Assembly: GCF_000283655.1 (NCBI RefSeq)
Contig: NC_016587.1
Coordinates: 434,001 to 498,000, forward strand
DNA length: 64,000 bases
Direction of reading: 5' to 3'
From: Azospirillum lipoferum 4B
GTDB taxonomy: Bacteria > Pseudomonadota > Alphaproteobacteria > Azospirillales > Azospirillaceae
The translations under genes were made by a program, and so were the position numbers. Below, piece after piece: positions 1 to 64,000 of this stretch. Below the pieces are notes generated by a model, which had not been told where the DNA came from, ran no database searches, and saw nothing but the letters and a program-made list of their open reading frames with translations. The first letter of the stretch is position 1. Each line of letters starts with the position of its first letter.

Positions 1-963
1 ATGCTGTCCGCCGCCGGCCTCGCCGGCACGCTGGTGCTCGGGCTGATGATGCTGGCCCTGCTGCGCGAGGCGGGGCGGCGCGAACGGGCGATGGCCGACC
101 TGCAGGGCAGCGAGCGGGCGCTGCGCGACAGCCAGCAAAGGCTGATCCAGGACATCGCCGCCCGCCACCGGATCGAGGCGGAACTGATCGCCGCCAAACA
201 GGTCTCCGACGCCGCCAACCGGGCCAAGACGCAGTTCCTGGCGAACATGAGCCACGAGCTGCGCACCCCGCTGAACGCGGTCATCGGCTTCGCGGAGGCG
301 CTGGAAAGCGGCATCTTCGGCGTGATGACGCCCAAGCAGACCGAATATGTCGGCGACATCCGCCGCTCCGGCCAGCATCTGCTGAGCCTGATCAACGACA
401 TCCTCGACACCACCAAGATCGAATCGGGCAAATACGTCCTGCATCAGGAAGAACTGGCGGTGGAGGACCTGATCGGCGAGTGCCTGCGCCAGATGGAGCC
501 GCTGGCGCTCGAAAAGGGCGTGACCCTGACGGCGATGCTGGACGATCCCCTGCCCATCCTGTACGCCGACGCCCGCGCGGTGCGGCAGATCCTGTTGAAC
601 CTGCTGTCCAACGCCGTGAAGTTCACGCCGCCGGGTGGCCGGATCGCGGTGGAGGCGGATCGGGCGGCGCGCAGCCTGCGCCTGCGGGTCACCGACACCG
701 GCATCGGCATTCCCGCCGCCGAGCTGGAGCAGGTGATGGAGCCTTTCCATCAGGTCGACAACTCCCACACCCGGCGCTATGCCGGGACCGGGCTGGGGCT
801 GCCGCTGGTCAAGTCGCTGGTGGAGATGCAGGACGGGCGGTTCGTGCTCACCAGCATGCTGGGGCGCGGCACCGCCGCCACCGTGCTGTTCCCGCCGGGG
901 CGCCTGCGCAGCCGACCCGCCGAGCTCATGGCGCTGGAACGGACGCAGACGGTCCCCGTGTGA
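1..963 (+). CDS. Sensor histidine kinase, probably 5'-truncated by the window edge
   Basis: Membrane-anchored histidine kinase that autophosphorylates and passes phosphate to an unseen response regulator. The visible 320 residues start with one hydrophobic segment (about 5-22), then a charged coiled-coil-like stretch, a HisKA domain with the H box MSHELRTPLN (His85), and a HATPase_c domain with N box LLNLLSNAVKF (near 203), G1 box DTGIGIP and G2 box GTGLGLPLVKSL. The open frame begins exactly at base 1, so the ATG there may be internal and an N-terminal sensor domain is probably missing. No receiver domain follows. The next gene converges on it from the other strand, so its operon partners lie to the left. 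The family call is firm; the input signal is unknown. Confidence 0.9.
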   Translation: MLSAAGLAGTLVLGLMMLALLREAGRRERAMADLQGSERALRDSQQRLIQDIAARHRIEAELIAAKQVSDAANRAKTQFLANMSHELRTPLNAVIGFAEALESGIFGVMTPKQTEYVGDIRRSGQHLLSLINDILDTTKIESGKYVLHQEELAVEDLIGECLRQMEPLALEKGVTLTAMLDDPLPILYADARAVRQILLNLLSNAVKFTPPGGRIAVEADRAARSLRLRVTDTGIGIPAAELEQVMEPFHQVDNSHTRRYAGTGLGLPLVKSLVEMQDGRFVLTSMLGRGTAATVLFPPGRLRSRPAELMALERTQTVPV

Positions 964-981
964 AGGGCCGGCGGGAGGGCT

Positions 982-1911
982 TCAGGCCCGCCGCTTTCCG
1001 ACGATCACCAGCGCGATGCCACCCAGCACCGCGACGGAGGAGACCGCCAGCGTCGGCGTGATCCGCTCGCCCAGCGCCAGCACCGCGGCCAGCGCGGTGA
1101 TGACCGGGACGCTCAACTGGACGGAAGCGGCACGGGCGGCGGTCAGGGCCGGCAGCGCGGCGTACCAGATCGCATAGCCCACCCCCGACGCCAGCGCTCC
1201 CGACAGGATTGCATAGAGCAGCCCGCCCGCATCCCAGCGCAGCCCGCCGCCGGTGAACGGCCCGGCCAGCGCCGACAGCAGGGCCAGCGCCGCCGCCATC
1301 GGAACGGCGCGCAGGAAATTGCCGGCGGTGGTGGCGATGGGATCGCGGCTGGCCCGCCCCAGCAGCGAATAGACGCCCCAGGCCGCACCGGCCGCCGCCA
1401 TCAGCAGCGCCCCCAGCGGGTCGGGGGCCGACAGGCCCGGCGCCAGCAGCAGCGCAAGCCCGCAGAGCGCCAGAGCCAGGCCTCCCCACTGCAGCGGCAC
1501 CAGCCGTTCGCCGCGGTACAGCCCGACCAGGATCATGGTGGCCTGCACCGCCCCGAACAGCAGAAGCGCCCCGGTTCCCGCGGTCATGGTCAGATAGGCG
1601 AAGGAGAAGGCCGCCGCATAGGCCAGCAGCGCCGCCGCGCCACGCCAGCTTCCCGCTCCGGGCTTCGCATGCCCGGTCGCGCGGGCGATCAGCCACAGGC
1701 TGGCGGCGCCGGAGACGATCCGCACCAGGGTGAAGCCGGCCGGGTCGATGGCGGTCTGGCTCAGCGCCAGCCGGCACAGGATGGAGTTGGCGGCGAAGGC
1801 CAGCATCGCCAGCAGGGTCAACAGCGCCGCCTGCCTCAGCCCGGGGATCGCCGCCGGAACCGCCGGTGCGGCGGCGGCCCGCCCCGCCCCCAGCTTATCG
1901 CTCGCCACCAT
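982..1911 (-). CDS. EamA/DMT family permease
   Basis: Inner-membrane permease of the drug/metabolite transporter superfamily, about 309 residues with roughly ten predicted hydrophobic helices arranged as two EamA repeats. The first repeat opens with AFAANSILCRLAL and the second with a GAAWGVYSLLGR-type motif, both typical of EamA proteins. The ATG at 1911 is preferred because GAGGA lies 7 bases upstream; an in-frame GTG 21 bases earlier has no comparable ribosome-binding site. The substrate cannot be read from sequence; relatives export amino acids or other small metabolites. It converges with the kinase on its right-hand end and has no obvious operon partner. Confidence 0.88.
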   Translation of the reverse strand: MVASDKLGAGRAAAAPAVPAAIPGLRQAALLTLLAMLAFAANSILCRLALSQTAIDPAGFTLVRIVSGAASLWLIARATGHAKPGAGSWRGAAALLAYAAAFSFAYLTMTAGTGALLLFGAVQATMILVGLYRGERLVPLQWGGLALALCGLALLLAPGLSAPDPLGALLMAAAGAAWGVYSLLGRASRDPIATTAGNFLRAVPMAAALALLSALAGPFTGGGLRWDAGGLLYAILSGALASGVGYAIWYAALPALTAARAASVQLSVPVITALAAVLALGERITPTLAVSSVAVLGGIALVIVGKRRA

Positions 1912-2019
1912 GATTGTTTCCTCTGCAAACACCTGGGGCAGCTAGCCGGAAGGCTGCCGCGCTGTCAAACCCGCAGCCGGCTTCGCCCCGTCCGACTTTG
2001 GTCGGACAGGGATGGCGGG

Positions 2020-3057
2020 TCAGGAGGACGGCCCGTCCAAAACGAACTGCAGCAGGTAGGTGCGCTGGAGCGAGCTGAAATTGTTGTCGGAGAGCAGGTA
2101 GACCAGCGTTTCGCCCGCCGGTCCTGGGCGCGTGGCGATGCCTTCGAAATTGTCGTTCACCAGGGGCGATTCCAGCCGGGCGAGTTCCTCCCCCGCGACG
2201 ACGGCGCCGGCCCTCAGCTGTTGCGGCGCCACCCGGACCAGACGCGACGACCAGCCGCCCAGCAGCGACACCCGCCGTTCCAGCACCAGAACGCCGCCGT
2301 CGGGCAGCGGGGCGACGCCGGTCGGCCGATAGCGGGGTGCCGCGCGGTAGGTGAGAGGCTGCCAGTCCGCCGCACTGCGCGGCACGGCCTCCTTCGGCGA
2401 GCCCATACCCGAGATCCAGGCGCGGCGCTCCTGCCGGCCGTCGTCCCCACCCTCCTCCAGGACCAGAAGCCGGCCGTCGGGAAGACGGGTCAGCGCCTCC
2501 AGCCCGCCATTCTCCGGGCCGTCCTTCGCCTCCGGCGGCAAGGGGATCGGCGTTGGCGTGCCTTCCGGTCCATGGTCGCCGGCGGAATAGCGCAGGATGC
2601 GGTGGTCGCGCTCCAGCAAGACCAGCCAGCTGCCGTCGGCCAGACGCGTCAGATCCTCCCCATCGGTGCGGTGCTTGCGGCGGGAAACCCCCTCCTCCAC
2701 CGGCAGCGGGCGGGCGCCGACCTCGGCGACCCCGGCCAGGCGCCCTGCGGCGTCGGTCCGCAGCCGGCCGTCCACCACCAGCCCGGTGTCGCCGACGGCG
2801 ACGAAGCGCTCGCCGGCCGGGTCGACCCACAGGCCGGACAGGCCGCCGACCCGATCCCCCCCGGCGATCTCAAGGCCGCCCAGGAATCGCAGCGGCCCGA
2901 CCGCCGCCTTCTCCGGCCGGCCGCGGTCGAGCGGCACCTCCCTGGCGGTGACGATTTCAGCGCCGGCGGAGCCGCCGGCGGCCCCGACCACAGCGGCGCA
3001 GCCGCCCGACAGGGCCGTCAGCAGCAGGCCCCACACCATCATCTTTCGCATCGTCAT
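2020..3057 (-). CDS. Esterase-like phytase-family lipoprotein
   Basis: Secreted or outer-membrane-anchored beta-propeller-like protein of the esterase-like activity of phytase group (PF13449 type). The N-terminus is a lipoprotein signal: a short basic start, a hydrophobic core and a lipobox LSGGC, giving Cys20 as the lipidated residue. The mature part contains motifs usual in this family: GGLSGLWVDPAG, a DGEDLTRL element, an NGGLEALTRLPDGRLLVLEE stretch, and DNFEGIATR near the end. At 345 aa it has normal length. Catalytic activity in this family is poorly defined, so esterase or phosphatase function is inference. It is divergent from the HisKA_2 kinase gene, and the 244-bp gap between them is presumably a shared promoter region. 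Confidence 0.82.
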   Translation of the reverse strand: MTMRKMMVWGLLLTALSGGCAAVVGAAGGSAGAEIVTAREVPLDRGRPEKAAVGPLRFLGGLEIAGGDRVGGLSGLWVDPAGERFVAVGDTGLVVDGRLRTDAAGRLAGVAEVGARPLPVEEGVSRRKHRTDGEDLTRLADGSWLVLLERDHRILRYSAGDHGPEGTPTPIPLPPEAKDGPENGGLEALTRLPDGRLLVLEEGGDDGRQERRAWISGMGSPKEAVPRSAADWQPLTYRAAPRYRPTGVAPLPDGGVLVLERRVSLLGGWSSRLVRVAPQQLRAGAVVAGEELARLESPLVNDNFEGIATRPGPAGETLVYLLSDNNFSSLQRTYLLQFVLDGPSS

Positions 3058-3301
3058 GCCGCCACTCTTGCCAGTGCAACCGAGGGATACAACCTATCTT
3101 TCGGCAGGCCCCGCCCGCTCCCATCCGCATGCCCATCCGGGACCGGCCGGTTGCGGAACGGCCGTCACGATGCTTCGGTCTTAACGGTTAGGCGCGGCGG
3201 GTTACTCCCTCAGAACCGGTGGGGCCTGCCGGACAAGCGCTTAGATTGACGACTGTTTTCGACGATGCTTACCTGCCGATGACCGAGCCGAGTCCGTCCC
3301 C

Positions 3302-4006
3302 ATGCCGATGCTCCCGCGGTCCCAGGCCGCCTATTCTCCTCCGGACCAGCCGGGCGACGGTGTCGCGTCGGGGGCGTCCCCGGCCGACCGGCTGACGGCG
3401 CGCATCCAGGAGCTGGAAGCCGAGCTTCGGGAACTCCAGCATCGCGCCAAGAACAGCCTGCAGTTGGTGATCAGCCTGCTGAAGCTGCAGGCCGGCCGCA
3501 TCCGCGACCCCGACGCCCGCGCCGCCTACGAACAGACCATGGTGCGCATCGAGGCGCTGGCGATCCTCTATCGCCAGCTGCATGAGAGCGGTGCCGGCAC
3601 CCATGTCGACCTCGGCCGCTATGTCACCGCCCTGTGCGAGGCGGTGCGCGAAGGCACGCCGGGCGCTCTGTCCCGCGTGCCGGTGACGGTGGACTCCGAC
3701 CCGATCCAGATCGGCCTGTACGAGGCGATGCCGCTCGGCCTGATCATTGCGGAGTTGGTGACCAGCTGCCTGCACCACGCCTTCCCCGACGACGGCTGGA
3801 TCCGCATCACCGCGCGCCAGCAGGGCGACAGCGGCCGCGCCCGCCTGACGGTGGAGGACAACGGCCGCGCCCTGCCCGCCGGCTTCGACACCACCGCCGA
3901 GGACGGCCTGATGCTGGCCGAGGCGCTGGCCGGCCAGCTGGGCGACACGCTGTCCACCGACAGCGACGCCGCCGGCACGACCGCCAGCGTCAGCTTCCCG
4001 GTCTGA
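3302..4006 (+). CDS. HisKA_2-type soluble histidine kinase
   Basis: Small cytoplasmic histidine kinase of 234 residues with no membrane segment or sensor domain. After about 30 variable residues a helix carries the HRAKNSLQLV motif (His47), the signature of HisKA_2/HWE-related dimerisation domains, followed by a degenerate HATPase domain with VEDNGRALP. In alphaproteobacteria such kinases often feed the PhyR general stress response or chemotaxis-like adaptors, but no PhyR, NepR or EcfG gene is visible here, so the partner is unknown. Its stop lies 17 bases from the convergent stop of the NifX-like gene. The start ATG at 3302 is the first in frame. Confidence 0.82.
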   Translation: MPMLPRSQAAYSPPDQPGDGVASGASPADRLTARIQELEAELRELQHRAKNSLQLVISLLKLQAGRIRDPDARAAYEQTMVRIEALAILYRQLHESGAGTHVDLGRYVTALCEAVREGTPGALSRVPVTVDSDPIQIGLYEAMPLGLIIAELVTSCLHHAFPDDGWIRITARQQGDSGRARLTVEDNGRALPAGFDTTAEDGLMLAEALAGQLGDTLSTDSDAAGTTASVSFPV

Positions 4007-4023
4007 GTTGGTCTCCCACCGCC

Positions 4024-4413
4024 TCAGTGGCGGTGCCCGTCGCCGTGATGGTGGCCGTCGTGATGCTCATGCGGGTGTTCCGGCTCGGGTGCCGGTTGCA
4101 GCGTGCCGGCGAACCAGCCGCGGATGGCGCGGACCGGATCGGTTTCCGTCGTCGTCACCGGTTCGATGCCGCGGCGCTTCATGTGCGCGACGAATCCGGC
4201 GCCGGACGATCCGGTGACGACCACCCGCACCGCGTCGATCGGGTGCGGCCGGCCGTCGCCGCAGAGATGCAGGACCTCCTCCTCCGCCAGTTCGATCCGG
4301 CCGGTCTCGACCGGGTCGGCCCCGGCCTCCGCCTCATAGACCAGGAAGCGGCGGGTGCGGCCGCCATGGGTGGCGATGGTCTCGAAATCCTTGGTGCCGA
4401 CGGCGATCTTCAT
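4024..4413 (-). CDS. NifX/NafY-like dinitrogenase cofactor-binding family protein with His-rich tail
   Basis: 129-residue protein of the dinitrogenase iron-molybdenum cofactor biosynthesis fold (PF02579 type; NifX, NifY, VnfX relatives). It starts MKIAVGTKDFETIATHGG and contains VVVTGSSGAGFVAHMKRRGIEPV, which match the conserved cofactor-binding core. The last 20 residues are strongly enriched in histidine, suggesting metal binding. The start at 4413 has AGGGAA upstream; the frame is open further upstream but lacks support. No nif gene is nearby, so a direct role in nitrogenase assembly is not shown; metal or cofactor sequestration is the safer inference. It is divergent from rpoH. Confidence 0.8.
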   Translation of the reverse strand: MKIAVGTKDFETIATHGGRTRRFLVYEAEAGADPVETGRIELAEEEVLHLCGDGRPHPIDAVRVVVTGSSGAGFVAHMKRRGIEPVTTTETDPVRAIRGWFAGTLQPAPEPEHPHEHHDGHHHGDGHRH

Positions 4414-4533
4414 GGCATGCGGTTCCCTTGCGATGGTGCCCGGCGACCGCTCGGTCCTGCCACGCTTCCGCTTGCCGCGCACTGAGGGAGGTCAATCGGC
4501 GGGCGCGCCCGGCCCGATACCCGACCGCCTTGC

Positions 4534-4561
4534 TTGACTTTCAGCACCGATTTTGTACTAT
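4534..4561 (+). promoter_or_regulatory. Housekeeping-type promoter of rpoH
   Basis: TTGACT at 4534-4539 and TACTAT at 4556-4561 are separated by 16 bases and stand out in a GC-rich background. The -10 box ends 85 bases before the rpoH start. The extended CTTGAC could also be read by RpoH itself, so autoregulation is possible but not shown. Confidence 0.6.
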
Positions 4562-4646
4562 ATGCCTGCCTGCTCCGCCGGAGAGGCCTGGGCTCGCCGT
4601 TTTGGGAGTCCTGCACCGGTCATATCGCTTTGCACGAGGATGTGAC

Positions 4647-5525
4647 ATGAGCACCGCCATCGCCCTCCGTTCGCCCGATTCCGGCGAATCGCTGTCCCGC
4701 TACATCAACGACACGCACCGTTACCCGGTCCTGACGGCCGAGGACGAATACATGCTGGCCAAGGCCTGGACCGAGCATGGCGACGTCGATGCGGCGCACA
4801 AGCTGGTGACCAGCCATCTCCGTCTCGTCGTCAAGATCGCCGGCGGCTATCGCGGCTACGGCCTGCCGCTGTCCGACCTGATCGCCGAGGGCAATCTCGG
4901 CCTGATGACCGCCGTCAAGAAATTCGAGCCGGAACGCGGCTTCCGCCTGTCCACCTACGCGATGTGGTGGATCAAGGCCTCGATCCAGGATTACATCCTG
5001 CGGTCCTGGAGCCTCGTGAAGATCGGCACCACCGCAGCGCAGAAGAAGCTGTTCTTCAGCCTCGGCCGCCTGAAGCGGAAGCTGGGCGAGTACGGCAGCG
5101 GCGACCTGCAGCCCGACAGCGTGACCCGCATCGCCACCGACCTGTCGGTGCCGGAAGACGACGTCGTCGCCATGAACCGCCGCCTGTCGGCGCCGATGGC
5201 TTCGCTCAATGCCCCGATGAGCGCCGATGGCGATTCGGCCGAATGGCAGGATCTGCTGGCCGACGAGCGTCCGTCGGTGGAGGAGTCGCTGGTCGAGCGC
5301 GGCGAGGCCCGCCAACGCAGCGCCCTGCTGCACCAGGCGATGAGCGTGCTGAACGACCGAGAGCGCGACATCCTGACCAGCCGCCGCCTGTCGGACAGCC
5401 CGCTGACCCTGGAAGACCTGTCGGTCCGCTACGGCGTCAGCCGCGAGCGCATCCGCCAGATCGAGGAACGCGCCTTCGAAAAGGTCGCCCGCCAAACTCG
5501 CGTCCTGGCCGCCGCCGTGGCCTGA
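4647..5525 (+). CDS. rpoH: RNA polymerase sigma-32 factor (heat shock)
   Basis: Alternative sigma factor directing RNA polymerase to heat-shock promoters. The 292-residue protein has region 2 with LRLVVKIAGGYRGYGLP and the core-binding/-10 recognition block FRLSTYAMWWIKASIQDYI, the RpoH box QKKLFFSLGRLKRKLG that distinguishes sigma-32 from other sigma-70 members, and region 4 with a helix-turn-helix ending SRERIRQIEERAFEKV. The ATG at 4647 is chosen because ACGAGGA precedes it and the protein then starts like other RpoH proteins; the frame is open 219 bases further upstream but that part covers the promoter. Alphaproteobacteria commonly carry several rpoH copies, so this may be one paralogue. 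It is followed after 213 bases by a small gene of the same strand. Confidence 0.96.
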   Translation: MSTAIALRSPDSGESLSRYINDTHRYPVLTAEDEYMLAKAWTEHGDVDAAHKLVTSHLRLVVKIAGGYRGYGLPLSDLIAEGNLGLMTAVKKFEPERGFRLSTYAMWWIKASIQDYILRSWSLVKIGTTAAQKKLFFSLGRLKRKLGEYGSGDLQPDSVTRIATDLSVPEDDVVAMNRRLSAPMASLNAPMSADGDSAEWQDLLADERPSVEESLVERGEARQRSALLHQAMSVLNDRERDILTSRRLSDSPLTLEDLSVRYGVSRERIRQIEERAFEKVARQTRVLAAAVA

Positions 5526-5625
5526 ACGGGGCCGGTGCGCCCCTCGAAAGCCATGACCTCCTCTTGCAGGAAACCGCCCCTCGGCAACGAGGCGGCGGCT
5601 TTCGGCCTGACTGCGTGTCCGGTGG

Positions 5626-5670
5626 AACGTGCGCCGGGATATCCTGCGCCAGGATATCCTGCGCCAGGAT
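5626..5670. repeat. Tandem 15-bp palindromes upstream of the 67-aa gene
   Basis: ATCCTGCGCCAGGAT, a perfect inverted repeat with a 3-base centre, occurs twice in immediate tandem at 5641-5655 and 5656-5670. The preceding 15 bases, 5626-5640, match at 12 of 15 positions and look like a decayed third copy. The array ends 68 bases before the start of the 67-aa gene. Iterated palindromes of this size suggest a multi-site operator, but no binding protein can be named. Confidence 0.7.
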
Positions 5671-5738
5671 TCCGGGACGGCGCCGTGTAACCCCTCCATC
5701 GACGCCGGCGGTCTCCGCCGGCCATTGCGGAGGCGGCC

Positions 5739-5942
5739 ATGTCGACGACCATTTCGCGGACCTCGAAGATCGAGATCATCAAGGACGCCCTGACCCTGTA
5801 TGAGGGCAACAAGATCAGCCGCTGGCAGGTGATCAACCGGCTGGTCCATCTCGGCCTGTCCGCCGACGACGCCAACATCATCGCCGACCATGGCAGCATC
5901 CCGCCCCACATCCTGAGCGGGCTTGGGGTCATGCGCAGATGA
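5739..5942 (+). CDS. Small hypothetical protein (67 aa)
   Basis: A 67-residue protein that I do not recognise. It is rich in helix-forming residues, with a central KISRWQVINRLVHLGLSADDA stretch and a short ending SGLGVMRR; there is no signal peptide or membrane segment. Support for a real gene comes from the ATGA overlap of its stop codon with the start of the TPR-glycosyltransferase gene, which implies translational coupling, and from the short conserved-looking acidic/basic pattern. The two perfect palindromes at 5641-5670 lie upstream. A small DNA- or protein-binding regulator of the downstream gene is possible but is only inference. Confidence 0.65.
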   Translation: MSTTISRTSKIEIIKDALTLYEGNKISRWQVINRLVHLGLSADDANIIADHGSIPPHILSGLGVMRR

Positions 5943-7372
5943 GCGCACCCGCCGCCCCGGACGACACCGCCCCTGAGGATGCCATGGCAACGGCCCTGCG
6001 CCTGCACCGCACCGGGCGCTGGGCGCAGGCGGTCGCGGTCTATGACAGGCTGCTGGGCGATCCGCGGCTGGAGCCCGCGCGGGCTGCGCACGCCTATGCC
6101 AACCGTGGGGCGGCGCTGCGCCGGCTCGGCCGGCCCGACGAGGCGGTGGCGTCCTGCATCGAGGCGGTGCTGCGCCGCCCCGATCTGGCGGAGGCCTATG
6201 CCAACATCGGCGCGATCCTGCAGGAGAACGGCCATCCCCTGGCGGCGCTCGACGCCTGCAGTCGGGCGGGCGCGCTGTCGCCCGGCCTCTACACCGGCTA
6301 TCTGGCGATGGCCAATGCCCACCAGGACTGCGGCGACCATGCCCGCGCCCTGACGCTGCTGCAACGTGCCGCCACCCTTGCCCCGGCAATGCCCAGCGTG
6401 CGCTACAATCTGGCGGAGGCACTGCTGCTTCACGGCCGGTTCGCGGAGGGCTGGCTGGCCTACGAGGCGCGCTGGCAGGCGCAGGAGCTGGCCCTGACCC
6501 GGCCCGCCTGCCCCAAACCCGAATGGACCGCACAGGACATCGCCGGCAAGACCCTGCTGGTGGTGGAAGAGCAGGGGTTCGGCGATACCCTGCAATTCAT
6601 CCGCCTGATCCCGCTGGTGAAGGCACGCGGCGCGCGGCGGGTGGTGGTGCGATGCCGGGCGCCGCTGGCCCGGCTGCTGGCGGGGATGGAGGGCGTCGAT
6701 GCGGTGGTGACAGCCCTGCCCCAGCCGGACAGCTATGATTTCTGGGTTCCGCTGATGTCGCTGATGCAGCGGCTGGGGGTGGCGCCGGACCGCATTCAGG
6801 CAACCGCGCCCTATCTGCGCCCACCGCAGGAGGCGGTCGCCCATTGGGCCGGAACCTTGCCGGCAACGGGAGGGTTGAGGGCCGGTCTGGTCTGGGCCGG
6901 CGACCCGCGGCTGGGCCATGCCGCCGCCAGCCGCACCGATTCCCGCCGCAGCCTGCCCCTCGCCCGGCTCGCCCCGCTGCTGGCGGTGGAGGGCGTGTCC
7001 TGGGTCAGTCTGCAGAAAGGGCCGGCGGCGGCGCAGCTTGGACAGGTCAACGGCGCGGCCATCTTCGATCCGATGGCGGAAGTCACCGACTTCGCCGACA
7101 CCGCGGCCATCGTCCGGCAGCTCGACCTCGTGATCGGGGTGGACACCGCCGTCGTCCATCTCGCCGGAGCCTTGGGCGTGCCGGTGTGGGTGCTGTCGCG
7201 CTTCAGCGGCTGCTGGCGCTGGCAGCTCGACCGCGACGACAGCCCCTGGTATCCGACCCTGCGGCTGTTCCGGCAGGACCGCCCCGGCGATTGGGCGCCG
7301 GCGGTGGAGCGGGTGCGCGAAGAGCTGTTGCACGCGGTGCGGCTCTCTCGCCATGATCGCCGTCCGGCCTGA
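5939..7372 (+). CDS. TPR protein with C-terminal glycosyltransferase-9-like domain
   Basis: A 477-residue two-part protein. Residues about 15-180 form TPR repeats, with elements such as AYANRGAALRRLGRPDEA and AYANIGAILQENGHPLAA. The C-terminal half resembles heptosyltransferase-like GT-B folds, with KTLLVVEEQGFGDTLQFIR and the donor-site block LVIGVDTAVVHLAGALGVPVW. Proteins of this architecture are common in alphaproteobacteria and are usually annotated as TPR/glycosyltransferase 9 proteins; some affect protein or flagellin glycosylation, but no acceptor is visible here. It is translationally coupled to the 67-aa gene through ATGA. No signal peptide, so cytoplasmic. Confidence 0.85.
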   Translation: MSAPAAPDDTAPEDAMATALRLHRTGRWAQAVAVYDRLLGDPRLEPARAAHAYANRGAALRRLGRPDEAVASCIEAVLRRPDLAEAYANIGAILQENGHPLAALDACSRAGALSPGLYTGYLAMANAHQDCGDHARALTLLQRAATLAPAMPSVRYNLAEALLLHGRFAEGWLAYEARWQAQELALTRPACPKPEWTAQDIAGKTLLVVEEQGFGDTLQFIRLIPLVKARGARRVVVRCRAPLARLLAGMEGVDAVVTALPQPDSYDFWVPLMSLMQRLGVAPDRIQATAPYLRPPQEAVAHWAGTLPATGGLRAGLVWAGDPRLGHAAASRTDSRRSLPLARLAPLLAVEGVSWVSLQKGPAAAQLGQVNGAAIFDPMAEVTDFADTAAIVRQLDLVIGVDTAVVHLAGALGVPVWVLSRFSGCWRWQLDRDDSPWYPTLRLFRQDRPGDWAPAVERVREELLHAVRLSRHDRRPA

Positions 7373-7399
7373 CGCCGGGGAACCGCCGAGGAGACCAGG

Positions 7400-8257
7400 A
7401 TGCCCAGCTATCCCGCCGCCTATCAGGCCAGCAAAGGATCTGCGCTCGACGTCGACCGCGCGTTCTACGGGCGCATCGGGTCGCAGACCGATGGGCGGGA
7501 ACTGGTGGACAGTTTCGTGGTGCCGATCCGCTCCGGCCGCGCCTGGACGGTGCCGGCGGGCCATGTCTTCCGCATCGTCACCGTCGAGGGGCCGCAGGTC
7601 GCCGACCTGAACATCTGGAACCGTCACAACCCGCGCGAATGCTTCTGGGCCTCGCGCACGCGGCAGCTCCAGCAGGCGCATGTCAGCAATTTCGACCGGC
7701 TGTGGTCGACGCTGCCCTATCTGCGGCCGCTGGCAACGATCACCCATGACACGCTGGCGGATTACGGCATCGACGAGTATGGCGGCCGGGTCCACGACCT
7801 GCTGGGCACGCGTTGCGATCCCTACGTCAACCGCATGCTGACGGGCGAGGATTTCCACCACCACTGCCATTCCAACCTGACCCGCGCCGTCGCCCCCTAC
7901 GGCCTGACCGAGTTCGACGTGCATGACGTGCTGAACGTCTTCCAGGTCACCGGGCTGAACGCCGAGGACAAGTATTTCATGAAGGCCTGCCCGGCCAAGA
8001 AGGGCGACTTCCTGGAATTCTTCGCCGAGATCGACCTGCTCTGCGCCCTGTCGACCTGCCCCGGCGGCGACCTCAGCGTGCCGCTGTGGGGACCGGACGC
8101 CCGCGACCCGCTGGAGGTCTGCCGCCCGCTGGGCGTCGAGGTCTACCGGCTGGACCCGGCTTTGCTGGAAGGCTGGTCGTCGCCGGAGGTCGCGGCCTAT
8201 CGCGGCAACCACGGCATGACGCTGCCGACGCCGTCCTGGGAGAAAGACCCGGCCTGA
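7400..8257 (+). CDS. DUF1989 (urea carboxylase-associated) family protein
   Basis: 285-residue DUF1989 protein (PF09347 type), related to the urea carboxylase/amidolyase-associated proteins. Typical segments are RAWTVPAGHVFRIVTVEGPQVADLN, the C-rich/metal-like GTRCDPY, HHHCHSNLTRA and AEDKYFMKACPAKKGDFLEFFAEIDLLCALSTCPGG split across the domain; the His and Cys clusters suggest a metal site. It is preceded by GGAGACCAGG just before the ATG. The pyroglutamyl peptidase gene follows 14 bases later, so the two are probably cotranscribed, hinting at nitrogen scavenging from amides. No urea carboxylase or allophanate hydrolase is in the window, and the biochemical role is unproven. Confidence 0.85.
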   Translation: MPSYPAAYQASKGSALDVDRAFYGRIGSQTDGRELVDSFVVPIRSGRAWTVPAGHVFRIVTVEGPQVADLNIWNRHNPRECFWASRTRQLQQAHVSNFDRLWSTLPYLRPLATITHDTLADYGIDEYGGRVHDLLGTRCDPYVNRMLTGEDFHHHCHSNLTRAVAPYGLTEFDVHDVLNVFQVTGLNAEDKYFMKACPAKKGDFLEFFAEIDLLCALSTCPGGDLSVPLWGPDARDPLEVCRPLGVEVYRLDPALLEGWSSPEVAAYRGNHGMTLPTPSWEKDPA

Positions 8258-8271
8258 CCTGAGGGGGCTCG

Positions 8272-8919
8272 ATGCCGACGATCCTGCTCACCGGGTTCGA
8301 GCCTTTCGGCGGCGAGGCGGTCAACCCGTCCTGGGAAGCGGTGCGGCGGCTCGACGGCTGGGAGTGCCGTGGCCACCGTGTCGCCGCCCGCCTGATGCCC
8401 TGCGTCTTCGGCGCGTCGCTCGACGCGCTCGACCGTGCGGTGGCAGAAACCGACCCGGTGGCCCTGCTCGCCGTCGGGCAGGCGCAGAGCCGGGCGGAGT
8501 TGTCGCTGGAACGGGTGGCCGTCAACCTGGACGACGCCCGCATTCCCGACACTGCCGGCAACCGGCCGGTCGACGCGCCTGTGGTGGCGGGCGGCCCGGC
8601 CGCCTATTTCGCCAGCCTGCCGGTGAAGGCCATCGCCGCCGCCCTGCGCGACGCCGGCATTCCCGCCGGCCTGTCGCACAGCGCCGGCAGCTTCGTTTGC
8701 AACCATCTGTTCTACGGCGCCTGCCATCTGCGGGCGGTGCGGCGCCCGGCCCTGCGCGTCGGCTTCCTGCACATCCCGCTGGCCCCCGAGCAGGCGGTGC
8801 GCCACCCCGGCGTTCCATCGATGGCGATAGAGCAGGTGGTCGCCGGCCTGCGCATCGCGGTGGAGACCATCCTGACGACGGCGGAGGACCGGCACGAGCC
8901 GGCGGGAACGCTGGAATAG
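8272..8919 (+). CDS. pcp: Pyrrolidone-carboxylate peptidase (pyroglutamyl peptidase I)
   Basis: Cysteine peptidase (family C15) that removes N-terminal pyroglutamate from peptides in the cytoplasm. The 215-residue length is typical. The start ILLTGFEPFGGEAVNPSW is diagnostic, the glutamate segment ELSLERVAVN follows, the nucleophile Cys143 lies in SAGSFVCNHLFY and the catalytic His167 in GFLHIPL, giving the complete Glu-Cys-His triad. It follows the DUF1989 gene by 14 bases, consistent with an operon for amide or 5-oxoproline nitrogen recovery. Its stop is 4 bases from the convergent stop of the LysR gene. Confidence 0.94.
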   Translation: MPTILLTGFEPFGGEAVNPSWEAVRRLDGWECRGHRVAARLMPCVFGASLDALDRAVAETDPVALLAVGQAQSRAELSLERVAVNLDDARIPDTAGNRPVDAPVVAGGPAAYFASLPVKAIAAALRDAGIPAGLSHSAGSFVCNHLFYGACHLRAVRRPALRVGFLHIPLAPEQAVRHPGVPSMAIEQVVAGLRIAVETILTTAEDRHEPAGTLE

Positions 8920-8923
8920 CGCC

Positions 8924-9808
8924 CTACCCCACCTCGGTCAGCAGCCACTCCTTGAAGCGGCGGACGCGGCGCGCCCGCTCGGCTCCCGGCGCGTGGGCGA
9001 TCAGGTAGCAGCCGCGCGGGCGCAGGGTCTCCGGCATCGGCTGGACCAGCCGGCCCGACGCCACGTCGTCGCCCACCAGGAAGACCGGCAGCAGTGCCAC
9101 CCCCATGCCGGCCGACGCCGCTTCGATGATCATGAAGAAATGCTCGAAGGCCAGCGAGAGCGCTGCCTCCGGCAGGGTCAGTCCGAAGGCGGAGAGATAG
9201 ACGCGCCAGGAATCGGGTCGGGTGGTGTGCTGCAGCAGCCGGTGCTGCGCCAGATCGGCCGGTCGGCGCAGCGGCGGCCCCTGCTCCAGCAGCGACGGCG
9301 CGCAGAAGACGCCCATCGTCTCCGGCATCAGCGTCGCCATCTCCGCCCCCGGCCAGTCCTCCACGCCATAGCGGATGGCGACGTCGATGCGCTCCTTGGC
9401 GAAATCGACGCGATGCTCGCCGATGCCGACCTCGACCTGGATGTCGGGATTTTCCGCCTGGAAGCGCTTCAGCCGCGGGATCAGCCAGCGCTGGGTCAGG
9501 GTGGGCAGCGCGCTGACCCGCAGAACCCCGCCATCCTGCGCGCGGGCCGCCCTGGCCGCCGCCGCGATGCGGTCGAGCGCCGCCGACGCCTCGCCATAGA
9601 AGGCGGCCCCGGTCGGCGTCAATTCGATGCCGCGGCCGACGCGCCGGATCAGCTCCACGCCCAGATCGGCCTGCAGGGTCTGCATCATGCGGCTGACGGC
9701 GCCCTGGGTCACCGCCAGTTCGTCGGCCGCCTTGGTGAAGCTGAGATGGCGGGCCACCGCGACGAAGCTGCGGACGGCGTTGAGCGACGGCAGGACGCGG
9801 TCTGGCAT
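8924..9808 (-). CDS. LysR-family transcriptional regulator (GcvA-like)
   Basis: About 295-residue LysR-type regulator. The N-terminal winged helix contains LSFTKAADELAVTQGAVSRMM and the C-terminal two-lobe effector-binding domain ends VRRFKEWLL, as in GcvA-type members. The ATG at 9808 is chosen because the protein then begins in the usual place for the family; an ATG 30 bases further upstream (9838) would lie inside the palindrome at 9824-9838, which is better read as operator. It is divergent from the VOC protein gene, the classical layout for a LysR regulator controlling its neighbour. The inducer is unknown. Confidence 0.9.
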   Translation of the reverse strand: MPDRVLPSLNAVRSFVAVARHLSFTKAADELAVTQGAVSRMMQTLQADLGVELIRRVGRGIELTPTGAAFYGEASAALDRIAAAARAARAQDGGVLRVSALPTLTQRWLIPRLKRFQAENPDIQVEVGIGEHRVDFAKERIDVAIRYGVEDWPGAEMATLMPETMGVFCAPSLLEQGPPLRRPADLAQHRLLQHTTRPDSWRVYLSAFGLTLPEAALSLAFEHFFMIIEAASAGMGVALLPVFLVGDDVASGRLVQPMPETLRPRGCYLIAHAPGAERARRVRRFKEWLLTEVG

Positions 9809-9823
9809 AGGGCGAACCGACTC

Positions 9824-9838
9824 ATGAGTTGAACTCAT
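9824..9838. promoter_or_regulatory. Perfect palindrome between divergent LysR and VOC genes
   Basis: ATGAGTT-G-AACTCAT is a perfect 7-1-7 inverted repeat in the 131-bp divergent region, 16 bases upstream of the chosen LysR start. It has the size and spacing of a LysR recognition site (T-N11-A type), so it is a candidate autoregulatory/activation site. The binding assignment is inferred from position. Confidence 0.5.
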
Positions 9839-9939
9839 AAATCTCCGCCCGAGAACTCGTTTGTCAAGTCCGGAGGGATCGGGTCTGCTGGGGACACCAA
9901 CAGCCAAGTGCCAAACGGTCCCGAAAGGCCACGCCCCCA

Positions 9940-10368
9940 ATGACGACGCTGACGCCCTTCCACATCGCCTTCCCGGTCGACGATCTGGCCGCCGCCCGCC
10001 ATTTCTACGGCACCGTGCTCGGTTGCCCGGAGGGGCGCAGCAGCGACGAGTGGATCGACTTCGACCTGTTCGGACACCAGATCGTCGCCCATCTGAAGCC
10101 GCGCGACCCCAACGCCGCCCCGGCCCACCGCAATCCGGTGGACGGCCACGACGTGCCGGTGCCGCATTTCGGCGTCGTGCTGCAGCCCGCCGATTGGGAC
10201 GCGCTGGCCGAAAAGCTGAAGGCCGCCGGGGTGACGTTCGTGATCGAGCCCTACACCCGCTTCAAGGGGCAGGTGGGCGAACAATCCACCATGTTCTTCC
10301 TCGACCCCGCCGGCAACGCGCTGGAGTTCAAGGCCTTCGCCGACATGTCGCAGCTGTTCGCGAAGTAA
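9940..10368 (+). CDS. VOC family (glyoxalase/bleomycin-resistance fold) protein
   Basis: 142-residue vicinal-oxygen-chelate protein built of two beta-alpha-beta-beta-beta modules. It starts with [20 protein letters not shown] (first metal ligand His in the HIAF motif), carries VPHFGVVL in the second module and ends [17 protein letters not shown], where the Glu is the usual last metal ligand. This motif set fits small dioxygenase-like or glyoxalase-related enzymes found widely in proteobacteria. It is divergent from a LysR regulator that probably controls it. The substrate cannot be assigned; true glyoxalase I is not supported specifically. Confidence 0.85.
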
Positions 10369-10389
10369 AGGGCAAAGCAAACGGGAAGA

Positions 10390-10417
10390 ACCCTCCCCCG
10401 GGATGGCGGGGGAGGGT
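10390..10417 (+). terminator. Hairpin after the VOC gene
   Basis: ACCCTCCCCC at 10390-10399 pairs perfectly with GGGGGAGGGT at 10408-10417 around an 8-base loop. It lies between the VOC gene and the convergent response-regulator gene and could terminate both. There is no T-run, so factor-independent termination is uncertain; the sequence also resembles the CCCTCTCCC hairpin family found elsewhere in the window. Confidence 0.5.
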
Positions 10418-10442
10418 CAGGTGAGCGCAATGGACAGGCGGG

Positions 10443-11132
10443 TTACTGGTTCGCCGCGGCCGCGACCGCGCCGGCCCCGGCCAGCTCGCCGCCGATGCCG
10501 TTGTTCAGCGCCCAGATGGCGGCCTGGGTGCGGTTCGATGCGTTGATCTTGCGCAGCAGGCTCTTCAGGTGAACCTTCACGGTGGCTTCCGTGATGTTCA
10601 GGTGGTTGGCGATCATCTTGTTGCTGTCGCCGTTCAGCAGGCAGCGCAGGATCTGCACCTCGCGCTGCGACAGGCCCTTGCGCGACACCGGCATCTCGGT
10701 GCCGTTGCCGTTGACGCGGCCGGAGATCAGCAGAGCCGCCAGATGGGTCGGGAACACCTTCTCGCCCATCATCACCAGCTTCAGCGACTGGGCGAGCGCG
10801 TCGGACGACAGATCCTTCATCAGATAGCCGTCGGCACCGGCCTCCAGCGCGTTGGCGAGGCGGCGGGTGCAGAGATCGCTGGTCAGGATGACCATGCGGG
10901 TGTCCGGCAGCAGGGCGCGCAGGCGGCGCATCCCTTCCGCTTCCTCGTCACCGCCATTCTGCAGGTCGAGGAGAAGGAGCTGCGGCTTCAGGCCGTTCTC
11001 GACCGACCCCAGCGCCTCGCGCAGGTTTCCCGCCTCGGCCAGGATCTGGAAGGGCGAATCGTCAAGGAGGCGCTTCAGCCCCTCGCGAAACAGCTTATTC
11101 GAGTCGATAAGAAAAGCGCGCACTGTGTCCAT
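10443..11132 (-). CDS. NarL/FixJ-type response regulator with LuxR DNA-binding domain
   Basis: 229-residue two-domain regulator. The receiver domain begins VRAFLIDSNKLFREGLKRLL and has the phosphoacceptor in LLLLDLQNGG, Thr in MVILTSD and Lys in GYLMKDLS. The C-terminal LuxR helix-turn-helix reads LSQREVQILRCLLNGDSNKMIA then ATVKVHLKSLLRKI. The first acidic pocket residues are Asp-Ser rather than Asp-Asp, which may alter phosphorylation. The start at 11132 has GGGAG seven bases upstream. No cognate kinase is adjacent. Azospirillum-like genomes carry many such orphan regulators, some controlling exopolysaccharide or flocculation; which process this one controls is unknown. Confidence 0.88.
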   Translation of the reverse strand: MDTVRAFLIDSNKLFREGLKRLLDDSPFQILAEAGNLREALGSVENGLKPQLLLLDLQNGGDEEAEGMRRLRALLPDTRMVILTSDLCTRRLANALEAGADGYLMKDLSSDALAQSLKLVMMGEKVFPTHLAALLISGRVNGNGTEMPVSRKGLSQREVQILRCLLNGDSNKMIANHLNITEATVKVHLKSLLRKINASNRTQAAIWALNNGIGGELAGAGAVAAAANQ

Positions 11133-11665
11133 TGTCCGCTCCCGCAATTTTGAACCGAGCATCATCAGGTGATGGCCGATGGTGTGGCCGGTGGTGGCCG
11201 CTGCACGAAGGAAGATCCCGACGCATTGGCGACTGACCGATTACCCCTCGGCAGCTTCGGCAGGCCGTTATTTAGGGGGAGGTTACCCCCGTGTCGCGTC
11301 CTACGGTACCACTCTCCGGAGTTAAAAGAAGAACGCATTGGGCATATGCGCAAAGCCTCTCCAAGATTTCCGGATCCAAAGATATCACAGCAGCGAACAT
11401 TGCAGTGTTCGAAGGCGTTAACTGTTCCGTTAACCACCACTTATTTGCGTCTGGCTGCGCCTCATAAGCGATCCATGCCGCAGTTTTCTCACACGAAGTT
11501 GAAGTCATGGCCTCTGCCGTGGTGATGCCGACGGATGACCCGAAGGGAGGCCCCCTCCATTCGATATAGGGAACAATCCCGCCATCGTCGTACGGCTTGA
11601 CCCTGCCCGGTCAGGCATGCGCTTTTCCATGCCGCCGCCCCGATGGCGGGGATGGGCCGAAGACG
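11133..11665. other. Long non-coding region upstream of the response regulator
   Basis: 533 bases without a convincing gene. The part 11330-11480 is visibly lower in GC than its surroundings. It contains two GTTAAC hexamers at 11417-11422 and 11429-11434, spaced 12 bases start to start, and two TTACCCC elements near 11245 and 11283. Short open frames on both strands lack ribosome-binding sites and family-like sequence. The region probably holds promoter and operator sites for the regulator gene on the minus strand. Confidence 0.45.
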
Positions 11666-11863
11666 ATGTTGAGCAAGGTCGGAACTGGAATGGGCTGGCA
11701 GATCATCGCCGCCGCGGTGGCGGGCTATCTGGCACTTCTGGGGCGCAGCGCCTGGAAACAGGGGGAGTTCCGCCAGTTCCTGCGCAGCCTCGCCATCGTC
11801 GCCATCCTCTGCGCCCTGCTGGCCGGCACGGTCGCCGTGGCGATGATGCTGGACAGGCCATAG
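11666..11863 (+). CDS. Small hypothetical membrane protein
   Basis: A 65-residue protein with two hydrophobic helices, one around GWQIIAAAVAGYLALLG and one around AIVAILCALLAGTVAVAMML, joined by a polar WKQGEFRQFLRS loop. This hairpin pattern and the positive loop are reasonable for a small inner-membrane protein. The start could also be the ATG 24 bases downstream. No family is recognised. It converges on degP, whose terminator lies just beyond its stop. Support is only from composition and membrane pattern. Confidence 0.5.
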   Translation: MLSKVGTGMGWQIIAAAVAGYLALLGRSAWKQGEFRQFLRSLAIVAILCALLAGTVAVAMMLDRP

Positions 11864-11913
11864 ACGCAGGCGGCGCGCGCCCCCGGACACAGTCGACCCC
11901 GTGCAAAGGAAAA

Positions 11914-11941
11914 GGGCGCCGGCGGTTTCCCGCCGGCGCCC
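11914..11941 (-). terminator. Rho-independent terminator of degP
   Basis: Perfect 12-bp stem GGGCGCCGGCGG / CCGCCGGCGCCC with a 4-base loop. On the minus strand it is followed by TTTTCCTTT, and it lies 22 bases beyond the degP stop. It marks the end of the hflK-hflC-degP transcription unit. Confidence 0.85.
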
Positions 11942-11963
11942 CTGATCTTCGCCCGCAGCCGGA

Positions 11964-13550
11964 TCAGCTGAGCGGGATCGCCACGAAGCGCAGGTCGCCC
12001 TTGCGGTCGACCAGGAGCAGGACGGACTTCTTGCTCTGCTCCTTGGCCTTCTGGACCTTGGCGGTGACGTCCTCCGGCTTGCGGACCTCTTCCTGCCCGA
12101 CTTCTAGGATGACGTCGCCGGCGCGCAGACCCTTCTCGGCGGCGGTGGAGCTTCCGGCAACCTCGGTGATGACCACGCCCTTCAGGTCGGGCTTGATCTC
12201 GAACTGCTGGCGCAGTTCCGGGGTGATGACGGTCAGCTTCATGCCGAGCGATTCCGTCGGCTTCTGGGCCGGGGCCTTGTCCTTCGGCTGCTGCTTCTCG
12301 TCCGGGTTGGCGGCGAGCAGGCCCTGCTCCTCCGCGGCTTCCAGTTCGCCGACCTTGACCTGCACGGTCTGCGCCTTGCCCTTGCGCCAGACCTCGACCG
12401 GGACGGCCCGGTCGATGGAGGTTTCGGCGACGACGCGCGGCAGGCGCCGCATCTCGTCGATCTCTTTGCCGTCGAACTTCGTCACCACGTCGCCGGCCTG
12501 GATGCCGGCCTTGGCGGCCGGGCCGTCAGGGGTGACGGAGGCGACCAGCGCACCCTTGTGGCCGGGCAGGCCGAGGCTCTCGGCGATTTCCGGCGTCACC
12601 GCCTGGATGCGCACGCCCAGCCAGCCGCGGCGGGTCTTGCCGAATTCCTTCAGCTGCGCCACCACCTGCTTGGCCAGGTTGGACGGAATGGCGAAGCCGA
12701 TGCCGACCGACCCGCCCGACGGCGAGAAGATCGCGGTGTTGATGCCGATGACCTCGCCGTTCAGGTTGAACATCGGGCCGCCGGAATTGCCGCGGTTGAT
12801 CGAGGCGTCGGTCTGCAGGAAGTCGTCATAGGGACCGGCATCGATGTTGCGCTGGCGCGCAGAGATGATGCCGGCGGTGACCGAACCGCCCAGGCCGAAC
12901 GGGTTGCCGATCGCCAGCACCCAATCGCCGACGCGCATGGCGTCGCTGTCGCCGAAGGGCACGGCGACCAGCGGGTGGCTGGTCTTGATCTTCAGCAGCG
13001 CAAGGTCGGTCTTGCTGTCCTTGCCGACCAGCTCCGCCTTGATGTTGGTGTCGTCCTGCAGGATGACGGTGATCTCGTCGGCGTCCTGAACGACGTGGTT
13101 GTTGGTGACCACATAGCCGTTCTTGGCGTCGATGACGAAGCCGGAGCCCAGCGAGGTCGCCTTGCGCTGCGGCTGGTCCTGCTGCTGCTGACGGTCGAAG
13201 AAGTCCCGGAAGAAATCCTCGAAGGGCGAGCCCGGCGGGAATTGCGGGATCTCCGGCCGCGGCCCCTGCGGACGCTGCGGCGCGCTCTGGCTGGTGGAGA
13301 TGTTGACGACCGCCGGCAGCAGCTTTTCCGCCAGATCGGCGAAGCTGCCGGGCGCGTTGCGGTTGGGCGTCGCCGCCTGGGCCTGGGCCGGTGCGGCGCC
13401 GGCGAAGGCGCCGATGACGGCGCCGCCGCCGATGACCGACGTCATGCCCCAGACGATGGCGGCGACCAGCGGCCGGACGCCCGCCTTACGCGGCCGGGCC
13501 CCGGCCACGGCACCCCGCGCGGCGGGTTCGAATTTGGGTATACGAATCAA
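11964..13550 (-). CDS. degP: DegP/HtrA-family periplasmic serine protease (Do family)
   Basis: Periplasmic chaperone-protease that degrades misfolded envelope proteins. The protein has an N-terminal export signal (positively charged start, hydrophobic core near 30-50, APAQAQA cleavage region), a trypsin-like domain with the triad His152 (NNHVVQD), Asp182 (KTDLALLKI) and Ser256 (RGNSGGPMF), then two PDZ domains (RRGWLGVRIQ onward, and a second near the end with GLRAGDVILEVG). A Gln-rich linker sits between signal and protease, as in alphaproteobacterial DegP. No good ATG precedes the signal; the TTG at 13550 has GGGAGA upstream and gives a normal signal peptide, so it is preferred to the ATG at 13616. 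It ends the hflK-hflC-degP cluster. Confidence 0.94.
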   Translation of the reverse strand: MIRIPKFEPAARGAVAGARPRKAGVRPLVAAIVWGMTSVIGGGAVIGAFAGAAPAQAQAATPNRNAPGSFADLAEKLLPAVVNISTSQSAPQRPQGPRPEIPQFPPGSPFEDFFRDFFDRQQQQDQPQRKATSLGSGFVIDAKNGYVVTNNHVVQDADEITVILQDDTNIKAELVGKDSKTDLALLKIKTSHPLVAVPFGDSDAMRVGDWVLAIGNPFGLGGSVTAGIISARQRNIDAGPYDDFLQTDASINRGNSGGPMFNLNGEVIGINTAIFSPSGGSVGIGFAIPSNLAKQVVAQLKEFGKTRRGWLGVRIQAVTPEIAESLGLPGHKGALVASVTPDGPAAKAGIQAGDVVTKFDGKEIDEMRRLPRVVAETSIDRAVPVEVWRKGKAQTVQVKVGELEAAEEQGLLAANPDEKQQPKDKAPAQKPTESLGMKLTVITPELRQQFEIKPDLKGVVITEVAGSSTAAEKGLRAGDVILEVGQEEVRKPEDVTAKVQKAKEQSKKSVLLLVDRKGDLRFVAIPLS

Positions 13551-13738
13551 CGTGGTCTCCCTACCAGACGTCCGGCCGGTTCCATGGACGGGAGCGGCCG
13601 CCCAGTTCTGGGCCATATATGTGTTGGTCCAAGAGTATGGCCGCAAGATGGCGTGCCGGTCCAGTCGGCACCAGCGGAAATCACAGGCCCGCCGATTTCC
13701 TCCCACGGCTGCCGCGCCCCTCGAGGCCGGCAAAGCAA

Positions 13739-13770
13739 CGGCCGGATCGGGGAAACCCCCAACCCGGCCG
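13739..13770 (-). terminator. Hairpin downstream of hflC
   Basis: CGGCCGG at 13739-13745 pairs with CCGGCCG at 13764-13770, with an inner GGGG/CCCC helix. It lies 30 bases past the hflC stop, before degP. There is no strong T-run, so it may only attenuate transcription into degP or stabilise the upstream mRNA. Confidence 0.4.
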
Positions 13771-13799
13771 CTTGCTGCGTCGTCTGCGGACCTTCGGCC

Positions 13800-14753
13800 T
13801 TACTGCGCCGGAGCGGCGGCAGCGGCAGGCGGAGCCGCCTGAGGAGCCGCTTGGGGAGCCGCCTGCGCGGCGGCCGGGCCGCCTCCCGCCTGCGGCCCCG
13901 GGCCGCTGAAGTAGCGGAAGAACTCGCCGTTCGGCGACAGCACCATGGTGGTGTCGTTGCCGTTCAGCGACTTCCGGTATGCCTCCAGCGAGCGGTAGAA
14001 GCCGTAGAAGCCGGGGTCCTGCGACGTCGCCTCGGCGATCAGCTTCAGCGCGGTGTTGTCGCCTTCGCCTCGCAGGATCTGCGCGTCGCGCTGGGCCTCG
14101 GCGATGATGACCGTGCGTTCGCGTTCGGCGCGCGACTTGATCTGCTGCGACTGCTCCTGGCCCTGGGCGCGCGCCTCGGACGCCTCGCGTTCGCGTTCGG
14201 AGCGCATGCGGGCGAAGATCGACTGGCTGGTCTCCTCCGGCAGGTCGGCGCGGCGGATGCGGACGTCGACGATCTCGATGCCGAAGCGCTTGGCCTCGTC
14301 GTTCACCTGCGACTTGATATCGGTCATGATGCGGGCGCGCTCGTCCGACAGGACCGACAGGACCGTGACGTTGCCGAGCACGCGGCGCAGCGCCGAGTTG
14401 ACGATGGAGTTCAGGCGCGTCTCCGCCACCGCCTCGGTCCCGGCGGTCTGGTAGAAGCGCAGCGGGTCCTGGATGCGGTAGCGGGCGAAGGCGTCGACGT
14501 CCAGGCGCTTCTGGTCGGCCAGGATGACCTGCTCCACCGGCGGATCGAGGTCGAGCACGCGGCGGTCGAGGAGCCGGACCTCCTGGATGAAGGGGATCTT
14601 GGCCTGCAGGCCGGGCTCCTGGATCATCCGGCGCGGTTCGCCGAACTGCAGGACCAGCGCCTGCTGGGCCTCGTTGACGGTGAACAGGGACGACGAGGCG
14701 ACGATGCCGAGGGCGACGATGCCGATGCCGGCGATGGCGAGGGTGCGGTTCAT
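13800..14753 (-). CDS. hflC: HflC, SPFH-domain modulator of FtsH protease
   Basis: Inner-membrane protein that assembles with HflK into the cage around FtsH and modulates membrane-protein turnover. The 317 residues have an N-terminal transmembrane anchor (about 5-22), the band-7/SPFH domain with SLFTVNEAQQALVLQFGEP and LDLDPPVEQVILADQKRLDVDAF, a long charged coiled coil (EREREASEARAQGQEQSQQI), and the C-terminal FYGFYRSLEAYRKSL segment diagnostic of HflC. An Ala/Gln/Pro-rich tail of about 30 residues is an extension relative to enterobacterial HflC. Its start is 13 bases after the hflK stop, indicating one operon. Confidence 0.95.
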   Translation of the reverse strand: MNRTLAIAGIGIVALGIVASSSLFTVNEAQQALVLQFGEPRRMIQEPGLQAKIPFIQEVRLLDRRVLDLDPPVEQVILADQKRLDVDAFARYRIQDPLRFYQTAGTEAVAETRLNSIVNSALRRVLGNVTVLSVLSDERARIMTDIKSQVNDEAKRFGIEIVDVRIRRADLPEETSQSIFARMRSEREREASEARAQGQEQSQQIKSRAERERTVIIAEAQRDAQILRGEGDNTALKLIAEATSQDPGFYGFYRSLEAYRKSLNGNDTTMVLSPNGEFFRYFSGPGPQAGGGPAAAQAAPQAAPQAAPPAAAAAPAQ

Positions 14754-14766
14754 GATGCGATCCTCC

Positions 14767-16026
14767 TCACTGGCCGGACAGTTGCTGGGTCTGCGGCAGC
14801 GACGACAGCGGCTGGGGCTGCGTCTGCGTGCCGGGCCGCGGCCCGCCCTGGTTGCCGCCGGAACTGGCCGGCGGAGCCTGGCGAGGCGCCTGCTGCGGAA
14901 CCGGCGTGGCGTTCGGGGCCAGCTGGTTCAGCGGCAGGTAGGGCACGACGTTCTGCGCCGACCCGTCCACGATGATCTTGTTCCGGCCGCGGAAGATCTC
15001 CTCCATCGTCTCCAGATACATGCGCCGGGCGGTGACGTCCTTGTTCAGCGCATAGGCCTCGTAGACCTTGCGGAAGCGCTCGGCGTCACCCTGCGCCAGG
15101 CTGACCACCTGCTCGCGATAGGCCGACGCCTCCTGCACCAGACGTTCCGCCTCGCCGCGGGCGCGCGGGATGATGTCGTTGCGGTAGGCTTCCGCCTCGT
15201 TGCGGGCGCGTTCGCGGTCGGCGCGGGCGCGCTGCACGTCGTTGAAGGCGTCGATGACCGGCTGCGGCGGATCGGCCTTCTGCAGCTGGACCTGGGTGAT
15301 CTCGATGCCCGCCTGATATTCGTCCAGCATGGTCTGGAGGAGTTGGCGGGTCGAGGTTTCGATCTGCTGGCGGGCCTCGGTCAGGGCGGGCTGCAGGTCG
15401 GTGCGGCCGATGACCTCGCGCATGGCGCTCTCGGCGGCCTTCTTCACCGTCACTTCCGGCTCGCGGATCTTGAACAGGAAGTTGCCGGCGTCCTTGATGA
15501 CCCAGAACACCGTGAAATCGATGTCGATGATGTTCTCGTCGCCGGTCAGCATCAGCGACTCGTCCGGCACGTCGCGGTCGTTGCGCCCACCGCCCGCGGA
15601 GGAGCGGTAGCCGACCTCGATCCGGTTGACGCGCGTCACCTTCGGCAGCAGCACCGTCTCGATCGGCGACGGCAGGCGATAGCGCAGGCCGGGCTGTTCG
15701 GTGCGCGTCCATTCGCCGAAGCGCAGGACCACGCCCTGCTCGTCCGCCTCGACGCGGTAGATGCCGCTGGCGAGCCAGATCAGCGCGAGCACGCCCACGA
15801 CCAGAGCCACGCCGCGCCCGCTGCCGAAGCCGCCGGGCATGGCGCGGCGCAGGCGGTCCTGGCTCCGGCGCAGGAGATCCTCAAGGTCGGGAGGCTGCGG
15901 GCCGCCGCCGCCGCCGCCATTTCCCCCACCTTGGGGCCGGCCCCACGGGTTGCCCGGGCCGTTGTTGCCCGGCGGGGGACCCCAGGGACCGCCGCCGCCG
16001 CCCCCACCTTGATTGTTCCACGGCAT
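14767..16026 (-). CDS. hflK: HflK, SPFH-domain partner of HflC
   Basis: Partner of HflC in the FtsH-regulating complex. The 419-residue protein has a long Gly/Pro/Asn-rich cytoplasmic N-terminus, a transmembrane segment (near 73-90), the HflK band-7 core with YRVEADEQGVVLRFGEW and MLTGDENIIDIDFTVFW, a coiled coil (RARADRERARNEAEAYRN), and the RRMYLETMEEI block. A Pro/Gln/Gly-rich C-terminal tail follows. It is first in the operon, with hflC 13 bases behind and degP next. The 175-bp gap to the divergent mrp gene probably contains both promoters. Confidence 0.95.
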   Translation of the reverse strand: MPWNNQGGGGGGGPWGPPPGNNGPGNPWGRPQGGGNGGGGGGPQPPDLEDLLRRSQDRLRRAMPGGFGSGRGVALVVGVLALIWLASGIYRVEADEQGVVLRFGEWTRTEQPGLRYRLPSPIETVLLPKVTRVNRIEVGYRSSAGGGRNDRDVPDESLMLTGDENIIDIDFTVFWVIKDAGNFLFKIREPEVTVKKAAESAMREVIGRTDLQPALTEARQQIETSTRQLLQTMLDEYQAGIEITQVQLQKADPPQPVIDAFNDVQRARADRERARNEAEAYRNDIIPRARGEAERLVQEASAYREQVVSLAQGDAERFRKVYEAYALNKDVTARRMYLETMEEIFRGRNKIIVDGSAQNVVPYLPLNQLAPNATPVPQQAPRQAPPASSGGNQGGPRPGTQTQPQPLSSLPQTQQLSGQ

Positions 16027-16201
16027 CCCAGTGAGTCCCCCTTACTTCGTGATTCGTCCCATGATGTGAAAGCGCAGTGGCATGGCCCCGCGCCTCCCTT
16101 TACCGATGTCCTCCGTCGGTCCTATAGTCCCCCATACCCTTCGGCGAGGATTCCACCAACGGATATCCGCCAATATCGGGAAGATAGCGGAGTTTTCAAC
16201 C

Positions 16202-17350
16202 ATGGCGCAGATCAGCGAAGCTCAAGTCATGCAGGCGCTGAAGTCCGTCGTCGACCCGGACCGGGGTGGCGACATCGTCAGCTTGGGCATGTTGTCGGGC
16301 CTCGTGGTGCGTGACGGCCATGTCGCCTTCTCCATCGAAGTCGACCCCAAGCGCGGCGCCCAGGCGGAGCCGCTGCGCCACGCCGCCGAGAAGGCGGTGG
16401 ACGCCCTGCCCGGCGTGCTGTCGGTCACCGCCGTGCTGACCGCCCACCGCGCAGCGCCCCAGGCCGCACCGCAGCAAGGCCATTCGCATGGCGGGCATTC
16501 GCACGGGCATTCCCATGGCGCCGCAGCGCAGGGCGACCCGCAGAAGCCGCTGGTCCCCGGCGTGAAGGCCATCGTCGCCGTCGCCTCGGGCAAGGGCGGC
16601 GTCGGCAAATCGACCACCTCGGCCAACCTCGCGCTGGCGCTGGCCGCCAACGGGCTGAAGGTCGGGCTGCTCGACGCCGACATCTACGGCCCGTCGATGC
16701 CGCGCATGATGGGCATCGCCGGCCGGCCCAACAGCCCCGACGGCAAGCGCCTGGAGCCGATGGAGAATTACGGCGTCAAGGTGATGTCGATGGGCTTCCT
16801 GGTGGCCGAGGACACGCCGATGATCTGGCGCGGGCCGATGGTGATGAGCGCGCTGCAGCAGATGCTGCGCGACGTCAACTGGGGCACGCTCGACATCCTG
16901 GTGGTGGACATGCCGCCGGGCACCGGCGACGCCCAGCTGACCATGGCCCAGCAGGTGCCGCTGGCCGGCGCGGTGATCGTCTCCACCCCGCAGGACATCG
17001 CGTTGCTGGACGCCCGCAAGGGGCTGAACATGTTCCGCCGCGTCGATGTGCCGGTGTTGGGCATCATCGAGAACATGAGCTATTTCTGCTGCCCCAACTG
17101 CGGCCACCGCACCGAGATCTTCAGCCACGGCGGCGCCCGCAAGGAAGCCGACGACCTGGGCATGGAGTTCCTGGGCGAGATCCCGCTGCACCTGTCGATC
17201 CGCGAGACCTCCGACCAGGGCCAGCCGATCGTGGTGTCGCAGCCGGAGTCCGAGCACGCCCAGTCCTACCGCCGCATCGCCACCCGCCTGTGGGAAAAGA
17301 TCGGCGGCGGCACCGGCGGCCGCGCCGCGCCGCGGATTGTGGTGCAGTGA
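16202..17350 (+). CDS. mrp: Mrp/ApbC-type Fe-S cluster carrier ATPase
   Basis: Cytosolic P-loop ATPase that carries and delivers [4Fe-4S] clusters. The 382-residue protein has an N-terminal MIP18-like domain ([15 protein letters not shown]), a His-rich linker of repeated HSHG units near residue 95-110, the deviant Walker [13 protein letters not shown], switch block [26 protein letters not shown], and the CPNC motif in [14 protein letters not shown] that holds the bridging cluster. The ATG at 16202 is used because the upstream open frame runs through the divergent promoter and the protein then starts like other Mrp proteins. The His-rich linker may bind metal and is not needed for the core fold. 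Confidence 0.94.
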
Positions 17351-17383
17351 GGGAAGCGGGGGTGCTTCACCGGGTGCCCCCTC

Positions 17384-17501
17384 CCCATCCCTCCCCCGCC
17401 TCCCGGCGGTGGAGGGGGTAGGACGCTTGTTAAAGTAGTTTAACGCGGAGCGGCGGCAGCCCCCTCTCCCGCGTTAGGCGGGGGAGGGTTGGGGTGGGGC
17501 A
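17384..17501. repeat. Imperfect long inverted repeat downstream of mrp
   Basis: The CCCC-TCCCC-ATCCCTCCCCCGCC arm starting near 17384 is the inverse of GGCGGGGGAGGGTTGGGGTGGGG ending near 17501, with smaller hairpins between. It lies between the convergent mrp and yegD genes and may serve both as a terminator. It belongs to the same compositional family as the CCCTCTCCC elements at 39.7, 45.6 and 52.4 kb. Confidence 0.5.
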
Positions 17502-17515
17502 ATCGAAGCCGACCC

Positions 17516-18766
17516 TCACCCATACCGCCGCAGCGCCTCCACCGTCAGCCCCAGGCCGACGGAGCCGAAGATGTTGCCTTCCACCACCCGCGCGTCCGGC
17601 GCCTCGGCCAGGATCGCCGCGCGCACCTGCGGCAGCAGGGTGGAGCCGCCGGTCAGGAACACCGCGTCGATGCGGTCGGCGGTCACGCCCGCATCGGCCA
17701 GACAGTCGCGGATGCGCGAGCCGATGCGCGCGGCGAGCGAGCCGGTGGCGCGGTTCAGCGCCTCCCGGTCCACCGCCAGCGCCAGATCGCCGTCGCCCCA
17801 ATCCAGTGCCAGTTCCGCCGCCGCGCGGTCGGACAGCGCGATCTTGGTGCGCTCCACCGCCATCGCCAGCGCGTGGCCCTGGCGGTGCTCGACGACGCCG
17901 ATCAGGCGCTCGATCTTCTCGGGCTCGGCGGAATCGCGCTGCAGCCGCTCCAGCTCGGCCATCGCCTTGGCGGTGTAGAGGAAGTTGATCTTCGACCAGG
18001 TCGCCAGATCGAAATAGATGCTGCGCGGGGCCAGCAGCCCGGCGCGCTTCATGGCGCTGCCCAGCCCAAGCTCCGGCATCGCGGTGGCTAGGCTGAGGTC
18101 GCGGTCGAAATCGGTGCCGCCGACGCGGATGCCGTCGTTGGCCAGGATGTCGCCGGCCCGGTCGGCCTTGCCGCGCCGCTCCGGCCCGATGCGCACGACC
18201 GAGAAGTCCGACGTGCCGCCGCCGATATCGGCGATCAGCGCCAGTTCCTCTCCCGCCACCTGCTGCTCGTAATCGAGCGCGGCGGCGATGGGTTCGAACT
18301 GGAAGGAGACGTTGCGGAAGCCGGCGGCCCGCGCGATCTGGCCGAGCGTCTCCTCCGCCGCGGCATCGCCGGCCGGGTCGCCGTCGACGAAATGGACCGG
18401 GCGCCCGACCACCACATCGCCCAACTCTCCGCCCAGCGCCTGCTCGGCGCGCGCCTTCACCAGATCGAGGAAGGTGCCGATCACCGCGCGGAAGCTGATG
18501 CGGCCCTTGCGCAGCGCGGTGTCGGCGTCGATCAGGTCGGTGCCGAGCATCGACTTGATTGAGCGCATCAGCCGCCCTTCCACCCCCGACACATAGGCGT
18601 CGATGGCCTCCTGGCCGATGGTGGTCCGGTCATGCTCGAAATCGAAGAACACCGCCGTCGGCAGGGTGGTGCGCACGCCGTCCAGCGCCAGAAGCCGGAA
18701 GCCGCCGGCGTCCTGCACGCCCAGCGTCGTGTTCGAGGTGCCGAAATCGAGTCCGCACGCCGTCAT
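17516..18766 (-). CDS. yegD: Hsp70-like (YegD-type) ATPase
   Basis: Actin/Hsp70-fold ATPase of the YegD group, 416 residues, lacking the substrate-binding domain of DnaK. It opens with CGLDFGTSNTTLGV (phosphate loop 1), has LALIADIGGGTSDFSVV (phosphate 2) and ends FLTGGSTLLPQVRAAI (adenosine motif). GRPVHF and FEPIAAALDYE are typical for this family. Members are cytosolic and of poorly known function, probably specialised chaperones. It is a single gene on its strand and converges with mrp across the inverted repeat. Confidence 0.9.
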   Translation of the reverse strand: MTACGLDFGTSNTTLGVQDAGGFRLLALDGVRTTLPTAVFFDFEHDRTTIGQEAIDAYVSGVEGRLMRSIKSMLGTDLIDADTALRKGRISFRAVIGTFLDLVKARAEQALGGELGDVVVGRPVHFVDGDPAGDAAAEETLGQIARAAGFRNVSFQFEPIAAALDYEQQVAGEELALIADIGGGTSDFSVVRIGPERRGKADRAGDILANDGIRVGGTDFDRDLSLATAMPELGLGSAMKRAGLLAPRSIYFDLATWSKINFLYTAKAMAELERLQRDSAEPEKIERLIGVVEHRQGHALAMAVERTKIALSDRAAAELALDWGDGDLALAVDREALNRATGSLAARIGSRIRDCLADAGVTADRIDAVFLTGGSTLLPQVRAAILAEAPDARVVEGNIFGSVGLGLTVEALRRYG

Positions 18767-18937
18767 GTCCCGCCTCCTGCCCGGATGACCGCTGCGGCCA
18801 CCCGCCGCACCGGAAAAGGGGCGAGCGTATAACGGCTCCCAGCCACCGGATCAAGGCCGCAGAATCAGGGCCACAAAATCAGGGCGGGCCGGATCAAGCG
18901 CGCTGCCGGGCCATCGGAGGAGGCGTCCGATGCGGCA

Positions 18938-19930
18938 TCACCAGACGTGCCGCGTCCGCCCGTTGCCCAGCGGCCGGCTGGCCAGCACCACCGGCAGCAG
19001 GAACAGCGTCAGGTTGGTCCAGGAGAAGGGGCGGCGCGGCGGCTTCGGTTCGATCCAGCCGCCGCTGGCGCCCTGATATTCCGGCATCGCGGTCATCACG
19101 CCGCCCGATGTGGCGGGAGCGGAGCGGTTCTGGAACATGTCCCGCTCGATGGTGTGGGCGAGCGCCCGCTCGGTCAGCTGCGGGGCCATGGCGTTGCTGA
19201 CCGCGGCGATGCGGCCCTCGGTGCCGACGAAGCGTTCTCGCTCGGGGTTGCGGGCCAGCGCCAGGATGGCGGCGGCGACCTCCTCCGGCGGGTGGATGGG
19301 GTTCAGCGGCTTCACCGCCCGGCCGGTGTAGTTGGCGGCATGCTGCCACAGCGGCGTGTCGATGGAGGCCGGCATGACCATGCAGACATGGATGCCGGGC
19401 TCGTCCACCAGCTCCTGCCGCAGCGATTCGGAGAAGCCGCGCACGGCGAACTTCGCCGCGGTGTAGGGCGTGGCATAGCGCTGGCCGATGTTGGACACCA
19501 TCGACGCGGTGTTGATGACGATCCCCTCGCCGCGGTCGAGGAAATGGGGCAGCACGGCGCGGCAGCCATGAACGGTGCCGAAGAAATCGGTGCGCACCAC
19601 CTGCTCGAACACCTCGTCGGGGATGTCCTCGAACCGGCCGAAGGCGATGACGCCGGCATTGTTCACCCAGATGTCGATGCCGCCGAAGGCCTCGATGGCG
19701 CGGTCGGCCAGATGCTGCATGGCCCGCCGGTCGGTGACGTCGGTCGGCACCACCATCGCCCGGCCGCCGGCCTCCACGCACTCCTCCGCCACCTCGTGCA
19801 AGGCCGCCATCCGCCGGGCGGCCAGGATCACCGCCGCACCCTGGCGCGCGAATTCCAGCGCGGTCGCCCGCCCGATGCCGCTGGACGCGCCCGTGATGAC
19901 CACCACCTTGTCGTCAAGACGCTTCACCAT
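18938..19930 (-). CDS. Short-chain dehydrogenase/reductase with C-terminal extension
   Basis: NAD(P)-dependent oxidoreductase of the classical SDR family. It has the cofactor motif VITGASSGIGRA, NNAGV in the middle, catalytic Ser in NTASMVS and the YTAAKFA (Tyr-x-x-x-Lys) motif. At about 330 residues it is some 80 longer than a minimal SDR; the extra C-terminus contains an unusual hydrophobic WTNLTLFLLPVVLA segment that could associate with the membrane. The start at 19930 is used because it puts the dinucleotide fold near the N-terminus. The substrate is unknown, and neighbours give no clear hint. Confidence 0.87.
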   Translation of the reverse strand: MVKRLDDKVVVITGASSGIGRATALEFARQGAAVILAARRMAALHEVAEECVEAGGRAMVVPTDVTDRRAMQHLADRAIEAFGGIDIWVNNAGVIAFGRFEDIPDEVFEQVVRTDFFGTVHGCRAVLPHFLDRGEGIVINTASMVSNIGQRYATPYTAAKFAVRGFSESLRQELVDEPGIHVCMVMPASIDTPLWQHAANYTGRAVKPLNPIHPPEEVAAAILALARNPERERFVGTEGRIAAVSNAMAPQLTERALAHTIERDMFQNRSAPATSGGVMTAMPEYQGASGGWIEPKPPRRPFSWTNLTLFLLPVVLASRPLGNGRTRHVW

Positions 19931-20079
19931 GACCGCAATCCTTTCGTCGAAATCCCGTCTTTGGGCCGTACAACAGCGCAGGCCACGGAAAATCTCGGGG
20001 TCTGGAGAAGCGGACACGAACCCGCTACAGTCACAGGCGGAGTAAGGATTTCGTCCTCAACCATCGTGGAGCGGGCGCG

Positions 20080-20322
20080 GTGCCGGCGAGAGAGCTTGAC
20101 GTTAAGGGGCTGCATTGCCCGTTGCCAATCCTGCGCACCCGGGCGCTGCTCGACCGCATGGAACCGGGGGAGGAGCTGGTGGTCCAGGCGACCGATCCGG
20201 CCTCGGTCATCGATTTCAAGCATTTCTGCAACACGACCGACAACGCGCTGCTGTCGCACGAGACCCAGCCGGACGAGGTCCACAAGACCGTCTTCGTCTA
20301 CCGCATCCGCCGGGGCGGCTGA
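20080..20322 (+). CDS. TusA/SirA/YedF-family sulfurtransferase-like protein
   Basis: 80-residue TusA-fold protein. The conserved Cys13 lies in LHCPLPILRTR, the CPxP motif that carries persulfide sulfur in TusA; the rest (GEELVVQATDPASVIDF) fits the family. It starts with a GTG and a weak ribosome-binding site. TusA proteins relay sulfur for tRNA thiolation, molybdenum cofactor or other uses. The next gene, 48 bases on, is a DUF2478-DUF364 protein, a family often near molybdate genes, so sulfur delivery to a metal cofactor is a possible role here, but only as inference. Confidence 0.85.
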   Translation: MPARELDVKGLHCPLPILRTRALLDRMEPGEELVVQATDPASVIDFKHFCNTTDNALLSHETQPDEVHKTVFVYRIRRGG

Positions 20323-20370
20323 GGCATCCGTCCTTCCCCTCCCCGCCGTACCGCGAAAGGTTCCACCCCG

Positions 20371-21597
20371 ATGCCGCTTCTCCCCGCCTCCCCGCCGCCC
20401 CTGCGTCCCGGCGCCGTGATCCACGGCCCCGGTTCGTACGGGGTCGACGCGCTGCTGGACGGCTTCACGGCGGAGCTGAAGCGGCGCGGCTTCCGCGTCG
20501 GCGGGCTGGTGCAGCGCAACCACGGGCCGGGCGACGACTGCGCGGAGCGGATGGAGCTGGTCGACGTCGCGACCGGCCGCGCCTATGACATCACCCAGCG
20601 GCTGGGCCGGGAATCGCAGTCCTGCCGCGTCGATCCGACCGGCGTGGCGGAAGCCAGCCAGGCCATCCGCGACGCCGTCGCCTCGAACGTCGACCTGCTG
20701 GTGGTCAACAAGTTCGCCGGGCTGGAATCGCATGGCGACGGTCTGTCGGACGAGATGCTGACAGCCATCGCGGAGGGCATCCCGCTGCTGACCAGCGTCG
20801 GCAGCCGCTATCTCAACGAATGGCAGGCCGCGACCGGCGGCTTCTGCGACCTGCTGTCGCCGACCGCCGACGCGCTGTGGCGCTGGTGGGGGCCGCAGCG
20901 GATGTACCCGGATCTGGTGCAGGGCGTCGCCGATGCCGAGGTCCGCCGCGTCATCACCGGCGACAAGTGGGTCCTGGTGGAAACCGGCGAGGGGCTGGGC
21001 GTCGCCGCCCGGCAGGCCCCCGCGGCGGACGACGATCCCGGACGCTGGGCCGGCCGGTCCTTGCGCGATCTGGCGGCCATGGCCGCGCGCTCCTGGGATC
21101 CGCTGGAGATTTCGGTGGGCGTCGCGGCGCTGAACGCCCATTACAACCGTCCCGATGTGGCAGGCGTCCCCGGCAACGGGCTGGACCTGTTCGCGTCGGT
21201 GGAAGGACGCGTCGTGGTGGTCGGCGGTTTCCCGCAGGTCGCCCGCCGGATGCCGCGCGCCCAGGTGATCGACATGACCCCGCAGGAGGGCGAGCACCCG
21301 GAGGCCGCCTGCGACTGGCTTCTGCCGGGTGCGGAGGCGGTGGCCGTCACCGCGTCGGCCTTCGCCAACCGCACCCTGCCCCGCCTGCTGCGGGTGTCGG
21401 CCGGGGCAAGGGTGGCGATGATCGGTCCCGGCACGCCGCTGACCCCGCGCCTGTTCGACTATGGCGTGGACGTGCTGGCCGGCTTCGTCGCCACCGACCG
21501 CGAGGCGGTGGTCCGCACCATCGCCGGCGGCGGCGGCTCGCGCGATTTTCATCCCCATGGCCGGATGGTCACGCTGCACCGGCCACCCCACTCTTAA
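20371..21597 (+). CDS. DUF2478-DUF364 two-domain protein
   Basis: 408-residue apparent fusion. Residues 1-165 match DUF2478 proteins (NTPase-like, frequently beside molybdate transport genes): GSYGVDALLDGFTAELKRRG, DLLVVNKFAG and a short WQAATGG region. Residues about 185-400 match DUF4213/DUF364, a fold linked to heavy-metal chelation: LEISVGVAALNAHYNR, VVVVGGFP, DWLLPGAEAVAVTASAFANRTL split over the domain, and MIGPGTPLTP. A canonical Walker A motif is absent from the N-terminal part, so ATPase activity is doubtful. The gene sits between tusA-like and DUF1244 genes on one strand and is probably cotranscribed. The function is unknown; metal or cofactor handling is the inference. Confidence 0.75.
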   Translation: MPLLPASPPPLRPGAVIHGPGSYGVDALLDGFTAELKRRGFRVGGLVQRNHGPGDDCAERMELVDVATGRAYDITQRLGRESQSCRVDPTGVAEASQAIRDAVASNVDLLVVNKFAGLESHGDGLSDEMLTAIAEGIPLLTSVGSRYLNEWQAATGGFCDLLSPTADALWRWWGPQRMYPDLVQGVADAEVRRVITGDKWVLVETGEGLGVAARQAPAADDDPGRWAGRSLRDLAAMAARSWDPLEISVGVAALNAHYNRPDVAGVPGNGLDLFASVEGRVVVVGGFPQVARRMPRAQVIDMTPQEGEHPEAACDWLLPGAEAVAVTASAFANRTLPRLLRVSAGARVAMIGPGTPLTPRLFDYGVDVLAGFVATDREAVVRTIAGGGGSRDFHPHGRMVTLHRPPHS

Positions 21598-21629
21598 CAG
21601 AACAAGAATACCGGAGGAGTAGAGACCCC

Positions 21630-21956
21630 ATGGCCGATCTGGACCACCAGACCCGCATCGAACTGGAAGCCGCGGCCTTCCGCGGTCTGGTCGAGCATCT
21701 GCGCAAGCGCACCGACGTGCAGAACATCGACCTGATGAATCTCGCCGGCTTCTGCCGCAACTGCCTGTCGAAATGGTATGCGGCGGCGGCCAAGGAGCGC
21801 GGCGTCGCGCTGTCCGACGAGGACGCCCGCATCGCCGTCTACGGCATGCCCTATTCCGAATGGAAGCAGAAGCACCAGAAGGACGCCACCCCCGAACAGC
21901 AGCAGAAATTCGAGGACACCAAGCCGCTGCACGCGGAGATCAGCGGGCACCGGTAA
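21630..21956 (+). CDS. DUF1244 family protein
   Basis: 108-residue DUF1244 protein (PF06844 type), widespread in alphaproteobacteria and some gammaproteobacteria. It starts MADLDHQTRIELEAAAFR and contains the invariant NIDLMNLAGFCRNCLSKW block with a CxxC pair and YGMPYSEWK. The cysteines suggest redox or metal binding. The ribosome-binding site GGAGGAG lies upstream of the ATG at 21630. It follows the DUF2478-DUF364 gene by 32 bases, probably in one operon. No biochemical role has been established for the family. Confidence 0.9.
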   Translation: MADLDHQTRIELEAAAFRGLVEHLRKRTDVQNIDLMNLAGFCRNCLSKWYAAAAKERGVALSDEDARIAVYGMPYSEWKQKHQKDATPEQQQKFEDTKPLHAEISGHR

Positions 21957-22058
21957 GGCGCGGCCGCAGGAAGGCGCCCCCTCCTTTCCCTGCCAAAGGC
22001 GCTTGGAGGTGTAGATATCTTCAAGCCTAGCCAAGCTTTTGGAATTGCAAGAACTTTG

Positions 22059-22144
22059 CGTCATCCCCGCGAAGGCGGGGATCCAGGAAACTCTGCGGTT
22101 AAGCCGCTGAGAGAGCTGGATTCCCGCCTTCGCGGGAATGACGG
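22059..22144. repeat. REP-like paired palindromic repeat, copy 1
   Basis: Two divergent hairpins: CGTCATCCCCGCGAAGGCGGGG at the left and CCCGCCTTCGCGGGAATGACG at the right, separated by a short variable loop. The same element occurs at 39746-39836 in reverse orientation, including the flanking AACTTTG bases. This kind of short interspersed palindrome is common in proteobacteria, lies outside genes here, and may be mobilised by a REP-associated transposase not present in this window. Confidence 0.75.
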
Positions 22145-22161
22145 CCAAAGAAGTTCGTTCT

Positions 22162-22788
22162 TCAGGCGCTGATCGAAAAGGGCTGCACCACCGCCTGGAA
22201 CTCCGCCATCGCCTCGCAGGCCTCGGAATGCGCGGCAAGTGCCGGCCAGCGGGTCCGGTCGAAGACGGCGGCATGCGCTTCGCCGACGAAGCGCAGGGCA
22301 CAGCCGGCGGCGATGTCGGCATGGCCGATCCGCTCGCCGAACCACCAGGGCCCAGCCGCGGCGGCACGGTCGGCCTCCAGAACGTCGAGGACGGCGCCGA
22401 TCTGGCCGGTGCAGCGCTCCACCCACACATCCGACCGTTCCTTGTGCAGGACCCGTTCATAGACGAGGCTGACCGCCTTGTCGGCCAGCCCGGTCGCCAG
22501 CGCACAGAGCTTCAGCGCCCGGCGCCGCTCCGCACCCTGGCTGGCGATCAGCGCGCGGTCCGGCCCGGCGGCCTCGTCGAGATGGTCGAGGATGGCACCG
22601 CTCTCGATCAGCACCTCCCCGTCGTCCAGCACCAGCGTCGGCACGCGCTTCAACGGGTTGAAGCGCGCAAGCTCCGCCGCGTCGGAGAAGACCGACCAGG
22701 GCCGGTGCTCATAGGCCATGCCGTAGAGCCGCAGAGCGACGGCGACGCGGCGGACGAAGGGCGAGTCATACTGTCCGATCAGGATCAT
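22162..22788 (-). CDS. Glutathione S-transferase family protein
   Basis: 208-residue cytosolic glutathione transferase. The thioredoxin-like N-terminal domain starts MILIGQYDSPFVRRVAVALR and has the cis-proline motif RVPTLVLDDGEVLIESGAIL, which binds glutathione; the C-terminal helical domain contains WWFGERIGHADIAAGCAL, matching the conserved N-capping box. The Ser of YDSPF is a likely catalytic residue. The upstream in-frame start at 22818 is ignored because the protein would gain an unlikely tail. The substrate is unknown. It is divergent to nothing obvious and follows the repeat element. Confidence 0.88.
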   Translation of the reverse strand: MILIGQYDSPFVRRVAVALRLYGMAYEHRPWSVFSDAAELARFNPLKRVPTLVLDDGEVLIESGAILDHLDEAAGPDRALIASQGAERRRALKLCALATGLADKAVSLVYERVLHKERSDVWVERCTGQIGAVLDVLEADRAAAAGPWWFGERIGHADIAAGCALRFVGEAHAAVFDRTRWPALAAHSEACEAMAEFQAVVQPFSISA

Positions 22789-22870
22789 CGACGGTTCCCC
22801 AGGAGGATGCTGGACCACGCCACATATCCTAAACCGGATCGTTCCCGCAGGCGCATTCTTATGGCGCGGT

Positions 22871-23680
22871 TCAGTCCCGCGCCACGATGGGGGTCAGCTT
22901 GTAACGGGCGGCAATGGTCTCCAGCCGTCCGTCGGCCTTGATGGCGGCGACGAAGGCGTTGACCCGCTCCAGCCACGCCGCGTCGCCGGGCGCCACCGCA
23001 TAGGCGTAGGGCGTCGGCTGGACCGGCGTGTCGGGCACGATCAGCCGCGCCCAGGGATGGAAGGCCAGCATGCGCTGGCCATAGGGATAGTCGGTCAGGA
23101 AGGCATCGGCGCGGCCGGCCTGCACCTCCTCCTCGCGCTCCTGCGGGCGGGTGACGGCGACGATGCGGGCGGACTTCATCGCGCTGCGGGCGTAGCCGTC
23201 CATATAGGTGTCCTTCTGCACCACCACGACATTGCCGCCACGGTCCAGATCCTCCCAGCGGCGGATGGTGTCGTTGGTCTGGGTGGTCACCGCATAGATG
23301 CCGCTGCGCAGATAGGGCTGGCTGAAGGCCACGCGCTGGGCCCGCGCCGGGGTGGCGCCGATGGCGAACATGCCGATGTCGCAGCGGTCGGCCAGCAGAT
23401 CGTCGATGAAGCGGGGAAAGCTGCTTTCCACCACCGTCAACTGCACGCCGAGATCGGCGGCGAAGGCCTGCGCCAGTTCGGCGTCCAGCCCCTCCAGCGC
23501 GCCGGTCCGCGGATTCCGGAACGAGATCGCGTAGTAATCAGGCCAGGAGCAGACACGAAGTTGCTTCTGTGCTGCAATTTTCTGAAGTCTCCCGTCCTGC
23601 GCCATCGCCGGAACGGTGTTGCCCACAGCCAGAAGGGACAGAATTGTGCAGCAGACAGCCCAAAGAAACTGCGTCGCCAT
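22871..23680 (-). CDS. Periplasmic substrate-binding protein (family 3)
   Basis: 269-residue extracytoplasmic solute-binding protein of the amino-acid type (SBP family 3). It has a signal peptide (hydrophobic AVCCTILSLLAVG, cleavage near PAMAQ), then LRVCSWPDYYAISFRNPRTG, GLDAELAQAFAADLGVQLTV and DRCDIGMFAIGATPARAQRV, which match the ligand-binding lobes. No permease or ATPase gene is adjacent, so it is an orphan receptor or it works with remote subunits. Members of this subgroup are also found with sensor kinases and sometimes with pyrroloquinoline-dependent dehydrogenases, so the role is open. Start at 23680 is preceded by AAAGG. Confidence 0.88.
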   Translation of the reverse strand: MATQFLWAVCCTILSLLAVGNTVPAMAQDGRLQKIAAQKQLRVCSWPDYYAISFRNPRTGALEGLDAELAQAFAADLGVQLTVVESSFPRFIDDLLADRCDIGMFAIGATPARAQRVAFSQPYLRSGIYAVTTQTNDTIRRWEDLDRGGNVVVVQKDTYMDGYARSAMKSARIVAVTRPQEREEEVQAGRADAFLTDYPYGQRMLAFHPWARLIVPDTPVQPTPYAYAVAPGDAAWLERVNAFVAAIKADGRLETIAARYKLTPIVARD

Positions 23681-23918
23681 GTCACACCTTTCGTTAACCG
23701 CTCGACCCTGTTCTTCGTCGCAGCGGCGCGATGCCATGCGGCCGGAGCGGCATCTTAGCATCGACCGGTTGCAAACGGCAGTGGATGCTTGGCGTATGGT
23801 CCGCGCACCTGCTATTGTCGCGAGAGCCAACGTCGGCCAGGCACCGGGCCGGGTGCGAACGACCATGCCTGCCCGACCCAACCCGTTCGACCACACCTGA
23901 CCGTCCGGAACGCAAGCC

Positions 23919-26900
23919 CTGTCCTCGCCACCAGCAAAAGCGGATCTGAAGGGTCTTTTCCAGAAGCGCGGCGGCATCATCGCCTTTGCCCTTCTGGCCG
24001 TCTTCGCCCTGCTGGTCAACCAGGGACAGCAGCTGATCACCGCGCGCAAGGCGGCGCTCGAAACCGCGGAGGTCAATCTCGCCAGCCTCGCCGCGGCGCT
24101 GGAGGTGTCGACCACCCGCACGGTGCAGTCGGTGGACGTCACGCTCTCGGCGATCGTCGATTCCCTGTCCGACGCCAGCTGGACGGGCGAGGATGGCCGG
24201 CCCGGCCCCGATCTGGCGGCGCTTCTGACCGACCGGCTGCGGCGGTCGCCGCACCTGCGGGGGCTGACCCTGCTCGACCGCACCGGCCGCATCCTGGTCA
24301 CGACGGAGGGCGCGCATCCCGCCGACACCTACCTGACGGAGCTGGACGCCTTCCGCCTGCAGGCCGCCGGCAAGGGCAACGGGCTGGCGATCGGCGATCC
24401 CCGGCCGGGCCGCGGCCTGCTGGACCGTGCGGCGGGGGCCGAACGGTCCGGACGCTGGCTTCTGCCGATGAGCCGCGCGTTGCGCGATGCCGACGGCATG
24501 CTGCAGGCGGTGGTGGTCGCCACCGTCAATCCCGACTATTTCCAGGGGCTGTACCGCGCGGTCCAGGGCGGCGACGCGACCGGGGTGGCCGACCGCATCG
24601 CGCTCTACCGCTATGACGGCACGCTGCTGACCGTCCAGCCGCAGGCGGGGGAGGAGATCGGCCGCTCCTTCGCCGCGACGCCGCTGTTCCGCGAGCGCCT
24701 GCCCCAGGCGGAATATGGCGTGTTCCGCCATTCCGGCACCGATATCGGCGCCGGCCCCGAGACGCGCATCGTCGCCTACCGGACCACCCCGGTCTGGCCG
24801 CTGGTGCTGACGGTCAGCGTGCGGCAGACCGCCGTGCTCGCCGTCTGGCGCGACGATCTGTGGATGGCGACCCTGCTGTCGGGCGGCATGACCCTGCTGC
24901 TCGGGCTGTTCGGCCTGCTGCTGGCGCGGTCGCTGGCCGCCCAGCGCCGGCAGGGGGAGGAGCTGGAGGAGGCGAACGCCCGCCTGTCGGCCATCGTCGA
25001 CACCGCGGCGGAGGGCATCGTCACCGCCCGGCCGGACGGGGTGATCGAAGCCGCCAATCCGGCCGCGCACGCCATCTTCCGCTGCCCGGCGGGCGGGCTG
25101 GTCGGCCGGCCGGTGACCGACCTGCTGCCGGCGGACAAGCGCGAGGCCACCGCCCGCACCCTGTCGGAGATCGCGCGCGGCCACCGCCCCATGGACACCG
25201 CGATCCGCGGGGAAACCGTCGCGCTCCGGGCGACGCCGGACGGCGAGGAAAGCTTCCCGCTGGCCTACTCCATGGCCCTGGTGAAGACCGCGGCCGGACC
25301 GCTCTACGCCGCCATCCTGCGCGACCTGACGGAGGAGAAACGGCTGGAGTACACGCTGCGCGACGCCAAGGAGCGGGCGGAGGACGGGCAGCGCATCAAG
25401 ATGGAATTCCTCGCGACGATGAGTCACGAGATCCGCACGCCGATGAACGGGGTGATCGGCATGGCCGGGCTGCTGCTCGACACGCCGATGGAGGCGGAAC
25501 AGCGCAACTATGCCGAAACCATCCGCGATTCCGCCGAATCGCTGCTGGTCATCATTAACGACATCCTGGATTTCTCGAAGATCGACGCCGGCCGCCTGGA
25601 TCTGGAGGTCGGCGAGTTCGAACTGGTGCCGATGGTGGAAAGCGTGGCGGAGATCCTGGCGCCGCGCGCCGTGGCCAAGGGGCTGGACCTGGCCAGCTTC
25701 GTGCCGCCCGGCCTGCGCGGCACCCTGCTGGGCGATGCCGGGCGGTTGCGCCAGATCCTGCTGAACCTCGCCGGCAATGCGGTGAAGTTCACCGACAGCG
25801 GCAGCGTCACCATCCTGCTGAGCGAGGAGCCGGCCGACCCGGACCAGCCGGCGGAGGACGGCGTCCGCGTCCGCTTCGAAGTGCGCGACACCGGCATCGG
25901 CATCCCGGAGGAGGAGCGCCCCCGCCTGTTCGCCATGTTCACCCAGATCGACTCGTCCCCCGCGCGGCGTCATGGCGGCACCGGCCTGGGGCTGGCGATC
26001 TGCAAGCGGCTGGTGGAGCTGATGGGCGGCCGCATCGGGGTGGAGAGCCAGCCGGGCGCCGGCAGCACCTTCTGGGTATCGATCCCGCTGAAGCGCGGCG
26101 CCGGCAGCGCCCATCCCCCGACTCCCGCCGGCAATTGGGCCGGGCGCCGCCTGCTGCTGGTCGACGACATCGCGGTCAACCGCGACCTGCTGACCCGGCA
26201 GCTGGACGGCTTCGGCATCGTGACCGAGACCGCGGAGAATGGCGAACAGGCGCTGGACCGGCTGGTCGCCGCCGCCCATGCGGGCCATCCGTTCGACGCC
26301 GCGATCCTCGACCACCGCATGCCGGGCCTGACCGGGCCGGAGGTGGCGCAGCGCATCCGCGCCAATCCGGCGCTGGCGGGACTCCGTCTGGCGCTGGCCT
26401 CGTCCCAAAGGCTGGAAGGGCAGGAGCCGGAACGGGCGCCGGTCGACACCCATCTGCCGAAGCCGATCCGCTTCAGCACGCTCTGCCAGTGCCTCGCCCG
26501 CCTGCTGGAGCCGCAATCGGGGCCGAGCCGGTCAGGGCCGGAGGCACATCAGGCGAATCCGGCGCCGGACTGGCCGGCACCCGCGCGGGCCGGCAACGTC
26601 GTCCCGCTTCCCGCCCGGACGCCGGCCGGTCCGGCGGCGCAGCCCGGCGGAAAGCCGCGGGTGCGCGTGCTGGTGGCGGAGGACAATCCGGTCAACCAGC
26701 AGCTGACGCTGGCGCTGCTGCGCCGGGCCGGCCACAGCGCGGAGGCGGTGTCCAACGGCGAGGAGGCGGTGGAGGCGGTGTCCGCCCGCCGCTACGATCT
26801 GGTGCTGATGGACGTCCAGATGCCGGTGATGGACGGGCTGGAGGCGACGCGGCGCATCCGCCGGCTGTCCGGCCCGGCCACCCGCATTCCCATCGTGGCG

Positions 26901-27458
26901 CTGACCGCCAACGCGATGCAGGGCGACGCCACCATCTGCCTGGAAGCCGGCATGGACGATTATCTGTCCAAGCCGATCAATGCCCGCAAGCTGCTGGACA
27001 CCATCGCCCGCTTCGCGAAGCCGGCCGGCGAGGAAGATGGCGATCCCGGCGGCGATCCGGGCGGCGATCCCGGGGGCCAGCCACCCGCTCCGCCGGCCGG
27101 GCCGGAACCGGCCACCGTCAACGCGGAGAAGATCGACGAGCTGCGCGACGCCCTGGGCAAGGACGGCTTCGCCCTGCTGCTGCAGACCTTCTTCAACGAC
27201 AGCCCCACGCATCTCAACCTGCTGCTCGGTGCCATCGACCGCCGCGACTGCGCCGGCATCGAGCGGGAGGCGCATATCCTGAAGGGCTCCGCCGCCAATG
27301 TCGGCTTCGACCGGCTGGCCGCCACCGCCCACATTCTGGTCGCCGCCGCCCGCCACTGCGACCGGCACGCGCTGACCCCCGCCGCCGGCCTGCGTGTCGC
27401 GGAGGAGCTGGAGGCCGCCCGCCTGGCGGCGGCGGCGCTGGAGGCCCAGGCCGGCTGA
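23919..27458 (+). CDS. Hybrid sensor kinase (Cache-PAS-HisKA-HATPase-REC-REC-HPt), start unresolved
   Basis: Large membrane hybrid kinase. Visible order: N-terminal helix ([18 protein letters not shown], 23970-24023), extracytoplasmic Cache-like sensor, second helix near 24870-24945, PAS, HisKA with [11 protein letters not shown] (His at about 25424), HATPase_c ([24 protein letters not shown]), first receiver with Asp in ILDHRMPG (26310), second receiver [13 protein letters not shown] (26810), and an HPt domain with [12 protein letters not shown] (27271). A 12-bp triplet repeat encodes GGDPGG units at 27039-27074 before the HPt. The start is a problem: the only in-frame upstream ATG (23865) is followed by TGA at 23898-23900, and the first standard ATG after that, 24105, would remove the first helix. 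CTG at 23919 is used here as placeholder. Confidence 0.85.
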
Positions 27459-27590
27459 CCTGCGATTCACGCAGATCGGGAATCACGCTGCGGCGCAATG
27501 CCGCGGTGATTGTGCGGCAGGGGCGGATTCGGTAAAATGCCGCGGATTTCACCCCCCTCCCTGTTGCGAACCGCTGGAGCCAAGCAGACC

Positions 27591-28493
27591 ATGGCCGATG
27601 CCGTCACCGCTCTGGTCGTCGATGACGAGGAAATGACCCGCGCCATCGTCGCCGGGTATCTGGCCCGCATCGGCTACCGGACGCTGGAGGCGGCGACCAC
27701 GGCGCAAGCCTGGGAGATCCTGTCGGCCAACGGGGCGGCGATCCATGTGGTGCTGCTCGACCGCCGCCTGTCCGACGGCGACGGGCTTGAGCTGTACGAA
27801 CGGATGAAGGGCGTGCCGGAGCTGGCCGACATCCCCGTCATCGTGCAGACCATCTCCGACAGCAGTGCGGAGATCGCGGCGGCGATCCGCGCCGGGGTGT
27901 TCTATTACCTGATCAAGCCCTATGACGGCGCGCTGCTGCGGTCCGTCGTCCGCGCGGCGGAGGAGACGACCGGCCGGCTGAAGAGCCTGCAGGGCGACCT
28001 GAGGTCGCGGTCCGACGCCATCGCGTTGCTGCGCGACGCGCGTTTCCGCTTCCGCACCCCGCAGGAGGCACAGAATCTCGCCATTGCCCTGTCGTCGGTC
28101 GCCTCCACCGGGCACAGCCTGACCTTCGGCCTGTCGGAAATCCTGGTGAACGCCGTGGAACACGGCAATCTCGGCATCGGATTCGAGGCGAAGGGCCGGC
28201 TGAAGGCCAGCGGCATGCTGGCCCGCGAGATCGAAGCCCGGCTGGCGTCGTCGGAGCATCGCGACAAATACGCCACCCTGCATGTGGAGCGCAGCGACAG
28301 CCGCGTCATCTTCACCGTCACCGACATGGGTCCGGGATTCGACTTCAACCGCTATCTGTCGGTCGACGCCTCCCAATCGCACGCCACCCATGGCCGCGGC
28401 ATCGCGCTGGCCCGCATGGTCGGGTTCGACCAGCTGACCTTCGTCGGCACCGGCAACCGGGTGGTGGGGATCGTCAATCTGGACCGGGTATAG
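27591..28493 (+). CDS. Response regulator with C-terminal HATPase (RsbW-like) output domain
   Basis: 300-residue protein. The N-terminal receiver reads ALVVDDEEMTRAIVAGYLAR with phosphoacceptor Asp in VLLDRRLSDGDGLELY and Lys in YYLIKPYDG. The C-terminal half resembles serine/threonine-kinase-type HATPase domains of anti-sigma factors: FGLSEILVNAVEHGNLGIG and TDMGPGFDFNRY followed by ATHGRGIALARMVGFD. Such proteins can act as phosphorylation-controlled partner-switching kinases. It lies 132 bases after the hybrid kinase with HPt, on the same strand, so phosphate may pass from that HPt to this receiver. The target protein is not visible in the window. Confidence 0.85.
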   Translation: MADAVTALVVDDEEMTRAIVAGYLARIGYRTLEAATTAQAWEILSANGAAIHVVLLDRRLSDGDGLELYERMKGVPELADIPVIVQTISDSSAEIAAAIRAGVFYYLIKPYDGALLRSVVRAAEETTGRLKSLQGDLRSRSDAIALLRDARFRFRTPQEAQNLAIALSSVASTGHSLTFGLSEILVNAVEHGNLGIGFEAKGRLKASGMLAREIEARLASSEHRDKYATLHVERSDSRVIFTVTDMGPGFDFNRYLSVDASQSHATHGRGIALARMVGFDQLTFVGTGNRVVGIVNLDRV

Positions 28494-28504
28494 CCTTCGG
28501 GTTT

Positions 28505-30193
28505 CTACATTCCCGGCTCGAACACCGCCACGCGGTTGCGGCCGAGATGCTTTGCCCGGTAGAGCGCGAGGTCGGCGCGGTGGATCGCCCGCTCCAGCGT
28601 GTCCGTCGCCCCCTCCAGCCCGGCGATGCCGATGCTGGCGGTCAGGCGGAAGGTGCCGTCCGGCGCCTCGATCGGCATGCGGGCGAGGTGGCGGCGCACC
28701 CGTTCGGCCACCACCCGGCTTTCGTCGGCGGTGGCGCCGGGCAGGACCACCACGAACTCCTCCCCACCCAGCCGGCCCAGCAGGTCGTATTCCCGCAGGA
28801 TCGCCTGGCAGCCGGCGGCGACCATGCGCAGCGCGTCGTCGCCGGTGGCATGGCCGAAGGTGTCGTTGATCCGCTTGAAATGGTCGACATCCAGCACGAA
28901 GACCGACAGCGGCTCGTGAAAGCGATGGGCGCGGGCCAGCTGGGAGCGGGCCAGCTCCATGAAGGAACGGCGGTTGTAGATGCCGGTCAGCGGATCGCGC
29001 GACGCCATGTCGCGCAGCGCCTCTTCCATGCTGCGGCGTTCGGTATAGTCGTAGATCCAGGCCAGATTGACCGGCACGCCCTGGATCACCGCCTGATTGA
29101 CGGTGAACAGCGTCCAGAAGGGCGACCCGTCGGCCCGCTTGAACTGGACCTCCATGTTGGTGACCCCGCCGCCGCCGCGCAGGCGTTCCAGGACGCGCAG
29201 GCGCTGGTGGCTGTCCAGGTAATAGTCGCGGGCGCGGCTGCCGATCAGCTTTTCCCGCGGCAGGCCGATCAGTTCGGCGAAGCGGGTGTTGACGAAGACG
29301 ATCCGCCCGTCGTCGCGGCGGGAAACGGAGACGCCGATCGGGCTCTGCTCCAGGATCGCTTCCAGCCGCTCCTCGTTCGGGCGGGTCTCCGTCAGCTGGT
29401 GGATGGCGCCGACGATGCCAATCGGATTGCCGCCCTGGTCGCGGAAGGCGGTCTTGGTCAGATTGACCATGCGCATCGCGCCCTCCGCCGTGCGGACCGG
29501 CGCCTCATAGCGGACGCTGCCCTCCCGCTCCATCACCGCACGGTCCTGGCCGACATGCTCCCTCGCCATGTCGGGGCTGGTCAGCGCGAAAGCGGTCCGC
29601 CGCAGCATGTCCGCCCTGCCGATGCCGGTGAGGCGCGCGAAAGCGTCGTTGACCGCGATGTACTGGCCGTCGGCATCCTTGACGAACAGCGGCACCGGGG
29701 CCGCCTCCAGCAGGGCGTCGACCATCGGCATCCCGGCGGGGCCGGGGTGCCAGGAGGAGTGGGAGGAGGAGGGGGTGCCGCCGCCCGCCGCCGGCTCCTG
29801 CCGGCAGAGGGCATCGACATCCGTCACCGTCAGCATCCGCAGCGTATCCGCGTCCTGACCGTCGGCGCCCTTACCGTCGGCGTCCGCGGACGGGTCCGCG
29901 GGCAGGGGCGTTTCCGCCACCGTCACCCAGCGGACGGCGCCGTCGGTGCGACGCGCCGGCCATGCCTGCGGCAGGCTGCGGTCCAGGTCGAACTCGCACA
30001 GGCTCCGCCCCGGCAGCCCGTCCGGTTCGCAGCCGAGCAGCCCGTGCAGCGTTGGGTTGGCGTAGCGGATCATCCCCGATGCCGTGGCGATGCAAACCCC
30101 CACCGGCAAACGGTCGTAGGCCGACCATGCGGAATCCCGCAGGTCCTGCACGCCACGGTCGGAGATCATTGCCATGCCATTCGAAACCAGCAT
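28505..30193 (-). CDS. Multi-PAS diguanylate cyclase (GGDEF)
   Basis: 562-residue cytoplasmic sensor that synthesises cyclic di-GMP. Three PAS-like segments occupy roughly residues 15-370 (for example VDALLEAAPVPLFVKDADG and LIGLPREKLIGSRARDYYL), then a GGDEF domain with DPLTGIYNRRSFME at its start and the active site GGEEF. RxxD (REYD) five residues before it is an inhibitory I-site, so product inhibition is expected. The ATG at 30193 is one of several close starts (others at 30175 and 30169). No EAL domain follows. It converges with the REC-HATPase gene, so the two signalling genes share the same neighbourhood but not one operon. Confidence 0.9.
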   Translation of the reverse strand: MLVSNGMAMISDRGVQDLRDSAWSAYDRLPVGVCIATASGMIRYANPTLHGLLGCEPDGLPGRSLCEFDLDRSLPQAWPARRTDGAVRWVTVAETPLPADPSADADGKGADGQDADTLRMLTVTDVDALCRQEPAAGGGTPSSSHSSWHPGPAGMPMVDALLEAAPVPLFVKDADGQYIAVNDAFARLTGIGRADMLRRTAFALTSPDMAREHVGQDRAVMEREGSVRYEAPVRTAEGAMRMVNLTKTAFRDQGGNPIGIVGAIHQLTETRPNEERLEAILEQSPIGVSVSRRDDGRIVFVNTRFAELIGLPREKLIGSRARDYYLDSHQRLRVLERLRGGGGVTNMEVQFKRADGSPFWTLFTVNQAVIQGVPVNLAWIYDYTERRSMEEALRDMASRDPLTGIYNRRSFMELARSQLARAHRFHEPLSVFVLDVDHFKRINDTFGHATGDDALRMVAAGCQAILREYDLLGRLGGEEFVVVLPGATADESRVVAERVRRHLARMPIEAPDGTFRLTASIGIAGLEGATDTLERAIHRADLALYRAKHLGRNRVAVFEPGM

Positions 30194-30286
30194 GGCACAC
30201 AGTGTCCCATAGAATTTCGTTTCCCTGCAATGCCGGCGCGGCCCATAGGGGTCGAAGTGCTCCGCCTGGACTTCTAAGAACAGTTG

Positions 30287-30315
30287 AGTGTATAAAATTT
30301 TCGGCGATTGTTCAA
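30287..30315 (-). promoter_or_regulatory. Putative promoter of the diguanylate cyclase gene
   Basis: On the minus strand TTGAAC (30315-30310) and TACACT (30292-30287) are 17 bases apart, inside an AT-rich patch with TATAAAATTTT. It lies about 95 bases before the GGDEF gene start. The -35 overlaps the last codons and stop of the neighbouring cobC gene. Confidence 0.35.
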
Positions 30316-31448
30316 GGTGCTGACTTTTTTCTCGGTTGCACCGTCCCAACCTTGTCCCCGCCTTGCTTCCAGGACCCATGGCCGTCGAGTGCGACGCTAA
30401 GCCGCTGCCAGCCCTCCTCCGGTCCGGGCAACCCGAAGCGCAGCCAGTCCGGCCGAAATTCGAAGCGGCGCACCAGGATCCCGGACTCCCCCAGCATACG
30501 ATAGAGGTCGGGCGCCCGCCGATCCTCGACGAGGCAGAACAGCGTGGTGCCGCCGACCACCGTCAGGCCGGCGCCGGACAGCAGGCGGCGCAGCCGCGCC
30601 ATCGCATCCTCCAGCCTGCCGCGCGTCCCTGCGATCCAGTCGCCGTCGCCGAGCGCCGCCGTGGCGATGGACAGGCCGGGGCCGGACACCGCCCAGGGGC
30701 CGACGGCATCGCGCAAGACCGCCGCCAGCCCCGCCGGCGCCAGCGCGATCCCCAGCCGCAAGCCCGCCAGCCCGAAGAACTTCCCGAAGGAGCGCAGGAC
30801 CACCAGCCCCGGCCGGCCGGCAAAGCGGGCGACGCTCTGCTCCGGCTCCATGTCGGCGAAGGCCTCGTCCACCACCAGCCAGCCGCCGCGCGCCGCCTGC
30901 GCCTCTGCCAGCTCCAGCAGCCGTTCGGGCGGCAGGAGCCGGCCATCGGGGTTGTTGGGGTTGACAACTATCAGGACATCCGGGGCCAGGACATCCGGCG
31001 CATCCGCGGCCGGGAGGTCCGTGCCCCCCATGCTGCGCACCTCATGACCGGCCAACGCCCAGCAGCGGGCATGCTCGGCATAGGTCGGCTCGATGACCGC
31101 CACCCGGCGGGGCGGCAGCAGGCGCGGCAGCAGCTGGATCAGCGCCTGCGAGCCGGAGGCGGCGGCCACCAGTTCCGCCGATGGCGCGCCGTAGCAGGCG
31201 GCGGCGGCCGCGCGCAGCGCCTCCTCCTCCGCCCGGCCGGGCAGGCGGGTCCAGGCCTGCGGCGGGACCGGGGGCAGCGGATAGGGCCAGGGGTTGATGC
31301 CGGTGGACAGGTCGACCCAGGGCTCGGGCGCCGCCGGGAAGGCGGCACGCGCCCCGTCCAGGTCGCCGCCATGCAGCAGCCTGCCGCCCTTCCCCGCCCC
31401 TCCCCCGCCCACCACGCGCGGCTTGGTCGCCGTGCCGTCTTCGGCCAT
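30312..31448 (-). CDS. cobC: Threonine-phosphate decarboxylase-type aminotransferase of cobalamin synthesis
   Basis: PLP-dependent enzyme of 378 residues that makes (R)-1-amino-2-propanol phosphate from L-threonine phosphate for the nucleotide-loop linker of cobalamin (CobC in Pseudomonas nomenclature, CobD in Salmonella). It has the histidinol-phosphate aminotransferase fold: WVDLSTGINPWPYP at the N-terminus, VVNPNNPDGRLLPP, WLVVDEAFADMEP, and SFGKFFGLAGLRLG, where Lys is the PLP Schiff base. The start at 31448 has AAGGAGG upstream. It is divergent, 69 bases away, from cobD, which makes the product's acceptor reaction partner; the stretch between has no riboswitch-sized room. Confidence 0.92.
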   Translation of the reverse strand: MAEDGTATKPRVVGGGGAGKGGRLLHGGDLDGARAAFPAAPEPWVDLSTGINPWPYPLPPVPPQAWTRLPGRAEEEALRAAAAACYGAPSAELVAAASGSQALIQLLPRLLPPRRVAVIEPTYAEHARCWALAGHEVRSMGGTDLPAADAPDVLAPDVLIVVNPNNPDGRLLPPERLLELAEAQAARGGWLVVDEAFADMEPEQSVARFAGRPGLVVLRSFGKFFGLAGLRLGIALAPAGLAAVLRDAVGPWAVSGPGLSIATAALGDGDWIAGTRGRLEDAMARLRRLLSGAGLTVVGGTTLFCLVEDRRAPDLYRMLGESGILVRRFEFRPDWLRFGLPGPEEGWQRLSVALDGHGSWKQGGDKVGTVQPRKKSAP

Positions 31449-31517
31449 GATCGCGCCTCCTTCACGTCCACCCTCGCGCGGCCAGCCGGCCGCCCCATCC
31501 GCTGGAACGTCCCGCCC

Positions 31518-32480
31518 GTGCCGCTTCATCCCTTCCTGCTCGCCGCCGCGCTCGTGATCGAGGCGGTGGCCGGCTATCCGGACCCACTCTATACCCGCAT
31601 CCGCCATCCGGTGGTGTGGATCGGTGCGCTTATCGCGCAGCTCGACGGCGCACTCAACCGCCAGGACGACGGTTTCGGCCGGCGCAAGGCGTTCGGCGTT
31701 CTGGCGCTGGCGGTGCTGCTGCTGACGGTGGGCGGCGTGGCGGTGGCGGTGGCCTGGGCCTGCCGGTTGCTGCCCTTCGGCTGGCTGGTCGAGGCGGCGC
31801 TCGCCTCCACCCTGCTGGCCCAGCGCAGCCTGCACGACCATGTGGCGGCGGTCGCCGACGGCTTCCGCAGCGGCGGGCTGGAGGGGGCGCGCAAGGCGGT
31901 GTCGATGATCGTCGGCCGCAACCCCGCCACGCTGGACGAGCCGGCGGTCGCCCGCGCCGCCATCGAAAGCCTTGCGGAAAACTTCTCCGACGGGGTGGTG
32001 GCGCCGGCCTTCTGGCTGCTGGTGGGGGGCCTGCCGGGACTGGCGCTCTACAAGGCGATCAACACCGCCGACAGCATGATCGGCCACCGCACGCCACGGC
32101 ATGAGGCCTTCGGCTGGGCGGCGGCGCGGCTGGACGATCTGGTCAATTTGCCGGGATCCCGCCTGACCGCCCTGCTGCTGGTCGGGGCCGCCTGGATGAT
32201 GGAGGGGGCCGACCCGCGGCAGGCGTGGCGGTCCGTGCGGCAGGACGCCCACCGCCACCGCTCCCCCAATGCCGGCTGGCCAGAGGCGGCGATGGCCGGC
32301 GCGCTCGACCTGCGGCTGGGCGGCCCGCGCGTCTATGGCGCCACCCGCATCGAGGATGTCTGGCTCGGCGCCGGCCGCACCGCCGCAACCCCGTCCGACA
32401 TCGGCCGCGCGCTGGCGCTCTACCGTCGAGCCTGCGGTCTGCTGATCGGCGGGGCGCTGGTGCTGGCGCTGCTGGGCTGA
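31518..32480 (+). CDS. cobD: Adenosylcobinamide-phosphate synthase (CbiB/CobD)
   Basis: Membrane enzyme of 320 residues that attaches aminopropanol (or its phosphate) to cobyric acid to give cobinamide. Several hydrophobic segments plus the conserved blocks YPDPLYTRIRHPVVWIG, RKAVSMIVGRNPATLDE, AAIESLAENFSDGVVAPAFW and KAINTADSMIGHRTPRHEAFGW identify CbiB/CobD. It starts with a GTG at 31518. It is divergent from cobC, whose product feeds it; both are part of one pathway although they do not share an operon. Other cob genes must lie elsewhere. The downstream gene converges 4 bases away. Confidence 0.93.
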   Translation: MPLHPFLLAAALVIEAVAGYPDPLYTRIRHPVVWIGALIAQLDGALNRQDDGFGRRKAFGVLALAVLLLTVGGVAVAVAWACRLLPFGWLVEAALASTLLAQRSLHDHVAAVADGFRSGGLEGARKAVSMIVGRNPATLDEPAVARAAIESLAENFSDGVVAPAFWLLVGGLPGLALYKAINTADSMIGHRTPRHEAFGWAAARLDDLVNLPGSRLTALLLVGAAWMMEGADPRQAWRSVRQDAHRHRSPNAGWPEAAMAGALDLRLGGPRVYGATRIEDVWLGAGRTAATPSDIGRALALYRRACGLLIGGALVLALLG

Positions 32481-32484
32481 TCCG

Positions 32485-33078
32485 TCAGCGGCGCGCCGCC
32501 CGCCGCACCATCAGGGAAATCCGGCGCGCGACGCGGCGCAGCCCGCGCAGCAGGCGGCGGGCGGCGCGGACGGGGGCGGTCTCCTTCAGCCAGGCCAGCC
32601 ATGCGGTCACCCGGCCGTAGCCGCGGGCGAACCAGCCGATGGTCAGCAGCTTCGGCTTGGCGATGTGGAACAGCCGCTCCACCAGGGTGATCTTCACCAG
32701 TTCCGCCCCGGCGATCACGGCGACGCCGGCCAGCGGCCGCCCGGTGGCGAACAGCCACGCCCCGACCGGCTTCGCCGGCTCCAGCAAGGCCAGCGGCACC
32801 AGGACGAGCAGCAGCGACGGGTAGGGTCCCAGCCCGGCGATCCAGGCGCCGATCCGGCGGCCGATGCGCGCGAAGACCGGAATCTGCGCGATCCGGCGCA
32901 GGACCGGCCGCACCACCCAATAGGCCAGCGCATCCAGAAGGAAGTACGCCAATGCCGCCAGCGTCCCCACCGGACGCAGCAGGCGGCCCGCCGCCGAGCG
33001 GGAACGGAGGCGCGAAGGGGCCGGCCGTTCGGGAGAATCATGGCCGTTCGGCTGCCCGGAAGAGGAAGGCTTGATCAT
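32485..33078 (-). CDS. Hypothetical membrane protein, 197 aa
   Basis: 197-residue protein with two or three hydrophobic segments (around LAALAYFLLDALAYWVV and PSLLLVLVPLALLEP, plus LAGVAVIAGAELVKITLV) and a very basic C-terminus (RRLLRGLRRVARRI). It resembles small conserved membrane proteins of alphaproteobacteria, but I do not recognise a defined family. The start at 33078 is chosen because the first 60 codons of the longer frame lack the compositional pattern of the rest and would cross the divergent promoter. It is divergent from the MHYT kinase. Confidence 0.6.
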   Translation of the reverse strand: MIKPSSSGQPNGHDSPERPAPSRLRSRSAAGRLLRPVGTLAALAYFLLDALAYWVVRPVLRRIAQIPVFARIGRRIGAWIAGLGPYPSLLLVLVPLALLEPAKPVGAWLFATGRPLAGVAVIAGAELVKITLVERLFHIAKPKLLTIGWFARGYGRVTAWLAWLKETAPVRAARRLLRGLRRVARRISLMVRRAARR

Positions 33079-33236
33079 CCGTCGTATCCCGCCATACGGC
33101 GTAGGTCGCAGTCTACCACCAAGGCGAGCCTTTCGTTCGTAGGAAGGGACTGGCACTGTCCCCTCAATTGTCTCCGCACATATGCAAACGATATCGCTAC
33201 AAACCCGATCGATCCGCACAACCCGCAACGATCCCC

Positions 33237-35576
33237 GTGCCCGGCCATTACGATCCACTGCTCGTCGCCTTATCCTACGTCATCGCCGTGTTCGGCGGTT
33301 ACGTCGCCCTCGATTTGGCGAATCATGCCCGCATCGGCGAGGGCAGTGTCCGGAATGACCGCCGCGGCGACGTGCGGCGGCTTGCCGGCGCGGCGTTGGC
33401 GCTGGGCGCCGGGATCTGGTCGATGCATTTCATCGGCATGCTGGCCTACCGCAGCGATGTGCCGATCGGCTACGACGCCGGGCTGACGGCGCTGTCCTTC
33501 CTGCTGGCGGTCGCCGTATCGGGTGCCGGGCTGTTCGCCGTGGCCTGCAACCGGCCGCGCCGCTTCACCCTCGGCATTGCCGGAACACTCACCGGTCTCG
33601 GCATCGTCGGCATGCACTATGTGGGAATGGCGGGCATGCGCATGGACATGGAGCTGTCCTACGACCTCCTTCTGGTCGCCGTCTCCGTCGCCATCGCCAT
33701 CGTCGCCTCGACCGTGGCCTTGTGGCTGGCCTTCCGCACCCGGCGCCCGCTGCAGCGCGCCGCCGGTGCCATCCTGCTGGGATTGGGCGTGGTGGCGATG
33801 CATTATACCGGCATGGCCGCCGCGGGCATGGAGCCGGTGACGGAGCTGGGCGCCGCCGCACCGGCCCCGGCGCCCGCCCACCGCACTGCACACCAACCGG
33901 GAGTGGCCGCCACGGACCAGGGAATCGCACTGTCCCCCACCCTTCTCGCCGTCCTGACCGGGCTCGGGACGCTGCTGCTGCTGTGCCTCGCCCTGCTGTC
34001 CTCCCTGCTCGACCGCCGGCAGCAGGCGGACCGCACGGCGGAGCAGGAGGCGCGCTACCGTGCAATCGTCGACACCGCGGTCGATCCCATCATCCTGATC
34101 GACGACCACGGCACCGTGCAGTCCTTCAACCATGCCGCGGAGAAGACCTTCGGCTACCGCGCCGACGAGGTGATCGGCCGCAACGTCAACATGCTGATGC
34201 CGGAGCCCTACCGCACCGCCCATGACGGCTATCTCGACCGCTACCACCGCACGGGAGAGCGGCGGATCGTCGGCATCGGCCGCGAGGTGGAAGGGCTGCG
34301 CAAGGACGGAACCACCTTCCCGCTCGACCTGTCGGTGGGCGAATGGCATGTCGGCAAGCGGCGCATGTACACCGGGATCATGCGCGACATCACCGCCCGC
34401 AAGGCGGCGGAGGAGGCGATCCTGCGCGCCCGCGACGAGGCGGAGGCCGCGCGGATCGAGGCGGTGCACGCCCGCGACGACGCCCAGCGCGCCGACCGCG
34501 CCAAGACGAAGTTCCTGGCCGCCGCCAGCCACGACCTGCGCCAGCCGCTGCAATCGCTGTTCTTCTTCGCCCACGCGTTATCGGACAAGCTGGAGGATCA
34601 CCCGACCGCCCCGCTTCTGGCCAGCATGACCGAATCGCTGACCGGCCTGCGGGTGATGCTGGACAGCCTGCTGGACGTCTCGCGCCTGGATGCCGGGGTG
34701 GTGAAGCCCAGCGTCACCGAATTCGCGCTCGGCCCGCTGCTGGACCGGCTGGCGGAGGAATACCGCATCCGCGCCGGCGAATCCGGCCTGACGCTGCGCC
34801 ATGTCCCGACCTCGGCCTGGACCAGCAGCGATCCCGCCCTGCTGGAGCGCATCCTGCGCAACCTGATCGAGAACGCCATCCGCTACACCGAGCGGGGTGA
34901 AATCCTGATCGGCTGCCTGCATCGGGGCGGCGGGCTGCGGCTGGCCGTGCTGGACCAGGGCATCGGCATTCCCGCCGACAAGACAGAGGACATCTTCCTG
35001 GAGTTCACCCAGCTGGCCAACCCGGAGCGCGACCGGCGCAAGGGCCTCGGCCTCGGCCTCGCCATCGTGCGGCGGCTGGCCGGGCTGCTGGAGCACGAGG
35101 TGACCGTGCACTCCACGCCCGGGCGGGGCAGCGGTTTCTTCCTCGACCTGCCGACGGCGGTGCCGCGCCCGATCCCGAAGCCGGTGCGCCTGCCGGTGGA
35201 GCCGGCGCGGGCGAAGGGCCTGATCGTGGTGGTCGACGACGACACCATCATCCTGCTGAGCATGCGCGCGATGCTGGAGGAATGGGGATACGACGTGGTC
35301 GCCGCGGTGTCGGCCGACGAGGCGATCCAATCGCTGCTGAATCTGGGACGCCAGCCGGCGATGATCGTCGCCGATTACCGCCTGCGCGAAGGCCGGACCG
35401 GCGTGGAGGCGATCCGCGACATCTACGGCGTCTGCGGCGTGCGCGTTCCCGCCGTGGTGCTGACCGGCGACACCGACCCCGCCCGCATCGCCGAGGTCCA
35501 GCGCAGCGGCCACCGCCTGGTCCACAAGCCGGTGTCCGCCCCCATGCTGCGGGAAATCCTGACTTCCGCAGCCTGA
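33237..35576 (+). CDS. MHYT-PAS hybrid sensor histidine kinase with receiver
   Basis: Membrane sensor kinase with three MHYT units: SMHFIGMLAY, GMHYVGMAGM and AMHYTGMAAA, each on a membrane helix; such domains are proposed to sense oxygen, CO or NO through copper. After a seventh helix (around 33940-34010) come PAS (YRAIVDTAVDPIILID), HisKA with AASHDLRQPLQSLFF, HATPase_c (DQGIGIPADKTEDI, KGLGLGLAIVRRLA), and a C-terminal receiver with Asp in IVADYRLREG and Lys in LVHKPVSA. The GTG at 33237 yields MPGHYDPLLVALSY, a normal MHYT start; a TTG at 33168 is an alternative. No ATG serves. The kinase is followed by a 165-bp gap and the acylase gene. A partner regulator is not visible. Confidence 0.9.
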   Translation: MPGHYDPLLVALSYVIAVFGGYVALDLANHARIGEGSVRNDRRGDVRRLAGAALALGAGIWSMHFIGMLAYRSDVPIGYDAGLTALSFLLAVAVSGAGLFAVACNRPRRFTLGIAGTLTGLGIVGMHYVGMAGMRMDMELSYDLLLVAVSVAIAIVASTVALWLAFRTRRPLQRAAGAILLGLGVVAMHYTGMAAAGMEPVTELGAAAPAPAPAHRTAHQPGVAATDQGIALSPTLLAVLTGLGTLLLLCLALLSSLLDRRQQADRTAEQEARYRAIVDTAVDPIILIDDHGTVQSFNHAAEKTFGYRADEVIGRNVNMLMPEPYRTAHDGYLDRYHRTGERRIVGIGREVEGLRKDGTTFPLDLSVGEWHVGKRRMYTGIMRDITARKAAEEAILRARDEAEAARIEAVHARDDAQRADRAKTKFLAAASHDLRQPLQSLFFFAHALSDKLEDHPTAPLLASMTESLTGLRVMLDSLLDVSRLDAGVVKPSVTEFALGPLLDRLAEEYRIRAGESGLTLRHVPTSAWTSSDPALLERILRNLIENAIRYTERGEILIGCLHRGGGLRLAVLDQGIGIPADKTEDIFLEFTQLANPERDRRKGLGLGLAIVRRLAGLLEHEVTVHSTPGRGSGFFLDLPTAVPRPIPKPVRLPVEPARAKGLIVVVDDDTIILLSMRAMLEEWGYDVVAAVSADEAIQSLLNLGRQPAMIVADYRLREGRTGVEAIRDIYGVCGVRVPAVVLTGDTDPARIAEVQRSGHRLVHKPVSAPMLREILTSAA

Positions 35577-35740
35577 GGGAGCCGCCGGAGGAGACCGCCC
35601 GAGGGTTCAGATCCGAAAAAGCGGCCGACTCCACCCATGCAACCCTGGACGCACAGACGGTCGGGAACTAGCATCCGCCACCCGCCCGTGCCCCTGGCGA
35701 CCCCCGCCCGTCGCCGCCCCATTCTCTCTCACGGACCGTG

Positions 35741-38449
35741 ATGCTGCGCCGTTCCCTGATCCGCGCCGGCGAGACCTGCGCTTTCCACCTCCGCGCCGCC
35801 CTGGCGCGGGCGCTGTCCCGCTCCGCTTCGCCGCCTGCTGCGCCTCCCCCCGCCGGCTATCCGCCGCACCCGACTCAGCAGGGGCCGGTCCAGTATCCGG
35901 GCACGCCCTATCCCGGCGCGCCCTATCCGCAGCAGCCCGCCCCGCCCCCCTATGCCGGCCAGCCGGTCTACGGCACGCAGCCTCCCTATGCCCCGCCTCC
36001 GCCGAACCGTCCGCGCTTCCGGCTGCCGCGCGGACGCTGGGGCAAGGTCGCGGCGGTCGCCGGCGTTCTGGTGCTGCTGCCGCCGGTGGCTCTGCTCGGC
36101 ACCTATCTGTGGATGCGGGCGCAGCAGCCGCAGACCAGCGGCACCGTCGCCATCCCCGGCAGCGGCGCCCCGGCGGAGATCGTCCGCGACGACCGGGGCG
36201 TCGTCCACATCTTCGCCGCGACCGAGCGCGACGCCTACCGCGCGCTGGGCTATGCCCACGCACAGGACCGGCTGTGGCAGATGGAGACGATGCGCCGGGC
36301 CGGCGCCGGCCGGCTGGCCGAGCTGATCGGTGTGAAGTACGGCGACTTCGCGCTGCGCACCGACCGGCTGATGCGCACGCTGGGGATCCGCCGCTCGGCC
36401 GAGGCGATGGCCGCCACCCTGTCGCCCGATGCCCGCGCCGCCTTCGACGCCTATGCCGAGGGCGTTAACGCCTATCTCGAAACGCGCTCCGAAGCGCTGC
36501 CGCTCGAATTCCAGCTTCTGCGCCACACGCCGGAGCCCTGGACCGTCACCGACAGCCTGGTCTGGGCGAAACTGATGGCGCTGCAGCTGTCCGCCAACTA
36601 CCGCGACGAGCTGTTCCGTTCCCGCGTGCTGGAGCGGCTGTCGCCGCAGCAGATCGACGACCTGTTCCCGTCCGAGGCTCCGGGATCGCCCACCACGCTG
36701 GCCGGCGAGCTGCGCGGCATGGACATGCGGGACATGGTGCGCCGCACCCTGGCGGCCCTGCCGCAGATGGGCTTCGACACCGCGTCGAACGAATGGGTGC
36801 TGACCGGCGCGCGCACCACCACCGGCAAGCCGATCCTCGCCAACGATCCGCATCTCGGGCTGGAGGCGCCGATCCTCTGGTATCTCGCCCGCATCGTGAC
36901 GCCGGGCTTCACCAGCGCCGGGGCCACCGTGCCGGGCGTGCCGCTGACCATCCTCGGCCACAACGGCAAGGTCGCCTGGGGCTTCACCACCACCCACAGC
37001 GACACCCAGGACCTGTTCGTCGAAAAGCCCGACCCGCAGGACCCGAGCCGCTATCTGACCCCCGACGGCAGCGAGCCCTTCGAGACGCGGGCCGAGACCA
37101 TCGCCATCGCCGGCGAGGCATCGCAGACGCTGACCGTGCGCAGCACGCGCCACGGCCCCGTCATCTCCGACCTGGACGCCCCGCCGGCAGACAGCTCCGG
37201 GGGCGGCTCAGCAGGCCCGGTGCTGGCGCTGTCCTTCCCCGGCCTCGCCGACGACGACACCAGTGCCGAGGCGCTCTACCGCCTGAACCATGCCGCGACG
37301 GCGGAAGCGGCGCGCGACGCCCTGCGCCTGCATGTCGCCCCGCAACAGAACGTCGTCTATGCCGACGTGACCGGCGAGGTCGGCTTCATCACCCCCGGCC
37401 GGGTGCCGATCCGCCGCAAGGGCGACGGGAGCGTGCCGGTTCCGGGCTGGACCGGCGAGTATGACTGGACCGGTTTCCTGCCCTATTACGCGCTGCCGCA
37501 GGCGGTGAACCCGCCGTCGGGCCAGTTCGTCAACGCCAACAACGCGGTGGTCGGGCGCGACTATCCCTACCGCCTCGCCACCGAATGGCCGGACCCGTCG
37601 CGCGCCAGGCGCATCGTCGAGATGCTGGGTGCCGGACGCCATTCCGTCGAGGATGTGGCGCGCCAGCAGATGGACATCGTCTCGCTGCCCGCCCGCGATT
37701 TCCTGCCGGAGCTGCTGAAATACCCGACGCCTCCGGGCCTTGCCAGCGACGCCGCGGCGCTGCTGCGCAGCTGGGACGGCCGGATGGACCGCGAGCGGCC
37801 GGAACCGCTGATCTTCACCATGTGGCTGCGGGAGCTGGTCCGGGCGGTCTTCGCCGACGAACTCGGCTCCGATTTCGCCGCCTACTGGGATCTGCGGCCG
37901 GAGGCGCTGCGCCGCGTCATCCACGACCGGCCGGAGTGGTGCGACGACGTCACCACCCCGCAGAAGGAAAGCTGTGCCGACATGATCGGCCGGTCGCTGG
38001 AGACCGCGGTGGCGGCGCTGGCCGAGCGCCATGGCTCCAACCCGAAGAGCTGGCGCTGGGGTGACGACCACAAGGCCGATCTCTCCCACCGGATGCTGAG
38101 CCGCCTGCCGCTGATCGGCGGGATGGCGGATGTGTCGGTGGAGACCGACGGCGACTTCTTCACCGTCAACCGCGGATCGACGACCATCCGCAGCGCCACG
38201 AATCCGTTCCGCCATGTCCATGGCGCCGGGTTCCGCGCGGTCTACGATCTGGCCGACCTGGACAATTCCCGCTTCGTGATCGCCACCGGGCAGTCCGGCA
38301 ACATCTGGTCCCGCCATTGGGGCGATCTGGTGGAGATGTGGCGCGACGGAGGCGCGTTGCGTCTGGCCGGCGACCGTGGCACGCTGATCTCGGCAGGGGC
38401 GGAGGTGCTGACACTCACACCACGCAACACCGGGACAACCAACAAATGA
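35741..38449 (+). CDS. Penicillin-acylase-family Ntn hydrolase
   Basis: Large (about 902 residues) N-terminal-nucleophile amidohydrolase of the penicillin G acylase / acyl-homoserine-lactone acylase group, made as a proprotein and cut before the catalytic Ser. The nucleophile is predicted at Ser349 in DTASNEWVLTGAR, and ANDPHLGLEAPILWYL and GHNGKVAWGFTTTHSDTQD are typical of the beta chain. The N-terminus carries a Pro/Tyr/Gln-rich stretch (about 30-90) and then one hydrophobic segment (PRGRW..AAVAGVLVLLPPVALLG), so it is membrane-anchored rather than having a cleaved secretion signal. Translation starts at ATG 35741, right after a GTG. Its stop overlaps the next start by ATGA. Quorum-quenching, antibiotic or peptide amide substrates are all possible. 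Confidence 0.88.
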   Translation: MLRRSLIRAGETCAFHLRAALARALSRSASPPAAPPPAGYPPHPTQQGPVQYPGTPYPGAPYPQQPAPPPYAGQPVYGTQPPYAPPPPNRPRFRLPRGRWGKVAAVAGVLVLLPPVALLGTYLWMRAQQPQTSGTVAIPGSGAPAEIVRDDRGVVHIFAATERDAYRALGYAHAQDRLWQMETMRRAGAGRLAELIGVKYGDFALRTDRLMRTLGIRRSAEAMAATLSPDARAAFDAYAEGVNAYLETRSEALPLEFQLLRHTPEPWTVTDSLVWAKLMALQLSANYRDELFRSRVLERLSPQQIDDLFPSEAPGSPTTLAGELRGMDMRDMVRRTLAALPQMGFDTASNEWVLTGARTTTGKPILANDPHLGLEAPILWYLARIVTPGFTSAGATVPGVPLTILGHNGKVAWGFTTTHSDTQDLFVEKPDPQDPSRYLTPDGSEPFETRAETIAIAGEASQTLTVRSTRHGPVISDLDAPPADSSGGGSAGPVLALSFPGLADDDTSAEALYRLNHAATAEAARDALRLHVAPQQNVVYADVTGEVGFITPGRVPIRRKGDGSVPVPGWTGEYDWTGFLPYYALPQAVNPPSGQFVNANNAVVGRDYPYRLATEWPDPSRARRIVEMLGAGRHSVEDVARQQMDIVSLPARDFLPELLKYPTPPGLASDAAALLRSWDGRMDRERPEPLIFTMWLRELVRAVFADELGSDFAAYWDLRPEALRRVIHDRPEWCDDVTTPQKESCADMIGRSLETAVAALAERHGSNPKSWRWGDDHKADLSHRMLSRLPLIGGMADVSVETDGDFFTVNRGSTTIRSATNPFRHVHGAGFRAVYDLADLDNSRFVIATGQSGNIWSRHWGDLVEMWRDGGALRLAGDRGTLISAGAEVLTLTPRNTGTTNK

Positions 38450-39660
38450 CCATAACTCTGGAGGACGTGCGCGCCGCCGCGGCGCGCATCGCGGGGCACC
38501 TGCCCCGGACGCCCACGGTAGAGGCGCCCCGCCTGGGGGACATGGCGGGATGCCGGCTGCATGTGAAGCTGGAGAACCTGCACGCCACCAGTTCCTTCAA
38601 GGAGCGTGGCGCGCTGAACAAGCTGCTGTCGCTGGGCGAGGCGGAGCGCCGCGCGGGCGTCATCGCCATGTCCGCCGGCAACCATGCCCAGGCGGTGGCC
38701 TGCCACGCCACGCGGCTCGGCATCCGTTCCACCATCGTCATGCCCGCCTTCACCCCCTTCACCAAGGTGGAGCGCACCGAGAATCTCGGCGCCACCGTCG
38801 AGCTGCATGGCGAAACGCTGAGCGAGGCCGCCGCCTTCGCCCATGACCTCGCCGCACGCGACGGGCTGACCTTCGTCCATCCCTATGACGACCCTCTGGT
38901 GGCCGCCGGCCAGGGCACCGCGGCGCTGGAACTGCTGGAGGATGTGCCTGACCTCGACGTGCTGGTGATCCCCATCGGCGGCGGCGGGCTGATCGCCGGC
39001 ATGGCGACGGCGGCCAAGGCACTGCGGCCGGACCTGGAGATCGTCGGCGTCCAGTGCAGCCTCTACCCCGCGGTGCGGCAGGCGCTGGCCGGACAGCCGA
39101 TCACCTGCGGCGGCGCCACGGTGGCGGAAGGCATCGCGGTGAAGGCGCCCGGCGCCCTGACCCTGCCGATCATCCGCGCCCTGGTCGGCGAGGTGGTGGA
39201 GGTGGGCGAGGCGCGGCTGGAGGAAGCGGTCTACCGCCTCGCCACCGTGCAGAAGCAGGTCGCCGAAGGGGCCGGTGCGGCGGCACTCGCCGCCGTGCTG
39301 GAGCAGCCGGAACGCTACCGCGACCGAAAGGTCGGCATCGTGCTGTCGGGCGGCAACATCGACTCCCGCATCATGGCCCAGGTTCTGATGCGCGGGCTGG
39401 TCTATGAGGGCCGCATCGTCCGCCTGCGCATCGGCATCACCGACGCCCCCGGCGCGCTGGCCCGCGTCACCCGCCTGCTGGGCGAGGCCGGCGCCAACAT
39501 CGTCGAGGTCCATCACCAGCGCCTGTTCCACAATGTGCCGGTGAAGATGGCGGAGGTCGACGTGGTCCTGGAAACCCGCAACCAGACCCATGTCGAGACC
39601 CTGATCGCCCGCATGAAGGACGCCGGCTACCCGACCAGCCTGATGGTCGAGGTGGGGTGA
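38446..39660 (+). CDS. ilvA: Threonine ammonia-lyase (threonine dehydratase)
   Basis: PLP enzyme that deaminates L-threonine (or serine) to 2-oxobutyrate. The 404-residue protein has the PLP Lys52 in SSFKERGALNKL, ASAGNHAQAVACHA, the Gly loop GGGGLIAGMATA near 178-186, ATVAEGIAVKAPG and a C-terminal ACT-like domain from about residue 325 (LRIGITDAPGALARVTRLLGE), typical of catabolic or anabolic-type IlvA/TdcB lyases with regulatory domain. Its start ATGA overlaps the acylase stop, so the two are translationally coupled. Whether the acylase supplies threonine-containing substrates is unknown. It is followed by a repeat-rich gap. Confidence 0.93.
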   Translation: MTITLEDVRAAAARIAGHLPRTPTVEAPRLGDMAGCRLHVKLENLHATSSFKERGALNKLLSLGEAERRAGVIAMSAGNHAQAVACHATRLGIRSTIVMPAFTPFTKVERTENLGATVELHGETLSEAAAFAHDLAARDGLTFVHPYDDPLVAAGQGTAALELLEDVPDLDVLVIPIGGGGLIAGMATAAKALRPDLEIVGVQCSLYPAVRQALAGQPITCGGATVAEGIAVKAPGALTLPIIRALVGEVVEVGEARLEEAVYRLATVQKQVAEGAGAAALAAVLEQPERYRDRKVGIVLSGGNIDSRIMAQVLMRGLVYEGRIVRLRIGITDAPGALARVTRLLGEAGANIVEVHHQRLFHNVPVKMAEVDVVLETRNQTHVETLIARMKDAGYPTSLMVEVG

Positions 39661-40143
39661 CGGCAAACCCTCTCCCTCGATGGGAGAGGGCGATTCACAC
39701 ATCTCAGCGTCACTTAAGACGTTGAAATAAAGCAATTTTGTCGGCCGTCATTCCCGCGAAGGCGGGAATCCAGCCACATCCACCGCTGATCCGCGGAGTT
39801 TCCTGGATCCCCGCATTCGCGGGGATGACGCAAAGTTCCTTTTGTCTCAGAAGCTGAGCGATGCCTGGAATTGTGTGAATGCCCTCTCCCGCGACGGGAG
39901 AGGGTCTTTTCCCGCCACTGCCTGAAAATTGACCAGCCGGACAGACTCGGCCCGAAAATTGTGCGCCTGCCGGAACAGCGCCCGGTCCGCAGATTGTCCG
40001 TCCCGTCAGTTCCTGTCCCATCAGACAGGTTTTCCCGCAGTGAAAACAACGTTCTGCCACGCGATGCCAGCCCCATCGGCCGGGCTGGCTCGCTTCTTGC
40101 TCCAGTCCCCTGCGAGAGACGCCAACGCGAAGGGACGAACGCC
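39661..40143. repeat. Composite palindromic element: two CCCTCTCCC hairpins flanking a REP pair
   Basis: 483 bases without a gene. Outer hairpins: CCCTCTCCC/GGGAGAGGG at 39668-39690 and CCCTCTCCCG/CGGGAGAGGG at 39882-39904 (the latter followed by TCTTTT). GGGAGAGGGCgATTCACAC at the inner edge of the left hairpin is inverted relative to GTGTGAATgCCCTCTCCC at the right one, so the whole 237-bp piece is one large inverted repeat. Its core, 39746-39836, is REP copy 2, reverse-oriented to the copy at 22059-22144. The remainder, 39905-40143, precedes the ABC-transporter start and contains no recognisable gene. Left hairpin probably terminates ilvA. Confidence 0.7.
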
Positions 40144-40986
40144 GTGCCAGCCGCCCAGCCCGCACCGCTCACTCTGGTTCCGCCGGCCGCCGAACCGGCG
40201 CCGCGCACCATCGTCGACATCCGCAACCTGACCCTGACCTATCAGGCCGCCGACCATCCGGTCTACGCGCTGAGCGACGTCAGCCTGTCGATTGCCAAGG
40301 GCGACTTCATCTCGCTGATCGGCCCCAGCGGCTGCGGCAAGACCACGCTGATGCGGGTGGTCGCCGACCTGGAGCAGCCGACCTCCGGCGAGGTGACGGT
40401 CAACGGCATGACGCCGGAACAGGCACGGCTGAAGCGGGCCTACGGCTATGTCTTCCAGGCCCCGGCGCTCTATCCATGGCGCACGGTCGAGCGCAACGTC
40501 ACGCTGCCGCTGGAGATCATGGGGCTGCCCAAGGCCGAACGGCAGCAGCGCGCCCGCGAGCAGTTGGGCCTCGTCGGGCTGTCGGGCTTCGAGCGCAAGT
40601 TCCCCTGGCAGCTGTCCGGCGGCATGCAGCAGCGGGTGTCCATCGCCCGCGCGCTCGCCTTCAACCCCGACCTGCTTTTGATGGACGAGCCGTTCGGCGC
40701 ACTGGACGAGATCACCCGCGACCATCTGAACCTCCAGCTCACCCGCCTGTGGCTGAGCACCCGCAAGACCTGCATCTTCGTCACCCACTCCATCGCCGAG
40801 GCAGTGTTCCTCTCCACCCGCATCGTGGTGATGAGCCCGCGCCCCGGCCGCATCCTCGACGTCATCGACTGCGACGGCGAGCTGCCGCGCGAGCGCACGC
40901 TGGACATCCGCGAAAGCCCGGAGTTCCAGCGCATCGCCCACCGCGTCCGCGAAGGGCTGATGGAGGGCCACAGCTATGACGACTAA
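40144..40986 (+). CDS. ABC transporter ATP-binding protein (SsuB/TauB/NrtC-like)
   Basis: 280-residue cytoplasmic ATPase that drives import. It has Walker A GPSGCGKTT, signature LSGGMQQRVSIARALA, Walker B LLLMDEPFGALDE and the H-loop VTHSIAEA, all intact. The first 20 residues are Pro/Ala-rich. A GTG at 40144 with GAAGGGA upstream is used as start. Its stop overlaps the first permease by 11 bases. The family transports sulfonates, nitrate, taurine, and also the Thi5/NMT1-like pyrimidine precursors; because a Thi5/NMT1-type binding protein follows, an aromatic or pyrimidine-like substrate is favoured, but no experiment is implied. Confidence 0.93.
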   Translation: MPAAQPAPLTLVPPAAEPAPRTIVDIRNLTLTYQAADHPVYALSDVSLSIAKGDFISLIGPSGCGKTTLMRVVADLEQPTSGEVTVNGMTPEQARLKRAYGYVFQAPALYPWRTVERNVTLPLEIMGLPKAERQQRAREQLGLVGLSGFERKFPWQLSGGMQQRVSIARALAFNPDLLLMDEPFGALDEITRDHLNLQLTRLWLSTRKTCIFVTHSIAEAVFLSTRIVVMSPRPGRILDVIDCDGELPRERTLDIRESPEFQRIAHRVREGLMEGHSYDD

Positions 40987-41848
40987 AACCACCCTTCCGG
41001 TCGCCGCGATGGCGCTGGCGGTTCTGGTGCTGTGGTATGCGGGTGCCGTCTGGCTGAACGCGCCGATGGCGACGGATGCGCTGACCCGCGCCGGCCAAAG
41101 CTGGACCACCGCCGACCTGATCCGCGCCACGCTGGCGATGAAGCGGCCGATCCTGCCGACGCCGGATCAGGTGGCGGTCGACCTCTACAAATCCTTGACC
41201 GGCCATCCGGTGACCAGCATCCGCAACCTGCTCTACCACACCGGCGTCACCGCCGGGGCGGCGCTGGCCGGCTTCGGCATGGGGGTGGTTCTGGGGGTGG
41301 CTTTGGCGGCGGGGATCGTCCAGGCGCGCACGCTGGAATCGAGCCTGCTGCCCTGGGTCATCGCCTCCCAGACCGTGCCGATCCTGGCCATCGCGCCGAT
41401 GATCGTCGTCATCCTCGGCAACATGGGCTTCACCGGACTGCTGCCCAAAGCGATCATCGCCATGTATCTGTGCTTCTTCCCGATCACCATCGGCATGGTG
41501 AAGGGGCTGCGCTCCGCCGATCCGCTGACGCTGGACCTGATGCGGACCTACAGCGCCGGGACGGCCCAGACCTTCCGCCTGCTGCGCCTGCCGGCCTCCC
41601 TGCCCTACCTGTTCACCAGCCTGAAGATCGCGGTCGCCGCCAGCGTCGTCGGCGCCATCGTCGCCGAGTTGCCGACCGGCGGGCAGGCGGGCTTGGGCGC
41701 GCGGCTGCTGTCCGGCTCCTATTATGGCCAGACCGTGCAGATCTGGAGCGCCCTGGTGATGGCAGCATTGCTGAGCGTCACGCTGGTCGCCGCGGTGGGC
41801 CTCGCCGAACGGGCGCTGGTGCCGGGCGGCCGCGGAGGTGCGCGATGA
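40976..41848 (+). CDS. ABC transporter permease (BPD family)
   Basis: 290-residue inner-membrane permease with about six hydrophobic segments. The binding-protein-dependent transport domain has the conserved EAA-like loop region around KGLRSADPLTLDLMRTYSAG and FRLLRLPASLPYLFTSLKI. It forms the channel with the next permease. The start ATG 40976 lies within the ATPase gene end (11-base overlap) and its stop overlaps the next start by ATGA, so all three are tightly coupled. Unlike most NMT1-type systems, this operon has two unequal permeases, so they probably form a heterodimer. Confidence 0.92.
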   Translation: MTTKTTLPVAAMALAVLVLWYAGAVWLNAPMATDALTRAGQSWTTADLIRATLAMKRPILPTPDQVAVDLYKSLTGHPVTSIRNLLYHTGVTAGAALAGFGMGVVLGVALAAGIVQARTLESSLLPWVIASQTVPILAIAPMIVVILGNMGFTGLLPKAIIAMYLCFFPITIGMVKGLRSADPLTLDLMRTYSAGTAQTFRLLRLPASLPYLFTSLKIAVAASVVGAIVAELPTGGQAGLGARLLSGSYYGQTVQIWSALVMAALLSVTLVAAVGLAERALVPGGRGGAR

Positions 41849-42945
41849 AGCGTCCCACCATGGCGCCCTGGCCGCTCGTCATGCTGGCCGCCCCGCTGCT
41901 GCCCTTCGCCGGCCTGGACGGCACCACCCTGTTCCTGCCGCAGCTTCCCATCGCACTGGCTCTGTTCGCCGTGACCGTTGCGACGATCCTCGGCCGCCGC
42001 CTGCCCGGTTCCACACTGGGCGAGGCCCTGCTCCTGCTGGCCGGGGTTGCTGCCGCCTATGCCGCGCCGCTGGTGCTGCTGACGCAGGGCTATGGCCTCG
42101 CCCAGGCCGGCGGCTTGTGGGTCTATCTGGCCGGCGCCACCCTGCTGCTGTGGCGGGTGCTGGCGCTGCTGGCGGAGGCCAGCGGTCCGGCGCGGCTAGC
42201 CGGCCCCGCCCTGTTCGGACTGGCGCTGGTGATGCTGTGGGAGATCCTGACCCGCGGCTTTCAGGTCCCGACCATCCTGTTGCCGCCGCCCAGCGCGGTG
42301 CTGGCCGCCTTCGCCGTCCATGCCGCCGATCTGTGGGACGATTTCCGCCAGACGGTGCTGATCTCCGTCCTGCGCGGCTATCTGATCGGCTGCGGCGCCG
42401 GCTTTCTCGTGGCGATCCTGGCCGACCGGGTGCCTTTCCTGGCGCGCGGGCTGCTGCCGCTCGGCAGCCTCGCCAGCGCGGTGCCGGTGGTGGGAATCGC
42501 GCCGATCATGGTGATGTGGTTCGGCTTCGACTGGCAGTCCAAGGCCGCCGTGATCGTGGTGATGACCTTCTTCCCCATGCTGATCAACACGCTGGCCGGG
42601 CTGCAGAGCGCCGAGCGCATTCAACTGGACCTGATGCGGTCCTACGGCGCCGGTTACTGGCGCACGCTGGCGATGCTGCGGCTTCCCTGCGCCTTGCCCT
42701 TTTTGTTCAACGGACTGAAGATCAACTCAACCTTGGCCCTAATCGGAGCCATCGTCGCCGAGTTCTTCGGGACGCCGGTGGTGGGGATGGGCTTCCGCAT
42801 CTCCACCCAGGTCGCCCGGATGAATCTGGACGTGGTGTGGGCGACCATCGCCGTCGCCGCGCTCACCGGATCGCTGCTCTACGGCGCCTTGGCGCTGGCC
42901 GAGCGGCGCGTCACCGCCTGGCACCCGTCTTTGCGCAAACGCTGA
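41845..42945 (+). CDS. ABC transporter permease with N-terminal extension
   Basis: 366-residue second permease. The C-terminal ~250 residues are a standard binding-protein-dependent transport domain (WEILTRGFQVPTILLPPPSAV start, EAA-like stretch around AERIQLDLMRSYGAGYWRTL, and LRLPCALPFLFNGLKI). The first ~120 residues add about four extra hydrophobic helices (GLDGTTLFLPQLPIALALFAV, AYAAPLVLLTQ, and others) not present in the first permease. It starts with ATGA overlapping the previous stop. Possibly the additional membrane region helps heterodimer assembly with the preceding permease. Confidence 0.9.
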   Translation: MKRPTMAPWPLVMLAAPLLPFAGLDGTTLFLPQLPIALALFAVTVATILGRRLPGSTLGEALLLLAGVAAAYAAPLVLLTQGYGLAQAGGLWVYLAGATLLLWRVLALLAEASGPARLAGPALFGLALVMLWEILTRGFQVPTILLPPPSAVLAAFAVHAADLWDDFRQTVLISVLRGYLIGCGAGFLVAILADRVPFLARGLLPLGSLASAVPVVGIAPIMVMWFGFDWQSKAAVIVVMTFFPMLINTLAGLQSAERIQLDLMRSYGAGYWRTLAMLRLPCALPFLFNGLKINSTLALIGAIVAEFFGTPVVGMGFRISTQVARMNLDVVWATIAVAALTGSLLYGALALAERRVTAWHPSLRKR

Positions 42946-42996
42946 CCGCCTTCCTTCAAGCCGAACCAAACCCCAGCCAGAAGAGGATCGACCGCG

Positions 42997-44013
42997 ATGA
43001 AGACCCTTGCCTCCGCCGTCCTGCTCGCCGCCACCGCGCTCACCGGCCTCGCCGGCTGGGGTGCGCCGGCCGCCGCCGCCGATGCGCTGACCTTGCAGCT
43101 GAAATGGGTCACCCAGGCCCAGTTCGCCGGCTATTACGTCGCGGCCGCCAAGGGCTTCTACAAGGACGCCGGACTGGACGTCACCATCAAGGCCGGCGGC
43201 CCCGACATCAACCCGACCCAGATCATCGCCGCCGGCGGCGCCGACGTGATCGTCGACTGGATGCCATCGGCGCTCGCCAGCCGGGAAAAGGGCGTGCCGC
43301 TGGTCAACATCGCCCAGATGTTCCAGAAGTCGGGCATGATGCTGACCTGCCGCAAGGACGCCAACATCAAGGATCCGAAGGACTTCAAGGGCAACACGCT
43401 GGGCGTCTGGTTCTCCGGCAACGAATATCCGTTCCTGTCCTGGATGAGCAAGCTGGGCTATTCCACCTCCGGCTCCAGCCCCGACGTCAAGGTGCTGAAG
43501 CAGGGCTTCAACGTCGATCCGCTGCTGCAGAAGCAGGCGGCCTGCATCTCCACCATGACCTACAACGAATATTGGCAGCTGATCGAAGCCGGCATGAAGG
43601 CCGACGAGCTGACCGTCTTCAAATACCAGGACCAGGGCGTCGCGACGCTGGAGGACGGGCTCTACGCCACCGAGAAGTCGCTGTCCGATCCCAAGATCGT
43701 CGAAAAGCTGGCGAAATTCGTCAAGGCCTCGGCCAAGGGCTGGGAGTATGCCGCCAAGAACCAGGCGGAGGCGGTGAAGATCGTGCTGGAGAACGACACC
43801 ACCGGCGCCCAGACCGAGGAACACCAGACCACCATGATGCAGGAGGTCGCCAAGCTGATCGAGGGCGGCGCCAAGGGCACCGGCTATCTCGACCCGGCCG
43901 ACTTCAACCGCACGGTGGACATCCTGATGTCGGGCGCCTCGGCGCCGGTGATCTCCAAGAAGCCGGAGGGCGCCTTCAGCCACGCGGTGTTCGACGCGGC
44001 GGCCAAGCTGTAA
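42997..44013 (+). CDS. ABC transporter substrate-binding protein, NMT1/Thi5-like family
   Basis: 338-residue periplasmic binding protein. The signal peptide ends APAAAAD (cleavage near residue 28), followed by LQLKWVTQAQFAGYYVAAAKGFYKDAGLDV, the family signature for NMT1/THI5-like binding proteins. Typical ligands are thiamine pyrimidine precursors, riboflavin or other heteroaromatics, sometimes hydantoins or pyrimidine nucleobases; the true ligand is not identifiable here. CISTMTYNEYWQ carries a Cys reminiscent of thiamine-precursor proteins. A strong terminator at 44033-44063 ends the operon, so the downstream gntR is a separate unit. The reductive pyrimidine genes at 57-63.6 kb make a pyrimidine link plausible but not proven. 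Confidence 0.9.
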   Translation: MKTLASAVLLAATALTGLAGWGAPAAAADALTLQLKWVTQAQFAGYYVAAAKGFYKDAGLDVTIKAGGPDINPTQIIAAGGADVIVDWMPSALASREKGVPLVNIAQMFQKSGMMLTCRKDANIKDPKDFKGNTLGVWFSGNEYPFLSWMSKLGYSTSGSSPDVKVLKQGFNVDPLLQKQAACISTMTYNEYWQLIEAGMKADELTVFKYQDQGVATLEDGLYATEKSLSDPKIVEKLAKFVKASAKGWEYAAKNQAEAVKIVLENDTTGAQTEEHQTTMMQEVAKLIEGGAKGTGYLDPADFNRTVDILMSGASAPVISKKPEGAFSHAVFDAAAKL

Positions 44014-44032
44014 GGCTGCCAAAGGCCGGAAA

Positions 44033-44063
44033 GAAGGGGTGGTCCGCCACCCCTTCTGCTTTT
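44033..44063 (+). terminator. Rho-independent terminator of the ABC importer operon
   Basis: Perfect 10-bp stem GAAGGGGTGG / CCACCCCTTC with TCCG loop, followed by TGCTTTT. It lies 20 bases after the binding-protein stop. Confidence 0.85.
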
Positions 44064-44129
44064 CAGTCCCCCTATTCACAAGACAGACGTGCATTTCTGC
44101 CGGTAAAAGACTTTCCGCACGGGGAGCGC

Positions 44130-44145
44130 AAGAGATATATTAGTA
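44130..44145. promoter_or_regulatory. Uronate-regulon operator upstream of gntR1
   Basis: AAGAGATATATTAGTA; the right half TATATTAGTA is identical to the kduI site. It overlaps a plausible -10 TATATT (44136-44141) with TTTCCG 18 bases upstream, and ends 22 bases before the gene start, consistent with autorepression. Confidence 0.55.
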
Positions 44146-44167
44146 AGCACGGCGTCACGCCGCTGAC

Positions 44168-44941
44168 ATGAACGGATCGAACATGGATTCCAACGCGGCC
44201 GATATGAATCTGGCGGATGCGACCGCACCGGCGCGCCGCCGCCGCCGCCGGCCCGCCAGCGCCACCGCAAGGCCGGCCCATCGCGGCGCCACCGTGTCGG
44301 GCACCATCTACCGCGATCTGCGCGACGACATCGTCTCATTGCGCCGCAAGCCGGGCGAACCGCTGATCGAAAAGGAAGTGGCCGATACCTATGGCGTCAG
44401 CCGCACGCCCGTTCGCGAGGCGATGCTGAAGCTGGCCGACGAAGGGCTGTTGGAGGTGTTCCCGCAATCCGGCACCTTCGTCGCCCGCATCCCCTTGAGC
44501 GCCCTGCCCGAAGCCATCGCCATCCGCCGCGCGCTGGAAGAGGCGACGGTGCGCTATGCCGCAGAGCAGGCGACCGGCAGCCAGGTGGCCCGCCTGCGCG
44601 CCAATCTGGAGCTGCAGCGGGAGATGCAGGAGGCCGGCAATTTCGACGGCTTCCACGATGCCGACGAGGATTTCCACGCGCTGCTGGCGGAGATATCGGG
44701 CTATCCCGGCTTCTGGACGCTGACCCAGCAGGTGAAGCGGCAGGTCGACCGCTACCGCCATCTGACGCTGCCGGTCGCCGGCCGGATGGAAAAGGCCCTT
44801 GCCGAACACAGCGCCGTGGTCGAGGCGATCGCCGCCCGCGACCCGGACCGTGCCGTCGCCGAGCTGCGCCGCCACCTGACCGACCTTCAGCTGGGCATCG
44901 CCGACGTTCAGCGGACCAATCCGCACTATTTCACCAGCTGA
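44168..44941 (+). CDS. GntR/FCD-family regulator 1 of the uronate region
   Basis: 257-residue GntR-type repressor: after a basic, low-complexity N-terminus (ARRRRRRPASAT), the winged helix has YGVSRTPVREAMLKLADEGLL and the FCD effector-binding domain contains EEATVRYAAEQATGSQVARL with HDADEDFHALLAEIS, whose His and Asp residues usually bind a metal that contacts sugar acids. FCD regulators of this kind (UxuR, ExuR, KdgR-like) respond to uronates. A second paralogue at 49874 shares most of its sequence, including PQSGTFVARIPL. An operator-like site sits 22 bases upstream of this gene and similar sites lie before mgsA, kduI and uxaC, supporting a uronate-regulon role. Confidence 0.88.
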   Translation: MNGSNMDSNAADMNLADATAPARRRRRRPASATARPAHRGATVSGTIYRDLRDDIVSLRRKPGEPLIEKEVADTYGVSRTPVREAMLKLADEGLLEVFPQSGTFVARIPLSALPEAIAIRRALEEATVRYAAEQATGSQVARLRANLELQREMQEAGNFDGFHDADEDFHALLAEISGYPGFWTLTQQVKRQVDRYRHLTLPVAGRMEKALAEHSAVVEAIAARDPDRAVAELRRHLTDLQLGIADVQRTNPHYFTS

Positions 44942-44966
44942 CTGCGGCGGGGGCGGCAGGCCGCCC

Positions 44967-45413
44967 TCACACCGTCCGCGTCTCGTAGTCGGTGAAGCTC
45001 GCCTTGCGCGGGATGTAACCGCTGGCGAAATGGGACGAGGACACGATCATGTCGGCGGTGGCCTCGTTGCAGGCCATCGGGATGTTGTACAGCGTGGCAA
45101 GGCGGGTCAGCGCCTTCACGTCCACGTCATGCGGCTGGGCGGTCATCGGATCGACGAAGAAGACCAGCAGGTCGATCCGCCCCTCCGCGATCATCGCGCC
45201 GATCTGCTGGTCGCCGCCGAGCGGGCCGCTCTTCAGCGGGGTCACGTCGAGAGTGGGGTGGGCGGCGCGCACCTTCTGGCCGGTGGTGCCGGTCGCCCAG
45301 AAGGCGTTCCCGTCCAGCGTGGCGATGTTGGCGCCGATCCAGGCGATGAGATCCGCCTTGCGGGCGTCATGGGCGACAAGGGCGATGCGCTTGCGCGGCT
45401 GCTGGGCGGTCAT
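44967..45413 (-). CDS. mgsA: Methylglyoxal synthase
   Basis: 148-residue enzyme converting dihydroxyacetone phosphate to methylglyoxal and phosphate. It has [29 protein letters not shown] (phosphate loop), the catalytic Asp region [14 protein letters not shown] and [11 protein letters not shown] plus [11 protein letters not shown] at the end, all characteristic. The start at 45413 fits the family length. Its promoter region, at 45441-45456, contains an operator-like site shared with gntR1, kduI and uxaC, so it belongs to the uronate control region by regulation. This is unusual, since most bacterial mgsA genes are not linked to uronate catabolism. No glyoxalase is near. Confidence 0.94.
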
Positions 45414-45440
45414 GGATTTGGTCTCCGGAGAATGCCGCTC

Positions 45441-45456
45441 TACTGATATATTAGAT
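45441..45456. promoter_or_regulatory. Uronate-regulon operator upstream of mgsA
   Basis: TACTGATATATTAGAT, 12 of 16 identical to the kduI site. On the minus strand it overlaps a candidate -10 (TATCAG, 45448-45443) with TTGCGC 17 bases upstream, 28 bases before the mgsA start. Confidence 0.55.
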
Positions 45457-45819
45457 TGGCCGCAGGCGCAACGCGGGGGCCGCGTCCGGCCAAGCTCCAT
45501 TGCGTTTGGGTTAGGAGCGGCGGCTTTCCGTTGCGGATGCCCTTCTCCCCTTGCGGGGCGGGATCGGCCAAACGCCAACGGCGTTTTGCCGACCCGCGGG
45601 TTGGGATGAGGGGTGCTGCGGCCGTAGGCCGTTGGAAATACTAGATTTGCGTCCCCTCACCCCAACCCCTCTCCCACAAGGGGAGAGGGGCTTTGTCTGT
45701 GAACAAAATCCGTATGCGATAGCCCTGTCCAACCGGCCGGCACGGCATTCCCGCGATTTTGTCGCGCATTCTCCGCCGGGTGAAATGTCCGACCCTCCAT
45801 CATTAGAGCTTGCCCGTTT

Positions 45820-45835
45820 TACTAGTATATTAGTA
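45820..45835. promoter_or_regulatory. Uronate-regulon operator and promoter upstream of kduI
   Basis: TACTAGTATATTAGTA is a near-perfect 16-bp palindrome (14 of 16 symmetric positions). It lies between TTGCCC (45810-45815) and TATGAT (45834-45839), i.e. in the spacer of an 18-spaced promoter, as expected for repression of the kduI operon. Confidence 0.65.
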
Positions 45836-45893
45836 TGATCGAGACAGACTCGCCGGATCGCCGGCCATCCCGAATTCGAAGGACCCGACCGAC

Positions 45894-46730
45894 ATGAAAA
45901 TCTCCGTCCGCCACGCTTCCCACCCCGATGCGGTGCGCAGCTTCGATTCCGAGACGCTGCGCGACCATTTCCTGGTCCCGACCCTGTTCGAGGCGGACGA
46001 GACCGTCTTCACCTACAGCCATGTCGACCGTTTCGTCGTCGGCGGCGCCATGCCGGTCGCCGGGCCGGTCAAGCTGGTGTCGTCCAAGGAGATCGGCTCG
46101 CCCAACTTCCTCGACCGGCGCGAGCTGGGCGTGGTCAATGTCGGCGGCCCCGGCCGCGTCACCGTCGACGGCGCGGTGTATGAACTGGCGCCGCGCGACG
46201 CCCTCTATGTCGCGATGGGCAGCAAGGACGTCACCTTCGAAAGCCTGGACCGCAGCGAGCCGGCCAAATTCTACCTGAACAGCACGCCGGCCCATGCGCG
46301 GTTCGAGACGATGAAGATCTCCATCGGGCAGGCCAAGGCCGTGCATCTGGGCGACCCGGCCCAGTCGAACGAGCGCACCATCTACCAGATGATCCACCCG
46401 GACGTGGTGCGCACGGCGCAGCTGGTGCTTGGCATGACCGTGCTGAAGCCGAACAACATGTGGAACACGATGCCGTGCCACACCCATGACCGGCGCTGCG
46501 AGGTCTATTTCTACTTCGACCTGCCGGAGGATGCCCGCGTCTTCCACCTGATGGGCGAGCCGGAGCAGACCCGCCACATCGTCGTCGCCAACGAGCAGGC
46601 CGTGATCTCCCCGCCCTGGTCGATCCATTCCGGCGTCGGCACCCGCAACTACACCTTCATCTGGGCGATGGGCGGCGACAACCAGGACTTCACCGACATG
46701 GACTTCGTTGCCATGGACCGCCTGCGCTGA
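45894..46730 (+). CDS. kduI: 5-keto-4-deoxyuronate isomerase
   Basis: 278-residue cupin-type isomerase converting 4-deoxy-L-threo-5-hexosulose uronate into 2,5-diketo-3-deoxygluconate, a step in pectin, hyaluronan or alginate-oligomer degradation. It begins MKISVRHASHPDAVRSFD, contains LGVVNVGGPGRVTVDG and the metal-binding MPCHTHDRRCEVYFYFDLPE block. It is first in the kduI-kduD-kdgF group, with kduD 14 bases downstream. The upstream operator-promoter region suggests repression by the FCD regulator. The start ATG 45894 has a weak ribosome-binding site but fits the family. Confidence 0.95.
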   Translation: MKISVRHASHPDAVRSFDSETLRDHFLVPTLFEADETVFTYSHVDRFVVGGAMPVAGPVKLVSSKEIGSPNFLDRRELGVVNVGGPGRVTVDGAVYELAPRDALYVAMGSKDVTFESLDRSEPAKFYLNSTPAHARFETMKISIGQAKAVHLGDPAQSNERTIYQMIHPDVVRTAQLVLGMTVLKPNNMWNTMPCHTHDRRCEVYFYFDLPEDARVFHLMGEPEQTRHIVVANEQAVISPPWSIHSGVGTRNYTFIWAMGGDNQDFTDMDFVAMDRLR

Positions 46731-46744
46731 GGCCGGAGGCAGCC

Positions 46745-47542
46745 ATGACCGGATCCATGAGCAAGCCCTTCGATCTGTCCGGCCGGACGGCGCTGGTCAC
46801 CGGCGCCAACACCGGCATCGGCCAGGCCATCGCCGTGGCGCTGGCCGAGGCCGGCGCCGACGTGGCGGTGGCCGGCCGCACCCCGCCGGTGGAAACGCAG
46901 GAGATGGTGGAGCGCGCCGGCCGGCGCTTCGTCGCCATCTCCGCCGACTTCACCAGCATCGAACCGGTCCCCCGCATCATGGAAGAGGCGGTCGCAGGGC
47001 TGGGCCATGTCGACATCCTGGTCAACAATGCCGGCATCATCCGGCGCGCCGATTCCATCGACTTCAGCGAAGCCGACTGGGACGACGTGATGAACGTCAA
47101 CATCAAGTCGGTGTTCTTCCTCTGCCAGGCCTTCGCCCGCCATGTCTTCGCGCGCCGGGCAGCGGGTGGGAACTCGGGTGAGGACGCCAAGGGCAAGATC
47201 ATCAACATCGCCTCGATGCTGTCCTTCCAGGGCGGCATCCGGGTGCCGTCCTACACGGCCTCCAAAAGCGGCATCGCCGGCGTCACCAAGCTTCTGGCCT
47301 GCGAATGGGCGGGCAAGGGCATCAACGTGAACGCCATCGCTCCGGGCTATGTCGAGACCAACAACACCACGGCTCTGCGCGCCGACGAGACGCGCAATGC
47401 CGAGATCCTGGCGCGCATCCCGGCCGGGCGCTGGAGCGTGCCATCCGACATGGCCGGTCCGGCGGTGTTCCTGGCCTCCGACGCCTCGGACTATGTCCAC
47501 GGCATCACCCTGCCGGTCGATGGCGGCTGGCTGGCGCGCTGA
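46745..47542 (+). CDS. kduD: 2-dehydro-3-deoxy-D-gluconate 5-dehydrogenase (KduD)
   Basis: NAD-dependent SDR reducing 2,5-diketo-3-deoxygluconate to 2-keto-3-deoxygluconate. It has TALVTGANTGIGQA (cofactor loop), NNAGI, and YTASKSGIAGVTKLLACEW with catalytic Tyr/Lys. The sequence WAGKGINVNAIAPGYVETNNT is characteristic of KduD. An insertion of about ten residues (AAGGNSGEDAKG) precedes the active-site strand, longer than in enterobacterial KduD. It follows kduI by 14 bases and precedes kdgF. GGAGGCAGCC precedes the start ATG at 46745. Confidence 0.93.
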   Translation: MTGSMSKPFDLSGRTALVTGANTGIGQAIAVALAEAGADVAVAGRTPPVETQEMVERAGRRFVAISADFTSIEPVPRIMEEAVAGLGHVDILVNNAGIIRRADSIDFSEADWDDVMNVNIKSVFFLCQAFARHVFARRAAGGNSGEDAKGKIINIASMLSFQGGIRVPSYTASKSGIAGVTKLLACEWAGKGINVNAIAPGYVETNNTTALRADETRNAEILARIPAGRWSVPSDMAGPAVFLASDASDYVHGITLPVDGGWLAR

Positions 47543-47554
47543 CGGGAACCAACC

Positions 47555-47587
47555 CCCGCTGCCGCGCCCGTCCGGGGCGGCGGCGGG
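47555..47587 (+). other. GC-rich hairpin between kduD and kdgF
   Basis: CCCGCTGCCGC at 47555-47565 pairs, with one G-T, with GCGGCGGCGGG ending at 47587. No T-run follows. It may stabilise the upstream mRNA or lower kdgF expression. Confidence 0.4.
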
Positions 47588-47614
47588 ACCTCAGGGGAAG
47601 AAGGAAGAAGACCA

Positions 47615-47992
47615 ATGACCACCGACGTGTTCGTGACCGCGGACGATATCCCGTGGCAGGATCTGGGCGACGGGGTGCGGCGCAAGATCCTTGGCTACAA
47701 CGACGCCATGATGATGGTTCGGGTGGAGTTCGAGGCCGGCGCCATCGGCGCGCAGCACCGCCACCCGCATGTCCAGTGCGCCGTGGTGGAGAAGGGCTCC
47801 TTCGACGTCACCATCGACGGCCGCACCAAGCGGCTGAACACCGGCGACGGCTATATGGTGCCGTCCAACGTGCTGCATGGCGTGGTTGCCCTGGAGCCGG
47901 GCGTGCTGCTCGACATCTTCACGCCGATCCGCGAGGATTTCCTGGGCGAGCCGGTGGCCTATGCCGCCGCGGCGGACGCGCCTTCGGCCTGA
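47615..47992 (+). CDS. kdgF: Cupin protein, KdgF-like
   Basis: 125-residue single-domain cupin. It has the metal-binding motif GAQHRHPHVQCAVVEKGSFDV (two His plus Glu) and the second cupin motif around NVLHGVVALEPGVLLDIFTP, matching KdgF, which opens unsaturated uronate monomers to linear ketone forms. It follows kduD in the same direction, 72 bases on, so the three gene products form consecutive steps. Only the homology to KdgF and position support this function. No secretion signal, so cytoplasmic. Confidence 0.88.
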   Translation: MTTDVFVTADDIPWQDLGDGVRRKILGYNDAMMMVRVEFEAGAIGAQHRHPHVQCAVVEKGSFDVTIDGRTKRLNTGDGYMVPSNVLHGVVALEPGVLLDIFTPIREDFLGEPVAYAAAADAPSA

Positions 47993-48041
47993 CCGGGCTC
48001 GGCTGTCGATCCCGATGGAGGGAGACGGCGAAGGCTTGCCA

Positions 48042-48467
48042 TCAGCCTTCGGCGCCTCCATCAGCGTCGGCACGCTTCGATCCCCGTGGGCCAATCGTTC
48101 GATGGCCGCTTGAAACCTGCTGCCGTGCAATGGCCTTGAGCTTGTGGCCAACCTCGACGATGGCATCCAGGGCCGGCACCAGTTCCTGGCCGAGCGGCGT
48201 AAGGGCGTACTCCACCGAAGGCGGCGTCGTCGGCTGGATGCTGCGGGTGATGACACCGCGGTTTTCCAGTTCACGAAGCCGTTGCGACAGGACCTTGGCC
48301 GAAATCGGCGGGATGTCGAGGCGCAATTCGTTGAATCGCCGTGGACCGGCGCGCAGGTGCCAGATCACGTTCGGCGCCCAGGCTCCGGCGATGACCGCCA
48401 TGCACTCGGTCAGAGCGCAAGTCTGCGGCGGAGGCGCGCTCCGGTTCTTTCTGACTTTCAAACTCAT
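48042..48467 (-). CDS. HxlR-family transcriptional regulator
   Basis: 141-residue winged-helix regulator of the HxlR group. The core reads CALTECMAVIAGAWAPNVIWHLRAGPRRFNELRLD with the recognition helix and ISAKVLSQRLRELENRGVITRS, typical for redox- or electrophile-sensing HxlR proteins; a single Cys pair (CALTEC) near the N-terminus could be a sensor. Start at 48467 fits the family length. It is divergent from the glutathione transferase gene, and the intergenic region holds an inverted GGTTACT/AGTAACC repeat. Control of the GST-NTF2-tautomerase operon is likely. Confidence 0.88.
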   Translation of the reverse strand: MSLKVRKNRSAPPPQTCALTECMAVIAGAWAPNVIWHLRAGPRRFNELRLDIPPISAKVLSQRLRELENRGVITRSIQPTTPPSVEYALTPLGQELVPALDAIVEVGHKLKAIARQQVSSGHRTIGPRGSKRADADGGAEG

Positions 48468-48478
48468 GAGAACGATCA

Positions 48479-48512
48479 GGTTACTGCAGGGAAACCTGAA
48501 TACGAAGTAACC
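48479..48512. promoter_or_regulatory. Inverted repeat between hxlR-like and gst
   Basis: GGTTACT (48479-48485) and AGTAACC (48506-48512) are inverted copies 20 bases apart, and a third related half-site, GGTAACTT, lies at 48534-48541. The position in the divergent region suggests an operator for the HxlR protein. Confidence 0.45.
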
Positions 48513-48584
48513 GATGGAAACTTGGTTGGCAAGGGTAACTTCGCTCAATAGAGTCCGGCCATCCCCACAACCAAGGAAGTTTCC

Positions 48585-49214
48585 ATGCGGCTCTACTTCA
48601 AGCCCGGCGCCTGTTCGCTGTCGTCGCGGATAGCGCTCGTCGAGATCGGACTGGCCTATGATGCCATCCGGGTCGACACCGAAACCGGCCTGACCGAAGC
48701 CGGGGACGCCTATCGCACCGTCAATCCCAAGGGCTATGTGCCGGCTCTTGAACTGGAGGACGGCTCCGTTCTGACCGAGAACCCGGCGATCCTTCAATTC
48801 CTCGCCGATACCCATCCCCAAGCGTCTCTCGCGCCGGCCTGCGGCACCATGGAGCGTGCGCGTCTGCAGGAATGGCTCAACTTCACCTCGTCCGAGCTGC
48901 ACAAGGCATTCAGCCCCTATTTCAGCGGACATCCGCTCGGAGAGGCGGAAAAGGAGCAGGTCGAAGGCCGCCTGGCCTGGCGGGTGGGGGATGTGGAGCG
49001 CGGCCTTGCCGACGGCAGGGACTTCATCCTCGGCAACGGCTTTACCGTGGCGGATGCCTATCTGTTCGTCGTCCTGAACTGGTCGGGTTTCATCGGGTTC
49101 GATCTCGCCCGCTGGCCGCATGTGGCGGCCTATGTGGCGCGCATCGCCACCCGGCCGTCCGTTCGCGATGCCATGCGTCAGGAAGGGCTGATTGCCGACG
49201 AGGCCGCAGAATGA
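48585..49214 (+). CDS. Glutathione S-transferase family protein
   Basis: 209-residue GST, distinct from the one at 22162. N-terminal domain: MRLYFKPGACSLSSRIALVE (Cys/Ser active-site region), then NPKGYVPALELEDGSVLTENPAIL, the glutathione-binding cis-proline loop. The C-terminal domain has the NGFTVADAYLFVVLNW capping box. It is similar to bacterial beta-class GSTs. The downstream NTF2-like gene overlaps by ATGA, and the tautomerase follows, forming a small detoxification or aromatic-degradation operon under the divergent HxlR gene. Confidence 0.93.
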   Translation: MRLYFKPGACSLSSRIALVEIGLAYDAIRVDTETGLTEAGDAYRTVNPKGYVPALELEDGSVLTENPAILQFLADTHPQASLAPACGTMERARLQEWLNFTSSELHKAFSPYFSGHPLGEAEKEQVEGRLAWRVGDVERGLADGRDFILGNGFTVADAYLFVVLNWSGFIGFDLARWPHVAAYVARIATRPSVRDAMRQEGLIADEAAE

Positions 49215-49588
49215 CCCGGACCCTGAACGACATCGGCGACCTCCTCCAGGACTATTTCGACGCACTTTACTTCTGCGACGTCGACAAGCTTCAGAGTGTC
49301 TTTCACCCGAGGGCGATCTATGCGACCGCCGACGAGACGCCGCTGCTCTATCGCACCATGGAAGACTATGTGCCGGTCGTCGCCGCCCGCCAGTCGCCGG
49401 CCTCGCGCAACGAGGCTCGGCGCGACCATATCGACGCCATCGATCTGGCCGGCGAAAACACCGCGGTCGCCCGCGTGCGCTGTTCGATAGGCCAGCGCGA
49501 TTTCGTCGATTTCCTCACCCTGGTGCGCACGGATGGCCGGTGGCGGATCATCGCCAAGGTCTTTCAGATCATCGAACGCCAGCCATAG
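49211..49588 (+). CDS. SnoaL/NTF2-like protein
   Basis: 125-residue NTF2-like alpha+beta fold protein: DIGDLLQDYFDALYFCDVDKLQSVFHPRA at the start, and DFLTLVRTDGRWRIIAKVF near the end are typical. Such proteins can be small enzymes (isomerases, dehydratases) or just binding proteins. The start ATG overlaps the GST stop by ATGA, implying coupled translation. Function is unknown; the GST-NTF2-tautomerase order suggests metabolism of an electrophilic or aromatic compound. Confidence 0.88.
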   Translation: MTRTLNDIGDLLQDYFDALYFCDVDKLQSVFHPRAIYATADETPLLYRTMEDYVPVVAARQSPASRNEARRDHIDAIDLAGENTAVARVRCSIGQRDFVDFLTLVRTDGRWRIIAKVFQIIERQP

Positions 49589-49600
49589 GGAGCGACAGAT

Positions 49601-49807
49601 ATGCCGTATGTTAACATCAAGATCACGCGCGAAGGCGCGACGCCGGAACAGAAGGCCGAGCTTATCAGGGGCGTGACCGACCTTCTGGTGGACGTGCTGG
49701 ACAAGACCCCTGCGACCACCTTCGTCGTCATCGACGAGGTCGATATGGAGGATTGGGGGGTCGGCGGTCTTCCTGTCGCGGAGTACCGGAAAACCCTCGG
49801 CACGTGA
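49601..49807 (+). CDS. 4-oxalocrotonate tautomerase family protein
   Basis: 68-residue tautomerase-superfamily protein that keeps Pro1 after Met removal (MPYVNIKITREGATPEQKAEL), the catalytic general base. The pattern fits 4-oxalocrotonate tautomerase monomers or close relatives; Arg residues at usual positions (TREG) support it. It follows the NTF2-like gene by 12 bases and ends the three-gene unit. Natural substrate is not identifiable; some homologues act on halogenated acids. Confidence 0.92.
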   Translation: MPYVNIKITREGATPEQKAELIRGVTDLLVDVLDKTPATTFVVIDEVDMEDWGVGGLPVAEYRKTLGT

Positions 49808-49873
49808 TCGTGGGCTCCCGGCGAGCCCGGGCCTCGGAGACCGCGGTAGACCGGCCCTCCCTCGAGCCGGCCC

Positions 49874-50695
49874 TTAAACCGGGTCTCCCGGCGCGGTGAA
49901 ATAGCGCGGATAGTCGCGGCGGATGTCGGCGACCGAGATCTGCAGATCGTCCAGATGCTCGTCCAGCGCCCTGATGGCGGCTGCCGGATCGTTGGCCGCG
50001 ATGGCGTCGACGATGGCGGTATGCTCGGCGATCACCTCGGCGACACGGCCGAGGACCGGCAGGGTCAGCAGGCGGTAACGGTCGATCTGCACCTTGGTCT
50101 GCTGGATCAGCGTCCAGAATCCGGGATAGCCGGCGATCTCCGCGACCAGAGCGTGGAACGCCTCGTCGGCCTGATGGAAGCCGGGGAAATCGGCGGCCTC
50201 CTGCATCTCTTTCTGCAACTCCAGATTGGCTCGCAGCGCTGCGATCTGGCTGCGCGTGGCACGCGCCGCGGCATAGCGCACCGTCGCCTCTTCCAGCGCC
50301 TTGCGGATGGCGAAGGCTTCCGGCAGGCCGTCCAGCGGGATACGCGCCACGAAGGTGCCGGATTGCGGGAAGATCTCGATTAGCCCCTCGTCGGCCAGCT
50401 TCAGCACCGCTTCGCGCACCGGCGTGCGGCTGACGCCGTAGGTTTCGGCGATCTGCTTTTCGGCGATGGCGTCGCCCGGCTTGCGCTTCAGCGAGACGAT
50501 CTCGCCCCGCAGGTCGCGGTAGATGCGCGACGCCACCGTCGCGGCACGGCGCGGCGGGCGGACCGTCGCGGCCGGCACCGCAGCACGTCGGGCGGTTGCA
50601 GGGGCCAGGCCGCCTTCATCGTCTGTCGTCGCGACCTTCTTCACCGATGACTCCATTCCGGCAGGCATGTAACGGGGCGGCAGTCTTCCGCCCAT
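49874..50695 (-). CDS. GntR/FCD-family regulator 2, divergent to uxaC
   Basis: 273-residue paralogue of the regulator at 44168: winged helix with YGVSRTPVREAVLKLADEGLI, FCD domain with EEATVRYAAARATRSQIAAL and HQADEAFHALVAEIAGYPGFW. It is divergent from the uxaC-uxaA-EamA-kdgK operon, the usual position for a dedicated regulator. GAGGA lies seven bases upstream of the start at 50695. The shared operator motif at 50858-50873 lies in the promoter of uxaC, 163 bases from this gene. The two paralogues probably recognise the same DNA sequence but may differ in inducer. Confidence 0.88.
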   Translation of the reverse strand: MGGRLPPRYMPAGMESSVKKVATTDDEGGLAPATARRAAVPAATVRPPRRAATVASRIYRDLRGEIVSLKRKPGDAIAEKQIAETYGVSRTPVREAVLKLADEGLIEIFPQSGTFVARIPLDGLPEAFAIRKALEEATVRYAAARATRSQIAALRANLELQKEMQEAADFPGFHQADEAFHALVAEIAGYPGFWTLIQQTKVQIDRYRLLTLPVLGRVAEVIAEHTAIVDAIAANDPAAAIRALDEHLDDLQISVADIRRDYPRYFTAPGDPV

Positions 50696-50847
50696 GGGAC
50701 GTTCCTCATGTCCTGCAATCTACCCGCCCCTCTTCACCAAGGTCAAACCCGTCGCCAGCATCATGCCCGGCCTTCTGCACGGATCGGGTGCGGCGACTGG
50801 GCGCAGGCCTTGCGGGCATCCACACCCCGCCACGGGAAGGATTGGGC

Positions 50848-50877
50848 TTGCAATCATATCTGATATATTAATATTAT
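50848..50877 (+). promoter_or_regulatory. Promoter and operator of uxaC
   Basis: TTGCAA at 50848-50853 and TATTAT at 50872-50877 are 18 bases apart. The operator-like ATCTGATATATTAATA occupies 50858-50873, inside the spacer, the same arrangement as in front of kduI. The start of uxaC is 90 bases downstream. Confidence 0.6.
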
Positions 50878-50967
50878 ACGACCAGCCGGTAGGGACGGTC
50901 CCCCGCACGGACCCCGCCTTTCTCCCCACCCTGCTTTTGTCACTCTCTTGCAGCGCAGAGGCTTCCG

Positions 50968-52368
50968 ATGCTTCACCCCGACCGTCTGTTCCCGAGCGAC
51001 CCGACGCAGCGCGCCATCGCGCGGCGCCTCTACGGCGAAGTCAGCGCCCTGCCGATCATCAGCCCGCACGGCCACACCGATCCGTCCTGGTTCGCGAAGG
51101 ACGAGGCGTTCCCCGACCCGGCGAGCCTGTTCGTCAAGCCCGACCATTATGCCTTCCGCATGCTCTACAGCCAGGGAATTCCGCTGGAGCAGCTGGGCGT
51201 ACCGCGCAAGGACGGCGGGGAGACCTCGTCCGACAATCGCGCCATCTGGCGCCTGCTGGCCTCCAACTGGCACCTGTTCCGCGGCACACCGACGTCGATG
51301 TGGCTGACCCACGCCTTCGAGACGGTGTTCGGCGTCACCGAGCGTCTGAGCGCCGCCAGCGCCGACCGCATCTATGACCGCATCGAAGAGTGCCTGCACA
51401 AGCCGGAATTCCGTCCGCGCGCCCTGTTCGAGCGCTTCAACCTCGAAGTGCTGGCGACCACCGAATCGCCGCTCGACACGCTGGAGCACCATAAGGCGAT
51501 CCGCGAGAGCGGCTGGAAGGGCCGGGTCATCACCGCCTTCCGTCCCGACCCGGTCGTCGATCCGGAGTTCGAGGGCTTCCGCGACAACCTCGCCGAACTG
51601 GCCCGCATCACCGGCAAGGACACCGCGACCTGGGACGGCTATCTCGCCGCCCTCGCCGACCGCCGCCTCTATTTCAAGAGCTTCGGCGCCACCTCGACCG
51701 ACCACGGCCACCCGACGGCGGCGACCGCCGATCTGGCTCCCGCCGAAGCCGCCAAGCTGTTCGACATCGTCCGCCGCGGCGGCGCGACGGCCGAGGAGGC
51801 CGAGCTGTTCCGCGCCCAGATGCTGACGGAAATGGCGCGGATGAGCCTGGAGGACGGTCTGGTCATGCAGATCCACCCCGGCTCATTCCGCAACCACAAC
51901 ACCATGCTGTTCCAGCGCTTCGGCCGCGACAAGGGCGCCGACATTCCCAGCGGGACCGAATATGTCCGGGCGCTGAAGCCGCTGCTCGACCGCTTCGGCA
52001 ACGAGCGCGACCTGACCATCATCCTGTTCACGCTGGACGAGGACAGCTATTCCCGCGAGCTGGCGCCGCTGGCCGGCCATTACCCGGCTCTGCGCGTCGG
52101 CCCGGCCTGGTGGTTCCACGACAGCCCCGAGGGCATGCGCCGTTACCGCGAGATGATCACGGAGACCGCCGGCTTCTACAACACCGTCGGCTTCAACGAC
52201 GACACCCGCGCCTTCTGCTCGATCCCGGCCCGCCACGACGTGTCGCGCCGCGTCGACTGCAGCTTCCTCGCCCGGCTGGTGGCCGAACACCGGATGGAGG
52301 AGGACGAGGCGGCGGATCTGGCGGTCGACCTCGCCTACCGCCTCGCCAAGAACGCCTACAAGCTGTGA
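50968..52368 (+). CDS. uxaC: Glucuronate/galacturonate isomerase
   Basis: 466-residue uronate isomerase interconverting glucuronate with fructuronate and galacturonate with tagaturonate. It starts MLHPDRLFPSDPTQR, has SPHGHTDPSWFAKDEAFPDP (metal His-x-His), NLEVLATTESPLDTLEHH, and GPAWWFHDSPEGMRRYRE plus ARHDVSRRVDCSFLA near the end. It heads the uxaC-uxaA-EamA-kdgK unit. No uxaB or uxuB reductase, the next step in the pathway, is present in the window. A 15-bp tandem duplication surrounds the stop codon. Confidence 0.96.
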   Translation: MLHPDRLFPSDPTQRAIARRLYGEVSALPIISPHGHTDPSWFAKDEAFPDPASLFVKPDHYAFRMLYSQGIPLEQLGVPRKDGGETSSDNRAIWRLLASNWHLFRGTPTSMWLTHAFETVFGVTERLSAASADRIYDRIEECLHKPEFRPRALFERFNLEVLATTESPLDTLEHHKAIRESGWKGRVITAFRPDPVVDPEFEGFRDNLAELARITGKDTATWDGYLAALADRRLYFKSFGATSTDHGHPTAATADLAPAEAAKLFDIVRRGGATAEEAELFRAQMLTEMARMSLEDGLVMQIHPGSFRNHNTMLFQRFGRDKGADIPSGTEYVRALKPLLDRFGNERDLTIILFTLDEDSYSRELAPLAGHYPALRVGPAWWFHDSPEGMRRYREMITETAGFYNTVGFNDDTRAFCSIPARHDVSRRVDCSFLARLVAEHRMEEDEAADLAVDLAYRLAKNAYKL

Positions 52369-52390
52369 TTGGTTGAGCTGTGATTGGTTG
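52361..52390 (+). repeat. 15-bp tandem duplication across the uxaC stop codon
   Basis: AGCTGTGATTGGTTG occurs at 52361-52375 and again immediately at 52376-52390. The stop codon TGA of uxaC is inside the first copy, and the in-frame second copy contains another TGA. Confidence 0.85.
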
Positions 52391-52409
52391 AGCTTTACGA
52401 CCAGCGAAG

Positions 52410-52540
52410 CCCCTCTCCCTTGATGGGAGAGGGGTTGGGGTGAGGGTGGCGCCGGCCACTGCCGGCCGGAACCCCGCTCCCGCCCCTATCGGGCGGGCCG
52501 CACCCCTCACCCCAACCCCTCTCCCGCAAGGGGAGAGGGG
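52410..52540. repeat. Composite three-part inverted repeat between uxaC and uxaA
   Basis: 131 bases. Left hairpin CCCCTCTCCC / GGGAGAGGGG (52410-52434), right hairpin of the same sequence (52516-52540), and between them GGTTGGGGTGAGGG (52433-52446) inverted relative to CCCTCACCCCAACC (52504-52517). The central part is GC-rich and could form a third hairpin. Either hairpin could lower downstream transcription or stabilise the uxaC message. Confidence 0.7.
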
Positions 52541-52568
52541 CCTGCAAGTCTCCTCAAGGACCTCCTCC

Positions 52569-54092
52569 ATGGCATCGCTGACCATCCGCCTGCACCCCGC
52601 CGACAACGTCGTCGTCGCCGGCGCCGACCTGGAGCCCGGCACGAGCCTGCCCGGCACCGAAGTCGCGACCACCGGGCCGGTGCCGGCCGGGCACAAGGTC
52701 GCGGTGCGCGCCATCGCGCCGGGCGAGCCGGTGCGCAAGTACAATCAGGTCATCGGCTTCGCCACCGCGGCGATCCAGCCGGGCGACCATGTCCACGTCC
52801 ACAACATGGGCATGGGCAGCGATTTCGAGCGCGATTACGCCTTCGGCGCCGACGTCCACCCGGTGGACATGATCCCGGAGGCCGAGCGCGCCACCTTCCA
52901 GGGCATCCTTCGCCCGGATGGCCGCGTCGCCACCCGCAACTACATCGGCGTGCTGACCTCGGTGAACTGCTCCGCCACCGCGGCGCGGATGATCGCCGAC
53001 CATTTCCGTGGCTCCGCGCTCGCCGCCTACCCCAACATCGACGGCGTCGTCGCCCTGACCCACGGCTACGGCTGCGGCATGGCCGGCAGCGGCGAGGTGA
53101 TGGACACGCTGCGCCGGACCATCGCCGGCTACGCCCGCCACCCGAACTTCGCCGCGGTGATCCTGCTGGGCCTCGGCTGCGAGGTGAACCAGATCGACAA
53201 GCTGATGGAGGCCACCGGGCTTGAGGCCGGCGCCCGCGTCATCCCCATCGGCATCCAGGACATGGGCGGCACCGCCGCGGCGGCCCGTGAGGGCATCCGC
53301 CGGATCGAGGCTCTGCTGCCGGAGATCGACGACGTCAAGCGCCAGACCCTGCCGGCCAGCCACCTGACGCTGGCTCTGCAATGCGGCGGCTCCGACGGCT
53401 ATTCGGGCATCACCGCCAACCCGGCGCTGGGCTATGCCGTCGACATGCTGGTCCGCAACGGCGGCACCGCGGTGCTGAGCGAGACGCCGGAGGTCTATGG
53501 CGCCGAGCATCTGCTGACCCGCCGCGCCGTCCGCCGCGAGGTGGGCGAGGCGCTGGTCGAGCGCATCGGCTGGTGGGAGGAATACACCAGCCGCACCGGC
53601 GGCGAGATGAACAACAACCCGTCGCCCGGCAACAAGAAGGGCGGCCTGACCACCATCCTGGAAAAGTCGCTGGGCGCGGTCGCCAAGGGCGGCACCACCC
53701 CGATGACCGCCGTCTACCGCTATGCCGAGCCGATCACCGACAAGGGCTTCGTCTTCATGGACACGCCCGGCTACGACCCGGTGTCGGCGACGGGGCAGGT
53801 GGCGGGCGGCGCCAATGTGCTGTGCTTCACCACCGGCCGCGGCTCGGTCTTCGGCTGCAAACCGACGCCCAGCCTGAAGCTGGCGACCAACAGCACGCTG
53901 TTCCGCCGGATGCCGGACGACATGGACATCGATTGCGGCGCCATCGCCACCGGCGACGCCACCATCGAGGAGGTCGGCCGCGCGATCTTCCAGCTGGTTC
54001 TCGACACCGCCTCGGGCCGCAAGACCAAGAGCGAGGAACTCGGCGTCGGCGCCGATGAATTCGCTCCTTGGCAGATGGGAGCGGTCATGTAA
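52569..54092 (+). CDS. uxaA: Altronate dehydratase
   Basis: 507-residue enzyme that dehydrates D-altronate to 2-keto-3-deoxygluconate. N-terminal SAF domain: IRLHPADNVVVAGADLEPGTSLP; the C-terminal catalytic portion has THGYGCGMAG, LLGLGCEVNQIDKL, NPSPGNKKGGLTTILEKSLGA split by a short loop, and VLCFTTGRGSVFGCKPTPS. The ATG at 52569 agrees with family length. It is downstream of uxaC across the repeat element and 42 bases before the EamA gene. Fe2+ is the usual cofactor. UxaB, making altronate, is missing from this window. Confidence 0.95.
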   Translation: MASLTIRLHPADNVVVAGADLEPGTSLPGTEVATTGPVPAGHKVAVRAIAPGEPVRKYNQVIGFATAAIQPGDHVHVHNMGMGSDFERDYAFGADVHPVDMIPEAERATFQGILRPDGRVATRNYIGVLTSVNCSATAARMIADHFRGSALAAYPNIDGVVALTHGYGCGMAGSGEVMDTLRRTIAGYARHPNFAAVILLGLGCEVNQIDKLMEATGLEAGARVIPIGIQDMGGTAAAAREGIRRIEALLPEIDDVKRQTLPASHLTLALQCGGSDGYSGITANPALGYAVDMLVRNGGTAVLSETPEVYGAEHLLTRRAVRREVGEALVERIGWWEEYTSRTGGEMNNNPSPGNKKGGLTTILEKSLGAVAKGGTTPMTAVYRYAEPITDKGFVFMDTPGYDPVSATGQVAGGANVLCFTTGRGSVFGCKPTPSLKLATNSTLFRRMPDDMDIDCGAIATGDATIEEVGRAIFQLVLDTASGRKTKSEELGVGADEFAPWQMGAVM

Positions 54093-54134
54093 AGGGTCCG
54101 CCCCCTTTTCCATGACCGATGACGAGCCGGCGCC

Positions 54135-55109
54135 ATGCCAGACAACACCACCCCGCGCACCGATGCCGAAGCCGGTCCCGAACCGGTGAACGCCCCGCAG
54201 CCCCCGATCCAACCGGCAGGACCGTGCGCGAAGGGCACGGAGCCGATGCGGGCGATCCTGCTGGTGGTGCTTGGCGTGGCCTGCCTGTCCTGCTCGGACG
54301 TGACCGCGAAGTATCTCGCCCGGACCCTGCCGCCGGCCGAGATCGTCTGGATGCGCTATGTCGTCTTCTCCGCGCTTGTGATGCCGCTCGCCCTGCGCGG
54401 CGGCTCCTTGCGGGTGCTAAAGACGACGCGGCCAGGGCTGCAGATCCTGCGCGGCCTGGGCATGCTGGGCTCGGCCCTGTTCTTCATCATGGCGATGCAG
54501 CATCTGCCGCTGGCCGAGGCCGCGGCGATCAGCTTCGTCTCGCCCGTCTTCGTCACCGTGCTGTCGATCCTGCTGCTGAAGGAGACGGTCGGCATCCGCC
54601 GCTGGGCGGCGCTGCTGGTGGGGCTGGCCGGTGTCGTCATCGTCATCCGGCCGGGTGCGGACGGCTTCAACCCCGCCACGCTGCTGCCGGTCCTGACCGC
54701 CTTCAGCTGGGCGCTGGGTCTGGTGGCGACGCGCAAGATGACGGTGCGGGAAAATCCGCTGACCACCATGGTGTGGAGCGCACTCACCGGCCTGATCCTG
54801 CTGACGGCGCTGCTTCCCCTGCATGCGGTGTGGCCGACGCCGTGGGAGATGTTTCTCGGCGCCTTCATCGGGCTGATCTACACGGCCGCGCAATGGCTGC
54901 TGATCCTGGCCTACCGCCAGGGCGAGGCATCGGTGCTGGCGCCCTTCACCTATGTCCAGCTGATCTGGTCGACCGCGCTGGGTTTCCTCGTCTTCGGCGC
55001 GGTGCCCGACCATTGGACCTTCGTCGGCACCGGCGTGATCATCGCCAGCGGCCTCTACACCGCGCACCGCGAACGGATGCGGGCGAGAGAACGCCGCTTG
55101 GCGGCATGA
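54135..55109 (+). CDS. EamA/DMT family permease in the uronate operon
   Basis: 324-residue permease with ten hydrophobic helices in two EamA repeats, e.g. CLSCSDVTAKYLARTLPPAEIVWMRYV and LLPVLTAFSWALGLVATRKM. The first 30 residues are Pro-rich and polar. It lies between uxaA and kdgK on the same strand, so it is likely cotranscribed. No dedicated uronate permease (ExuT, TRAP or MFS) exists in the window, so this may transport uronate or keto-deoxygluconate. That is inference from position; family members usually export metabolites. Confidence 0.88.
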   Translation: MPDNTTPRTDAEAGPEPVNAPQPPIQPAGPCAKGTEPMRAILLVVLGVACLSCSDVTAKYLARTLPPAEIVWMRYVVFSALVMPLALRGGSLRVLKTTRPGLQILRGLGMLGSALFFIMAMQHLPLAEAAAISFVSPVFVTVLSILLLKETVGIRRWAALLVGLAGVVIVIRPGADGFNPATLLPVLTAFSWALGLVATRKMTVRENPLTTMVWSALTGLILLTALLPLHAVWPTPWEMFLGAFIGLIYTAAQWLLILAYRQGEASVLAPFTYVQLIWSTALGFLVFGAVPDHWTFVGTGVIIASGLYTAHRERMRARERRLAA

Positions 55110-55152
55110 AATAGGATTTGCCGGGGCGATCCCCGGCTTGTGGAGAAGAAAC

Positions 55153-56073
55153 ATGACCGACACGCCCAACCGCGTCGCCGCGCTCGGCGAATGCATGATC
55201 GAGATGTTCCGGCGGCCGGACGGGTCGCTGACCATGGGGTTCGGCGGCGACACGCTGAACACCGCGGTCTATCTGGCGCGTCTGGGCACGCCGGTCGACT
55301 ATGTCACCGCTCTCGGCGACGACAGCATCAGCGACGGCATGGTGGCCGCCTGGGCGGCGGAAGGTGTCGGCACCGGGCATGTCCTGCGGGTGCCGAACCG
55401 CCTGCCCGGCCTCTACCTGATCGAGACCGATGCCAGCGGCGAGCGCCGCTTCCTCTACTGGCGCGACAAGGCCCCGGCGCGCGAGCTGTTCGCCCTGCCC
55501 CAGACGCCGGAACTGTCCAAGGCGCTGGAGGGTTACGGCATCGTCTATCTGTCCGGCATCAGCATCGCCATCCTGGGCGAAGAGGGCCGCGAGCGCCTGT
55601 TCGAGCTGCTGCAGCGGGTGCGGGCGCGCGGCGGCAAGGTCGCCTTCGACACCAACTGGCGCCCGCGCCTGTGGCCGGACATCGGGACCGCCCGCACCGC
55701 CTTCGACCGCATGCTGCGGCTGACCGACATCGCGCTGCCGGGCGTCACCGACCTGCGCGACCTCTATGGCGACGCCGATGCCGACGCCGTGCTGGCCCGC
55801 GTCCGCGACGCCGGAGTCGGCGAGATCGTCCTGAAGCTGGAGCAGCCCGGCTGCGTGGTGATCGAGAATGGCGAGGCCGTCGAGGTGCCGGCCCAGAAGG
55901 TCGCCACGGTGGTCGACACCACGGCGGCCGGCGACAGCTTCAGCGCCGGCTATCTGGCATCCCGCCTGCGCGGCGAAGGCCCGGTCGACGCCGCCCGCGC
56001 CGCCCACAGGCTGGCCGCCGCCGTCATCCAGCACCGCGGCGCCATCATCCCGCGCGAGGCGATGCCGGCCTGA
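55153..56073 (+). CDS. kdgK: 2-Keto-3-deoxygluconate kinase
   Basis: PfkB/ribokinase-fold kinase of 306 residues phosphorylating 2-keto-3-deoxygluconate to KDPG, which then enters the Entner-Doudoroff pathway. Its N-terminus ALGECMIEMFRRPDGSL and FGGDTLNTAVYLARLG bind the sugar acid, and DTTAAGDSFSAGYL contains the anion hole and catalytic Asp. It ends the uxaC-uxaA-EamA-kdgK operon. An ATG 15 bases upstream is possible, but 55153 fits the family. KDPG aldolase is not in the window. Confidence 0.95.
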   Translation: MTDTPNRVAALGECMIEMFRRPDGSLTMGFGGDTLNTAVYLARLGTPVDYVTALGDDSISDGMVAAWAAEGVGTGHVLRVPNRLPGLYLIETDASGERRFLYWRDKAPARELFALPQTPELSKALEGYGIVYLSGISIAILGEEGRERLFELLQRVRARGGKVAFDTNWRPRLWPDIGTARTAFDRMLRLTDIALPGVTDLRDLYGDADADAVLARVRDAGVGEIVLKLEQPGCVVIENGEAVEVPAQKVATVVDTTAAGDSFSAGYLASRLRGEGPVDAARAAHRLAAAVIQHRGAIIPREAMPA

Positions 56074-56087
56074 CCGCGCAGGAGAAA

Positions 56088-56109
56088 GGGGACGGTGACC
56101 GTCCCCTTT
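56088..56109. terminator. Bidirectional terminator after kdgK
   Basis: GGGGACG / CGTCCCC with loop GTGAC, preceded by AAA and followed by TTT, lies 15 bases after kdgK and between convergent genes. It can end transcription from both sides. Confidence 0.65.
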
Positions 56110-56115
56110 GCGTTC

Positions 56116-56427
56116 CTATTTCTGCTGATCCTTGCGCGAAGCGCCCATGCCGCCGGTGGCGTCGGGCAGCGGGGTGTGCCCGGTGTTGCCGGTACGGTGC
56201 TGCGGATCGTCGCCGGCCCGCGGCGTGTTGCCGGTGGACATGGCGTCGACGGCGCGCCTGGTCTGCTCGCCGCCCTTTCGCCCGTCCTGCTCGTAGCCGG
56301 ACAGATCGCCGGCGGCCGTGTCCTTGGCCTGATCGATCACGTCCCGCATCCGCTCATTGTCGCCCTGGGCCTGATCCTGCCCGCTGCCCTCGTTCTGGCC
56401 CTGCTCCTGATGGTTCTTGTCGCTCAT
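56116..56427 (-). CDS. Small hydrophilic protein (103 aa), stress-type composition
   Basis: 103-residue, very hydrophilic protein, rich in Gln, Asp, Gly and Asn, with no hydrophobic segment. It includes DGRKGGEQTRRAVDAM, somewhat like the KGG motifs of stress-induced proteins, and QDQAQGDNERMRDVID. No defined family can be named; the composition suggests a disordered desiccation/osmotic-stress-type protein. GAAAGGAAGC precedes the start at 56427. Confidence 0.65.
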   Translation of the reverse strand: MSDKNHQEQGQNEGSGQDQAQGDNERMRDVIDQAKDTAAGDLSGYEQDGRKGGEQTRRAVDAMSTGNTPRAGDDPQHRTGNTGHTPLPDATGGMGASRKDQQK

Positions 56428-56548
56428 GGCGCTTCCTTTCGTTGGCGTGGTGATGGCGCCGGCCGGCTGACCGGCCGCGTCGCCCCTCCCTTCAACAACC
56501 GGAGCGGAGCCGCAAAGTGCGCTGCGCAAAAGCGGTAGGACGCGACCT

Positions 56549-57070
56549 CTACCGCAAGGCCACCCCTTCATGGGCCAGCAGCCAGCGCTTGCGCTCCACC
56601 CCGCCGCCATAGCCGGTCAGCGCCCCGCCGGAGCCGATCACCCGGTGGCAGGGCACCACGATGCTGACCGGGTTGGCGCCATTGGCATGCCCCGCCGCCC
56701 GCACCGCCGCCGGACGTCCGGCCAGCGCCGCCAGTTCGCGGTAGCTGACGGTGCCGCCGCAGGGAATCCCGCGGAGTGCCGCCCACACCGCACGTTGGAA
56801 CGGCGTTCCGCCGGTGCGCACCGGCAGCCGGTCGATGATGGCGAGGTCGCCCGCGAAATAGGCATCCATCGCCCGCGTCAGCCCGCCCGGATCGTCTGAC
56901 GGCCGCAATTCGTAGCCGCCGGGATGGTGCAGTCGCAGCAAGCGGTGCAGCCGGTCCTCGTGGTCGGCCCAGTCGATGGCGCGCAGGGCGCCTTCGTCGT
57001 CCGCGATGACGATCAACTCGCCGATGGGAGTGGCCGTGCGGTCGATCAGGAGGCTGGACGAAGCGGGCAT
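56549..57070 (-). CDS. ogt: Methylated-DNA-protein-cysteine methyltransferase
   Basis: 173-residue suicide repair protein that removes alkyl groups from O6-guanine. The C-terminal domain has the helix-turn-helix region FQRAVWAALRGIPCGGTVSYRELAALAG, Arg finger neighbourhood and the alkyl-acceptor Cys in VPCHRVIG, plus GYGGGVERKRWLLAHE. The N-terminal domain (RTATPIGELIVIADDEGAL) is typical of Ogt/MGMT. The start at 57070 matches the family length. It is an isolated gene, with a 344-bp gap to the divergent pyrimidine operon. Confidence 0.95.
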   Translation of the reverse strand: MPASSSLLIDRTATPIGELIVIADDEGALRAIDWADHEDRLHRLLRLHHPGGYELRPSDDPGGLTRAMDAYFAGDLAIIDRLPVRTGGTPFQRAVWAALRGIPCGGTVSYRELAALAGRPAAVRAAGHANGANPVSIVVPCHRVIGSGGALTGYGGGVERKRWLLAHEGVALR

Positions 57071-57414
57071 GACGGCACCCCATATCCCTGCTGCATAGGC
57101 GCGCTGCCGAAATTGAAGGCAGCGCCGTCGCAACGCAACCCTTTGATAGGGCGCAATTTCCTGTATTCATCCTCCGCGCTTTCCATGCGTTTCTTGCGTT
57201 CCGCCGCCAAAAGAGGCGCCAAAAGGCCGAGTTGCGTGCAATCCGCATGGCTGGCATGATCGGACCATGCCTGTCCATACCGTCAGTTCTTGACCGAACA
57301 GTCAGCTTTTCCGCCGCCCGTGCCCCTTGGCTATGCTGGTTGGTTCTCTTGGCACGCGGGTTGCTGACGCTTCGGTAGACACGCCGCTCCGCGACCGAAG
57401 GGAAGCCATCCGCC
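57071..57414. other. Divergent ogt/preT region with RutR-like operator
   Basis: 344 bases without a gene. TTGACCGAACAGTCAG at 57290-57305 matches the RutR consensus (TTGACC-N4-GGTCAA type) at 10 of 14 specified positions, and sits within a larger GTTC-N6-GAAC inverted repeat. It is 110 bases upstream of preT. A RutR-like regulator is encoded at 61378, so the site is a good candidate for control of the operon. Nothing else of note was identified. Confidence 0.5.
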
Positions 57415-58737
57415 ATGACCCTGATCGCTACGCTTGCCACCACCCCAAGGCCCGACGCGGACCAGCCGCCTTCGCCCTATGCCGACCTGACCCCGGCGAT
57501 GACGCCGGTGCAGGCGCTGGCCGAGTCGAACCGCTGCCTGTTCTGCTACGATGCCCCCTGCATCAAGGCCTGCCCGACCGGGATCGACATTCCGGCCTTC
57601 ATCCGCTCCATCGCCACCGGCAACCTGAAGGGCGCCGCGACGACGATCCTGTCGGAGAACATCATGGGCGGCACCTGCGGCCGCGTCTGCCCGACCGAGA
57701 CCCTGTGCGAACAGTCTTGCGTCCGCAACCGGGCGGAGGACCGCCCCGTCGCCATCGGCCGGCTGCAGCGCCATGCCACCGACCGCCTGATAGATGGCGA
57801 GCCCACCCACCCCTTCGCCCGCACCACCGCGACCGGCAAGCGCGTGGCGGTGGTGGGCGCCGGCCCGGCCGGCCTGTCCTGCGCCCACCGCCTCGCCACG
57901 CTGGGCCATGAGGTGACGGTGTTCGAGGCCAAGGCCAAGTCCGGCGGCCTCAACGAATACGGCCTCGCCCCCTACAAGATGGCCGACGATTTCGCCCAGC
58001 GCGAGGTCGCCTTCATCCTTGGCGTCGGCGGCATCAGCGTGGAGCATGGCCGCAAGCTGGGCGCCGACCTGTCGCTCGACAGCCTGCGCACCGACTTCGA
58101 CGCGGTGTTCCTGGGCGTCGGCCTGGGGTCCAACAACCGCCTCGGCATCCCCGGCGAGGAGCGTGCGGGCGTGGAGGACGCCACCGCCTTCATCGAGCGC
58201 GTGCGTCAGGCTCTCCCCGGCCAGCCGCCGGCCGTCGGCCGCAGCGTCGTGGTGATCGGCGGCGGCAACACCGCGGTTGACGCCGCCATCCAGGCCAAGC
58301 GCCTGGGTGCGGAGGACGTGACCCTGGTCTATCGCCGCGGCCGTGCCCAGATGGGCGCCACCGCCTGGGAGCAGGAGCTGGCGCAGACCGAGGGCGTCGT
58401 GCTGAAGACCTTCGCCGCGCCCAAAGAGATCGGCGAGACCACCATCACCTTCGAACGCACCCGGCTGAATGACGGCAAACTGTCCGGCACCGGCGAGACC
58501 TTCACTCTCCAGGCCGATATGGTGCTGAAGGCAGTGGGCCAGAAACTGTCGGCCGACGCGCTCGACGGGCTGCAAATCGCCGGCGGCAAGATCGCCATCG
58601 ACGCCACCTACCGCACCACGCTGCCCAAGGTCTGGGCCGGCGGCGATTGCGTCGCGACGGGCGAGGATCTGACGGTCCAGTCCGTGCAGGACGGCAAACT
58701 CGCCGCACTCGCCATCCACAGCCACCTGACCGCCTGA
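57415..58737 (+). CDS. preT: NAD-dependent dihydropyrimidine dehydrogenase subunit PreT
   Basis: 440-residue flavoprotein that supplies electrons from NAD(P)H to PreA in the reduction of uracil and thymine to dihydropyrimidines. Two N-terminal [4Fe-4S] clusters are indicated by CLFCYDAPCIKACPTG and CGRVCPTETLCEQSC. The FAD-binding VAVVGAGPAGLSCAHRL and NAD-binding VVVIGGGNTAVDAAIQAKRLG Rossmann motifs are intact, and VWAGGDCV closes the domain. It is first gene in the reductive pyrimidine operon; preA is 20 bases downstream. The start 57415 fits bacterial PreT length. Confidence 0.95.
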   Translation: MTLIATLATTPRPDADQPPSPYADLTPAMTPVQALAESNRCLFCYDAPCIKACPTGIDIPAFIRSIATGNLKGAATTILSENIMGGTCGRVCPTETLCEQSCVRNRAEDRPVAIGRLQRHATDRLIDGEPTHPFARTTATGKRVAVVGAGPAGLSCAHRLATLGHEVTVFEAKAKSGGLNEYGLAPYKMADDFAQREVAFILGVGGISVEHGRKLGADLSLDSLRTDFDAVFLGVGLGSNNRLGIPGEERAGVEDATAFIERVRQALPGQPPAVGRSVVVIGGGNTAVDAAIQAKRLGAEDVTLVYRRGRAQMGATAWEQELAQTEGVVLKTFAAPKEIGETTITFERTRLNDGKLSGTGETFTLQADMVLKAVGQKLSADALDGLQIAGGKIAIDATYRTTLPKVWAGGDCVATGEDLTVQSVQDGKLAALAIHSHLTA

Positions 58738-58757
58738 GGAAAGGGAGCCAAATCACC

Positions 58758-60044
58758 ATGGCCGATCTTCGCAGCACCATCGCCGGCATCCGCTCCCCCA
58801 ACCCCTTCTGGCTGGCCTCCGCCCCGCCGACCGACAAGCTGACCAACGTCGTCCGCGCCTTCAAGGCGGGTTGGGGCGGTGTCGTCTGGAAGACGCTGGG
58901 CGAGGACCCGCCGGTGGTCAACGTCTCCAGCCGCTACGGCGCGCATCTCGACACCGACCGCCGGATGATCGGGCTGAACAACATCGAGCTGATCTCCGAC
59001 CGGCCGCTCGACGTCAACCTGCAGGAGATCATCCAGGTCAAGCGCGACTGGCCCGACCGCGCCATGGTCGTCTCGCTGATGGCGACCATGACCGAAACGG
59101 CCTGGGCCGGCCTCGCCCGCCGCATCGCCGAGACCGGGGCGGCCGATGGGCTGGAACTCAATCTCGGCTGCCCGCACGGCATGTGCGAGCGCGGCATGGG
59201 CTCCGCCATCGGGCAGGTGCCGGAGATGGTGGAGCAGGTCACGCGCTGGGTGAAGAACGCCGTCAATCTGCCGGTGATCGTCAAGCTGACCCCCAACATC
59301 ACCAACATCCTGTGGTCGGCCGAAGCGGCCAGGCGCGGCGGCGCCGACGCGGTGTCGCTGATCAACACGGTCAATTCCATCGTCGCGGTCGATCTCGACG
59401 CCATGGCGCCGACCCCCGTGGTCGACGGCAAGGGCAGCCATGGTGGCTATTGCGGCCCGGCGGTGAAGCCCATCGCGCTGAACATGGTGGCGGAGATCGC
59501 CCGCAATCCGGAGACGCGAGGCCTTCCGGTCAGCGGCATCGGTGGCGTGACGACATGGCGCGACGCGGCGGAGTTCCTGGCGCTGGGCGCCACCAACGTC
59601 CAGGTCTGCACCGCCGCCATGACCTACGGCTTCAAGATCGTCGAGGACATGATCGGCGGCCTGTCCAACTGGATGGACGAGAAGGGATACCGGACGCTGG
59701 ACGAGCTGAGCGGCCGCGCGGTGCGCAACGTCGTCAACTGGAACGACCTGAACATGAACTTCTCGACCAAGGCGGTGATCGACCCCGCCTTGTGCATCGA
59801 CTGCGGCCGCTGCCACATCGTCTGCGAGGACACCTCGCACCAGGCGATCCGCATCGACGCCGGGGAAGGCCGCCGCGTCTTCACCGTGGTCGACGAGGAG
59901 TGCGTGGGCTGCAACCTGTGCAGCCACATCTGCCCGGTGCCGGACTGCATCACCATGGTGCCGGAGCAGACCGACCTGCCTTACGTCACCTGGCCCAACG
60001 ACGCCCGCAACCCGATGCGCGTCCCCGAAGCCGCCGCCAAATAA
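58758..60044 (+). CDS. preA: NAD-dependent dihydropyrimidine dehydrogenase subunit PreA
   Basis: 428-residue catalytic subunit with FMN-TIM barrel and a C-terminal two-cluster ferredoxin domain. The barrel contains LNLGCPHGMCERGMG, VIVKLTPNITNILWS and PVSGIGGVTTWRDAAEFLALGA; ferredoxin cysteines are in CIDCGRCHIVCEDT and CVGCNLCSHICPVPDC. In the position where mammalian enzyme has its catalytic Cys (the LACGQ segment) this protein has SAIGQ, while a Cys occurs several residues earlier in HGMCERG. It follows preT by 20 bases and precedes the M20 hydrolase by 22. Confidence 0.95.
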   Translation: MADLRSTIAGIRSPNPFWLASAPPTDKLTNVVRAFKAGWGGVVWKTLGEDPPVVNVSSRYGAHLDTDRRMIGLNNIELISDRPLDVNLQEIIQVKRDWPDRAMVVSLMATMTETAWAGLARRIAETGAADGLELNLGCPHGMCERGMGSAIGQVPEMVEQVTRWVKNAVNLPVIVKLTPNITNILWSAEAARRGGADAVSLINTVNSIVAVDLDAMAPTPVVDGKGSHGGYCGPAVKPIALNMVAEIARNPETRGLPVSGIGGVTTWRDAAEFLALGATNVQVCTAAMTYGFKIVEDMIGGLSNWMDEKGYRTLDELSGRAVRNVVNWNDLNMNFSTKAVIDPALCIDCGRCHIVCEDTSHQAIRIDAGEGRRVFTVVDEECVGCNLCSHICPVPDCITMVPEQTDLPYVTWPNDARNPMRVPEAAAK

Positions 60045-60066
60045 ACGACGTTCAGGAGAGAGCAAC

Positions 60067-61335
60067 ATGTCCACCCCGCAGAATGTCGCCGTGAACGGCT
60101 CGCGCCTGTGGCAGAGCCTGATGGACATGGCGCAGATCGGCGCCACGCCCAAGGGCGGCGTGTGCCGGCTGGCGCTGACCGACCTCGACAAACAGGGCCG
60201 CGACCTGTTCGTGCGCTGGTGCGAGGAGGCCGGCTGCACGGTGTCGGTCGACCGGATGGGCAACATCTTCGCCCGCCGCCCCGGCCGCGACGACAGCCTG
60301 CCCCCGGTCATCATGGGCAGCCACCTGGACAGCCAGCCGACCGGCGGCAAGTATGACGGCGTCTATGGCGTGCTGGCCGGGCTGGAGGTGGTGCGCAGCC
60401 TGAACGACATGAACTATGTCACCGAGGCCCCGGTGGAGGTCGCGGTCTGGACCAACGAGGAAGGCTCGCGCTTTGCCCCGGCCATGGTGTCGTCCGGCGT
60501 CTTCGCCGGGGTGTTCGATCTCGACTATGGCCTCTCGCGCGCCGACCTCGACGGCAAGACGATGGGCGAGGAGCTGGCCCGCATCGGCTATGCCGGCGAC
60601 CGGGAGGTCGGGGGCCGCAAGGTCGGCGCCTATTTCGAGGCGCATATCGAGCAGGGTCCGATCCTGGAGATCGAGGGCAAGACCATCGGCGTCGTCACCG
60701 ACTGCCAGGGCCAGCGCTGGTACGAGATCACCTTCACCGGTCAGGAGGCCCATGCCGGCCCGACCCCGATGGTCCGCCGCAAGGACGCCCTGCTCGGAGC
60801 GGCCCGCGTCGTCGATGCGGTGAACCGCATCGGCATGAAATACGGCCCGCTGGCCTGCGCCACGGTGGGGCTGATGCAGATCCACCCCAACAGCCGCAAC
60901 GTCATCCCCGGCCGCGTCTTCTTCACCGTCGATTTCCGCCACCCGGACGACACCATCCTCGCCGCCATGGACGGCGAGCTGCGCGCCGAGGTGGAGCGCA
61001 TCGCCGGAGAGATCGGGCTGGAGAGCGATTTCCAGCAGATCTGGTACTACGCCCCGATCAAGTTCGACGAGAGCTGCGTCGCCGCCGTCCGCAAGGGGGT
61101 GGAACGCACCGGCCACAGCTTCCGCGACATCGTGTCGGGCGCTGGCCACGACGCCTGTTACCTGTCCAAGGTCGCGCCGACCGGCATGGTCTTCATCCCC
61201 TGCATCGACGGCATCAGCCACAACGAGGTCGAGGAGACGACCCCGGAATGGTCGACCGCCGGCTGCGAGGTGCTGCTCCACGCCGTGCTCGACCGCGCCG
61301 ATGCCATGGCCGAGCAGGTGAAAGCCCCTGCGTGA
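60067..61335 (+). CDS. Zn-dependent M20 hydrolase, probable beta-ureidopropionase
   Basis: 422-residue binuclear-metal amidohydrolase of the N-carbamoyl-L-amino-acid hydrolase / AllC / beta-ureidopropionase group (M20 fold). Metal ligands are in GSHLDSQPTGGKYDG, TNEEGSRFAPAM and FEAHIEQGPILE; GPTPMVRRKDA marks the dimerisation domain. In a PreT-PreA-dihydropyrimidinase operon it most likely hydrolyses N-carbamyl-beta-alanine to beta-alanine, CO2 and ammonia. A hydantoinase-type role is the alternative. It follows preA by 22 bases. Confidence 0.9.
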   Translation: MSTPQNVAVNGSRLWQSLMDMAQIGATPKGGVCRLALTDLDKQGRDLFVRWCEEAGCTVSVDRMGNIFARRPGRDDSLPPVIMGSHLDSQPTGGKYDGVYGVLAGLEVVRSLNDMNYVTEAPVEVAVWTNEEGSRFAPAMVSSGVFAGVFDLDYGLSRADLDGKTMGEELARIGYAGDREVGGRKVGAYFEAHIEQGPILEIEGKTIGVVTDCQGQRWYEITFTGQEAHAGPTPMVRRKDALLGAARVVDAVNRIGMKYGPLACATVGLMQIHPNSRNVIPGRVFFTVDFRHPDDTILAAMDGELRAEVERIAGEIGLESDFQQIWYYAPIKFDESCVAAVRKGVERTGHSFRDIVSGAGHDACYLSKVAPTGMVFIPCIDGISHNEVEETTPEWSTAGCEVLLHAVLDRADAMAEQVKAPA

Positions 61336-61341
61336 TACGCT

Positions 61342-61364
61342 CCCTCTCCCGGGACGGGAGAGGG
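61342..61364. repeat. CCCTCTCCC hairpin between hydrolase and rutR-like gene
   Basis: CCCTCTCCCG (61342-61351) and CGGGAGAGGG (61355-61364) form a perfect 10-bp stem with a 3-base loop. No T-run. It belongs to the hairpin family found at 39.7, 45.6 and 52.4 kb. Confidence 0.6.
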
Positions 61365-61377
61365 CACCTCAACAGCA

Positions 61378-63557
<2,180 letters not shown>

Positions 63558-63564
63558 GCCGGCC

Positions 63565-63807
63565 TCACCCGGCCTTCGCCAGAAGCGGGCCGACCCAGCG
63601 GGCCAGGAAGGCATCCTCCGGCGCTGCCGCCAGCGCCGGCCTTGCCGCCAGCAGCAATTGCAGCAGGGCGGTGTGCAGCTCGGTGCAGGCGGACAAATCC
63701 ACCCGCGGCGCTGCCGCCGTCTCCAGCCATTCGGCGAGCGGCAGCGCCTCTTCCGCCGTGCAGGCGGCCTCGAACCGGGCGAGGTTGGAGTCGAACCGGA
63801 CCGGCAT
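63565..63807 (-). CDS. STAS-domain protein (chemotaxis-linked)
   Basis: 80-residue STAS-like domain: LPLAEWLETAAAPRVDLSACTELHTALLQLLLAAR, resembling anti-sigma antagonist folds, but with the usual Ser/Thr-containing DLS motif (VDLSACTEL) where phosphorylation might occur. It is immediately downstream of the CheA-like gene on the same strand and overlaps it by a few bases, so it is translated with it. Such STAS proteins occur near chemosensory clusters with CheA. It converges with hydA, 7 bases apart. Confidence 0.75.
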   Translation of the reverse strand: MPVRFDSNLARFEAACTAEEALPLAEWLETAAAPRVDLSACTELHTALLQLLLAARPALAAAPEDAFLARWVGPLLAKAG

Positions 63808-64000
63808 CACAGCAGCTCCCGCAGATCGAGCACCAGGATCAGGCGGCCGTCGCCCAGCACGGCGGTTCCGGCATAGCCGCGCAGGCCGCGCAACACGCCG
63901 GTCATCGGGCGCAGCACCACATCGGCGCGCTCGCCGACATCGTCGACCGCCACCGCGACCGGGCCGTCGCTCAATTCGGCAAGCACCACACAGTCGGTCT
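63807..64000 (-). CDS. cheA: C-terminal end of CheA-like chemotaxis histidine kinase (partial)
   Basis: Only the last about 64 residues are visible. ADVVLRPMTGVLRGLRGYAGTAVLGDGRLILVLDLREL is typical of the terminal CheW-like domain of CheA (VLRPLP..GVAGAAILGDGRVALILD in other CheA). A CheW protein is a possible alternative but the sequence pattern and the following STAS gene fit CheA best. The rest lies outside the window to the right. Confidence 0.7.
   Translation of the reverse strand, partial: TDCVVLAELSDGPVAVAVDDVGERADVVLRPMTGVLRGLRGYAGTAVLGDGRLILVLDLRELL

Follow-up and report, generated by a model that had tools for sequence, protein, structure and literature searches.

What reads the AT-rich 16-bp sequence that recurs at four promoters of the uronate region in this 64-kb stretch of DNA (hereafter, the window)? 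An earlier note on this DNA had taken the four copies for the operators of a single repressor regulon. The genes of the region are as follows:

44168..44941, plus strand: gntR1, regulator with GntR winged helix and FCD domain, 257 aa (Pfam GntR, FCD)
44967..45413, minus strand: mgsA, methylglyoxal synthase (NCBIfam NF003559, 192 bits, cut-off 84; start codon chosen here)
45894..46730, plus strand: kduI, 5-dehydro-4-deoxy-D-glucuronate isomerase (NCBIfam NF002091, 450 bits, cut-off 250)
46745..47542, plus strand: kduD, 2-dehydro-3-deoxy-D-gluconate 5-dehydrogenase (TIGR01832, 404.5 bits, cut-off 338.85)
47615..47992, plus strand: cupin protein (Pfam Cupin_2; gene order identical in B510), likely in the kduI operon
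49874..50695, minus strand: gntR2, regulator with GntR winged helix and FCD domain, 273 aa (Pfam)
50968..52368, plus strand: uxaC, glucuronate isomerase (NCBIfam NF002794, 604.5 bits, cut-off 387)
52440..54092, plus strand: altronate dehydratase family protein, 3' of uxaC (Pfam GD_AH_C; B510 annotation agrees)
54135..55109, plus strand: DMT (EamA) transporter
55138..56073, plus strand: PfkB-family sugar kinase, KDG-kinase-like (NF052444, 381.5 bits, slightly below the cut-off of 400)

All four 16-mers lie exactly where they had been reported (44130, 45441, 45820 and 50858), and their common core TATATTA has no other copy on either strand of the 64 kb. The candidate operators are:

44130..44145, plus strand: operator 1, AAGAGATATATTAGTA, 38 bp upstream of the gntR1 start; a single intact half
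45441..45456, minus strand: operator 2, TACTGATATATTAGAT (read on the mgsA strand, ATCTAATATATCAGTA), 43 bp upstream of mgsA
45820..45835, plus strand: operator 3, TACTAGTATATTAGTA, the strongest of the four; at kduI, in the spacer between -35 TTGCCC and -10 TATGAT
50858..50873, plus strand: operator 4, ATCTGATATATTAATA, at uxaC, in the spacer between -35 TTGCAA and -10 TATTAT, within the divergent gntR2/uxaC gap

The sites share a center RTATAY with outer TACT/AGTA boxes and differ from TACTRRTATAYYAGTA at 0-3 positions. Flanking half-palindromes had been claimed for each of them; the inverted repeat is clear at kduI (14/16 positions self-complementary) but weak at the gntR1, mgsA and uxaC sites taken singly (8, 10 and 8 of 16), the gntR1 site keeping only one good half. 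Against the motif TACTAATATATTAGTA, the best matches of the four show 1, 3, 4 and 4 mismatches, and 100 Markov-shuffled windows held on average 0.00 matching places at ≤4 mismatches and 0.06 at ≤5, although this motif was drawn up after the sites were known and the shuffle test is therefore not independent of them. A scoring matrix built from 41 site strings of relatives gave the four sites 23.0-29.9 bits and the best position apart from them 5.8 bits; since the matrix takes in orthologs of the same promoters, this scoring is partly circular. On 100 shuffled windows, its maxima averaged 7.2 bits and never rose above 19.2.

Whole-genome tests were run on relatives of the window's organism, an Azospirillum-like soil bacterium. 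Sites occur at the orthologous gntR1, mgsA, kduI and uxaC promoters in 15-17 of 17 related genomes; with the window included and ≤4 mismatches allowed, the counts are 16/18, 17/18, 16/18 and 18/18, respectively, and at ≤5 mismatches the gntR1 site is present in 17/17 gntR1 contexts, window included. At the kduI and uxaC promoters, certain permutations of the palindrome equal the real motif (95th percentile 16 and 17 of 18). Site columns are 0.87-1.00 identical vs. 0.61-0.94 for the flanks, in an ungapped comparison that lowers flank identity. Nor are matches scattered at random among the relatives: at ≤1 mismatch, 45 genomes of the genus yielded 110 matches vs. 3 for a reversed control, and at ≤2 mismatches 26 genomes yielded 244 vs. 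79, of which about a third may be noise. Genomes with more FCD-GntR paralogs tend to have more sites (rho 0.78, p 3e-10, kinship ignored). In G011, the sole genome lacking any such paralog, sites are absent even at ≤2 mismatches. At ≤1 mismatch, none was found in G033 (1 paralog) or G028 (3 paralogs); at 2-3 mismatches, three appear close to the paralog of G033.

The closest studied parallel comes from R. sphaeroides, where the GntR-family regulator RSP_0489 was shown by deletion and ChIP-seq to repress uxaC-kduID-uxuB 36-fold and uxuA 26-fold, according to the accessible text of PMC4344238. Its ChIP-seq site at uxaC includes GACTAATATGCTAGTA, nearly the same palindrome as in the window, with 2 mismatches to TACTRRTATAYYAGTA. 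Further likenesses are the targets uxaC and kduID and a regulator gene flanked by uxaC and a gene for a carbohydrate kinase (PMC4344238). RSP_0489 is most likely a studied relative of the window's regulators. Unlike that system, however, the window contains two paralogs, and at least three FCD-GntR paralogs are found in 38 of the 45 genomes of the genus; mgsA is also absent from the five-row table of direct RSP_0489 targets in the accessible part of the same paper (PMC4344238).

We therefore regard it as very probable that the four sites are the operators of a hexuronate-catabolism regulon, bound by FCD-type GntR homodimers that block transcription. The basis for the regulon is the sites, their conservation, their position and their co-occurrence with the regulators. 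DNA binding and repression are known for the R. sphaeroides relative; for the window, we infer the binding by GntR1 and GntR2, the repression, the effector and the rationale for mgsA. FCD-type GntR homodimers (GntR1 and GntR2, probably both) would occupy TACTRRTATAYYAGTA, a 16-bp inverted repeat placed between the promoter hexamers or overlapping them, and would block RNA polymerase. The genes repressed in this way would be kduI-kduD, uxaC with those that follow it, mgsA and, by autoregulation, gntR1. An intermediate of uronate breakdown, e.g., KDG, would be expected to settle on the FCD domain and release the repressor, and the inclusion of mgsA may allow triose phosphate to be drained when uronates are plentiful.

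Recognizable -35 and -10 elements had been assigned to all four sites. A scan of the region for sigma-70-like promoters, which found 4 sites vs. 1.0 expected, bears this out for kduI (TTGCCC-18-TATGAT, 45810-45839) and uxaC (TTGCAA-18-TATTAT, 50848-50877), where the candidate operator is placed between the two hexamers, but not for mgsA and gntR1, where a -10-like string overlapping the site was seen by eye only. The promoter-like site of gntR2 itself (50746-50717) has no operator on it.

Similar arrangements extend to other lineages. At six Rhizobium, Sinorhizobium and Phyllobacterium loci, the GntR is about 50% identical, and in 6/6 the top matrix match (20.8-25.8 bits) lies 44-135 bp upstream of it; at the four annotated loci, the GntR heads uxuA (3) or kduI-kduD (1). 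The uxaC/GntR gap of Cereibacter johrii contains GACTAATATGCTAGTA. In two Cereibacter-group genomes, GntRs adjoining an RSP_0489-type site are 34-38% identical to GntR1/2; the one aligned, from C. johrii, reads SRQPVRD vs. SRTPVRE in the window proteins, and in a tree the Cereibacter-group GntRs stand apart, on long branches, from the Azospirillum and Rhizobiales rows. Paracoccus yeei has no site at ≤4 mismatches; its best, but weaker, matrix match (14.6 bits) falls in the GntR/uxaC gap. As a negative control, an A. brasilense GntR (52% identical, beside idonate genes) showed no good site. Searched against 337 genomes of the class, the C. johrii protein had matches at E ≤ 1e-30 in 19, mostly GntR relatives, and the sites near 30 loci from this search were mixed and are not counted as support. 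Among the class relatives, L181, L183, L186, L187 and L192 have ACTNGTATGGTAGTA-like strings upstream, with outer ACT/AGT boxes and spacing alike; their core, GTATGG, is unlike that of the window sites, and these GntRs are 34-43% identical to the Cereibacter query.

Which of the paralogs reads the sites is a separate matter. GntR1 and GntR2 are 64% identical overall, and the Pfam domains PF00392 and PF07729 are present in both. Winged helices are more alike than FCD domains in 28/28 Azospirillum paralog pairs, a pattern common in this superfamily. The stretch GVSRTPVREA is identical in both window proteins; given this and the number of paralogs per genome, several proteins may share the operator. 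Judged from the sequences, GntR1 and GntR2 together are most likely the proteins on the four sites. The shared operator and the uronate regulon of the earlier note are well supported, while its one repressor is not established. It is possible, though we lean against it, that a single paralog (e.g., GntR2, encoded next to uxaC) recognizes the four sites and GntR1 has drifted to another operator. The fetched Cereibacter and Rhizobium loci each hold one such regulator, although those Rhizobium records carry further GntR relatives elsewhere, and the GntR1 and GntR2 winged helices are 74% identical. However, GntR1 keeps the GVSRTPVREA stretch and occurs together with a site in 17/18 genomes, window included (in G024, the match found for GntR1 is another paralog), and gntR1 and gntR3 each have their own site, like autoregulators; that of gntR3, the third paralog, lies about 50 bp upstream of its start in B510 and G001. 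The gntR genes stand beside uxaC/kduI-type genes in the window, B510, A. ramasamyi, Sp7 and also C. johrii. The nearest solved chain is 7u5q (GntR family, E 4.7e-60); a literature search for this code found no paper.

The uronate operator most likely has mgsA as an unexpected extra target, to judge from the sites. The gene had already been named as a target, which holds with the correction that its site serves a minus-strand gene. The site accompanies 29 of the 30 mgsA orthologs examined. Seven mgsA loci are matched at ≤2 mismatches; one of them, L143, is included only through the kduI site at -150, the mgsA site there having 3 mismatches. We think it improbable that operator 2 is instead an auxiliary kduI operator that loops with operator 3 and leaves mgsA outside the regulon. 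The two genes are divergent neighbors, and 12 kduI loci showing both sites (L002-L013) space them 113-146 bp apart, but in the window the spacing is 379 bp, about 240 bp more, and both sites are intact; moreover, in A. brasilense Sp7 (L154), mgsA adjoins uxaC rather than kduI and still has its site (-61/-53, 3 mismatches). Among the matches listed, titles and abstract openings describe neither mgsA with uronate genes nor the regulation of uronate use in Azospirillum, and the titles returned by a word search with the motif strings include no paper on this operator. Neither a set of paralogous repressors with a probably common operator nor a methylglyoxal synthase in a uronate regulon was seen among the matches listed.

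That the sites are mere AT-rich -10 elements kept for RNA polymerase is very hard to credit and was rejected: they overlap or adjoin -10-like strings (scan-backed for two) and few 16-mers of this GC-rich window are AT-rich, but conservation covers a unit of 16 bp, whose offsets from the start codon vary (-31 to -110), genomes with more GntR paralogs tend to have more of the sites, and the relative RSP_0489 was found on such a site by ChIP-seq (PMC4344238). Chance AT-rich words were likewise rejected, on the shuffles, the genus-wide excess over the reversed control and the promoter conservation.

The operator also appears to differ from the E. coli UxuR, ExuR and KdgR sites. The earlier note had made this point, and the proteins agree with it, with 36-37 bits against the NCBIfam UxuR cut-off of 442 and 24-35 bits against the ExuR cut-off of 396, so that regulators of the E. 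coli type were rejected; the RSP_0489 site is nevertheless a precedent. According to the accessible text of PMC9369180, ExuR and UxuR are likewise a paralogous GntR-family pair over hexuronate genes. In the Rhodobacteraceae, Alphaproteobacteria of another order, a GntR-family "UxuR" was predicted over UxaC-route glucuronate genes (PMC5507952, accessible part). C. glutamicum GntR1/GntR2 are also two functionally redundant GntR-type regulators acting jointly on a sugar-acid pathway, albeit in another phylum and over gluconate catabolism and glucose uptake (PMC2230225, accessible part). The FadR-subfamily consensus given in the accessible part of PMC4494728 is TKGT/ACMA (GT-N2/3-AC), and its central GT and AC boxes occur together in 0/4 window sites.

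These results raise the questions of why 38/45 genomes keep at least three paralogous regulators with similar DNA-binding domains, and for what reason methylglyoxal synthesis was wired to uronate use. They also offer a testable operator and regulon for the use of pectin sugars (uronates) in a plant-associated genus, tied to the R. sphaeroides repressor. A broader and tentative reading is that one Azospirillum operator is read by duplicated FCD-GntR repressors and that the regulon has been extended into central metabolism. If so, the DNA-binding halves would stay alike while the sensing halves diverge, and several uronate intermediates would jointly gate the regulon, which in much of the genus would have taken in methylglyoxal synthase. 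In A. brasilense Sp7, the plasmid-encoded copies of gap, pyk-pflA and pta-ackA would then also belong to the regulon, and this strain would have a branch for lower glycolysis and fermentation that is carried on a plasmid and gated by uronates.

An earlier note had described a shared AT-rich operator in the uronate region, and a sequence search located its four 16-mers where it had placed them, at 44130 (before gntR1), 45441 (mgsA), 45820 (kduI) and 50858 (uxaC). They share the core TATATTA, which has no other occurrence in the 64 kb on both strands. The full element is the 16-bp inverted repeat TACTRRTATAYYAGTA, to which the kduI site has 0 mismatches, the mgsA site 2, and the gntR1 and uxaC sites 3 each. 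The genes are arranged as follows:

First block: gntR1 (+); mgsA (-); kduI-kduD-cupin (+).
Middle stretch, by the annotation of Azospirillum sp. B510: genes for a helix-turn-helix protein, GstA, an NTF2-like protein and a tautomerase.
Last block: gntR2 (-); uxaC, altronate dehydratase, DMT transporter and KDG-kinase-like gene (+).

GntR1 and GntR2 are GntR proteins with an FCD domain and 64% mutual identity. Sigma-70-like hexamers flank the operators of kduI and uxaC, with the operator in between, and gntR2 has its own promoter-like site at 50746-50717 without an operator. Upstream of gntR1 lies an ABC importer (39871-44016; ATPase, two permeases and binding protein in the B510 annotation), before which a matrix scan of the window found no operator.

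The element is rare in the window. At ≤4 mismatches, the consensus TACTAATATATTAGTA, drawn up after the sites were seen and hence dependent on them, matches four places in the real window and none in 100 Markov-shuffled windows. With a matrix of 41 site strings from relatives, including orthologs of the same promoters, the four sites reach 23.0-29.9 bits, against 5.8 for the highest-scoring place elsewhere in the window and a maximum of 19.2 over 100 shuffled windows.

Conservation was assessed at the same locus in 17 related genomes plus the window. Sites at ≤4 mismatches precede gntR1 in 16/18 (G005 has 5 mismatches, and the G024 match is another paralog), mgsA in 17/18, kduI within 130 bp in 16/18 (slightly farther upstream in G003, none within 160 bp in G067) and uxaC in 18/18. 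Permuted palindromes averaged 0.41, 0.54, 1.59 and 2.10 of 18, respectively; the 95th percentile reached 16 at kduI and 17 at uxaC, so that the permutation test is weak at these two promoters. Ungapped column identity, compared with the left/right flanks, was 0.95 vs 0.82/0.61 (gntR1), 0.87 vs 0.75/0.74 (mgsA), 1.00 vs 0.86/0.82 (kduI) and 0.98 vs 0.83/0.94 (uxaC). Among 30 kduI loci fetched of 43 matches, 29 hold a string with ≤3 mismatches to TACTRATATATYAGTA anywhere in the locus. The best 30 of 47 mgsA matches include 29 with a site at ≤4 mismatches, ≤160 bp upstream (permutation mean 1.46; 2/500 equalled the real motif).

Two promoter regions show further features. The mgsA-kduI gap (45457-45815) is ~240 bp longer than in the nearest relatives, with a start-to-start distance of 481 bp vs 213-318 in 17 relatives. 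The extra stretch has an inverted repeat (45539-45557/45673-45691), a word from it recurs at 52425 and 52510, and it is probably a dispersed repeat element. Around the uxaC operator (50838-50900), GATTGGGCTTGCAATC before and GCCGGTAGGGACGGTCCCC after are nearly invariant in 18 genomes; the latter may form a leader hairpin or act as a second site for a regulator.

The window's best plasmid matches are from Azospirillum, the genus assigned to it on that basis. A scan of 45 genomes of this genus gave 110 sites at ≤1 mismatch against 3 for the reversed control; at ≤2 mismatches, 26 genomes gave 244 against 79. GntR paralogs (E <= 1e-60) numbered 0 in one genome, 1 in five, 2 in one and at least 3 in 38, with 8 in G036, including apparent repeated contig ends. 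Paralog and site numbers correlate (rho 0.78 over 45 genomes, uncorrected for kinship). G011 lacks both. G028 and G033, in which paralogs are present, show no site at ≤1 mismatch and 6 and 3, respectively, at ≤2. In G027, the sole site at ≤1 mismatch (L122:6193) sits in the gap that separates kduI from a divergently encoded, HexR-like regulator of the RpiR family.

The nearest relative compared (G001) has 13 sites at ≤2 mismatches, one being the kduI site; neighbours were inspected for 9 of the other 12. These precede gntR3 (a third paralog), kdgT, tagaturonate reductase, an MFS transporter, an aldose epimerase, a DUF4440 gene and a second MFS transporter divergent from a GGDEF gene; one falls within a predicted HAMP-protein ORF, and one lies at C7:706940. 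A further site with 3 mismatches precedes a TRAP solute-binding gene. In A. brasilense Sp7, the survey covered plasmid p3; one more site lies on another contig. There, 10/13 sites lie ≤250 bp before an annotated start (distances read from tables), the exceptions being 349270, 485484 and 610393. Targets are gap, a DMT transporter, sugar kinase-gntR-eda, pyk-pflA, a phosphate acetyltransferase-acetate kinase pair, gntR-kduI-kduD, kdgT, epimerase-tagaturonate reductase, mgrA and uxaC. The operator-like sites at the plasmid gap, pyk-pflA, phosphate acetyltransferase-acetate kinase and mgrA (L089, L090, L173) point to a set of lower glycolysis and fermentation genes gated by uronate.

The operator also adjoins the own genes of other members of the GntR family. 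A GntR gene whose product is ~50% identical to GntR2 stands ahead of uxuA in three Rhizobium records and of kduI-kduD in one Phyllobacterium record; with two unannotated Sinorhizobium records, six loci of 14-17 kb were scanned, and the top matrix match lay 44-135 bp before the GntR in 6/6. Upstream of other GntR relatives of the class (L181, L183, L186, L187, L192) stand ACTNGTATGGTAGTA-like strings, perhaps a sister operator type. NCBIfam scores below cut-offs ruled out E. coli UxuR or ExuR as the identity of the window's regulators. The published operator consensus of the FadR subfamily has central GT and AC boxes, whereas the window sites have the centre RTATAY and conserved outer TACT and AGTA boxes. 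In architecture, gene neighbours and operator, the regulators match the type of RSP_0489, the uronate repressor of R. sphaeroides, of which they may be orthologs. Cereibacter johrii, which represented the R. sphaeroides side among the loci compared, carries GACTAATATGCTAGTA between uxaC and a GntR gene whose product is 34-36% identical to the window's proteins. The published study places GACTAATATGCTAGTA within an RSP_0489 ChIP-seq site and, from deletion and ChIP-seq, describes repression of uxaC-kduID-uxuB 36-fold and of uxuA 26-fold (PMC4344238).

By analogy, the window system would work as an RSP_0489/UxuR-type regulon, DNA binding and repression being reported for RSP_0489. GntR1 and GntR2 would both bind the predicted operator as dimers and occlude the promoter, and would let go of the DNA when a uronate intermediate is present.

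In titles, abstract beginnings and passages on Azospirillum uronate regulation, mgsA with uronate genes and the motif strings, neither repressor multiplicity nor mgsA as a conserved target was found. Methylglyoxal synthase diverts triose phosphate, and we can only guess that this is its role in the regulon. The conserved inverted repeat at four promoters co-occurs genus-wide with one GntR family. The stretch GVSRTPVREA, which we take to be the recognition helix, is identical in GntR1 and GntR2. In 28/28 paralog pairs the partners resemble each other more closely in the winged helix than in the FCD domain, as is common in the GntR superfamily. A shared operator read by repressors with different sensors would fit both features.
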